Positions 1-36,142 of a stretch of DNA of 36,142 bases are shown piece by piece (positions within the stretch are counted from its first letter, which is position 1; each line of letters opens with the position of its first letter). The notes below the pieces were generated by a model. That model was given only the letters and a program-made list of their open reading frames with translations. It was not told the origin of the DNA and ran no database searches. The stretch comes from a virus. The position numbers and the translations under genes are program-made. The stretch spans positions 1 through 36,142 of IMG/VR virus record IMGVR_UViG_3300033153_002286; one strand, given 5' to 3'.

Positions 1-630
1 GAGTTCGATGAGTTCGCCCTAGAGGGTGACCCAATGCTGCACCACCTGCAAGGTGAGCTGCCAGCTAATCCGGGCGAGGAGCGCCAGCTACAGCAAGTAG
101 TCAAAGGTGCCACGGACTTCATGTTCGGTGACAAGATGCACACGGTAATTCGTCAACTCAGGGGCGGGGCAGCGAGTGACGAGGGTGATCCAAAGAACGA
201 CGGTGAGCTGTACATTAAGGTATCAACAACAGCGTATGCCATACTAAAGAGAGAGCACGATAGGATGGCAGAGGCTGGAGAGAAGCCTGAACCATCTGTG
301 TTCTTTGCTGAGACAGGTGCCGTGCCAATAATAGTGGATGCCCTGTGGGACTTAAGCAGACAGCTAAAGCTGCCCGGTGCTGAGGATCAAGACCAGTACG
401 CAGGTGCTGTAATTAATGTAATGAAGATGGCCGGTGAGCACATAGCAGAATCAGGGGACGAAGACGCTATCGCAGAGGCGGAAGACTTAGCTACTACCAT
501 GGCACTCACACGTGAGGACGGCTCTATGGTAGAGGAGCTAGGCGTAGGCCCTAGAGTAGAGCAAGAGCAATTCAAGCGTAAAGAATTAGCCGGCGGTATT
601 AGTGCGGCACTATTAGGGAGCACAGTATAA
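1..630 (+). CDS. Late phage protein, 5'-truncated by the window edge, function unknown
   Basis: The reading frame is open from base 1 and ends with TAA at 628-630. The visible part is about 209 residues, acidic and mostly helical in character, with no signal peptide or membrane segment. An ATG at 34 preceded by GAGGG could also be a start, but the frame continues upstream, so I treat the gene as partial. It overlaps the next gene by one base (TAATG), is on the same strand as the giant virion protein, and so probably belongs to the late structural or ejection-protein operon. I do not recognise a domain; an internal virion protein is possible from position only. Confidence 0.6.
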   Translation, partial: EFDEFALEGDPMLHHLQGELPANPGEERQLQQVVKGATDFMFGDKMHTVIRQLRGGAASDEGDPKNDGELYIKVSTTAYAILKREHDRMAEAGEKPEPSVFFAETGAVPIIVDALWDLSRQLKLPGAEDQDQYAGAVINVMKMAGEHIAESGDEDAIAEAEDLATTMALTREDGSMVEELGVGPRVEQEQFKRKELAGGISAALLGSTV

Positions 631-2111
631 TGAGTGGGTTCGGTGACTTTCTTGTAGGCGCAGTGCAAGGTGGTACAGCTGGCGTAGAGCAGCGTGTACA
701 GGATGACCTTAAGCAACAGCGGCTAATGAGCATTGAAGAGTACAGACTAGAGCGCAAGGCACACTGGGACGCTATCACTAGGGCGCAAGCTTTCAAAGAA
801 GAGACCGATCCAGTACGTCGGGGCATACTTAAATCCCTAGCTGACGAGGACGCTGAAGATGCAGCGGCCCGCACGGGGCTGCCCGAGGCCCGTAAATCTG
901 TGGCGCGTAAGCGCGAAGACGCGGCATTATTAGCCGGAGAAGAAGCCGGTGCTAGGGAAGAGGCAGAGATTAAAGCGCAGATACGCACCGCTAGTGCTGT
1001 TCAAGATAAAGAGCTAGCCCTTACATGGGGGCGGCTTGTTGCCGGCGCAGAGAACATGGATGCTCTCGGAATAGAACGTACTAATGATAACATTACGGCG
1101 TTGTTCAATGGCGTTCATAAAACTAAGCTGCCAACATCTGAGAACACGGCGGTAGCAACAGCAGCTAACAAGAGGTACCTAGCTCCCCAGATTGAGCGGG
1201 CAGTTAGCTCAGCTGGCGGGCTATACGGAGCGGCAATAACTCGCGCAGCTGAGGATGTCATTGGGTTTATACCAGACAAGCTCAGAGCTACTAAAGATGC
1301 TACTAATACTATTAAAGCAGATTTGCTGTCTGAATTAAACCTGTACTCCGTGGCGGTTACTTCTGAAGATAAGACTACTAATGCTGCCCGGCACTACGAC
1401 AACGTAATGAAAGGGCTTACCAAAGCTGCTAAGCTTATGGGCCCAGACGAGGAAGGTCGCGCCGCGATAGTTGGTTTCAGCACTAATGTGCGCAGAGCAC
1501 ACGAAGAGTTAATTGAACTCCAAAGAGAACTCAACGTAAATCCTGCCATACAATATGTAGGTGTGCAAGACGCGTACGATAGGTTTAGTCTGTATAACTC
1601 TGGTGATAAGTCTAACGGCTTTGTAATATTTAACATGCCGGGTATAAGAGCAGCTAGAACTGCTAACATGGGGGACGCAGAGCGTAACGGAATATTATCG
1701 CTCGACGAATCGTACGGTGCAGAAGGTGCCCCACCCCCACCCAAGCAGGCTGTCGCTGAGCCAGCAGAGGCTGTAGAAGCTACTACTACTACTACTACTC
1801 CCCCGGCATCTACAACTCCGGGCCTAGTGGCCCCGACGGAGGAAAAACCGACAGTACTAGTGCAGATGGAGGCGGAGTTAACTGGGTATTATACGCCAAT
1901 GTTACTTACAGCCCTGCAACAGGATAAAGAAAAGGAAGCAGGGAAAGCAGAGGACATATTAAAGGTGGCTAAGGAACACCTTAAGGGTGTCATAGTAGAA
2001 TCAACTAAAGCTCAAGGCGGCATCGTACCTGATGACGACGCCCAGCGCATGGTAGACGCTATATGGGAGAGGATTATGAACGAACTAAAGGCAAACGCTA
2101 ATGGCTATTGA
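630..2111 (+). CDS. Late phage protein, probable internal virion or structural protein, unknown
   Basis: A 493-residue protein with ATG at 630 preceded by AGGGAG about 10 bases upstream; the start overlaps the previous stop by one base. Residues 1-130 are highly charged and Ala/Glu/Arg-rich, likely helical or coiled coil. A Pro/Thr-rich linker at about residues 365-405 holds a run of six threonines encoded by an ACT repeat (1782-1799). The C-terminal 90 residues are again helical and charged. The gene overlaps the start of the 3088-aa protein by 11 bases, so the two are translationally linked. By analogy with T7 gp14-gp16, medium-sized proteins ahead of a giant ejection protein are often internal virion proteins; no motif proves this here. 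Confidence 0.6.
   Translation: MSGFGDFLVGAVQGGTAGVEQRVQDDLKQQRLMSIEEYRLERKAHWDAITRAQAFKEETDPVRRGILKSLADEDAEDAAARTGLPEARKSVARKREDAALLAGEEAGAREEAEIKAQIRTASAVQDKELALTWGRLVAGAENMDALGIERTNDNITALFNGVHKTKLPTSENTAVATAANKRYLAPQIERAVSSAGGLYGAAITRAAEDVIGFIPDKLRATKDATNTIKADLLSELNLYSVAVTSEDKTTNAARHYDNVMKGLTKAAKLMGPDEEGRAAIVGFSTNVRRAHEELIELQRELNVNPAIQYVGVQDAYDRFSLYNSGDKSNGFVIFNMPGIRAARTANMGDAERNGILSLDESYGAEGAPPPPKQAVAEPAEAVEATTTTTTPPASTTPGLVAPTEEKPTVLVQMEAELTGYYTPMLLTALQQDKEKEAGKAEDILKVAKEHLKGVIVESTKAQGGIVPDDDAQRMVDAIWERIMNELKANANGY
1782..1799 (+). repeat. ACT trinucleotide run encoding a poly-Thr linker
   Basis: Six tandem ACT triplets lie in frame inside the 493-aa late protein and encode consecutive threonines in a Pro/Thr-rich linker. 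Such runs are prone to length change by slippage. Confidence 0.8.
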
Positions 2112-5100
2112 TTTTCTTGACGGGCTGTTAGGCCCATCAGAGCAAGGCATTACAGAAGATGAACAGTATTTAGAAGAGCTTATGGCTAGTCTAAAGGCTG
2201 CACAGCCAGTAGCAGAAGTGGAGGAGGAGGCTCCACCTGAAGAGAAGCGTTCATTTACTGAGGGCTTGAAGGCCTTTGGAGAAGGTATTACAGAGGTACC
2301 TGCTAGGCTGGAGGCTTCTAATCTAGAGCGCCAAGGCGCTAGTAAATACCACCGTGGTGTACTAGACCTACAAGAGTTGGCCAAGAACGCTACTGCTATA
2401 GTTCCGTTCTTAGATACCGATGGTAACCTCACTGATGAGGGACGTAATCGTTTCAATTTAATAGGCGGTACTAATGACGAGTTCCAAACTCGTGTGCCGG
2501 TTGAGAGTTTCCGTAAGCTAGGAGACTCCCTTAAGTCCGGCTCGACAATGCGTGATGCAGTAGCTGGGCAGATCGATACTATACAGACAGCGCTAAGTGC
2601 AGCGCAGAACCTGCTGTTACGTGGAGAGTTTACACGTCCGGGGCAGAGTGTCTATGCCAAGGCCCTGTTCGATGAGCAAGGAGAGTTCACGAGTGAGGAA
2701 GCTCGTGACTTTATGCTCAGTCCAGAGGCTAGTGTAGATGTACTAGCTGACAGCTTACACTCAACTATGCTAGTGCTAGGCGCGGCAGTAGCAGGTGGTG
2801 CGGCTGGGTCTTTGTTCGGGCCGGGCGGTGCTACGTTTGGGGCTATGCAAGCTGCTGGATTTGCATCGTACACAATGGAAAAGAAACGAGCGTTCCTAGA
2901 CGGTATGCTCAAGGCAGACGTAGATGTATTCAACGCTGAGGCTGTGCTTGATTTTATAGGCCACAACCCCGACAAGCTAGCTAAGATCATAGGGGACTCC
3001 GAGTTAGAGGGCATAAGCGTAGGCGTACCAGACGCTATAGCAGTGGGCATAGGTGGGCTAGGTACTACCAAAGCCCTAGAGATAGCCGCTACCCCTGCGA
3101 AGAAAGGGCTAGTGGCCTTGGTTGTTAAAGCCGCTAAAGTGGCTGGACTAGTGGCTACAGAGCCCTTGGTACAAGGCTTCCTAGGCGCTACGGGCGCCGG
3201 GCTAGCTAAGGTGACTACAGGTCAAAAGATAAACAAAGCTGAGCTGTTAGTAGAGGGCTGGGCAGAGATGCTGGCGTTCCCCGGCGAGGCTACTGTAGGT
3301 ACAGCAGCTCGTAGGATGGACGCGTACAACAAGCGTAAGCAGGAAGCAGAGCTAGATGAGCTAGAAGACTTACTGCACACGTCCCTGCGTACAGAGGCTA
3401 GTGACGCTAAGGGCCTAGTTACCACGGCTACTGCACAGGCAGAAGCTAGCTCTGTAGTTAATGAGGACACAGAAGAAATACAAAAATCGATAGAAGAAGA
3501 TGGGGACGCGTTCTTTGATGACTCCGACAACCCTGAGTACGTAGCCCCGGAAGACTTAGAAGGGGACACGATCACAGAGAAGATGCAGGTTGCTATGAGC
3601 ACTGCACGTTCCAAGCGTCTGGCTAAAGAGAAAGCTAAGAAGGAACAGGCCGATACTAAGGAGGCACTTAAGACAGAGACGGCTAAGCTTACAGCTGATG
3701 ATGACCCAGCTGATGCCCGGAAGAAAGAATTGCAAGCAGCGTTCCAAGAGGGACGTGACATAACAGCAGCCCAAGAGACAGCTGATACACTAGTTGCTCA
3801 GCAAGCACAAGATCGTCGTAGAGATGAATTGCGTGCCGAGTTTGCTAAGGGCAGAGAGAACATAGCGGCTGCCGCTGAGCGGCTGCCTGAACCTGTCACT
3901 ACACCGGAGTCCCTTGAAAGCTTAGCGGACATAGAGAAAGGTCTAGGCACAGGTAAGAAACAAGCACCTAAGCCCCTTGCTAAAGTACCCCCGTCTACAG
4001 TAGACACTACTGCTATGAAGGGTGTGCCTAGGATAGAGGAGCTACCTGAGCCCTTGATCCCTGAGAAGTTGAAGAGCGAGTTTACTGCTGCGGAGATTCA
4101 GGAAGCTACAGATGTGATGATGTCTCTAGATTTGTCTGTCGAGCAGGTATCTGCACTGGCTAAGCAGGCCGGGTTCGAGATAACCTTATCCGAGCAGGGC
4201 ATACCTGAGGTAACAGAGGAAGAGCTCTCACGCCTAGCGGAAGCCACGTTAATAACCGCACGCGAACTAACTGCGAAGGCGCCTACAGCTAAGCCAGAGA
4301 CTACTACCTCTAAGCAGGCCGCTGCTGATAAGGCAGCACGTCTAGCCGCCTTGCGTACGTCCATGGAACAGCAGGAAGGTGAGGGCATAGTACAGGACAC
4401 GCTCACTGACACACTACTGCAAGACATAGACTATAAACAAGAGTTAAAAGACGCTACCTTAGAGGGTACGGGTGGTCGCTACAGAAGGGAAGCTTCCAAG
4501 AAACTATCAGCGTCTATGACAGCCGAGTCTATAGAGCGTAGCATAGCTAATAAAGAAGACTTGGGTAAGAAGCGCAAGCTGATCCTTACCAGTTTAAATG
4601 CGACTCTAAGGGGCCGTAAAGACTTTACCCATAAGATTAACGGGGGTAACAGACTAGGTATTCAGTGGCAGTTTGAGGAGGTCTTAGAGGACGGCACGTT
4701 CATACTGGTTAAGCGCTCTCTTAATGATGACGGCACTAATGGTAAGCGCGGTGCAGTGTTCGCGGTTAACTTCGACACACAGACTTATCCCAAGCTACGT
4801 AACGAAGGAGGTAGTGCAGATAGCAACACTGACCTACGTACACTAGCAGCTAAACCATCAGCACTGTTCCCCACACTACAAGCAGCCTATAAAGACCTGC
4901 TTAGGAACAGCCCCAACCTGTTCAACAGCAACACCGTTATACGGGAGCTAGGCCCTGCACGTAACTTGCAGAGGTCAGTGAACAAGGCGGTAGATGACGC
5001 GTGGATAACTGTAGAGCAGGTAGCTAGGCAAGAGGTAGCAGTAGACAATGCGCTTGGGTTACTGAACACCCAAGAGGGAACACTACGTAAGCACAGGCGT

Positions 5101-8100
5101 AAGCCCGGTAACTACTCGAACGCAGAAAAGCTTAAAGCTCGCGCTGACTACATAAGGATACGACAAGATTGGACTAGTGCTGAGGCACTACTAGAGTATA
5201 GGCGCGACACTATGGTTACGCCTGAACAAGCAGAACAAGATATGCTTAACGCCCAAGCCGATAAACTTGAGATGTTTGAGCGTGGGTACGGCAACGCTCG
5301 TGGTGAGCCGGGTACCTTGACAGATGTGTCTGCCTTTATCCCCTCCATATCTGCTGATACAGATGCGGACGTGAAGACGTTCATGACTGAGGAAGAGAAA
5401 GAAGGTATAGTTAGCCAACGGTTTGACAGGGCTACTGCTGTACAGATACTACCTGACGGTAGCACTAGGGTACTAGAGCTAAAGGTTGGGGAGAAGGACA
5501 ACGCGTACCGTGTGTTTGTTACAGGCATGTCCGATGGTAAACTCAGTGCACCTATATCCATAGGCCTGTCCAAGTTTAAAGGCAGTGCCGCAGGCGCTAA
5601 ACGAGTAGCGCTTAAGCTAGCCTTAGATAAGACTGCTGCTACAGACGCTAAGTCGGAAGCAGGTAAGCAGGGCAAAGAAGACCAAGCAGTTATAAATAAG
5701 TACTTAGCCTCTACTAAACCGGGCGGCAACAAAGCCAACCGACAAGGTAAGTTTGCGGCTACTGATTTACGTCGCAGAGCAGCCCTTATTGACCAGAGCC
5801 AAGAGCTGTCCAACACTATATTCTTATTGGACAATGTTGGTGTTGATGAAGCAAGCACCGAGAATCCTACAGAAGTCCAGTTACCTGAACGTAGCGCAGA
5901 TGCCCTGAACTTAGAGGGCACTGGAGAGCGTACTGTACAAGACCTCGCTACAGACGAGGAGATAACTAGGATAGCTACGCTTACTGACAACGCTAGGATA
6001 AGTGAGAGGGCAGGTGTTGTCGCCGCTATGCAAGTGATAGATGAGCAGTTACTTGAGTTTGATACCCTCCGTTCACACGGAGAGGATACGTTAGCCGGGC
6101 AGGTCGAGACAGCTCCGGGCCGTGTAGACGAGAAGACAGGCAAGCGGACACTACCGGCAAAGAGTAAGGACTTTGGCCCCACTAGTATGTTCGAGCATAA
6201 CTACCCAGAGGCAGCACGTCACCTTAGAGAGGTGGAGGCCACTGAAGCACGGCTGTTACGTGAGGTAGAGAAGGCCGGCGAGACTGATGCTAGGAAAGAG
6301 ACTTTGCGGTTGATTTCTGATAAGATATTTGCAGACGTACGTGACCCCAACCCTGACGTAGCTAGTGCTGGTCGAGACGCCCTTGGTAGGTGGTCACACA
6401 TAGAACTACAAACCATGTACACCCGTCCCCAGCTATTAGAATTAGCTAAGACTATTAAGGCTAAGCGTACTGGTAACAAGGATGTGATAGCCTCCAACAT
6501 AGTAGACAAGTTAGCGGAGCAACCTGCTAATCCAGAGAGTGCCCCAGTGCACGAGCAGATGGCGGCTATACTAGAGAGGCAAGGATTTAACCCACAAGCT
6601 GTTACTACACGAGAAGGCAGGGCCATACTCAATATAGGGTATATAAAAGCCATGCGTGATAACTTAGCTGCTAAAGGCTTTAGCGAGGCGTACATTAATG
6701 TAGCTGTGCGTAACATAACGGCGGGTACAGGCACAGAGCAGGCAGCCAGAGCACAGGCGTTCATTAATTCTAAGCTGCTAGATCCTGTCACTATAGATGC
6801 TTTCAGGTTATCCCTCAAAGAGTCTATGGAGATGCAAGCCACGCTTAAAGCCAGCGCTGATCTTACTACTAAGCTTGGTGTACTAGTTGATTACTTTGGT
6901 ACGAACGCAGAAGGCCTTACCGAGAAGGACTTGATGGGAGGGCTGAAGACTGTAACCGGCACTGAGTTTGCCAAGACCCCTGACTACATAGCTAACCCCA
7001 CTACACTTGAGACTGAGCTAGCGGAAGAGGTTGGCCGCGATAATCTACGTGCTGAGATAGAGGGACTGCAAGCAGAGGACGCTAGGACAGACAGGCCTAC
7101 CGAGACACTGTCGTTAGAGGGGCCGGGACGGCCTCTGTTCGGCGCCACTAATAAGTTAGTTACACAGGAGGACTTAGCCGAGGCAGTACAGCAACTGCAA
7201 GGTAAGTTCCGCTCAATAGGCATAGCAGAGGGAGACACTACCGCTCTGCTTAAGATCGCCGCCTTCGTAGTAGAGGGAGGTGCACGTACGTTTGCTGAGT
7301 TCAGTACGCAGATGGTAAAAAGGGTAGGGGAAAAGGTAACTCCCCGCCTGAACGACCTGTGGGATTCCGTCACATCAACGGCTAATCCCGCCGACGATCC
7401 ACGTTTTACTACTGATCTTATACGGGTCATGCCCCCTAAGATAGACCCAGTAGCAGTCATACCGGGCCACAGGCCCAGTGCTAAAGCTCTTGCTGCTATT
7501 GAGGCTAAGCTACGGGGCGAGAACCCTGTTGATGCACTAGTGTACGCTAACCAGAACCAAGCTCTTAACGAGCTGGCTAATGGCTTATCCGAAGAGTACC
7601 TGCTACCTACAATTAGAGGAGCTACTCCTGCACTAAGCAAAATGGTAGATGGTATTGTGTACGGCTCTCGTTACATGACGCAGTCCACAGGCGTACTGCC
7701 CCCGATTATGCGGGATGCGGCCATGTACCTTAAAGGTGCACGTGACCGTACTAACGCTAACGTGGTGTACATGGGCTTGTTCCCGATCAAGCTGCGCAGT
7801 ATACTTAATGAGGTAGGCGTAAAGCTAGGTAGCCATGAGCATTTGCAGATAAATAAAGCTATCACTGAGTACATCAGTGGTGGTATGCGTGAGTCTAGCA
7901 TACGTAAAGACTTTGGGGTAACCATCCCTATGGAGGCTAAGGCCTTGATAGCGCACTTCGTCCCCCACAAGGGGGCACTATCTGCTATGGCAGCACTCAT
8001 AGATGCAGTTCCTCACAAAACTCAGGTAGCTATAGACAAGTCTGGAGACATGTGGTTAAACAAGTCGTTCCAATCCTCCCCGTTCATAGGGCAATTAACC

Positions 8101-11100
8101 GCTGCGTACCTTCCTAACCAGAAGGCCATGGATAAGATAGCAGTTCTTGGGAAAGATAAGCCAGCGCTTGTGACTGGCATGATGAAGGCTGCACATGATT
8201 ACTACACCTTGCCAGCAGAGGCTGAGGGGTTCATGTCTATACCTGAGCACCAGTTACGTCGCCTGATAGGTGGCACTAATGCCCTATATAAAGCCGACAA
8301 GAACGGTAGGGGTAGTTTCATATTAGACCCACATCCTAAGCTGGATGACGATGGTAATCCTGTCCTTAATAAGGACGGCTCGCCTAAGATGCTCCAGACA
8401 ACCTTAAAGAAAGCGACCCACGCACAGCTAGTAGAGTTTATACTTAAGCGTCAGCCTGATACCGCACAGATAGACAATTTTATAAGGGACATGATCAACT
8501 CTATTACGGAGCCTAAGGTCGGTACGACTATGGGGGCCAGCGCTAAAGGCTCTGACCAATCCATACTTAAGCCTAAGCGGTTAATGCAGTCGCAGTCTGC
8601 GCAGATCAAGAGTATGATACGTGATCTTCAGCAAGCTCCCAATATAGATCAAGACATAGTCAAGGCCCTCAAAGAACAGCAAGAGGACTTCTCTACCTAT
8701 AGCCGTGCCGAATTTGTAGCAGAGCTGAGTGCTATGGATGCTGACATGGCTGCGGCATTAGATCGCTCCGAGTTAGAGTTTGCCATGACGGATGTTATCC
8801 GCGAGGCGTTGCACGAAATTACCGATCCGGGCGCATTGATGGTCAACAGCGTAGCCAAGATTGCCGGGACTATAGAGCTGTCAAAGGCCCTGACTGCAAT
8901 AGTGGAGATGGGAATAAATAGCGGGGAGCTAGCGGTAGGTAGCACAGACATTATTGCTGGCAAGCACACAGCTAAGCTAGGCATACTACGCGGCAAGCGA
9001 TTAGTAGCAGGGCTAGCTGACACGCAGTACAGAGACCCTAGGGGGGAAGTACACAAAGTAATAGAAGATGGCAGGCCTACAATAGCAGGCACTCCAGCCA
9101 CCATCAACGGGCTGCACGACCTGATAGGAGCGCACGCCGCCTTGGAGACCAACCTGTTCATGAAAACTATGTACGGAGCAGCGGCGTACACTAAGTACGA
9201 TAAGATTATACTTAGCTTTACCGCCCACCCCCGTAATGCCGTGTCCTCTACAGAGATAGCGTGGGGGCGAGGTGTCTTTGGTACGTATCTTAACCCGCTT
9301 GTCCACGCGTACACTAATCCCGGCGCATTTCTAATGGGGTCTAGGCTTGCTCTTACAGAGCTACAGCAAACGTTAGGGGAGAAGCAGGCAACTACTGCTG
9401 CTAACCGCTTATTAAGCGACGAGTACCTAGGTAACTTAGCAGTAGCTGCGGCAGGCAGAGGCATTACGCACGACTCTATTCACACAGGTACTGTTATTGA
9501 TTTGTTCTCCCATCTACAGACACTTAGCCCGGATGAGTGGGGTATGGTCATGTCTAACCAGACATCGCTTATACGTGCGCGAGACGGGCGTCTTGTACTT
9601 GCCTCTTCTAAGGCAGGGCAAGCAATATCTATGGCTGCGTCTGGTGTGACTACGACAGCGGAGACCATGTTCCGTTTAGAAGATGAGGCCATTAAAATTG
9701 TAGCCTTTCTACAGCGCACGGGACAGTTCCTTATAATACAGCACCCCGGCACTAGGCAAGAGAGCATGGCCTATGCTAATAAATTAGTCAGGGGATGGCT
9801 GAGCATGGCCGGGCGTAAAGCCATGAGTGTTAACGAGTTAGCGGAGGTGGAATTATCCATGGACATGGCGGCTGTTAATGTAATAGCCACGTTCCCAACG
9901 TTCTCTCAAGCACCGCAAGGCATAAAGGCACTGGGCCGGGCCCCGTACATATCCGCCTTTCCTACATTTAATGCAGAGATGGTACGTAACTCGTACAATC
10001 ATTTCATGTTTTCACAAAGATTAATTAGGGGGCAGTTGCCACTGGGAGTACAGCTAGAGGGCAAGGCTAAGGAGAGGGCAAGTAAACTAGGGTGGGGGCT
10101 TATGTCTCAAGGGTTCTTGGTAATAGCAGGGCAGATGCTAGGCTTAGCTATGATGAACCTAGTGTCCATGCGGGCTGGCAGAGACCCACAAGATGATGAT
10201 GAGTCAGCCTCTAAATTACTGGCTGAAGCTATAGTTAAGCACAGGTACGCACGTGATGCGTACGAGTTTAAGAACGTGTTTCCGGGGTGGTATCAGAACT
10301 CCAACATAATGTTAGTGCCGGGCACTCTTGATGTAGTTAACCACACTAGTAACTATATCCCTACAGGATTTACTATGTCAGAGGGGGCAGTACTAGAGGC
10401 TGGGTATACGCTGTGGAACGACGCTGCTCGCATCATGGGCAATGACGACCTACGAGAGCACTTCAAAGACAAGATGATGTACCAGTTAGGGGCCGCGTTC
10501 ATGCAAGCTATGGGTGGCTTGTGGTTTAATGAAGAGGTGCTGATCAGTGATTTTACAGATAACCTACTGGCCCGTACGGGACACTCTAGCGAGAACATAG
10601 ATAGTGTATATCGCTCGTTCCGTAACGACACTAATCAATGGATACGTTCCGCACTTACCCCGAACGATAATCCTTGGGCAGAGCAGACAGGTGAGCAAGG
10701 CTCTGAGATACCAAGGCAAATAGGTGCTCTTATTACAGCTGTAGCTGGTGGGCTACCCCCTAACACCGCTGTGTCTCAAGTAATAAAGGCCGGGCAATCT
10801 ATAAAGAGCTCAGCAGAAATGGCCGAAAACCCCGCTACGTTTGTGGCCGATGTACTCACTAACACAGCCGCTATAACAGGTGGCGTTAAATACATCGAGT
10901 TTAATTTCATGAGCGATTACGAAAAGAAACTCAGGTTCCAGCACGCTCCGTCAATGATGACTGCCACGGACACTATGCTTAACTCACTGTTCGACCCATC
11001 GTGGCGACTAGAGGGTACAGAGGAACAACAGTTCGCTGAGTTCAAAGAGATGTTTGATTTGCAAGAGGGCTTTAGGCGCAACGCCTTTAACAATATACAT

Positions 11101-11367
11101 GCAGCTCTTAACACGGGACACGCTAAGTACGGTGTCAGTGAAGAGGAGATGGATGTACTGTGGGGCAAGGCTAGTGGTAGTGGTAACTCTAACATAACTC
11201 TGGATGGGTTCACGCAGAAAGAATACAGACTTGGATACTATCATTCACCAGTCTTATCAGGGAACAGGACTGCTCTCTTTCAAGATAGGTTTGATGAGGC
11301 AGGTACAGGCAGCTATGCTATCCGCAGAAGATGGTACAACAGCCTAGTTAATGAGGAAAAGCTTTGA
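2101..11367 (+). CDS. Giant virion protein (3088 aa), large polyvalent/ejection-protein type
   Basis: One uninterrupted frame of 3088 residues, far longer than T7 gp16 (about 1300) and near the size of other giant podophage proteins. In order: an acidic N-terminus; a Gly/Ala-rich hydrophobic stretch at about 208-252 that could insert in a membrane; a charged helical region at about 400-600 with an internal repeat; a SAP-like helix-extended-loop-helix at about 1441-1475 (LLELAK..RTGNKDVIASNIV); and a C-terminal block resembling large polyvalent protein LPD38-type regions (about 2362-2395, K-x-ILS-x-T-x-HPRN-like; about 2597-2633, P-F-S-PQ-x-IKAL-R-P-FP-F-AE-VRNSYN-like). Start ATG 2101 overlaps the upstream gene by 11 bases, with AAAGG upstream. 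Likely packaged in the capsid and ejected with DNA. I see no convincing RNA polymerase, transglycosylase or protease motif. The family resemblance is by eye. Confidence 0.7.
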   Translation: MAIDFLDGLLGPSEQGITEDEQYLEELMASLKAAQPVAEVEEEAPPEEKRSFTEGLKAFGEGITEVPARLEASNLERQGASKYHRGVLDLQELAKNATAIVPFLDTDGNLTDEGRNRFNLIGGTNDEFQTRVPVESFRKLGDSLKSGSTMRDAVAGQIDTIQTALSAAQNLLLRGEFTRPGQSVYAKALFDEQGEFTSEEARDFMLSPEASVDVLADSLHSTMLVLGAAVAGGAAGSLFGPGGATFGAMQAAGFASYTMEKKRAFLDGMLKADVDVFNAEAVLDFIGHNPDKLAKIIGDSELEGISVGVPDAIAVGIGGLGTTKALEIAATPAKKGLVALVVKAAKVAGLVATEPLVQGFLGATGAGLAKVTTGQKINKAELLVEGWAEMLAFPGEATVGTAARRMDAYNKRKQEAELDELEDLLHTSLRTEASDAKGLVTTATAQAEASSVVNEDTEEIQKSIEEDGDAFFDDSDNPEYVAPEDLEGDTITEKMQVAMSTARSKRLAKEKAKKEQADTKEALKTETAKLTADDDPADARKKELQAAFQEGRDITAAQETADTLVAQQAQDRRRDELRAEFAKGRENIAAAAERLPEPVTTPESLESLADIEKGLGTGKKQAPKPLAKVPPSTVDTTAMKGVPRIEELPEPLIPEKLKSEFTAAEIQEATDVMMSLDLSVEQVSALAKQAGFEITLSEQGIPEVTEEELSRLAEATLITARELTAKAPTAKPETTTSKQAAADKAARLAALRTSMEQQEGEGIVQDTLTDTLLQDIDYKQELKDATLEGTGGRYRREASKKLSASMTAESIERSIANKEDLGKKRKLILTSLNATLRGRKDFTHKINGGNRLGIQWQFEEVLEDGTFILVKRSLNDDGTNGKRGAVFAVNFDTQTYPKLRNEGGSADSNTDLRTLAAKPSALFPTLQAAYKDLLRNSPNLFNSNTVIRELGPARNLQRSVNKAVDDAWITVEQVARQEVAVDNALGLLNTQEGTLRKHRRKPGNYSNAEKLKARADYIRIRQDWTSAEALLEYRRDTMVTPEQAEQDMLNAQADKLEMFERGYGNARGEPGTLTDVSAFIPSISADTDADVKTFMTEEEKEGIVSQRFDRATAVQILPDGSTRVLELKVGEKDNAYRVFVTGMSDGKLSAPISIGLSKFKGSAAGAKRVALKLALDKTAATDAKSEAGKQGKEDQAVINKYLASTKPGGNKANRQGKFAATDLRRRAALIDQSQELSNTIFLLDNVGVDEASTENPTEVQLPERSADALNLEGTGERTVQDLATDEEITRIATLTDNARISERAGVVAAMQVIDEQLLEFDTLRSHGEDTLAGQVETAPGRVDEKTGKRTLPAKSKDFGPTSMFEHNYPEAARHLREVEATEARLLREVEKAGETDARKETLRLISDKIFADVRDPNPDVASAGRDALGRWSHIELQTMYTRPQLLELAKTIKAKRTGNKDVIASNIVDKLAEQPANPESAPVHEQMAAILERQGFNPQAVTTREGRAILNIGYIKAMRDNLAAKGFSEAYINVAVRNITAGTGTEQAARAQAFINSKLLDPVTIDAFRLSLKESMEMQATLKASADLTTKLGVLVDYFGTNAEGLTEKDLMGGLKTVTGTEFAKTPDYIANPTTLETELAEEVGRDNLRAEIEGLQAEDARTDRPTETLSLEGPGRPLFGATNKLVTQEDLAEAVQQLQGKFRSIGIAEGDTTALLKIAAFVVEGGARTFAEFSTQMVKRVGEKVTPRLNDLWDSVTSTANPADDPRFTTDLIRVMPPKIDPVAVIPGHRPSAKALAAIEAKLRGENPVDALVYANQNQALNELANGLSEEYLLPTIRGATPALSKMVDGIVYGSRYMTQSTGVLPPIMRDAAMYLKGARDRTNANVVYMGLFPIKLRSILNEVGVKLGSHEHLQINKAITEYISGGMRESSIRKDFGVTIPMEAKALIAHFVPHKGALSAMAALIDAVPHKTQVAIDKSGDMWLNKSFQSSPFIGQLTAAYLPNQKAMDKIAVLGKDKPALVTGMMKAAHDYYTLPAEAEGFMSIPEHQLRRLIGGTNALYKADKNGRGSFILDPHPKLDDDGNPVLNKDGSPKMLQTTLKKATHAQLVEFILKRQPDTAQIDNFIRDMINSITEPKVGTTMGASAKGSDQSILKPKRLMQSQSAQIKSMIRDLQQAPNIDQDIVKALKEQQEDFSTYSRAEFVAELSAMDADMAAALDRSELEFAMTDVIREALHEITDPGALMVNSVAKIAGTIELSKALTAIVEMGINSGELAVGSTDIIAGKHTAKLGILRGKRLVAGLADTQYRDPRGEVHKVIEDGRPTIAGTPATINGLHDLIGAHAALETNLFMKTMYGAAAYTKYDKIILSFTAHPRNAVSSTEIAWGRGVFGTYLNPLVHAYTNPGAFLMGSRLALTELQQTLGEKQATTAANRLLSDEYLGNLAVAAAGRGITHDSIHTGTVIDLFSHLQTLSPDEWGMVMSNQTSLIRARDGRLVLASSKAGQAISMAASGVTTTAETMFRLEDEAIKIVAFLQRTGQFLIIQHPGTRQESMAYANKLVRGWLSMAGRKAMSVNELAEVELSMDMAAVNVIATFPTFSQAPQGIKALGRAPYISAFPTFNAEMVRNSYNHFMFSQRLIRGQLPLGVQLEGKAKERASKLGWGLMSQGFLVIAGQMLGLAMMNLVSMRAGRDPQDDDESASKLLAEAIVKHRYARDAYEFKNVFPGWYQNSNIMLVPGTLDVVNHTSNYIPTGFTMSEGAVLEAGYTLWNDAARIMGNDDLREHFKDKMMYQLGAAFMQAMGGLWFNEEVLISDFTDNLLARTGHSSENIDSVYRSFRNDTNQWIRSALTPNDNPWAEQTGEQGSEIPRQIGALITAVAGGLPPNTAVSQVIKAGQSIKSSAEMAENPATFVADVLTNTAAITGGVKYIEFNFMSDYEKKLRFQHAPSMMTATDTMLNSLFDPSWRLEGTEEQQFAEFKEMFDLQEGFRRNAFNNIHAALNTGHAKYGVSEEEMDVLWGKASGSGNSNITLDGFTQKEYRLGYYHSPVLSGNRTALFQDRFDEAGTGSYAIRRRWYNSLVNEEKL
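3718..3870 (+). repeat. Two-copy 33-residue-period repeat inside the giant protein
   Basis: At protein level, 3718-3771 encodes RKKELQAAFQEGRDITAA and 3817-3870 encodes RRDELRAEFAKGRENIAA. Nine of 18 positions are identical, and the offset is 99 bases (33 residues). The segment is charged and helical, probably a coiled-coil spacer. Confidence 0.6.
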
Positions 11368-11741
11368 TGTTTAATCCAAAGGTACTGAAGACTGGCCCCT
11401 CTAGAGGATTCGATAAGCCCGCCGCTGATGGCGGAGGCTTTAGCTCTAGTCGTAGGTTTAACAAGATGTTTAAACAGATGCTAGGTAAGCAGGCACGCGT
11501 CAAGAATCCTAAAGGATTAGACAAGGCACGAGGCCTAGGTCAAGCCAAGGCAGCAGTAGCCGGCAAACGCAACACACGTACACCACTAGCTAAATACGTA
11601 GACCCCGTCGCAGCTGCCATGCAGCACACTGTACGCAACAGGTCTGTTGAACAAGCTAGGAACGCTATCAGTGCAACAGGACGCCCCGGCCAAGGCCGGC
11701 ACAATCCCGGATCAATATTACGTTTCGTTAAAGGAAACTAA
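11367..11741 (+). CDS. Small basic late protein, unknown
   Basis: A 124-residue, strongly basic protein rich in Lys, Arg, Gly and Ala with no hydrophobic segment. ATG at 11367 overlaps the TGA of the giant protein (TGATG), with GAGGA about 10 bases upstream; a TTG one codon earlier is less likely. Being last but one in the late unit and basic, it could bind DNA or sit in the virion, but no family is recognised. Confidence 0.65.
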   Translation: MFNPKVLKTGPSRGFDKPAADGGGFSSSRRFNKMFKQMLGKQARVKNPKGLDKARGLGQAKAAVAGKRNTRTPLAKYVDPVAAAMQHTVRNRSVEQARNAISATGRPGQGRHNPGSILRFVKGN

Positions 11742-11745
11742 CACA

Positions 11746-12555
11746 ATGCCCTCATTCGATGAATCAAAAGACAAAGTACTAAGCGCGGCTCAGGGCAGTA
11801 ACCCGATAGGGGATATACTAGGCCCTAAGGCAGACTCATACAGGCTAGAGATACGCAAGGCGCTACAGTCTAGGCGTGTAGAGAGGTTCCCCAAGCTAGC
11901 GGCAGCTAGGGCATCGGGTATTGGTACGCCCGGTGGGTTACCTAGGCCTGATATAACTAGACCGGGCAGTAGCGCTGGGCCTCCTACGTCAGGACGTGCA
12001 CCAAACGTAGCACCGGGCACGCCGCCGGGGGCTGGTGGTGGAATAGGGCCGGGGGGTATCATAGGATCGAGTGGGTACTTCGACAACACAGGCAGCCACG
12101 TGTTCGGGCCACCTAGCAACAGCTTTAATAATCGTGGTAATCCTGATCTAGATTGGTCAGCTATAATGCAACGCGCAGCAGGTGCTGGCGTAGGTATAGG
12201 CACTAGCATGGCAGTGGGGGGTGGTATACTGGGATGGTTAGCGGGTAGGGGGGCATCTAAAGCTACAAGAGAGTGGCTCGGTAACAACATACTAAGTGAG
12301 CAGCAAGTGCGCGGGGTGCACACGTACAATAATCCGGATCACCCTGATTTTGTAGGGCCTCCTTCCAGTGCAGCCGGGGGTGTACCGGGTAGTCCAGACT
12401 TATCCGGCAACCCCAACTACTCATATCAATCACTAGCTTCTTACAATCCTTCTGGCAGTGTAACTGGAGGCGGCTACTATAAGCACGCTACCAGAATCAA
12501 GGCTCCATCTGGATATGTACCAGTAGACCCTGACTTGCCAGACAAGACAGGCTAA
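11746..12555 (+). CDS. Gly/Pro-rich late protein with a glycine-zipper segment, unknown
   Basis: I place the start at ATG 11746, five bases after the previous stop with AAAGGAAA just upstream, giving 269 residues; a TTG-initiated extension upstream would overlap the previous gene by about 95 bases and is unlikely. Residues 1-55 are charged. Residues 65-120 are very rich in Gly and Pro. A hydrophobic Gly/Ala stretch at about residues 142-165 (GAGVGIGTSMAVGGG) resembles membrane-active glycine zippers, and the C-terminal third is Gly/Ser/Tyr/Pro-rich. It closes the + strand operon, and its TAA (12553-12555) overlaps the stop of the convergent gene. A structural or membrane-interacting role is inference. 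Confidence 0.65.
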   Translation: MPSFDESKDKVLSAAQGSNPIGDILGPKADSYRLEIRKALQSRRVERFPKLAAARASGIGTPGGLPRPDITRPGSSAGPPTSGRAPNVAPGTPPGAGGGIGPGGIIGSSGYFDNTGSHVFGPPSNSFNNRGNPDLDWSAIMQRAAGAGVGIGTSMAVGGGILGWLAGRGASKATREWLGNNILSEQQVRGVHTYNNPDHPDFVGPPSSAAGGVPGSPDLSGNPNYSYQSLASYNPSGSVTGGGYYKHATRIKAPSGYVPVDPDLPDKTG

Positions 12556-12965
12556 GAGGATATATCTAATATGGTATAGGCATCTTGTAATGCTACAGCC
12601 ATAACCTTACCTATGTCCTCTCGGCCTTTATAATAGCCGTTCTCTGTATTCACAAGGAACTGCTCGTTCTTTAAGTTCAAGGCATGAACGCTAACGTGTT
12701 CGTGCCTTTTTTCTTTTATGAGATCACCGTACCCTATCACCACTGGGTTGATGAAGATACGGGAGTAATCTCCCTCCACGTTAGTGACTATCACACGCTT
12801 GAACAGGCTTACCTCAGGGCCTGTAAGGTAATCAACGAAGGCCTGTCTGCGCAACCAGCCTATCATGGCTGGTATGTACGCACGTACCTCAGCTATATCA
12901 TGTACTACTGCTGCCTTACTACGCTCTGCTATTGGCACCCATTTCAAGTCATCTATTTGTAACAT
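12552..12965 (-). CDS. Peptide deformylase-like protein lacking catalytic motifs
   Basis: Start ATG 12965 (137 aa) has AAGAGA upstream and overlaps the preceding gene by 17 bases; ATG 12983 is an alternative. Residues 46-100 read like the deformylase core: YLTGPEVSLFKRVIV where the family has GLAAPQvG.skRVIV, then FINPVVI matching the fINPei strand, then HVSVHALNLKNEQ matching v.V.alDlnGe. The C-terminal VMAVALQDAYTILDI aligns with the viQHEiDHLnGi helix. The catalytic glutamine is Glu51, the EGCLS cysteine segment is missing, and HExxH is replaced by DAYTI. Peptide deformylase removes formyl groups from new proteins using a metal ion; this copy should not bind metal or catalyse. If the alignment is right it is a pseudoenzyme, perhaps a binding or decoy protein. 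Alternative: an unrelated protein with chance similarity. Confidence 0.55.
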   Translation of the reverse strand: MLQIDDLKWVPIAERSKAAVVHDIAEVRAYIPAMIGWLRRQAFVDYLTGPEVSLFKRVIVTNVEGDYSRIFINPVVIGYGDLIKEKRHEHVSVHALNLKNEQFLVNTENGYYKGREDIGKVMAVALQDAYTILDISS

Positions 12966-13143
12966 CGTGCTGTCTCTTAGCATCTCGTATCTCGTCAGCA
13001 GGGCGGGCGTATATAGCCGCATCGAAAACTAACAAGGACTTGATCTCGGCCTCAGTGTACCCCTCAGCAAGGTACCTAGCACGAGCTACTAGTGGGTTAA
13101 AGTACTCTACGTCAATGTCTAATGGATTTCTGTCAGTCACCAT
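12949..13143 (-). CDS. Small hypothetical protein (64 aa)
   Basis: ATG 13143 is preceded by GGGAGGAAATAAGG, a strong ribosome site. The 64-residue product is mixed charge and probably helical, with no recognisable motif. The ribosome site overlaps the stop of the upstream 57-aa gene, and the 3' end overlaps the deformylase-like gene by 17 bases, so all three are co-translated. Function unknown. Confidence 0.6.
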   Translation of the reverse strand: MVTDRNPLDIDVEYFNPLVARARYLAEGYTEAEIKSLLVFDAAIYARPADEIRDAKRQHDVTNR

Positions 13144-13145
13144 CC

Positions 13146-13319
13146 TTATTTCCTCCCTTGACCTACTTCGATTATCACAGGCACTAGGTAATCACGTAAC
13201 TCCTGATCACCCTTGACCATCATGTCCAAGTAATCCTGTGCTTCCTTGAATCCATGCCTCTGGTATATATCCACATACCTAGAGGCGACTCTTAAAGCAA
13301 ACTTGTCATGTATCACCAT
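13146..13319 (-). CDS. Small hypothetical protein (57 aa)
   Basis: ATG 13319 follows GGGAGAGCCAGT. The product (starts MVIHDKFALRVASRYVDIYQ, ends VGQGRK) is 57 residues, soluble and probably helical. It overlaps the end of the upstream membrane-peptide gene by 7 bases and fills the gap to the 64-aa gene exactly, which supports its being real. No known family. Confidence 0.55.
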   Translation of the reverse strand: MVIHDKFALRVASRYVDIYQRHGFKEAQDYLDMMVKGDQELRDYLVPVIIEVGQGRK

Positions 13320-13462
13320 ACTGGCTCTCCCATAATGAACATGATGATAGCGGCAAGTGCCATTAGCCCTCCATATATTAGGACTAAAGCCATCAGGGCT
13401 AGGGCCATTATACCTAGGCCCTCTATTGCTGTGTCTATTAGTTTATGTATCTTATCTCGCAT
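13313..13462 (-). CDS. Small membrane protein (49 aa)
   Basis: ATG 13462 follows a near-consensus AAGGAGGACTAGTCA. The 49-residue product has a charged N-terminus (MRDKIHK), then about 30 hydrophobic residues (17-44), enough for one long or two short membrane segments, and a short GEPVW tail. It overlaps the exonuclease stop by 11 bases and the next gene by 7. It could be a lysis or inner-membrane accessory peptide; no family is recognised. Confidence 0.55.
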   Translation of the reverse strand: MRDKIHKLIDTAIEGLGIMALALMALVLIYGGLMALAAIIMFIMGEPVW

Positions 13463-14465
13463 TGACTAGTCCTCCTTGCAGTGCACGCTTACTGCGTATG
13501 TTAGTACGTCCTCGTAGTACGTGTCCACATGTGTTACACGAGTACGAATTGAACAGTGACACGTTGGTAGCTGTCTTGGTTACTAGTGGTGTGAGGTCTG
13601 TCGATGCACATACAGTACACGCGGGTTCCTCAGTGCTAGTCATGATAGCTACGTTGGGGTGTGATCTATCCCAAGCACGTATACGTAGGTACACATCCTC
13701 TAGTATCTCTATGTCCCTCTTGTTGTACTCTAGCATATGATCCCATGCCTCTAGGTCACCCTTGATACACTTGATCCACAGCTCCATGCCGCCTGTGTCT
13801 ATCTTACCCTCGTTAGCACCAAACAACAGCTTGTGTACATAGTCTAATTTGTTAGACGTAAGCCCAAACTCCCGCTTGCAAATCTTAAGCGTATCCACCG
13901 TCCTGTAAGGAGCAGGTGGTTTCATGACGTGCGTAAGCATGCGTGTCTTGACCTTCTTGATGTCGAACCTGTCCCCGTTGTGGGCTACTATAATGTCAGC
14001 CTCATTGAACAGTTTCCACAAGTCCTCGATCAACTCCCTGTCGTCCTCACTACCTGCCTTGTACGTACCGTACCGTCTACATCCATGTAACGCCTTGCCG
14101 TGTACCTTCTCGTTACCCAGCCACCTATAGGCATAGGACATGATGTACCATCCGTTCTCTATCAGGTCAGGTGAGCGTACCTCTTGCCATAAGCCCCACA
14201 GATAGGCTACCATAGGGGCTGTCTCTATGTCGATGACCAGTATACGTAGGTTCTCTGGTTCATCTAAGATAGAACCGGCCTCAGTAGCTTTGTGTATAGC
14301 TGACTGTATGCCTCGATCTAACGCACGCCTATCTATCTTCAAGAAATCAGCAGCAGCAGATTGTGATCTGTCATCTTTGCTAAGGTGAGACGCGTCTATG
14401 TACTCTTTCTGCCTGTCTGTAGCGTGCTTGCGCACCACTTTCCAGTAAGCCTTATTCGAACTCAT
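13452..14465 (-). CDS. DEDDy 3'-5' exonuclease with N-terminal HTH and C-terminal zinc ribbon
   Basis: A 337-residue RNase H-fold exonuclease. Motif ExoI is D79-x-E81 (VIDIETAP), ExoII lies at 161-168 (AHNGDRFD) and ExoIII is Y247-x3-D251 (YNKRDIE), giving the DEDDy set that binds two metal ions and removes 3' nucleotides. Residues 17-60 resemble a helix-turn-helix (SAAADFLKIDRRALDRGIQ), and the C-terminus has two Cys pairs, C283/C286 and C310/C313, typical of a zinc ribbon. Both flanking domains suggest DNA or RNA targeting. The DNA polymerase has its own exonuclease, so this one probably works in DNA degradation, recombination or repair. Start ATG 14465 follows AGGAGGAATGGGACG. Confidence 0.8.
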   Translation of the reverse strand: MSSNKAYWKVVRKHATDRQKEYIDASHLSKDDRSQSAAADFLKIDRRALDRGIQSAIHKATEAGSILDEPENLRILVIDIETAPMVAYLWGLWQEVRSPDLIENGWYIMSYAYRWLGNEKVHGKALHGCRRYGTYKAGSEDDRELIEDLWKLFNEADIIVAHNGDRFDIKKVKTRMLTHVMKPPAPYRTVDTLKICKREFGLTSNKLDYVHKLLFGANEGKIDTGGMELWIKCIKGDLEAWDHMLEYNKRDIEILEDVYLRIRAWDRSHPNVAIMTSTEEPACTVCASTDLTPLVTKTATNVSLFNSYSCNTCGHVLRGRTNIRSKRALQGGLVNAR

Positions 14466-14649
14466 CGTCCCATTCCTCCTCTTTCTTTATACCTAAGTAC
14501 CCGTGCACTATCTCTAGCGCACTGGTCTGTATGTCTATCACATCCGTAACGAACCATTCCTCTTCTCTCATTAGCTCCTCGAACTCAGCTTGCGCTGACT
14601 CAAGGGCGTCCTTGATAAGAGTTAGCTCGGATTTGTTTAGTTCAGGCAT
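14452..14649 (-). CDS. Small acidic helical protein (65 aa)
   Basis: ATG 14649 has AAGGAG 11 bases upstream. The 65-residue product is strongly acidic (EELMREEE..., C-terminal EEEWDDEFE) and probably helical. It overlaps the neighbouring genes by 8 and 14 bases. Acidic small phage proteins can mimic DNA or bind host proteins, but nothing in the sequence shows that here. Confidence 0.55.
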   Translation of the reverse strand: MPELNKSELTLIKDALESAQAEFEELMREEEWFVTDVIDIQTSALEIVHGYLGIKKEEEWDDEFE

Positions 14650-14935
14650 CGTTCTCTAACTCCTTCTCTAGATTAGCCAAGGCCCGCCACGCCACCTTAG
14701 TAGAGTGGCGCACACTATCAGTATCCCTAGTACCAGCCTGCATAAGATGTCTCGTGAGGGCATCAAGCTCATCACCGCTCTTAGACCTGTCCCAGTGCAA
14801 CGGTGTGCCGGGATTGTGCTGCTCATTACCCATGAACGAACACTGTGCCACGGCAGCTATAGCATTAGGGAAGTATTTAAGTACACCACTGTATACTGGT
14901 ACTGATTTACGGCCTTCGGCTGTAGCAGGGAACAT
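14642..14935 (-). CDS. dATP/dGTP diphosphohydrolase-like protein (DUF5664 type)
   Basis: The 97-residue protein matches by eye the small phage family named dATP/dGTP diphosphohydrolase (DUF5664): a P-V-YSGVLKYFPNAIAAVAQCSFMGN block, an N-x-G-x3-HWDRSKSGDELDALTRHL block, and a final R-H-x-VAWRALANLEKEL helix. Enzymes of this group are thought to act on deoxynucleotides, converting dNTP to dNMP and pyrophosphate. ATG 14935 overlaps the TGA of the HD hydrolase gene (TGATG) with GGAGGAG upstream; a GTG one codon earlier is possible. The two genes are coupled, suggesting joint adjustment of the nucleotide pool during replication. Confidence 0.7.
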   Translation of the reverse strand: MFPATAEGRKSVPVYSGVLKYFPNAIAAVAQCSFMGNEQHNPGTPLHWDRSKSGDELDALTRHLMQAGTRDTDSVRHSTKVAWRALANLEKELENDA

Positions 14936-15633
14936 CACAGCTCCTCCATGGCACGGGCGATGGCCTCGTTCTGGTCATCATCTAGTTCACTGTACGTGTC
15001 CGGTCTCTCTGGATACCACACGGCAGTCAATGCCTCTATCAGATCATCAACACTCACGTCGCTGCCTACCAACTCATGGTACCTGAACATGAACGGGTAC
15101 ATAGGTGCGTGCCACAGGTTATCAGAGCTCTCGATGGCCTGCTGCCATGCGACTTGCATCTTACCGTGGTACGTGCCCGGCCTGTCACCAAATGAGAAGC
15201 ACTCGTGCTCGAAGATACGCTTGTCCGCCTGTGCTACAGGCGTAGACTTGCGGTATGTCAAGTGCTCACCTACAGTAACCAACGGTACATCTGGTGCAAA
15301 CTTATTAAGTATGGCACCAGCCAGCCTCTCCTCGTCACGTATCATGTCAGGGTACAGTACCTTGACTGGGTGTATGGTATCACCCATGTATGCCTCAGCT
15401 GCGTCGTGCAGCAGCGCCTCAAGCGCTAGCTCAGGCGGTACGTAGTGAGACATGATCAAGCAGTGGTGTGCCACTGTGTAGTCCTGCCTTATGCCCCCGT
15501 TGTAGCGTAGCATACGGCCTAGGCACCATGCTATGTCGCTCATCTGTAGGCTATCTGGCTCAGGGGTACGTATGTCCAGCAGTTCCCCGCTGTACGTGCG
15601 CACTACTCCCGGCCCGTGCTTATCGTTTGTCAT
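14935..15633 (-). CDS. HD-domain phosphohydrolase, dNTPase/5'-deoxynucleotidase-like
   Basis: A 232-residue HD-fold protein. The segment D20-I-x3 ... WCLGRMLRYNGGIRQDYTVAHH leads to metal ligands at H56/H57, H76-D77 (ALLHDAAEAYMGD, with E80 and D85) and D137 (AQADKRIF). This arrangement is that of YfbR-like and phage DatZ-like HD hydrolases, which remove phosphate(s) from deoxyadenosine nucleotides. In 2-aminoadenine (Z) phages DatZ depletes dATP, but no adenylosuccinate synthetase-like PurZ is in this window, so a Z genome is not shown. Start ATG 15633 follows GGGGAGTTAAAG. Coupled to the diphosphohydrolase-like gene. Confidence 0.75.
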   Translation of the reverse strand: MTNDKHGPGVVRTYSGELLDIRTPEPDSLQMSDIAWCLGRMLRYNGGIRQDYTVAHHCLIMSHYVPPELALEALLHDAAEAYMGDTIHPVKVLYPDMIRDEERLAGAILNKFAPDVPLVTVGEHLTYRKSTPVAQADKRIFEHECFSFGDRPGTYHGKMQVAWQQAIESSDNLWHAPMYPFMFRYHELVGSDVSVDDLIEALTAVWYPERPDTYSELDDDQNEAIARAMEEL

Positions 15634-16054
15634 CTTTAACTCCCCAGTCCTCGTTCACCCAGCGTATACGCCTGTCATCAGTAGTGTACGCTCTGCGTAT
15701 TAGTTTCTCTAACTCCATATTGCCACGAGAATACCTATCCGGTATGTCTAGCACCTGATGTGGAGGTAGCTCTTGTTTCTCTAAGTACGATAGCATCGTG
15801 TCCTTATGCTCTTGCTCCGCGAACACTATCTCATCTGCCCAATACACTAACGCTACGTCAGCAAAGATAAGAGCATATTCTTTAACACACCCAGCAGCCC
15901 TAGTGTTATAGCCGTAGTCGTGCTGTAACAGTGCCGCCATAGTTGGGGAGCGTAGCAGCCCTGCCGAGCACACACATAGCACGCGCTTAGCAGGGCCTTG
16001 GAACTCGTTCTTAGAGTTAGACATCCTGTTCAGTGTATATATATCTTCACTCAT
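15620..16054 (-). CDS. Low-molecular-weight protein tyrosine phosphatase-like protein
   Basis: 144 residues. A P-loop C29-x5-R35-S36 (VLCVCSAGLLRSP) sits after a short beta strand, as in low-molecular-weight phosphatases. An RAAGC strand, a WADEIVFAEQEH segment and the acid loop D103-I-P-D-R-Y follow in the expected order, matching the predicted phosphotyrosine phosphatase family. It should dephosphorylate phosphotyrosine proteins, or act on a small phosphate ester, in the cytoplasm. ATG 16054 has a weak site (GGGAC); ATG 16024 (residue 11) is a possible shorter start. It sits between endonuclease I and the HD hydrolase. Phage-encoded members are uncommon; the target is unknown. Confidence 0.75.
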   Translation of the reverse strand: MSEDIYTLNRMSNSKNEFQGPAKRVLCVCSAGLLRSPTMAALLQHDYGYNTRAAGCVKEYALIFADVALVYWADEIVFAEQEHKDTMLSYLEKQELPPHQVLDIPDRYSRGNMELEKLIRRAYTTDDRRIRWVNEDWGVKDDKR

Positions 16055-16228
16055 TTACTTGTCCCAATCTGCTATAAACTCTACCACTTCTTCTGGTACA
16101 GCCACCTCTTGATAATCGTCCATGTACCCAATCTGCTGATTGTCCAGAGAATCGAAGTCGTCCTCGTGTACTACTGTCCCGTCAGCATAGATACGATAGT
16201 GTGTAATAGTCTGTATTGAGTTATTCAT
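16055..16228 (-). CDS. Small acidic hypothetical protein (57 aa)
   Basis: The frame starts at ATG 16228, overlapping the endonuclease stop by 8 bases, with AGGAATGG upstream, and ends at 16055 directly before the phosphatase start. The product (MNNSIQTITHYRIYADGTVV..., ending FIADWDK) is 57 residues and acidic, and has no recognised domain. The exact fit between two genes supports it. Confidence 0.55.
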   Translation of the reverse strand: MNNSIQTITHYRIYADGTVVHEDDFDSLDNQQIGYMDDYQEVAVPEEVVEFIADWDK

Positions 16229-16712
16229 CCATCCATTCCTGTGGTATGCTCCTGCCTACTGCACACTTGATGCCTTTCATAGCGCACCACTCCGTGTACT
16301 TCTTAGACCTAGGAGATTTGCTTAGCGTGTTGTCACGCTCGAACAACATACGTAAATCTAAGTCGGGGTTCTGCTCGGTGACGTAGCATATCTTCTTACG
16401 GTCATCGGCTGTCCATCTACCCTTAGCTTCTACTATCAGCAGGCTCTTGTCCTTACGATAGAAGAAGTAGTCAGGGTTGTACTTGCGTACTTTCTCCGGC
16501 TCTATCCATATGATGTGTTCTTTCTCGTAATCAAACTTAAGGCCACGTTCAAGGGCATCAATGGCTATGTCCACCTCGAACCATGAGCGGTACGGAGGAG
16601 GGCACGCCATCTTAAACCTACGTTTACCTTTCTTAGCGGCTAATGCCTTGGCCTTGTCTGCTACGCACCCACGTAGGCGATCAAGTTCCTTCTTTAAGTG
16701 CTTTGATTGCAT
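16221..16712 (-). CDS. Endonuclease I-like Holliday-junction resolvase (T7 gp3 type)
   Basis: 163 residues from ATG 16712, which has GGGAGGTACTG directly upstream; an ATG 15 codons earlier has no ribosome site. The nuclease core is visible: RSWFE with E46, NPDYFF with D81, and VEAKGRW with E95 and K97, equivalent to the E-D-E-K active site of T7 endonuclease I. The enzyme resolves branched DNA and, in T7, degrades host DNA and debranches concatemers before packaging. The basic N-terminus (residues 1-35) fits DNA binding. The gene overlaps the 5'-3' exonuclease gene by 32 bases. Confidence 0.85.
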   Translation of the reverse strand: MQSKHLKKELDRLRGCVADKAKALAAKKGKRRFKMACPPPYRSWFEVDIAIDALERGLKFDYEKEHIIWIEPEKVRKYNPDYFFYRKDKSLLIVEAKGRWTADDRKKICYVTEQNPDLDLRMLFERDNTLSKSPRSKKYTEWCAMKGIKCAVGRSIPQEWMDE

Positions 16713-17553
16713 CAGTACCTCCCACCTTGACCAGCATATGCACCTCACGTACTGCATCTTGTGGCGTCACCATACTAGGGTCACGTAACTCGAACAGCTT
16801 GACCCCGTCCTCTTTAGCTAGGGCCTCAGACCATAGCTTAAGGCACAGCTCCCACATCTCCTGCTTACCCTTGCACTCTGCTATTAGTTTCTTAGCTGTC
16901 TTGGGGCCCAAGCCCCTGATGCCGGGTATGTTATCAGTAGCGTCACCTGTTAACACCTGCTCCCACAACCGGCACAACGCAGCTCGTGGCTTGACTAGCA
17001 CCTTCTCTTCACGTACCCAGTTGTAGTGGCGGCCTTGTATCTGTAACAAGTCCTTGTCTATGGAACAGATCACTGTGTCCTTAGTCTGGTACAGAGCTAG
17101 GGCATCATCTGCCTCTATGGTAGTGAACACCTCAGCGTCGTGATAGTCAATCAGATAGTCACGTGCTGCTTGGTAGTGCACTGGTTTAGGTGCGGTACGG
17201 TTACCTTTATACTTAGCTAACGTAGCCCTCTTGTGACGGTAGCACTCTCCCTTGGAGAGGTACACCGCTATCTCATCGGACTTGGTAGTCCTATTTATCT
17301 TGTTAAGTGTGTGCTTAATGGAGTACAGAACGTTCTCTACTGGCTCTACTTCCCGCTCGGTTGATACGGCGTAGTCCTTTAGCCCGTGCTCTGCCACATG
17401 TTTCTTGTAGTCCTTCGCTGAATCGAAACGCTCTATCAACTGCCACTCGGCAGGGCTCTCGCCCTGCGTTGTGTCGTACAACAGATAGTACGTATGCTCA
17501 GCTGCGAAGGCACTGCGGTATACTACGATGTCGCCATCTATGAGTGCCTTCAT
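16681..17553 (-). CDS. 5'-3' exonuclease (FEN/PIN family, T7 gp6-like)
   Basis: 290 residues from ATG 17553, chosen because AAGGAGGACTAGTAGC lies directly upstream. The N-terminal D6-G-D8 and acidic clusters E147-A-D149-D150 and D166-K-D168 form the metal centre. The helix-3-turn-helix GDATDNIPGIRGLGPKTA (residues 203-220) binds duplex DNA. A Lys/Arg-rich helical arch segment (RHKRATLAKYKGNR, 106-119) precedes it. The enzyme removes RNA primers and degrades host DNA from 5' ends. It lies between endonuclease I and the SSB region, a typical T7-like replication cluster. Confidence 0.9.
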   Translation of the reverse strand: MKALIDGDIVVYRSAFAAEHTYYLLYDTTQGESPAEWQLIERFDSAKDYKKHVAEHGLKDYAVSTEREVEPVENVLYSIKHTLNKINRTTKSDEIAVYLSKGECYRHKRATLAKYKGNRTAPKPVHYQAARDYLIDYHDAEVFTTIEADDALALYQTKDTVICSIDKDLLQIQGRHYNWVREEKVLVKPRAALCRLWEQVLTGDATDNIPGIRGLGPKTAKKLIAECKGKQEMWELCLKLWSEALAKEDGVKLFELRDPSMVTPQDAVREVHMLVKVGGTDAIKALKEGT

Positions 17554-17557
17554 GCTA

Positions 17558-17950
17558 CTAGTCCTCCTTACTAGGCATGGCATTAAGGATGTCGTGAGCT
17601 TCCTCAGCGGACATGGTAGGGGTATCGTCTATCACTACCTCGTCCTCCCTATCCTTATCAAGCAGGGGTACCTCTTCCATAGCAGCGGCTAACTCATCAG
17701 TACCTGCTGCCTCAGCGGCCAGCTTGTTCACTGTCTCTTGCATCTTATCAGCCCATGTCACGGCATGGCCATAACCACGTAGCTCTGCTTCACGTACACC
17801 TGTGGTTACGTTAATGATACCGTACACTATCAAGTCCTGCTTAGTCTCTGCATCAATGATGACGCAAATCTGTACAGCGTAATCATTAGTTAAGTACAGT
17901 ACCTTGCCTACCTCTGGGTTCACCAGCTTAATTACTTTGTCTACTTTCAT
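17558..17950 (-). CDS. Phage protein with acidic C-terminus, unknown (130 aa)
   Basis: ATG 17950 follows GGAGGAACT, so I use this start (130 aa). The N-terminal 70 residues look like a small beta-rich domain (VGKVLYLTNDYAVQICVII...LIVYGIINV). The C-terminal half is acidic and Ala-rich (LLDKDREDEVVIDD). It lies between SSB and the exonuclease, so a replication accessory role is likely, but I do not recognise a family. Confidence 0.6.
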   Translation of the reverse strand: MKVDKVIKLVNPEVGKVLYLTNDYAVQICVIIDAETKQDLIVYGIINVTTGVREAELRGYGHAVTWADKMQETVNKLAAEAAGTDELAAAMEEVPLLDKDREDEVVIDDTPTMSAEEAHDILNAMPSKED

Positions 17951-18152
17951 AGTTCCTCCACATATCTGTTGAGTCAGTGCGGCTGCGCTTGTACGCTGCC
18001 TTGATTTTCTGGTACATGTCACGTTGGCATTGCTGCGCAAGTACCACTGTACGCTTACCATATCCCTCTGGTGTATAGAGGGGGGAAGCACTTAGAAACG
18101 GGAACTGTTTCCGTACGTACTTCCTCATTGCTTTAGCTTTAGTTCCCCTCAC
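17928..18152 (-). CDS. Small basic protein downstream of SSB (74 aa)
   Basis: The best start is GTG 18152, because AGGAGGACTAGAT precedes it by the right distance; ATG 18128 is an alternative. The product is rich in Arg, Lys, Tyr and Gln (RKYVRKQFPF..., MYQKIKAAYKRSR). Small basic proteins near SSB genes are common in phages and may bind nucleic acid; no specific family is recognised. It overlaps the next gene by 23 bases. Confidence 0.5.
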   Translation of the reverse strand: MRGTKAKAMRKYVRKQFPFLSASPLYTPEGYGKRTVVLAQQCQRDMYQKIKAAYKRSRTDSTDMWRNYESRQSN

Positions 18153-18166
18153 ATCTAGTCCTCCTA

Positions 18167-18760
18167 TCAATCAGGCACGGGTGAGAAATCATCGTCATCG
18201 TCATCCACTTCCTCGGGGTCACCGAAGAACTCATCGGGATCAAGGGCTACGAAGTAAAACTCCTTGGCTTTCTCTGCTACTGCATCGTTAAGAATCTCCC
18301 ATTTCTTCGGGGCCTTACCTGCTCCCAGTGCTAGGGCACCTGCTTCTAGCGCCAGTCCAATGAATTCCATAGACATCTTCAGGGCAGACTGAGCTACTAT
18401 AGATTTCTGTCGTTGGGGGTCGTTCCATCCACCGCCGCCGCCTTTTCCCGCCACTGCCTTAGGGCCACCGGTGCTATCGATCTTGATGTCACCTGCGTTG
18501 ACCTTCCACCACTTGCCATCTTTCTGCACGTCAGCTGTAACATTATCTCCCTTGTTACACGAGGGCTTGGTCATGCCACAGCTGGCCCACAGGTCACTAC
18601 CATCATCAGGGTCTGCTCCTCCAAAGCATACTGAGTAGTAGGTCTTGCCTTTTACATCGCGTGTGAATACTTGTTTAACTTCTGCTTGTACTTTCATACG
18701 TGTGTCCTTTATCTGTTGTTGCTCGTCCGGAACATCATAGCCTTCTTTATACCACTGCAT
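18167..18760 (-). CDS. Single-stranded DNA-binding protein
   Basis: 197 residues. An OB-fold-like N-terminal half (VKQVFTRDVKGKTYYSVCF..., KGDNVTADVQKDGKWWKVN) is followed by a Gly-rich hinge, a helical R-Q-x-SIVAQSALKMSMEF block seen in phage SSBs, and a very acidic tail (residues 180-197, six consecutive Asp) ending in FSPVPD. Acidic tails of phage SSBs contact polymerase and primase-helicase. ATG 18760 has GGAGGATAGCT upstream and overlaps the polymerase stop; ATG 18697 with AAAGGA is an equally plausible shorter start (176 aa) that begins closer to the OB fold. Confidence 0.75.
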   Translation of the reverse strand: MQWYKEGYDVPDEQQQIKDTRMKVQAEVKQVFTRDVKGKTYYSVCFGGADPDDGSDLWASCGMTKPSCNKGDNVTADVQKDGKWWKVNAGDIKIDSTGGPKAVAGKGGGGGWNDPQRQKSIVAQSALKMSMEFIGLALEAGALALGAGKAPKKWEILNDAVAEKAKEFYFVALDPDEFFGDPEEVDDDDDDFSPVPD

Positions 18761-20708
18761 AGCTATCCTCCGTTGGAGTTACGTTAACTGCTACCTCTCC
18801 GTCAGCATTGACGGGAGCGTAGCCCTTAGATACTAGGGCGTTCTCTACTGTAAGGGAGCACTCATGGTCTGGTTTAGACCAGTGATGTCCCATCACAATC
18901 CCTATCCCTAGTGGTATATCTATTTGCATATCGTACACTTGTGATATGTAACGATAAACATCCTCTACTAATGCTTTGACAGCAACTTCCGCGAAAAGTT
19001 CAATTTCTTTTTCAGGTAATTCACATTCAACTGAATCGTGTACCGTGTTGATAAGGAACATCTCGGCATCTCGTATCCTGTGCCAGAACATCGTAAGCCC
19101 CACCGGCACTAGCTCTGCGGTAGCAAACGCTTGTATAGGGTAGTTAAATACTTGGGTCTTGACGTTAAGGTAATCAAATCTGTTACGCTTAGCCTTAGGC
19201 CAGTAGTATTTCATGCCCCATGCGGTGGTTAACTCTTTGTCGTTAGATACTATTTCGCACCAGTCCTCCTGTACACTGTGCATCACGTTGTACTTATCTT
19301 GGAACGCTTTATAGTACTTCTCCTGCGCCGGTGTACCTCGTGTGCCTCCGTACACGGGCTTAAATGTATCCGGCTTAGCCAGCCTACGCTGGGTACCTGT
19401 CACCTCACACTCAGGTATCTCGTTCATGACTGATGCGGTGTATCTGTGTACATCATGACCTGTCTCTACCTCATGGTAGATGACCCTGTCACCAGTTATA
19501 AATCCCCCCATCCTATACTCAAGTTGGGAGTAATCAGCTTCCGCAACATACCACCCCTCCCTGCGTGGCGAGAAAAGACCTTTGAATATGTTAGGTAGAT
19601 TTTGAAACTGGCATCCCTTGGTCTTGTCGAACATAGCATAATAGGTAGATCGACCTGAACTCGACAGTCTATGTGTACCAGTTGTGGTCTGATTAAGGAT
19701 TCCATATATCATACTCTCCTGCTCTTCGCACGCTCCTCTGAACATGGCGAGGTTCTTATCTAGTGCTGCCGATAGTTTAGACTGCTCTTTCTTAAGAGAT
19801 AAGAACAGTAGTTGATCATCAGTACTAGGGTTAAGAGAAAGTAACGTCGCTTCATCTGTCTTAGGTACTCCGTCAGGGAACGCTTTGGCTGGCTTGTTGC
19901 GGATAGGCTTACCTCTCCTATCAACAGCTTCCTTAAATCCTAGCTCCCCGTACACATAGGTAGCCACCTGTTGCGGTGACTTAGGATTGATACCACCTGT
20001 CAGTTCCTCAAGAGCTTTCATGACTATACCGTATCTCGCTGAGTAGTCATCGAACTCCGACTTGACTAGGTCGTAGTCTAGGTGCATCCCTCTGGTCTCT
20101 ATGTCGGTCAAGGCAGGTATCACTATGCACCTAGTGAACACTACATTAAGCAGCTTGTCGTTGCTTATTGTAGCGAGCTGATCCCACATTACCTCGATAG
20201 TACCAGCTACGTCCTGCCTACAGTACTTGAGTAGCCACGGCCTAGGTATCTCCGACGGGCACACACCCGCGCGGATCATGTTAGACACTAGCTTCACCTT
20301 GCCGGCCATGCCTCGGCGCTCTAGGCACCCCTCAAGGGATGGCATGAACCCGAACTGCCTGTTACCAGCTATCACCCACTCAGCTACGTACGTATCGTAC
20401 ACAGGCTTGGAGCCTATGTCGTACCCACATCTAGCTAACCAGTGCAGCTCAAACTTGGCGTTGTGCATCACTATGAAATCCGCCGCCTCTATTGCGTCTA
20501 GCAGGGAGCGCTGTTCATACTCATCACCCCACGAATGTCTATGTACATTGGTAGCTGACTCATACCAGCACGTGAGGACTAGGTGATTGTTAGGATTAAG
20601 AGCACTACCTTTATCTAGGTTAGTGGTCTCGAAATCTAACGCTACGTACTCACCGTGTAGGTACACGGTTGGGTCAGGGCTCTGTAAATAGTCGGGCAGT
20701 GCCCTCAC
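18747..20708 (-). CDS. Family A DNA polymerase with 3'-5' exonuclease domain
   Basis: I set the start at GTG 20708: it overlaps the upstream stop as GTGA and has GAGGAGG upstream, whereas the ATG nine codons earlier has none. The 653-residue protein has an exonuclease domain (D25-x-E27 in ALDFETTN; HNAKFELHW; YCRQDVAGT) and a polymerase domain with motif A DYSQLEYR (about 391), motif B RRLAKPDTFKPVYGG (about 440) and motif C HDSVE (about 555). The motif B position equivalent to E. coli Pol I F762 is Phe, whereas T7 has Tyr. This is the phage replicase; its T7 relative uses host thioredoxin, but I did not identify that loop. Confidence 0.93.
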   Translation of the reverse strand: MRALPDYLQSPDPTVYLHGEYVALDFETTNLDKGSALNPNNHLVLTCWYESATNVHRHSWGDEYEQRSLLDAIEAADFIVMHNAKFELHWLARCGYDIGSKPVYDTYVAEWVIAGNRQFGFMPSLEGCLERRGMAGKVKLVSNMIRAGVCPSEIPRPWLLKYCRQDVAGTIEVMWDQLATISNDKLLNVVFTRCIVIPALTDIETRGMHLDYDLVKSEFDDYSARYGIVMKALEELTGGINPKSPQQVATYVYGELGFKEAVDRRGKPIRNKPAKAFPDGVPKTDEATLLSLNPSTDDQLLFLSLKKEQSKLSAALDKNLAMFRGACEEQESMIYGILNQTTTGTHRLSSSGRSTYYAMFDKTKGCQFQNLPNIFKGLFSPRREGWYVAEADYSQLEYRMGGFITGDRVIYHEVETGHDVHRYTASVMNEIPECEVTGTQRRLAKPDTFKPVYGGTRGTPAQEKYYKAFQDKYNVMHSVQEDWCEIVSNDKELTTAWGMKYYWPKAKRNRFDYLNVKTQVFNYPIQAFATAELVPVGLTMFWHRIRDAEMFLINTVHDSVECELPEKEIELFAEVAVKALVEDVYRYISQVYDMQIDIPLGIGIVMGHHWSKPDHECSLTVENALVSKGYAPVNADGEVAVNVTPTEDSYAVV

Positions 20709-20974
20709 GTAGCCTCCTCTAGTGCCTTGTTCCATGCTGGTTCAAACCACTCGTTATTGTCTGCCCATAAGGATAGGGCAAACTCTTTAGCTAACTCACG
20801 CTCAGTAGCTGCCTTCTTCCAGCCCATGTAGGCATCTGTATATAGATCATGAAACGCTTTGGCGGCTATCTCAGCTTGTTCTAGCTTCTCCCTAGTCTCT
20901 AACATATCCATTAACATAGCGGCTATGTCAGGCCCGTTCATGTTACGTATATCGGTCACTGTAATGGTACTCAT
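20705..20974 (-). CDS. Small helical protein upstream of DNA polymerase (89 aa)
   Basis: ATG 20974 overlaps the preceding stop (ATGA) and has GAGGTGGAGGT upstream. The product is an 89-residue, acidic, mainly helical protein (MLMDMLETREKLEQAEIAAKAF). It overlaps the polymerase start as GTGA, so it is translationally coupled to it and may regulate or assist it. No family is recognised. Confidence 0.6.
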   Translation of the reverse strand: MSTITVTDIRNMNGPDIAAMLMDMLETREKLEQAEIAAKAFHDLYTDAYMGWKKAATERELAKEFALSLWADNNEWFEPAWNKALEEAT

Positions 20975-21135
20975 ACCTCCACCTCTATTGATAGGGGACA
21001 GAACTGATACGAACGTATAGTGTACGTGTACCTATCCCCTAGTGCCTCGTAGTAACACTGTATCGTGTCCCCTGTATGCCTCTCCCCTGTGTACATAGCT
21101 GTCACGGTGATCAACATGCTCAGTATGATACCCAT
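20971..21135 (-). CDS. Short peptide with hydrophobic N-terminus and two cysteines (54 aa)
   Basis: ATG 21135 follows AGGAGGGACTAGC, an almost perfect ribosome site, and the stop overlaps the next start as ATGA. The sequence begins MGIILSMLITVTAMYTGERH, a possible signal anchor, and has Cys27 and Cys46, which could form a disulfide if exported. No homologue is recognised. The junctions at both ends make it a likely real gene. Confidence 0.55.
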   Translation of the reverse strand: MGIILSMLITVTAMYTGERHTGDTIQCYYEALGDRYTYTIRSYQFCPLSIEVEV

Positions 21136-21136
21136 G

Positions 21137-21523
21137 CTAGTCCCTCCTGTACAGCTGCTCGCGCTTAAGTATTGCCTCCATAGGCGACTTCTTGATGTGA
21201 TCTTGTGTCCTAAGAATTGCCTCTATATGCTCATCTGATAGATCCATTATAGGTACACGCTTCAGGGGCTGATCACCACCTTTACCGTACGTACCCCACG
21301 TCACGACTTCACGTACATCTACGTGAGGGGAGTCCTCGTACAGCGTAAGATACTCCTCGTCACCCCACGCACTCGACCGTATGTAATCGTTGCCTCCGTC
21401 CAACATGTACTCGTTACCGTTAGCATCTTTGTGCGTAACGTAATCATGTACGTGGGTAGAGGTAATTATCGTACCGTCCGGGGTACGCAGGGAACTGTTA
21501 ATAATATGTCGTCGTTTACTCAT
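21137..21523 (-). CDS. Conserved phage protein of unknown function (128 aa)
   Basis: 128 residues with AAGGAGAGATGAGAG upstream of ATG 21523. The pattern RRHIINSSLRTPDGTIITS, THVHDYVTHKDANGNEYMLDGG, DYIRSSAWGDEEYLTLY and VTWGTYGKGGDQPLK is a recurring, strongly conserved small protein in many tailed phages, with no assigned role that I can name. The conserved His/Asp residues could be functional. It overlaps the phosphoesterase gene by 8 bases. Confidence 0.7.
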   Translation of the reverse strand: MSKRRHIINSSLRTPDGTIITSTHVHDYVTHKDANGNEYMLDGGNDYIRSSAWGDEEYLTLYEDSPHVDVREVVTWGTYGKGGDQPLKRVPIMDLSDEHIEAILRTQDHIKKSPMEAILKREQLYRRD

Positions 21524-22010
21524 CTCTCATCTCTCCTTTATCTAGTGAATCTATAAGTATAGGTATACCATCTAGAGCCTCCACACATACGTTGTGGTAG
21601 CGCTCGTCAGGTATAGTCTTAGCGTGTACGTGGCCGTGTACGTTACGGCATCCGTACAGTTCTTGCGGATGGATAGGGGCGTGACTTAACCAGAACCCTT
21701 TGTATCTGACCAACCCCATCATCACCCTGCCGTATGGCATGTAGTTAGTGACGGGCATCTTGTCGTGGTTACCAAGGATCATCTTCTTGTATCCGTTGAT
21801 ACGCCCCACCTGTAGCAGCCCTACGTTATTGAACGCTATGTCACCCAATATCCACAGTGTATCTTTCTTCTTGACGACAGTGTTGATGGTCTCTATCAGC
21901 CACTCGTCGTGTCCGTAGCTGTCCTTGTACGCGTCCGCGTTAGGACGTAGACCTGCTATGTTACGGTGCCCTAGGTGTAAGTCACTGATGACGTACACTT
22001 CATTGCTCAC
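21516..22010 (-). CDS. Calcineurin-like metallophosphoesterase
   Basis: 164 residues from GTG 22010, which overlaps the previous stop as GTGA and has AGGGAGTGAGTC upstream. All core motifs are present: D10-L-H12, G-D57, G-N81-H82-D83, SH110-AP-x-H and G-H127-V-H129, which bind two metal ions. Compact members hydrolyse phosphodiesters or nucleotides such as cyclic nucleotides or NTP-derived signals. Within the replication cluster it may act on nucleotides or on host signalling; the substrate cannot be read from sequence. Confidence 0.85.
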   Translation of the reverse strand: MSNEVYVISDLHLGHRNIAGLRPNADAYKDSYGHDEWLIETINTVVKKKDTLWILGDIAFNNVGLLQVGRINGYKKMILGNHDKMPVTNYMPYGRVMMGLVRYKGFWLSHAPIHPQELYGCRNVHGHVHAKTIPDERYHNVCVEALDGIPILIDSLDKGEMRDE

Positions 22011-22369
22011 GACTCACTCCCTATGATTGCTTGTAGTTCGTCAGCGTTTACTACGAGTCGTGTTATTCGCAGGTTCGTCTCCTTATCAAGAAATGTCACG
22101 CTGTATGAGGGCAGTTCTGATATTTTCTTTATGGTTGCTTGTAATTTGCCAATACTTTCACGTTGATTCAACAATCTGTCTGCCATAGGAATATCGGTTT
22201 TCAGGCATACTATTGTCTGCTCTGCTTCATCCATCTTAATGCCCACCAGCCTTAATACTTCAGTTTGTGCCAACATCAATCGCCTGTTTTCCATCTCCGC
22301 TGCTTCCAGTTTGTCGAGTAGTTGGTCATACTTTTCCTCACTGACCATTCCATCCCAATGCTCACTCAT
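22007..22369 (-). CDS. Coiled-coil protein of unknown function with distinct codon use (120 aa)
   Basis: ATG 22369 overlaps the helicase stop (ATGA) with GGAGAG upstream; the frame gives 120 residues. Residues 8-90 are helical with heptad-like spacing (YDQLLDKLEAAEMENRRLMLAQTEVLRL). The C-terminal 30 residues look beta-rich. It uses TTG, CTG and ATT more than the neighbouring genes, which favour CTA and ATA, suggesting later acquisition. Its position between helicase and phosphoesterase suggests an insertion. Function unknown. Confidence 0.6.
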   Translation of the reverse strand: MSEHWDGMVSEEKYDQLLDKLEAAEMENRRLMLAQTEVLRLVGIKMDEAEQTIVCLKTDIPMADRLLNQRESIGKLQATIKKISELPSYSVTFLDKETNLRITRLVVNADELQAIIGSES

Positions 22370-23577
22370 AGTCTCTCTCCGTAATCTCGTACACGTGTGT
22401 GCCACCTGTCGATAGCCACCGTGAAGTTATCGTGTACCCCACCCCGCTTGTTCTTCACGAGGGTGAGGCGTCGCAGGTCACGTAGATAGTAGTCGTCGTT
22501 CATGCCAATCATTACCATGATGTCGCACGCACCGGGCATGCCGATGTTACTGCCATCTATGTCACCACTGTTCAGTACCAAGGTATCACGTGCACTCTCA
22601 CTGGCCTGTGTCACGGACACAACTAACACGTTGTGCCTGCGGGCTAGGTTACGTGCGCCCTTACCTACTGCCTCTAATCTTAACGTGTTGTTCTCTGTCC
22701 TAGATTCTATGTTACGTAGCTGGTCAATGATCAGTACATCATAGTTATCTCTCCTTAACAGGGAATCTACCATCTCTATCGTGCCGGGGTCTAGGCCCTT
22801 GAACGTTATCAGCTCATAGCCACGCTCAAAGGCCCGCTCCATCACCATCTCTTTCTTAACAAACAGGTCTTCACCAGTCACGCCCGACAAGTTGGAAAGG
22901 AGACGTAAAACCAACTCCGGTATTGGGTCTTCGTTACCCACGTACAGGACTCTCAGTCCTTGCTGTATGAAACCCGAGGCCATGTTGATAGCGAACAGGG
23001 ATTTACCAGCCTCAGGCATGGCTGCCATGAGTAGGTGCTGGCCCCTTATCAAGCCGCCTCTTAGTCTTTGGTTAAGAGCAGATGGTGCAACTCGTATCAA
23101 GTTCTCCTCGTCGTACATATCCTCGAACTCATCGAGGTGTGCGCCGGTGTAGGAGTCCTCAACGTCTTGATCTATTTCTACCTCGTCATGTATATCCGTG
23201 TACTCTTGCAAGTACGTAGCCTGCATGTCGTGGTTCTTAGACAGGATAGCCTCAGCTAACAGCATGCCTATCCTCTCCTTCTCGGAGTCGAGTACCTCCT
23301 TACCTACGTTGACAGCGGATATGTCCACTGCGTATAGCTCAGTGAGGTAGTCGTTAAGTTCTCGTGCGTGCTTGGGTACGTCCCCAAACTTACGTGCTAG
23401 CTGTGCGTCCAGCACATCTGTGTCTACGTGGGATGCCTCCGCATCCATAGCGTAGTACTCAGTGACACCTGCTAGTACCGCCCTGCCCATCGGGGACAGG
23501 TCGCGTACGTACGTTGCCGCTGCCTCGTACTCTTTGCGGCTTGCTATGAAAGCCGCTAGTACCTTTACTTCAAACAT
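22366..23577 (-). CDS. Replicative DNA helicase, DnaB/T7 gp4 C-terminal type
   Basis: 403 residues from ATG 23577, which has AGGAG nine bases upstream. A helical N-terminal region of about 170 residues is followed by a RecA-type motor: Walker A at about 184-191 (AMPEAGKS), a GNEDP segment, Walker B at about 277 (VLIIDQLRN), a VVSVTQASES sensor region, and a basic C-terminal segment (VKNKRGGVHDNFTVAIDRW). It unwinds duplex DNA 5'-3' as a hexamer and works with the primase encoded just upstream. T7 fuses the two functions in gp4; here they are separate genes divided by a 93-base AT-rich spacer. Confidence 0.88.
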   Translation of the reverse strand: MFEVKVLAAFIASRKEYEAAATYVRDLSPMGRAVLAGVTEYYAMDAEASHVDTDVLDAQLARKFGDVPKHARELNDYLTELYAVDISAVNVGKEVLDSEKERIGMLLAEAILSKNHDMQATYLQEYTDIHDEVEIDQDVEDSYTGAHLDEFEDMYDEENLIRVAPSALNQRLRGGLIRGQHLLMAAMPEAGKSLFAINMASGFIQQGLRVLYVGNEDPIPELVLRLLSNLSGVTGEDLFVKKEMVMERAFERGYELITFKGLDPGTIEMVDSLLRRDNYDVLIIDQLRNIESRTENNTLRLEAVGKGARNLARRHNVLVVSVTQASESARDTLVLNSGDIDGSNIGMPGACDIMVMIGMNDDYYLRDLRRLTLVKNKRGGVHDNFTVAIDRWHTRVRDYGERL

Positions 23578-23670
23578 AGTTATGTCTCCTAGTCTATCTC
23601 TATCTATATAGCTATATATCTTGGTGATATATAGCATATATCTAGCACTATCTATCTATCTAGTATAGTG
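23578..23670 (-). promoter_or_regulatory. AT-rich spacer with stem-loop and GATA repeats between primase and helicase
   Basis: This is the only sizeable gap in the replication module. It holds a perfect 10-bp inverted repeat GCTATATATC (23611-23620) / GATATATAGC (23626-23635) with a TTGGT loop, and TATC/GATA tandem repeats on both sides (around 23595-23608 and 23648-23660). It has no T-run after the stem, so it is not a classic terminator. It could be a promoter/operator, an mRNA processing site or an easily melted DNA region. Confidence 0.5.
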
Positions 23671-24477
23671 TTAGACACCGAGTACCCCTAAAAAGTTCCG
23701 TAACTCATTAGAATCCATATCTTTTACGTCATCGTATATCCTGTGAACCCTTATGTCTGCTACGTTTCGTAGCTGTCTGGCCTGCTTGACTGCTTGCATG
23801 TGTGCGTCCGCATCAAGGGCTAAATTGATAGGATGCTCGCTGTCACGTGTCCATCTACGCAGGTCACGTAGCTTGGGCATTGTTATGCGGGTGCCTAGTA
23901 AGGCCACACCTATAACACCGTGCTTAGCTAAGCGCATGGCACTGAGTGGGTCTTCCACGCAGCATAGCTGGGTGTGTGCATCCTCACTCTCCGGTACGAA
24001 CCATGCTATACCTGAGTATCCCTCCTCGAACAGGCTCAAGGACTTAGGCTTGGTATCATCGTACGGCTTGGGCTGCCTGACAATGTCACCTCTACGTACA
24101 CCTACCCTATCTAGTATAGGTATTACTGCCCGTCCATCTCCTGTCACTCGTATAGCTAGCGGGGTATCGAAGAAGTTCATGTTGAACTCTGCTTCCTCTA
24201 GTCCCTCAAGTAGGGTAGTAGGGTACTCCCATGCCGTGCGTCTAGGGGGGTGGGCTGTAACCGTGCGGGTTACGAACGTCCCGTCTGTCTGCACACGCCT
24301 GTACCCTAGTGTGCATGATGCTCTCCAGCAGTTGCAATGAGCTGCTACCCCCTCTCGTGTTATAGTCAGGGAGCGCTCACGCTTGCTGCCGCCGTTACAT
24401 TCGGGGCACATGAACCTACCACGCTCCCCTCTGCCTACCTCGTTGGCTAACGCTTGTAGTTGTGTGTTAGTGTTCAT
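23671..24477 (-). CDS. DNA primase, T7 gp4 N-terminal type (zinc-binding plus Toprim)
   Basis: 268 residues. A zinc-binding domain has C24-PE-C27 and C48-N-C50 ... C55. A Toprim-like core follows, with E175-D176 (CCVEDPLSAMRLA) and the D222-A-D224 metal-binding pair (LALDADA). It synthesises short RNA primers on the lagging strand. The start overlaps the previous stop as TGATG with no strong ribosome site, so translation is probably coupled to the 408-aa gene. This links the amidoligase operon and the replication module in one transcript. Confidence 0.85.
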   Translation of the reverse strand: MNTNTQLQALANEVGRGERGRFMCPECNGGSKRERSLTITREGVAAHCNCWRASCTLGYRRVQTDGTFVTRTVTAHPPRRTAWEYPTTLLEGLEEAEFNMNFFDTPLAIRVTGDGRAVIPILDRVGVRRGDIVRQPKPYDDTKPKSLSLFEEGYSGIAWFVPESEDAHTQLCCVEDPLSAMRLAKHGVIGVALLGTRITMPKLRDLRRWTRDSEHPINLALDADAHMQAVKQARQLRNVADIRVHRIYDDVKDMDSNELRNFLGVLGV

Positions 24478-25703
24478 CAGTATGATACCACGTGGCCCTC
24501 CATTAGTTTAGTGCTCTGTTCATCAGTCATATGGTACTCTCTTACTAGCATACCTCCTGTTATGTCATGTGCACCCTCGTTAGGATTACTGGCTGGTGGA
24601 AATGGCACCCACACTACAGGCACAGCGTTCTTACGTGAGGCGGCACCTATGACATCTGGTGCAGTCCAACTACGCACACCATCAACACTAGGCGCACCGT
24701 ATTGATTGAGGTACTCTATTACATCACGTGTGTTACAAACGTTATCATATTGCGCATGATCATGGTCAGTTATCATGCACCCAGAGAACTGCTCGGTTAC
24801 ACTAGTGACTTTCGGGATCAGTACATCTCGAAGCATGATCTCTGCGCTATCACATATAGATTTACCTTCTATGCCCCATGCCTCTATGTATGTAGCAGCT
24901 ACCATGTTAGCCCCTGCCGTAACCCTGAGGTTCATCATGGGTAGCTCCGAGTCATACACCATATTATCTAGGCAATCTTCGTACGGGCCGCTGCTTTCAT
25001 ACTCTTCACTGATGTACTCATAGTTAGTAAACACGCCGACGATGTGCTCCCCTAACCACTTGACAGTGCTGGTACTAGGAGTACTACCGGCCTCTCCGTA
25101 CCCCTGCCGATCAGTTAGCTGGGCCACTACCATCTCTAAGAACTTCAGTCTACTATCGTCACACAGTGACCGTGAGAAGTGTATGATAAGCTGCCCTACC
25201 ACACCCTCTGCTAACGTCTTGTAATCATAATCACCATAGTCCTCATCGTACTCCTCTGTAGTGGTAGTACCTGTCAAGCTCCCACCTGCACCAAACGCCC
25301 CCTCTACCGCAATCAACAGCTTACTTAATTCACCTCTAGTAATATCTTCTGGGCTAGTGACGTACATGCAAGTACCACCACACATGCTAGGTAAAGACGA
25401 GGCCATGACTATAAGTGGCGGATCATCAGCATCAGCCATGTGTAGTATAGAGTTGCCATAAGTAACTTCCGACAAAGCATCTGGATTGCCAATCTGAACG
25501 CTAGCGATTGGCTTTAAGATAGGCATGCTAGGCACTAATAGGTGCCGCGTTCTATTTTTATCAACAAATAGCAGTAGTAACTGCTCAAGGGAGAGGTGGC
25601 GATCCCCGTGGAGTCTACCAGTAGTCATGCTTAGCAGCTTACGTTCTAACTTAAGGGCTACCTCTCCTGTACTTGGTACTTTACTAGGTGCATTGTATAT
25701 CAT
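24477..25703 (-). CDS. Unknown 408-aa protein in the amidoligase operon
   Basis: ATG 25703 overlaps the amidotransferase stop (ATGA). The N-terminal 130 residues look alpha/beta. A low-complexity loop at about 140-163 mixes Gly/Thr with an acidic Tyr-rich run (TTEEYDEDYGDYDYK). The remainder is probably globular, with a Pro-rich segment near residue 365. I find no nucleotide-binding, membrane or protease motif. Its location between the glutamine amidotransferase and the primase, with overlapping ends, suggests it works with the amidoligase enzymes, perhaps as scaffold, substrate or extra enzyme; this is inference. Confidence 0.65.
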   Translation of the reverse strand: MIYNAPSKVPSTGEVALKLERKLLSMTTGRLHGDRHLSLEQLLLLFVDKNRTRHLLVPSMPILKPIASVQIGNPDALSEVTYGNSILHMADADDPPLIVMASSLPSMCGGTCMYVTSPEDITRGELSKLLIAVEGAFGAGGSLTGTTTTEEYDEDYGDYDYKTLAEGVVGQLIIHFSRSLCDDSRLKFLEMVVAQLTDRQGYGEAGSTPSTSTVKWLGEHIVGVFTNYEYISEEYESSGPYEDCLDNMVYDSELPMMNLRVTAGANMVAATYIEAWGIEGKSICDSAEIMLRDVLIPKVTSVTEQFSGCMITDHDHAQYDNVCNTRDVIEYLNQYGAPSVDGVRSWTAPDVIGAASRKNAVPVVWVPFPPASNPNEGAHDITGGMLVREYHMTDEQSTKLMEGHVVSY

Positions 25704-27157
25704 GCTGCTACTCCTTCTATTACAGGCTTCTTAGACGGGGGGATTGGATCCCATATAGACCAGTCAACATCCTTTTCCCATGTCGATTGCATTAGGTGTG
25801 GGTGTGTGTTAAGGCTACCGACTGCCTCTTCGGTGAGTGTCTCGGTACCCTCCGCCTCCCATCCAGCAAACTCTAAGTCCTCTACACCCATGCCTATACT
25901 ACCCTCAGCGTATACCTTTAGGTTAGTGAGCGTACCGCGGAACAGTGGCACACGTGTAGACTTAGGGGTTACACGTAGCTCCTCTGCAAGAGCCTCTTCA
26001 TAGTCAATCATAGGGATAGGGCTAAGCTTACCCACCACAGGCATAGGCGCATGGCCTGCTACATCCAACCCACCGTATACCATGCCGGAGGTGTCACTGT
26101 ACACCTGCCCAATAAAGTCAACGGTTCCTACCATGTCCCCTCCACCAGCACTACAGGCTACCCTGTCCAAGCAGTCTCTAAAATCCTGTACATTAGAGGG
26201 GGCAATGGTCTTAAATATACGGCCAATAGAGCCTAGTATACTAGCTCTTAGCGGAGCCAAGGCAGTGCAACAGTTCCATATGTCAAGAGCTGAGGTCACG
26301 GTTATCCACCCATCGTTCCAAGTGTTACCTTTAGTCGGTGATCTTCTATCGTAATCCCATGGATCATAACTACCATTGTAGTAGTTCTCCCACCACGATG
26401 AATCGTTCCAAGAGGCACCGGCTGGTGCTACGTACGTGGGTGTGTACTCTTCTGCTGTAGCGGGGTCACCATTGATAGGTACTGTTAGCAACGTGTTAAT
26501 CTTTAGCTGCGTCGGTACTATGTCACGATAACCCAACGGATCAGCAGCGTACGTACGTGATAAGCACGACGCTATAGCCCCCGGCTCACTGTGCCACCAC
26601 CACATGTTGTTCCTCTTATGGAACCACAACGGACGTTCATCGTTGCGCGCAAACCTGAGCGCCTTGATACGTGCATCGTACCACACTAACACATAAGCAC
26701 CGGGATCAAGCAGCTTGAGTACATCAACAGCATCCGTCGGCTCCTTAGCAGAGATGGCCTTGTATATTGTCTCACTATCATTGATTCCCTTATGATCAGG
26801 GAAGTCAACATCAGTGTTGTGTATCGTGCCGTTGTGTACACCTATCACCATGTCCTCATTGAACGGATGGCATGCCTCTATTGTTATCCCGCCTAGTGTA
26901 GCTGCCCTAGTGTGGGCTATCACCCACCTACCGTCACGTGTCATGCTCTCCATGTCGTGACGTGACACCACCTCATGTGCTGCCTCTATTCCTTTACGGA
27001 ACACGGCGCCCTCGGTGTGATCTAATCCTCCTATGATTACCCCAGTACCATCCACACCACGCATAGTACTGGCTAGCATTAAGTTGTATTGAATACGAGC
27101 ACTCTCCAAGGAGTAGCCCGCCCTTCCTAATGATAAACTTCCTGATATTCCACACAT
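25700..27157 (-). CDS. Class II glutamine amidotransferase (Ntn-type) with long C-terminal extension
   Basis: 485 residues with AGGAGAG before ATG 27157. The N-terminal nucleophile is C2 (MCGISG). Other class II motifs are RGVDGTG (33-39), AHTRAAT (81-87, R84 binds the substrate carboxylate), HNGTIHN (108-114, oxyanion Asn109/Gly110) and NDSET (126-130). The domain hydrolyses glutamine to glutamate and ammonia. It usually delivers ammonia to a partner synthetase domain; here the C-terminal about 260 residues are unrecognised and include a Trp/Tyr/Asn-rich stretch (250-284). It lies just downstream of the Amidoligase_2 gene, so it may supply ammonia or a gamma-glutamyl group to the operon's ligases. 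Asparagine synthetase itself is unlikely, as no synthetase motif is seen. Confidence 0.85.
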   Translation of the reverse strand: MCGISGSLSLGRAGYSLESARIQYNLMLASTMRGVDGTGVIIGGLDHTEGAVFRKGIEAAHEVVSRHDMESMTRDGRWVIAHTRAATLGGITIEACHPFNEDMVIGVHNGTIHNTDVDFPDHKGINDSETIYKAISAKEPTDAVDVLKLLDPGAYVLVWYDARIKALRFARNDERPLWFHKRNNMWWWHSEPGAIASCLSRTYAADPLGYRDIVPTQLKINTLLTVPINGDPATAEEYTPTYVAPAGASWNDSSWWENYYNGSYDPWDYDRRSPTKGNTWNDGWITVTSALDIWNCCTALAPLRASILGSIGRIFKTIAPSNVQDFRDCLDRVACSAGGGDMVGTVDFIGQVYSDTSGMVYGGLDVAGHAPMPVVGKLSPIPMIDYEEALAEELRVTPKSTRVPLFRGTLTNLKVYAEGSIGMGVEDLEFAGWEAEGTETLTEEAVGSLNTHPHLMQSTWEKDVDWSIWDPIPPSKKPVIEGVAA

Positions 27158-27161
27158 ATAA

Positions 27162-28232
27162 CTACTCTCCTAGGTCTAGCGTTATCATTGACTCGTCACT
27201 TACTAACTCATCATAAAACGTACCAAGCGTAACTTCACCCTGTATACCTACACTAACAGATGGAGCAGCCCATTCACGTATCCTGTCCTCTGCGTCAGCA
27301 GGGGTTATACTAGGCATAGGCCTGCGCAAGCGTCTACGAGGGGATAGCCTACTCACTGTACTGGCAGGTACACCTTGGGTGAGTACATCTATCTTACGTC
27401 CGCACGCTAAGCTACTGTACACATCACACGTTTGTTGTGACGTAAGTTTCTTAGGTGCTACGTCCATCATGTAGCTTGCGTACTCAAGTAGATCGTGCCC
27501 GTTCCAGATAGGACGCATAGCTCCCTCTACTATGCCAGCACACATGTGTATGTACTCAGCTATACGATTTATTATACAGGCAGGGTTAGACATGGCAGGT
27601 GTCTGTAGGTGACGAAACTCCACGCTACCGTACGTATGTGTAGCCCCTAGGTTTAGGCCTGAGTATTTAGGGCTGCTTTGTACAGCCTGAGCCCATCCAA
27701 ACGAGGAGTCATCGAAGTAAGCACGCAGTAGGTCATGTACGTGTGCGCTGCCCTTTGACCAAGGCACACAGAACACAGACTCATCACGTCCATCACCTAC
27801 AAACTCATAGATACTAGGCTCATTGATGTAGTACCCAACAGCTATACGTGCGTACTGCTCACGGGTAGCGTGCCTTACGTTACAGTGCACGTGTACTGCT
27901 GCCCTGAACGTGTCGCATATACCCTCAAGCATAGGTAGCACCTGTGCCAGTGACATGAGCAACGTATCCCTAGGCATAGGCCCATTAGATACCAGCTCGA
28001 ACCCGTCGCCGCGTAGAGAGCCTTCGGATTTTATCTGCCACCTAGTAGCAGGCATATTGTTTATAGTGTGCATAGCGTCTGAGTAGGACATGCCCTCTGA
28101 CTCTATCTCTATCTCACACGCGTACAGCTTATGGTCTTCATCCGGAATAAGCAGGTAGCTCTCTGCCCCCAATCCCCACTCACTCCACTTAGCTGCTCTG
28201 AACGCAGCTGTGCTACTTGATAGGGCTTGCAT
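27162..28232 (-). CDS. Amidoligase_2-type glutamine synthetase-fold ligase
   Basis: 356 residues with AAGGAGGATATGATAG upstream. Features of the Amidoligase_2 (COOH-NH2 ligase) family: E40-x-E42 (CEIEIESE), W-x-IKSEGSLRGDGFELVS (65-82), paired histidines HVHCN (114-118), the EPSIYEFVGDGRDESVFCVP block (138-156), KYSGLNL (189-195) and GSVEFRHLQ (202-210). These enzymes adopt the glutamine synthetase fold and are predicted to join a carboxylate to an amine using ATP. The substrate is unknown. The C-terminal 100 residues, including an Arg-rich RRRLRRP patch (about 300), are specific to this protein. Confidence 0.85.
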   Translation of the reverse strand: MQALSSSTAAFRAAKWSEWGLGAESYLLIPDEDHKLYACEIEIESEGMSYSDAMHTINNMPATRWQIKSEGSLRGDGFELVSNGPMPRDTLLMSLAQVLPMLEGICDTFRAAVHVHCNVRHATREQYARIAVGYYINEPSIYEFVGDGRDESVFCVPWSKGSAHVHDLLRAYFDDSSFGWAQAVQSSPKYSGLNLGATHTYGSVEFRHLQTPAMSNPACIINRIAEYIHMCAGIVEGAMRPIWNGHDLLEYASYMMDVAPKKLTSQQTCDVYSSLACGRKIDVLTQGVPASTVSRLSPRRRLRRPMPSITPADAEDRIREWAAPSVSVGIQGEVTLGTFYDELVSDESMITLDLGE

Positions 28233-28704
28233 CTATCATATCCTCCTTGGCTACTGGGTTACACCAGTCACCTGTAGGTACTTGTTGTATATCGTCACCA
28301 CTAAGGTACTGTTCTGCTACCTTACCCTTGAACACGTATACCCAGCACGCCTGCTCATTAACAGTGACGGCCACTCGTGTGTACCAGTCAGGGTGATTCT
28401 CTAGCCAATCAAGATGCTCTACCTGATCTACCCAAGGCACCTCCCCTTCACTGAACATCTCCACTGTGACCTCGGCATCAGCATCGTCCGACTCCACTAT
28501 GAACGGGATGGTATCGTACGTAATGTTACTCATGACGTACAGCTTGTACCCCTTGAGTGTATGTACACCATGGCTGACAGCGGCACGTAACAGACCATGG
28601 TTCCAGTAACCTGAGCGCAGCGTGCCGTACACGGCTACGTAACCACATTCGTATGGATCAGGGTGGACTTGATGGGCGTGTGTCAAAGCATTTGAATTAT
28701 ACAT
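28213..28704 (-). CDS. Gamma-glutamylcyclotransferase-like (GGCT/AIG2) protein
   Basis: 163 residues with AAAGGAGATAACAT before ATG 28704. The family signature is VAVYGTLRSGYWNH (23-36), the substrate loop of the GGCT fold, and the catalytic glutamate is E102 (DWLENHPDWYTRV). Such enzymes release 5-oxoproline from gamma-glutamyl amines or peptides. In this operon it could reverse or process gamma-glutamyl links made by the ligases. A 19-bp-type palindrome lies just upstream (28723-28740), and the 3' end overlaps the Amidoligase_2 gene by 20 bases. Confidence 0.83.
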   Translation of the reverse strand: MYNSNALTHAHQVHPDPYECGYVAVYGTLRSGYWNHGLLRAAVSHGVHTLKGYKLYVMSNITYDTIPFIVESDDADAEVTVEMFSEGEVPWVDQVEHLDWLENHPDWYTRVAVTVNEQACWVYVFKGKVAEQYLSGDDIQQVPTGDWCNPVAKEDMIDASPIK

Positions 28705-28722
28705 ATGTTATCTCCTTTATAT

Positions 28723-28740
28723 ATTACGTACGTACGTTAT
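28723..28740. promoter_or_regulatory. Palindrome family member 1 (upstream of GGCT-like gene)
   Basis: ATTACGTACGTACGTTAT: a perfect 12-bp ACGT core with one mismatched pair outside it. It lies 19 bases upstream of the GGCT-like start and overlaps the end of the preceding gene. It is related to four other spacer palindromes in the early region. Confidence 0.5.
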
Positions 28741-29512
28741 TGGCTGTGACCTGCGGCACGGTGGTAAGCTTAGCCCGTATCACGGAGGTTACTGTAGCCT
28801 CTATAGTAGACGTTGGTTTGCATCGAGGGGTGAACACAAGGCGAGTACCCTGTATCTCTATGCGTCCAAGCATAGCCCCGTTAGTTAACAAGTAACCATA
28901 AGTCTCACCCTGTTCAGGCACGAAGGCTGTGTTATGGTTAAGTACGATAGGCCTAGCTTCCTTGGCTACCAAGCTATTGAGTACCGATAGATACCACGAC
29001 GAGGAGAACTCATTGTTCAGCCTGTGTGCTATCTCCTGCACTAAGCTAGAGAACGGTAGCATAGCTGCGCTACGAGGAGTCATGACCCTAGCTACTGCGT
29101 TAGACGTAGCGCCAGCATCTATCACTGGCATAGACTTGAGCCTGCGTGTGTGTAGTCCCTTGTGCCTAGAGCGTGGTGTACTGCTAGTCAGTAGCACCAG
29201 TGAATCGTTTAGCACAAAGTACCCTAGCTTAGGCTCATACGTAACCCAATCTGGGCTACGGAACGGAGCTAGAGGAGGCACCATAAGGGGCGACCCCCCG
29301 AAGTACCTCATGAACGGAATCATGCAGTCACGACAATCCAAGGACTCAAGGGTGTCACACTCTGAGTATATCAGGCACATCTCTCCGTCCTCATCCTCCA
29401 TCCTAGTGTCAGGAGTCACAGCAACCCAGCTATCCTCTATGATATGGAACAGTACCGATGTACCCCAATAGAAGTCGAAGTCGTGGAACGTCATCTCGCT
29501 ATAAGGAATCAC
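28724..29512 (-). CDS. Unknown 262-aa protein in the amidoligase operon
   Basis: The preferred start is GTG 29512, which has GGGAGGTGTGAC upstream and directly follows the stop of the type-2 ligase gene; an upstream GTG at 29530 lacks a site. The protein is mixed alpha/beta with an acidic Cys-containing segment (residues 38-65) and a basic stretch SRHKGLHTRRLK (about 114-125). No known motif is visible. Full embedding between two ligase-related genes suggests a role in the same pathway, perhaps a divergent enzyme or substrate-recognition subunit. Confidence 0.6.
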   Translation of the reverse strand: MIPYSEMTFHDFDFYWGTSVLFHIIEDSWVAVTPDTRMEDEDGEMCLIYSECDTLESLDCRDCMIPFMRYFGGSPLMVPPLAPFRSPDWVTYEPKLGYFVLNDSLVLLTSSTPRSRHKGLHTRRLKSMPVIDAGATSNAVARVMTPRSAAMLPFSSLVQEIAHRLNNEFSSSWYLSVLNSLVAKEARPIVLNHNTAFVPEQGETYGYLLTNGAMLGRIEIQGTRLVFTPRCKPTSTIEATVTSVIRAKLTTVPQVTANNVRT

Positions 29513-29513
29513 G

Positions 29514-30233
29514 TCACACCTCCCATACACTTGCTACCATGTCGAACACTAAGGATAGATAACTCTCGGCGTTAGTGGCGAGTAGAGCACTGGCACCTAA
29601 CGACCTGTACTCCACACCATAAGGAGTGGGACGGAACACTCTCCGCCTACGGTACCAGCTACCTTGACCCACGTTAACCCCATCCATAACCATAGGGTAC
29701 ACCACGTCATCCAACTCAGTGATGAACTGTGCGGTTAGCTCAGGGCTATCCAAGAACGGGGGAGGTAACGATATATGTATGTGTCCCCCACACTCACGCA
29801 CAGTAGCACTACGTACACTCGGAGGCACTGACCTACGCACAGTCGTACCGTTAGGTAGCACGGTGAAGTCAGGCATACACCCAATGTCCAGTAAGCGTGT
29901 AGCCCACCGCTGCCCCACTAAGGACGTGACATCAAAGCTGTCCATTGCGTGCAGGTCATAGCCAACTGCCGTTTGCGTACGAGCTTTACCTTCACGTATC
30001 CTGTGCATGAACTCATCCAAGCTAGGGGTAGGTGCGAACCCATACTCAGCAGCCAACCCATCACGGTGTGCCCAGTACCCATCGTGCAGGTCGAGGCGCT
30101 CACCCTTAGGGGGTAGGTTACCTAACAGCTCACTCCAAGCTTGCCACGAGTCATCACTGATAGCGTTGTACATAACAAAGGCAGGCATCAGCTCCATATC
30201 TGAGCCTACCAACCTTTCATTTACTCTTTGCAT
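29514..30233 (-). CDS. phiEco32-like COOH-NH2 ligase type 2 (second amidoligase)
   Basis: I use ATG 30233 (239 aa), the second of two adjacent ATGs, because GGAGAG is best spaced to it. The protein carries GSDMELM (10-16), a GCMPDF segment (118-123), CGGHIHISLP (148-157) and RPTPYGVEYRSLGA (201-214). This pattern matches the phage phiEco32-like COOH-NH2 ligase type-2 family, a glutamine synthetase-fold ligase distinct from Amidoligase_2. Expected activity is ATP-dependent amide formation; substrate unknown. It follows the 151-aa gene with a 17-base overlap. Confidence 0.78.
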   Translation of the reverse strand: MQRVNERLVGSDMELMPAFVMYNAISDDSWQAWSELLGNLPPKGERLDLHDGYWAHRDGLAAEYGFAPTPSLDEFMHRIREGKARTQTAVGYDLHAMDSFDVTSLVGQRWATRLLDIGCMPDFTVLPNGTTVRRSVPPSVRSATVRECGGHIHISLPPPFLDSPELTAQFITELDDVVYPMVMDGVNVGQGSWYRRRRVFRPTPYGVEYRSLGASALLATNAESYLSLVFDMVASVWEV

Positions 30234-30672
30234 CATTACTCTCCATAACCTCATTGATTATATCATCAGTAAAGGGATCACTAAGCACTACCCTCATAGT
30301 AGGTGCTACAGGCACGACCTTCTTTACTACCTGCTTGGTGGTTGTCTTACGTTCTTTACCGAACACCGCATCACCAGCTATAGTGATACTAAGTGCCTTG
30401 TCATTAAACGTACCACTCACCGGCTTGCCGTCCTTCTTAAGACGAGAGATAGCCACCATGGAGGGTGACGGCAGCTCGTCCCGCTCATCGGCGGCGAACT
30501 GAACTGACATAAACCCCGTGCACTGCTCCAGTGCTTTCTTAATGGCTTTCTTCTGAGATGACGCCGTGATCTTATCGACCATGATCTCTTCCATAATCCA
30601 AGGCGGCACGCCGTTACTACCTGTCTTGCGCGTGCGCCTAGGTACGGCTACTCGTGCTGAGTATACTGGCAT
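30217..30672 (-). CDS. Unknown 151-aa protein in the amidoligase operon
   Basis: ATG 30672 follows GAGGAGAAATAAACT. The product has a basic N-terminus (VAVPRRTRKTG), a likely helical, partly basic segment (ASSQKKAIKKALEQC), a beta-rich middle and a Lys-rich stretch (KERKTTTKQVVKKVV), ending in SNDAKSK. It has several lysines that could in principle accept isopeptide bonds. It overlaps the type-2 ligase start. No family is recognised; substrate or adaptor is speculation. Confidence 0.6.
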   Translation of the reverse strand: MPVYSARVAVPRRTRKTGSNGVPPWIMEEIMVDKITASSQKKAIKKALEQCTGFMSVQFAADERDELPSPSMVAISRLKKDGKPVSGTFNDKALSITIAGDAVFGKERKTTTKQVVKKVVPVAPTMRVVLSDPFTDDIINEVMESNDAKSK

Positions 30673-30675
30673 AGT

Positions 30676-30945
30676 TTATTTCTCCTCTATCTCAAGTATA
30701 ACTTTAGCCCCGACTACCTGCCTAAAGGTAGAGCCACTCTTAGCAAGATCGCAGCTACCCAGTACCTCCCCACCAGCTAAGAACAGCACTGTGTTACCGC
30801 CATTGTTACGGCGCATAACTATGTACCTACACCCCGAGTCGTTAGCAGAACCAATGTACACACCCTCTGGTGCCCTAGCCTGTAGCTCTCTACCATTGTA
30901 GCCCAGTTGTTTCCCTGCTTTAGAGTTGCATCGTAATACTTTCAT
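30676..30945 (-). CDS. Unknown 89-aa protein at the head of the amidoligase sub-operon
   Basis: ATG 30945 follows ATAAGGAGATATGTATA, a strong site placed immediately after a perfect 19-bp palindrome. The 89-residue product is small, beta-rich by appearance and contains Cys6, Cys39 and Cys65, ending in ILEIEEK. No family is recognised. The palindrome plus strong ribosome site suggests it is well expressed or regulated. Confidence 0.6.
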   Translation of the reverse strand: MKVLRCNSKAGKQLGYNGRELQARAPEGVYIGSANDSGCRYIVMRRNNGGNTVLFLAGGEVLGSCDLAKSGSTFRQVVGAKVILEIEEK

Positions 30946-30960
30946 TATACATATCTCCTT

Positions 30961-30979
30961 ATAACGTACAGTACGTTAT
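30961..30979. promoter_or_regulatory. Palindrome family member 2 (perfect 19 bp)
   Basis: ATAACGTACAGTACGTTAT: two perfect 9-bp arms around one central base. It overlaps the stop of the ATP-grasp gene and lies directly before the ribosome site of the 89-aa gene. It is a candidate operator, phage promoter element, or mRNA hairpin. Confidence 0.6.
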
Positions 30980-31839
30980 GTTACCTCATTAGCTAACCGG
31001 GCAAACGCATCGACAAACATACCTTGTGTGTTGCCAGCGTCTAAGCCCGGTGCTGAGTTGATCTCTACTAAGTACCACTCCTTAGTGGCGGTGTCTATCA
31101 GTACATCGACACACCCCCACGTGAGTAGCTTAGCAGTAGCACTAGCTATCTCCTCGAACACGGCTGGGTCGGTGACATCCATGTCGTTGTGACAGAACGA
31201 CCATCCGTTCTTCCACGCACGCACCACCTGCCGTATACGACTGTCCCACCATACATCAGCTTCACTAGGTGAAAGGAACTCAAGCAGCTTACGCCTGCTC
31301 TTTCGTTTCTTTTGCACCACGTCCACTAGCTTACCCTCGTTCATGAACACACGGTACTCACGTAGCCCACGCCTACGCTTAAGCACAGTGTACAAGCGAG
31401 CACTAGGCAGAGGGGCAGGAGGGCACAGCACTATACCTCGGCCACTGTGGGAGCTGACCAAGGTACGTGCTACTATAGTTTCCCCTGCATCTATCGCCTC
31501 TTGTGCATTGTCTATGTCTAGGTAATAGTCAAGGTGGTGACCCGGCGCTACCTCCTCGAACGCCTGTTGCATCTTAACCTTATCGCAAGATACCTTGACC
31601 TGATCGGGGTGGTTGAGGATAACACAGTCACGTGGCAGCCTGTCCCACCACACAGGGGTGGTACTAGTACCGTAGTTAATGAGTAGCTTCACTCGCTCTG
31701 GCCTGTACTTAGGCACGTGGTTAGGTGTGACACGGTACGCATCCACACCTAGTGCATTGAGTCGGCGTGTAATGAACGCTGACCAACACATAGTCCATCG
31801 TTTAGAGCGAGCAAGCACGAACACTTGCGGGTTATCCAT
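30976..31839 (-). CDS. ATP-grasp ligase (RimK-like)
   Basis: I use ATG 31839 with AAAGGAGAGATC upstream (287 aa). ATP-grasp features: lysines at 87-89 and R125 in the N-lobe, the flexible loop SSHSGRGIVL (129-138), E161-YRVF (161-165), KKR (177-179) and the metal site DVLID (245-249) with E259-I-N261-SAPGL. Such enzymes activate a carboxylate as acyl-phosphate and join it to an amine or thiol, as RimK does in adding glutamate to ribosomal protein S6. It is the first recognisable enzyme of the amidoligase operon; with two glutamine synthetase-fold ligases it gives the phage two kinds of amide-forming chemistry. Confidence 0.87.
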   Translation of the reverse strand: MDNPQVFVLARSKRWTMCWSAFITRRLNALGVDAYRVTPNHVPKYRPERVKLLINYGTSTTPVWWDRLPRDCVILNHPDQVKVSCDKVKMQQAFEEVAPGHHLDYYLDIDNAQEAIDAGETIVARTLVSSHSGRGIVLCPPAPLPSARLYTVLKRRRGLREYRVFMNEGKLVDVVQKKRKSRRKLLEFLSPSEADVWWDSRIRQVVRAWKNGWSFCHNDMDVTDPAVFEEIASATAKLLTWGCVDVLIDTATKEWYLVEINSAPGLDAGNTQGMFVDAFARLANEVT

Positions 31840-31849
31840 GATCTCTCCT

Positions 31850-32170
31850 TTAAGGTGTAATGTCATTTAATAACTGATGAATAGCCACGGCTTGTGGGGA
31901 TACTAAGTCTGATAAATTACCCACGAACATGATCAGCCCTATTACTAGGATGATGCCACGTAGTACGTACACGCTCTCCTTATCAAACGTCTCCTCCATC
32001 TGACGGTAAAGCTTAGGGTATACGCTAACAGCTATCAGTATTGCGCCCGCCACTATCCATACAACTGACGCCCATATAAAGTAGTGGGTGTAGGCACTGA
32101 TGGTACCGGAGGTAGCCTCGCCTAATATAGTGGTGATATTGCCTATGATGGTTTCGTTATCCATTTCCAT
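31850..32170 (-). CDS. Two-helix membrane protein, holin candidate
   Basis: ATG 32170 follows AAGGAGATGT; an in-frame ATG two codons later is also possible. About 106 residues: an N-terminal 30-residue soluble part, one membrane helix (about 32-52, IWASVVWIVAGAILIAVSV), a charged loop (PKLYRQMEETFDKES), a second helix (about 70-88, VLRGIILVIGLIMFVGNL), and a tail SDLVSPQAVAIHQLL. Size and two-helix shape fit a class II holin, but no endolysin is seen nearby, so another membrane function is equally possible. Confidence 0.6.
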   Translation of the reverse strand: MEMDNETIIGNITTILGEATSGTISAYTHYFIWASVVWIVAGAILIAVSVYPKLYRQMEETFDKESVYVLRGIILVIGLIMFVGNLSDLVSPQAVAIHQLLNDITP

Positions 32171-32384
32171 ACATCTCCTTGTTAAAATCATCGAGAGCAT
32201 CGGCCTCACCAGTAGGTGGTGGCTCTTGCTCTAGTTCATCGGCTAGCATGCGTAACGCTACAGCTAACCGTCCGTTCACTACTATACGTTCGAACTTGTT
32301 CAACCCGCTAGTTGCATGGTTGACTCGCGTACGTACGTCGTGCATTATAGTCTTGGATAGTCCAAGCACCTCGTTAAGATTCAT
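32157..32384 (-). CDS. Small helical protein (75 aa)
   Basis: ATG 32384 follows AAAGGAGACTACGTT. The 75-residue product is helical (TIMHDVRTRVNHATSGLNKFERIVVNG) with an acidic, Pro-containing C-terminus. It overlaps the holin candidate start by 14 bases. Function unknown. Confidence 0.55.
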   Translation of the reverse strand: MNLNEVLGLSKTIMHDVRTRVNHATSGLNKFERIVVNGRLAVALRMLADELEQEPPPTGEADALDDFNKEMYGNG

Positions 32385-32643
32385 AACGTAGTCTCCTTTC
32401 GTATTCTTCTAACGCAGTGTACAAGTCGTACCCATAAGCATCTGGATGTAACGCTATGATAGTATCCAGCTCTTTACTGCTACACTTGAAGTGTGTACTC
32501 ACACCTCCACCATAGTCACAACCAGCAAGCAGGAATACATAAGCGTCCTGTCCATTAGGGTGGTAGTGTACTATAAACTGATACCCATGGGTATCATCCC
32601 AGTCCCCGTATATAATGTGATGATCTAGTAGCTCCTCTTTCAC
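32374..32643 (-). CDS. Small hypothetical protein (89 aa), GTG start
   Basis: GTG 32643 overlaps the previous stop as GTGA and has GGGAGAG upstream; a GTG 11 codons earlier lacks a site. The product is rich in His, Tyr and Asp (DHHIIYGDWDDTHGYQFIVHYHPNG) with a helical C-terminus. It may be a small alpha/beta domain; no family is recognised. Confidence 0.55.
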   Translation of the reverse strand: MKEELLDHHIIYGDWDDTHGYQFIVHYHPNGQDAYVFLLAGCDYGGGVSTHFKCSSKELDTIIALHPDAYGYDLYTALEEYERRLRYES

Positions 32644-32891
32644 GGCATCTCTCCCTTGTTCACAGGTACACGCCACACCGCGTGTACTCCCTGCTTGGTA
32701 CGTATCTTACGGACAGAGAACTTAAACTCAGGATGATTACGTGCCCACCTGCAAGCGGCGGAGCCAACACGGTCAGCCTCCTCTGAGTGAAACTCAAAGC
32801 AATCACCAACCTCCATGGATGGGAACGGATACGTAAATCTCCCGTCCTCAGGTAGGGGCAGTCCCTTTAGTATACGATACATGTGTTCCAT
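32640..32891 (-). CDS. Small conserved phage protein (83 aa)
   Basis: ATG 32891 shares one base with the previous stop, with CGGAG upstream. The pattern FPSMEVGDCFEF, ADRVGSAACRWARNHPEFKFSVR and VWRVP resembles a small alpha/beta protein repeatedly annotated in phages as a domain of unknown function (DUF7303-like by my recollection). Role unknown. Confidence 0.6.
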   Translation of the reverse strand: MEHMYRILKGLPLPEDGRFTYPFPSMEVGDCFEFHSEEADRVGSAACRWARNHPEFKFSVRKIRTKQGVHAVWRVPVNKGEMP

Positions 32892-33133
32892 TATAATCTT
32901 ACTCCGTTAGGCACATGAAAAAATGGGTGGCAGTGTGAACACACAGGTACGTGCTTACCTTGTACCTCCGCAGTCCACCAGCCCACCCTATCAGCTATGT
33001 CATTGTCCCTGCCACACGAGTTACAGTATGATCCATGCGGGTCGTCCTTAGTAGCAGCGACTATGTCCCCAGCCTTAGAGGGTAGGTACACAGAGGCTAG
33101 CTTAGGGGAGAAGTTCATGCCTTGTATACTCAT
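32891..33133 (-). CDS. Small zinc-ribbon-like protein (80 aa)
   Basis: ATG 33133 overlaps the preceding stop (ATGA) with GGAGGTACAAGTC upstream. Two cysteine pairs, CNSCG (42-46) and CSHCH (65-69), spaced by about 20 residues, form a likely four-Cys zinc ribbon. Zinc ribbons of this size often bind nucleic acid or a host protein. The specific partner is unknown. Confidence 0.6.
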   Translation of the reverse strand: MSIQGMNFSPKLASVYLPSKAGDIVAATKDDPHGSYCNSCGRDNDIADRVGWWTAEVQGKHVPVCSHCHPFFHVPNGVRL

Positions 33134-33321
33134 GACTTGTACCTCCAATGATCAGGGCCTAGTGTAACACGCCAGCCTGCGTCCTTAGTCCAGTGCTTGT
33201 CCTCCTCATGAGCAAGGCCACCGTTAAGGGAGTCACGCTGTACCTTAGCGTTAGCTTTACACGGGTGCATGTCACCGTGCTTGCGTGTGTTGATATTGTA
33301 TAACTGGAACAGGTTACTCAT
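33130..33321 (-). CDS. Small hypothetical protein (63 aa)
   Basis: ATG 33321 overlaps the previous stop (ATGA) and has GGGGAGCAGCATC upstream. The product is polar and rich in His, Lys, Asn and Trp (MSNLFQLYNINTRKHGD..., HWRYKS). It may be a small nucleic acid-binding protein; no family is recognised. Confidence 0.55.
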   Translation of the reverse strand: MSNLFQLYNINTRKHGDMHPCKANAKVQRDSLNGGLAHEEDKHWTKDAGWRVTLGPDHWRYKS

Positions 33322-33566
33322 GATGCTGCTCCCCATGCTGTGTTGATGTTCTTAATGTACCGTTCACACATGCGTCTAGTGCCTGTGTACGCACCGAGTA
33401 CATTAGGGTGGCCGGTACACGGTAACGCCTCAGCGTACGCCGTGCATGTACCGTCCGCGTTGTCTCGTATCTCACAAGAGATAGAGTCAGCTCTCATGTA
33501 GAAGGTCTGTGCTAGGTTAGCACGGTACCGCCTACGTAATTGATGTTTGTTTAGTTCACGCTTCAT
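33318..33566 (-). CDS. Small basic hypothetical protein (82 aa)
   Basis: ATG 33566 has GTGGAG 11 bases upstream, and a 21-bp palindrome (33590-33610) lies just before it. The product begins with a very basic segment (KRELNKHQLRRRYR) and has four cysteines. It looks DNA- or RNA-binding, but no family is recognised. Confidence 0.55.
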   Translation of the reverse strand: MKRELNKHQLRRRYRANLAQTFYMRADSISCEIRDNADGTCTAYAEALPCTGHPNVLGAYTGTRRMCERYIKNINTAWGAAS

Positions 33567-33589
33567 AGTTGTTTAACTCCACTGTGATG

Positions 33590-33610
33590 TATAGCGTACG
33601 ATACGCTATA
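33590..33610. promoter_or_regulatory. Palindrome family member 3 (9-bp arms)
   Basis: Arms TATAGCGTA (33590-33598) and TACGCTATA (33602-33610) are perfect complements around CGA. The core ATAGCGTACGATACGCTAT is closely related to the 30961-30979 palindrome. It lies between the end of a 31-aa membrane peptide and the basic 82-aa gene. Confidence 0.55.
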
Positions 33611-33701
33611 GGTGTGTAAAAATAACAGTTAATACCCAGACCCATACTACTACCACTAACACTAGCAGCGGGACGTCCCGCAATCTGATATAGTCTTTCA
33701 T
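33606..33701 (-). CDS. Membrane micropeptide (31 aa)
   Basis: ATG 33701 shares a base with the previous stop (TAATG) with GAGGG eight bases upstream. The product is MKDYIRLRDV followed by a hydrophobic helix of about 18 residues (PLLVLVVVVWVWVLTVIF). It contains the perfect DNA palindrome GCGGGACGTCCCGC (33668-33681). Probably a single-pass inner membrane peptide; coding status rests on spacing and hydrophobicity. Confidence 0.45.
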   Translation of the reverse strand: MKDYIRLRDVPLLVLVVVVWVWVLTVIFTHL

Positions 33702-34048
33702 TACGCATCCCTCATAGTGAGTGGGTCTATGTAGCTTGTAACCCCCATGTCCCCGGCCTCTGCATCAGCAAGAGCCATGTCTAAATCAGTAGACAACTCA
33801 TGCTCCTCTAAGTCACACTCGTGTACTGTAAGTCCATCGAGATAGGCTTGTGCCTCATGCTCTGACGTGAACCCTCCGTACGTATCGGTTACTCCAAGGG
33901 ACGGGCACTCTGTTACTACGCACCATCCCTCCCTTGCATGGTTACGTGACACATACCGCCCACTCTTGGCGACTCGTGACATGTCCCACTCTTTACGTGC
34001 CATAACAACACTAGACACTGGTACTTGTACCTGTTTTCGATCAGTCAT
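33701..34048 (-). CDS. Small acidic hypothetical protein (115 aa)
   Basis: ATG 34048 follows GAGGACGATACA and overlaps the previous stop (ATGA). The first half is polar and basic (RKEWDMSRVAKSGRYVSRNHAREG), the second half acidic (VHECDLEEHELSTDLDMALADAEAGD). The middle, TDTYGGFTSEHEAQAYLDGL, looks like a short alpha/beta element. No family is recognised. Confidence 0.55.
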   Translation of the reverse strand: MTDRKQVQVPVSSVVMARKEWDMSRVAKSGRYVSRNHAREGWCVVTECPSLGVTDTYGGFTSEHEAQAYLDGLTVHECDLEEHELSTDLDMALADAEAGDMGVTSYIDPLTMRDA

Positions 34049-34137
34049 TGTATCGTCCTCACTATTATTACGAACACCAATAGGGCTAATGCCCACGCCA
34101 AATTAACTAACGCTCGCTTAACTTTGTTATTGATCAT
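34045..34137 (-). CDS. Membrane micropeptide (30 aa)
   Basis: ATG 34137 follows AAGGAGGTATTATAAG, a near-perfect ribosome site. The product MINNKVKRALVNLAWALALL... is basic at the N-terminus with one hydrophobic helix and ends IIVRTIQ. The stop overlaps the next start (ATGA). The strong site argues that it is translated. Confidence 0.5.
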   Translation of the reverse strand: MINNKVKRALVNLAWALALLVFVIIVRTIQ

Positions 34138-34156
34138 CTTATAATACCTCCTTAGT

Positions 34157-34279
34157 TTATGTGAAGTTATCCACAAGGATAGCTAACGTATATAGTGCAG
34201 CCATAGCAATACAGAGGGCTAACATAAAGCCTAACGCCTCGGCTACTACGAGTGCCGCGAATTTTATTCGATCTTTCAT
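34157..34279 (-). CDS. Membrane micropeptide (40 aa)
   Basis: ATG 34279 overlaps the previous stop (ATGA), with GGGAGG ten bases upstream. The product MKDRIKFAALVVAEALGFML... has one hydrophobic helix of about 28 residues and a short DNFT tail. It is one of several tiny membrane proteins in a row. A single TTATCCACA sequence lies inside it (34167-34175) and is probably chance. Confidence 0.5.
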   Translation of the reverse strand: MKDRIKFAALVVAEALGFMLALCIAMAALYTLAILVDNFT

Positions 34280-34545
34280 AACACGTATACCTCCCATGCT
34301 TTAATGATACCCGCTACGCACACGCACAGCGCGGCTACCACGAGGGGAGTTACCACTCGCCCTAGTAACCTGCGCTCGTACCATCCACGTATCGGCCAGC
34401 TTTTACATCCTATGGTATAGTTGTCCCACTTAAGGAACGCTAACCACGCCTGTGCTACGAACAGTATCGCTAGCACGTACATCACGGACACACACAGTAC
34501 GTGCAGTACCAGTATGAACGCTCCAAACCACGTTGGTTCTACCAT
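34276..34545 (-). CDS. Two-helix membrane protein (89 aa)
   Basis: ATG 34545 has GAGGAG 11 bases upstream and overlaps the previous stop by 7 bases. Residues 7-37 are a long hydrophobic segment, residues 38-63 a basic loop (IRGWYERRLLGR), and residues 64-83 a second membrane helix. It may be a holin, antiholin or superinfection-exclusion protein. No known family is recognised. Confidence 0.6.
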   Translation of the reverse strand: MVEPTWFGAFILVLHVLCVSVMYVLAILFVAQAWLAFLKWDNYTIGCKSWPIRGWYERRLLGRVVTPLVVAALCVCVAGIIKAWEVYVL

Positions 34546-34934
34546 GACTTAGGACACTCCTCTTTAAGCTCGTTGATCCAAGAGTATAACATGTCCTCTA
34601 TCTCGGCGCGTGTGTCCTTAAGCTCGCGGTATAGAGTACGCCACCGGTCAGCACGATCACTCTCGGAGCGCACAGCCCTAGCTTGGACAACTATCTGTTT
34701 CTCACGCCCAGCTATAATCTTAGACAGCCGCAGTATATCTTCATCACGTACGCCTAATCGCTTGCGGCATTGCAATAGCTCCTCGTAGTAATCGACAGGC
34801 GGGTTACTGGCTCGGCCAGCGTTGTACCCGTTATCGTACGCACGGTTGTAGTTGGTGTCGTTACACATATTTATATACCTTCGGTGCTCTTTGCCTTGCT
34901 TGTAGCACACGCACCTAACATCTTGGTTACACAT
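34539..34934 (-). CDS. Coiled-coil protein with duplicated start region (131 aa)
   Basis: ATG 34934 follows GAGAGGTATATAAAT. Residue 23 is another Met-Cys-Asn with an identical ribosome site and start context, because a 21-bp sequence is directly repeated 66 bases apart in frame. Proteins of 131 or 109 residues could both be made. The C-terminal 80 residues form a charged coiled coil (EELLQCRKRLGVRDEDILRLSK...). The function is not recognised. Confidence 0.55.
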   Translation of the reverse strand: MCNQDVRCVCYKQGKEHRRYINMCNDTNYNRAYDNGYNAGRASNPPVDYYEELLQCRKRLGVRDEDILRLSKIIAGREKQIVVQARAVRSESDRADRWRTLYRELKDTRAEIEDMLYSWINELKEECPKSW

Positions 34935-34946
34935 ATTTATATACCT
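34860..34946 (-). repeat. 21-bp direct repeat covering two translation starts
   Basis: The same 21 bases occur at 34860-34880 and 34926-34946, 66 bases apart. On the - strand each copy reads AGGTATATAAATATGTGTAA plus C: a ribosome site, spacer and the codons Met-Cys-Asn. Confidence 0.8.
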
Positions 34947-35088
34947 CTCTTTACTTATAACGTATGTACGTCATACGCACCGTTAAAACGTAAAACAAGC
35001 TTGCCTAATCCACGATAATAGCAAGGAGTGTCACACGTGTACGTGTGTGGATGCTACTACTGTGGACTAGACAAGCCAGTCTATAGGT
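34947..35088. other. Largest gene-free spacer, with inverted repeats
   Basis: No credible gene on either strand. It contains a palindrome-family member at 34957-34974, a CACACG/CGTGTG inverted repeat near 35034-35050, and a CTAGAC (35067-35072) / GTCTAG (35087-35092) inverted repeat at the end of the next gene. It probably holds a promoter or mRNA processing signals; no tRNA-like fold was found. Confidence 0.45.
34957..34974. promoter_or_regulatory. Palindrome family member 4 (degenerate)
   Basis: ATAACGTATGTACGTCAT: seven of nine base pairs of the dyad are kept. It lies 23 bases upstream of the coiled-coil gene start at 34934. Confidence 0.45.
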
Positions 35089-35337
35089 CTAGTATGCTTT
35101 ACAAATCTCTTGTAACTTAGTCGTTAACGCGTACGCCTCCACCCAATCACTATCGTACATGTCAACTATGTCTTTGTATCGTGCGCACTCACGCACCTTA
35201 TCCTCGTAACGTGCGTGCTGTTCAATGATACACGCGTCACGCTCTTGTACCCTAGTGGTGAGTGTATCAACACTCTCTCGTAGTGCCGTGCGCTCGTTGC
35301 ACAGATTGATTAGCAGTGTTGTTTGTGTGTCACTCAT
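35089..35337 (-). CDS. Small coiled-coil protein (82 aa)
   Basis: ATG 35337 follows AGAGGTACATAAAC. The 82-residue product is almost entirely helical and charged (LRESVDTLTTRVQERDACIIEQ), typical of a coiled coil, like the gene after it. No function is recognised. Confidence 0.55.
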   Translation of the reverse strand: MSDTQTTLLINLCNERTALRESVDTLTTRVQERDACIIEQHARYEDKVRECARYKDIVDMYDSDWVEAYALTTKLQEICKAY

Positions 35338-35354
35338 GTTTATGTACCTCTATC

Positions 35355-35370
35355 GTGTGTGTGTGTGTGT
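35355..35370. repeat. (GT)8 dinucleotide run
   Basis: Eight GT units sit in the spacer just upstream of the coiled-coil gene's ribosome site. Length change could alter the 5' untranslated region. Confidence 0.85.
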
Positions 35371-35376
35371 GGATAC

Positions 35377-35402
35377 ACGCAGCCCACCACTTGATGGGCG
35401 TG
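35377..35402 (-). terminator. Possible hairpin in the early-region spacer
   Basis: On the - strand GCCCATC-AAGT-GGTGGGC forms a seven-pair GC-rich stem (one T-G pair) with a four-base loop. There is no T-run after it, so it is at best a weak terminator or an mRNA structure between two early genes. Confidence 0.25.
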
Positions 35403-35418
35403 TGTGTCGGGTTATCGT

Positions 35419-35437
35419 ATAACGTACGGGACGTTAT
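35419..35437. promoter_or_regulatory. Palindrome family member 5 (overlapping a stop codon)
   Basis: ATAACGTACGGGACGTTAT: eight of nine dyad pairs are kept. It overlaps the TAA of the 233-aa gene and starts the spacer before the coiled-coil gene. Confidence 0.5.
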
Positions 35438-36135
35438 GCTGCTTTCGCTGCTGCTTTCGCTTTCGCCGGACTCTTGACTGCATCAAGCAGTTCTTTGTGC
35501 GCTGCTTTGAGCTTGATCAAGACACCAGCAGGTATTGCTTTCGGCCACGTTACGCCGTCCGCCGTAGTTACCAGCGCGTTAAGCTCACGGAACTGGTCGA
35601 GGGCGTTCGTGCCACGCATTGCCTTACGTATCTTCTGCACGGTAGCATTGATACCGTCACCTTTCGCCTTGCCCACTTTCTTTAAAGCCGCGAGACCCTC
35701 ATGCTCGTAGATCAAGGCCAGCTTAGACACGATACTCGTTAACGTGTTGCCCATGCTAAACGAACCGTTAAGGTGCGTCTTGTTCGGTGCTTTGGTAGTC
35801 ACGAAAGGCGCTACCATTGCATCTGCACCTTTAGCCGGATAGAGCAACGAGGAGTAGTTGGATGCAGAGCGCACTACGTAGTCGTGCCATATCTTCACCG
35901 ACTCTACAAGTTTATCCTTTCGTGTTGCCTTGCTGCATCTCGCGCCTATTGCGTCCGCGTTCTCAATAATGACAGTGATCACGCGCTCTGTGAGTGTACC
36001 CGCGTTCGTTGCCATTATCGTGTGGCCTATGCTATGCTCTACCATAGCAAAGCCGATACCGGCGTCGGTGGATACTGTATCCTGCGTTTGTAGATTCAGC
36101 ATAATTGCATTAACTAGCTCTTGTTGTTTACTCAT
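35434..36135 (-). CDS. Early protein with Lys/Ala-rich tail, unknown (233 aa)
   Basis: The frame starts at ATG 36135, seven bases from the window edge, so its ribosome site and promoter cannot be assessed. The product is mostly helical, with a soluble N-terminal domain and a basic, low-complexity tail (SPAKAKAAAKAA) that may contact nucleic acid. A Gly/Lys-rich segment (KKVGKAKGDGINATVQKIRKAMRG) precedes the tail. As the first gene of the visible - strand unit it is probably early, but no family is recognised. Confidence 0.65.
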   Translation of the reverse strand: MSKQQELVNAIMLNLQTQDTVSTDAGIGFAMVEHSIGHTIMATNAGTLTERVITVIIENADAIGARCSKATRKDKLVESVKIWHDYVVRSASNYSSLLYPAKGADAMVAPFVTTKAPNKTHLNGSFSMGNTLTSIVSKLALIYEHEGLAALKKVGKAKGDGINATVQKIRKAMRGTNALDQFRELNALVTTADGVTWPKAIPAGVLIKLKAAHKELLDAVKSPAKAKAAAKAA

Positions 36136-36142
36136 GTTATAG

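Follow-up and report, generated by a model that had tools for sequence, protein, structure and literature searches.

Gene content and layout of the locus

We analysed a single IMG/VR virus record, 36,142 bases long and hereafter called the window. Nine ORFs run along its minus strand from 31839 to 24477, at the coordinates and in the frames originally predicted (Table 1). In the 5' to 3' direction, they encode an ATP-grasp ligase, proteins of 89 and 151 aa, a COOH-NH2 ligase, a 262 aa protein, a GGCT-type cyclotransferase, an amidoligase, a class II glutamine amidotransferase (GATase)-like protein and a 408 aa protein, followed by a primase and then a DnaB-like helicase. Codon scores were positive for the named frame and negative for every other frame of all nine genes. 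The gaps among these genes range from −38 to +30 nt and there is a 1-nt overlap between the 408 aa and primase ORFs, confirming the tight gene run leading into the primase that the original prediction described. Shine-Dalgarno-like sequences were found upstream of most starts, including the inner starts chosen in that prediction, which look right given AAAGGAGAG upstream of the ATP-grasp ATG at 31839 and GGGAGG upstream of the GTG at 29512 of the 262 aa gene. The COOH-NH2 ligase probably starts at 30236. More small minus-strand ORFs lie upstream of the ATP-grasp gene, so the nine genes belong to a longer transcription unit; sequences resembling promoters or terminators were not clearly more frequent in the region than chance would give. 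None of the nine proteins matched PADLOC models of anti-phage defence. Further, we did not identify any close relative of the window by megablast against phages, or in IMG/VR by peptide patterns from the amidoligase or the DNA polymerase.

Table 1. Genes of the cassette and its downstream neighbours in the window, listed in the direction of the minus strand
Feature	Position	Strand	Match or score
RimK-like ATP-grasp ligase (287 aa; ORF open from 31866)	30976..31839	−	phrog_2599, E 2e-34
89 aa protein, no family, directly after the ATP-grasp gene	30676..30945	−	coding score 0.28
151 aa protein, no family	30217..30672	−	coding score 0.24
phiEco32-type COOH-NH2 ligase (240 aa; ORF open from 30254)	29514..30236	−	phrog_3815, E 3e-17
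262 aa protein, counted as core protein G17 (putative homologue of LUZ24 gp17)	28724..29512	−	phrog_4877, E 6e-4
GGCT/GGACT-type gamma-glutamyl(amine) cyclotransferase (163 aa)	28213..28704	−	PF06094, E 3.5e-18
Amidoligase_2-type ligase (356 aa)	27162..28232	−	phrog_7469, E 1e-28
Class II glutamine amidotransferase-type protein (485 aa), N-terminal Cys2	25700..27157	−	PF13522, E 1e-9; phrog_4736, E 1e-36
408 aa protein, no family, between the GATase and primase genes	24477..25703	−	coding score 0.15
DNA primase (268 aa), downstream neighbour, context only	23671..24477	−	phrog_47, E 4e-11
DnaB-like helicase, beyond the primase	22366-23637		

The five enzyme names that had been given from the raw sequence proved right in profile searches of Pfam (GATase, as GATase_6, and GGCT) and of PHROGs (all five; GGCT at E = 1e-14). 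With Pfam alone, the amidoligase, the COOH-NH2 ligase and the ATP-grasp protein all fell short of its cut-off, the last with a match to R2K_2 (E = 0.0012). The ATP-grasp protein has the core residues of the RimK-like family, shares invariant G142, G144, E170, R172, K186, D254, E268 and N270 (numbering from 31866) with 15 phage homologues and, in a profile search against the PDB, finds alpha-L-glutamate ligases and RimK as its nearest solved sequences. Invariant in 15 homologues are also D19, E21, E70, H158, H160, E215 and R217 of the COOH-NH2 ligase (numbering from 30254) and E42, E44, E46, E79, H114, H116, R149, E205 and R207 of the amidoligase. The GGCT carries YGTLRSG (YGxLRxG motif) with the invariant positions kept, and its candidate catalytic Glu, E82, is aligned in most homologues. 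Conserved in the GATase-like protein are the MCGISG start, R84, N109-G110 and D127, with the N-terminal Cys and the glutamine-binding residues aligned. NCBIfam gave weak matches of this protein to the N-terminal regions of GlmS, PurF and EgtC; beyond residue ~200, neither Pfam nor NCBIfam matched an acceptor or synthetase domain of the GlmS, PurF or AsnB type, and it is possible that an acceptor domain lies undetected within the C-terminal 280 residues. Because the family-wide invariant residues are intact in all five enzymes, we see no sign of decay.

A cassette shared with related phages

Searches by tblastn with the window amidoligase, COOH-NH2 ligase and ATP-grasp protein matched 242 to 292 phage records each (292 for the amidoligase), all at less than 60% identity. 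Annotated genomes with the same set include LUZ24, NV1, the phiEco32-like Bas88, CW02, QDWS535, Zobellviridae, a Rhizobium phage and a crAss-like phage. From IMG/VR we gathered 80 further loci by means of an ATP-grasp profile, and co-occurrence was counted in the 44 loci where the ATP-grasp gene has 6.5 kb or more on either side. All 44 encode the ATP-grasp protein together with the COOH-NH2 ligase, the amidoligase and the class II GATase; this count, like the others over these loci, is conditional on their having been collected with ATP-grasp seeds from cassette phages. The original prediction had proposed a joint system and had named genes lying scattered and never co-occurring as the pattern that would speak against it; the pattern found in these fully covered loci is the opposite one. 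A chance grouping of unrelated auxiliary genes without any joint function is contradicted by the 44/44 co-occurrence and by the fixed gene order, both kept although the proteins are ~20-30% identical, and we regard it as extremely improbable. Judged by sequence comparison, the region is a strongly diverged, complete member of a known phage amidoligase cassette and no new kind of system. This cassette of six to seven enzymes has been retained by hundreds of virulent phages.

GGCT was found in 21 of the 44 loci and a peptidase C26 GATase (identified by PF07722, E = 4e-17) in 33, with at least one of the two in 43; mutual exclusion of GGCT and C26 was rejected, as both are present in 11 loci. Two gene orders recur, GATase-ligase-G17-amidoligase-ATP-grasp (type A) and ligase-G17-amidoligase-GATase-ATP-grasp (type B). 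The window has ATP-grasp in first place, an arrangement shared with two other loci, and GGCT between G17 and the amidoligase. Cassettes in annotated relatives adjoin primase/helicase and polymerase genes, and primase and helicase genes adjoin the window cassette as they do in LUZ24-, phiEco32- and CW02-type cassettes. In a genome collection of 84,980 species, searched with patterns from nine phage ligases that would miss distant ligases, the ligase was present in only 12 contigs, all from metagenome-assembled genomes. Most of these contigs hold the remaining cassette and several hold phage-type helicase or polymerase genes, so we regard the cassette as a phage system.

A sixth core gene is likely to be the one for the 262 aa protein. 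Its PHROG, phrog_4877, is the one that holds LUZ24 gp17, a profile of 68 G17 relatives from which the window protein was left out matched it at E = 2.4e-7, and hhalign against G17 gave P = 2.5e-4 as compared with 0.09 for the next best family. G17 is present in 43 of the 44 fully covered loci and lies between the COOH-NH2 ligase and the amidoligase in 75 of the 75 loci that have all three; in the window it likewise follows the COOH-NH2 ligase, with the GGCT gene additionally before the amidoligase. Given the profile matches and the same slot, we count the 262 aa protein as G17, the sequence match itself being weak. An AlphaFold2 model of a G17 relative, built from 58 aligned sequences, was confident (pLDDT 91.6) and matched no solved PDB structure below E = 0.001. 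The first 70 residues align to small beta-barrels, the best VIA-align being to the C-terminal SH3-like domain of biotin protein ligase (Z 7.1, rmsd 2.5, 58 residues). We drew no function from this likeness as the score is within the range of common small barrels. Among viruses, the fold matches were uncharacterised phage proteins, one of them from CW02. G17 may serve as an accessory or adaptor protein. As a very distant complete copy, the window sharpens the division between the core, including the unannotated G17, and the optional genes.

The other three proteins found no relatives. The search for the 408 aa protein covered phages (tblastn), PHROGs, Pfam, cassette-family profiles and IMG/VR, and its fold predicted from the single sequence was unusable (pLDDT 32). 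A family (c34) that lies between GATase and primase in loci L015 and L081 was considered as its counterpart and rejected, since it has no sequence similarity. In phages, tblastn at E = 1 found nothing that matched the 151 aa protein, which also had no relative among the cassette families, and the 89 aa protein had no family in Pfam or PHROGs. The gene for the latter occupies the slot in which 14 relatives have a GcvH-like protein; it shows no similarity to the family in that slot, and we found no GcvH-like protein elsewhere in the window. All four proteins without a recognised family had been put forward as pathway candidates, with the suggestion that genome neighbourhoods would reveal which of them co-occur. 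That idea holds for the 262 aa protein, which recurs as G17, and finds no backing for the 408, 151 and 89 aa proteins, which are without relatives in any searched cassette, so nothing ties them to the pathway. They could be parts peculiar to this lineage, or passengers that have nothing to do with the cassette.

Comparison with named systems

The same COOH-NH2 ligase, G17 (~190 aa), amidoligase, class II GATase, ATP-grasp and GGCT are encoded by gp16-gp22 of LUZ24 (Bruynoghevirus) and gp16-gp22 of Vicosavirus NV1, where, as in the window, the whole set forms one run ahead of a primase/helicase gene. However, the window proteins are ~20-30% identical to theirs, ATP-grasp is at the front and GGCT between G17 and the amidoligase, and the 408, 151 and 89 aa proteins stand where LUZ24 and NV1 have gp14/gp15 and small proteins. 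The phiEco32-like phage StefiGeyer_Bas88 has the same enzyme set in the same neighbourhood but in the order ligase-G17-amidoligase-GATase-ATP-grasp-GGCT, with two large unknowns upstream. The best match to the full set is Alcaligenes phage vB_Af_QDWS535 (amidoligase 31%, ATP-grasp 32% identity), which like the window has DnaB-like helicase and primase as separate genes; it differs in that GGCT is ~4 kb from the ligases, a GcvH-like protein follows ATP-grasp and the 408 aa protein is missing. Zobellviridae phages CW02 and CVT22 share the core genes but have GATase first, a peptidase C26 GATase and 8 to 16 small proteins that share a C-terminal tail.

Outside phages, butirosin synthesis (BtrJ/BtrG) and putrescine degradation (PuuA/PuuD) follow a similar logic of attaching a group and removing it again. 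In ergothioneine synthesis, EgtA forms a gamma-glutamyl bond and a class II GATase relative, EgtC, takes the glutamyl off (PMC11993508). The likeness to the cassette lies in the pairing of a gamma-glutamyl ligase with a class II GATase-type remover, and in the weak EgtC profile match in the window. The pathway is nonetheless another one, as no EgtB, EgtD or EgtE families are found among the nine window proteins.

Proposed chemistry and candidate substrates

Building on the established gene content, gene order, intact conserved residues and strict co-occurrence in relatives, we infer a pathway in which gamma-glutamyl or peptide amides are both formed and cleaved. We favour, with moderate confidence, the reading that this diverged, complete cassette has three ligases that form amide bonds on one substrate and a GATase-like protein and GGCT that act on a gamma-glutamyl bond. 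The three ATP-dependent ligases would join glutamate or related residues by amide bonds to this substrate, and the GATase-like protein and GGCT would partly take the glutamyl residues off again. The GATase-like protein may supply ammonia or, considering that it has no recognised acceptor domain, may perform EgtC-like cleavage of gamma-glutamyl amides. The most likely substrate is a small protein or peptide that would be produced early in infection, beside the replication genes. Given that alpha-L-glutamate ligases and RimK are its nearest solved relatives, the RimK-like ATP-grasp sequence suggests action on the C-terminus of a protein or peptide.

An alternative target would be a host cell-wall or surface component, modified for instance to block superinfection. 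PMC10580990, which cites Iyer et al. 2009, relates such a prediction for phiEco32, and GlmS/PurF-type class II GATases and amide ligases do serve wall and sugar chemistry. However, we saw no glycosyltransferase, sugar-nucleotide, export or membrane enzyme recurring in the cassettes, the cassette sits among replication genes and the GlmS sugar domain is unmatched by Pfam in the GATase-like protein, so that we judge a surface target improbable. The constant place beside primase, helicase and polymerase genes would instead suit the building of an amino-acid or polyamine nucleotide derivative and hypermodification of the phage DNA, and hypermodification of phage DNA with amino acids exists. We consider this quite unlikely, for in the cassettes we saw neither a base hydroxymethylase nor a kinase nor any further partner for DNA modification that recurs.

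Small proteins that have differing bodies and one genome-specific C-terminal tail occur in several relatives. Among cassette loci of 12 kb or longer, 12 of 119 encode at least four such proteins (4-16), whereas none of 75 loci that lack the core genes does (Fisher p = 0.002); the latter come from T7-like, N4-like and other contigs and cover 1.5 Mb. In four phages, for which we examined the whole record or a long stretch, the cassette interval holds 32 of the 45 small ORFs with a tail and 5 of the 69 without one (Fisher p = 6.7e-13). In these statistics the lineages are not independent, some bodies are interrelated and local duplication could contribute. Citrobacter phage CVT22 has the tail LENE on 16 proteins, including two INE variants; Klebsiella phage Asterion has LENK, CW02 has LEEN(V/L/I), Rhizobium-type phages have GDxxDDI and locus L212 has KEDWL. 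In CVT22, Asterion and CW02, the tail codons include the GGAG Shine-Dalgarno of the next gene, so tail conservation is confounded in this group. In L028 and L212, the synonymous sites of the tail vary freely while the residues are constant, so it is the protein sequence that is kept, which argues in these two loci against tails as pure translation signals. Tail clusters are mostly in type A loci. The window itself shows no such tails, which, like the small share of cassette loci that have them (12 of 119), speaks against the favoured reading. Near the ATP-grasp gene, 14 of 31 type B loci and none of 41 type A loci encode a GcvH-like protein that lacks the lipoyl lysine, its gene usually overlapping the ATP-grasp stop.

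The tailed small proteins encoded between the ligase genes might be the substrates in these relatives. We entertain, tentatively, a phage protein-modification system in which the ligases would extend or decorate the C-termini of tailed small proteins (in other lineages, of a GcvH-like carrier), the GATase-like protein, GGCT and C26 would trim gamma-glutamyl groups and, in the window, the 89 and/or the 151 aa protein would be the substrate. Alternatively, the cassette may yield a gamma-glutamyl peptide or amine as a free small metabolite that acts on host metabolism or defence: GGCT/GGACT and PuuD-like C26 enzymes work on free gamma-glutamyl amines, and the usual substrates of gamma-glutamylcysteine synthetase-type ligases are free amino acids. 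Against this stand the RimK-like ATP-grasp protein, which indicates protein C-termini, and the tail-sharing proteins between the ligase genes in several relatives, and we hold such a metabolite to be rather doubtful. In the literature searched we found no measured activity for any cassette member and, as the original prediction had supposed, no phage example with a defined product.

The results of most value are, in our view, the definition of the core, the assignment of one of the unknown proteins to G17 and, in cultured relatives such as phages CVT22, CW02 and RHph_I3_11, tail-sharing proteins that can be tested as candidate substrates. The cassette is no speciality of this phage and is widespread in annotated phages.

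Small proteins sharing genome-specific tails

Several phages and contigs carrying the amidoligase cassette encode sets of 4–16 small proteins whose bodies differ but which share one C-terminal tail specific to each genome, and these sets mostly cluster between the cassette genes. They were found at cassette loci L210 (CVT22), L010, L099 (CW02), L097/L012, L021, L028 and L055, and further at L058, L088, L030, L056, L065 and L212. A Shine-Dalgarno sequence is embedded in the tail of the LENE/LENK/LEEN group, so its conservation is partly confounded; the L028 and L212 tails are conserved at the protein level. In six Rhizobium-type loci (L012, L021, L028, L055, L058, L088), the ATP-grasp gene is followed by a GGCT-like gene and a second class II GATase, and the GDxxDDI-tailed proteins are encoded at these loci too.

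Variable cassette neighbours

Family c34 (220–329 aa, conserved CRD motif) lies between primase and either GATase or ATP-grasp, the slot of the window's 408 aa protein. As a relative of that protein it was rejected: the position matches, with no sequence similarity. A small GcvH-like (lipoyl-hammerhead) protein without the lipoyl lysine is encoded close to the ATP-grasp gene at the two tabulated loci and 14 others, and is confined to type B (ligase-G17-amidoligase-GATase-ATP-grasp) or partial cassettes. G17, the LUZ24 gp17 homologue, was not detected in the cassettes of L018 and L014 (cr108_1). The latter is a crAss-like phage in which two related, uncharacterised proteins of ~300 aa adjoin the ligases.

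Other genes of the window

The 3088 aa ORF is probably a giant virion protein; neither it nor its two tabulated neighbours had a PHROG match. The replication module includes a 5'-deoxyribonucleotidase-like protein and a phosphoesterase.

Coordinates of cassette-associated and other window genes
Feature	Source	Position	Strand	Match
Family c34	L015	9986-10975
Family c34	L081	10990-11895
Family c34	L008	11749-13088
GcvH-like protein	L046	10911-11354		PF01597, E 2.5e-5
GcvH-like protein	L002	10927-11211
Neighbour of 3088 aa ORF	window	34-630	+
Neighbour of 3088 aa ORF	window	630-2111	+
3088 aa ORF	window	2101-11367	+
5'-deoxyribonucleotidase-like protein	window	14935-15633	-	phrog_318
Phosphoesterase	window	21516-22010	-	phrog_547
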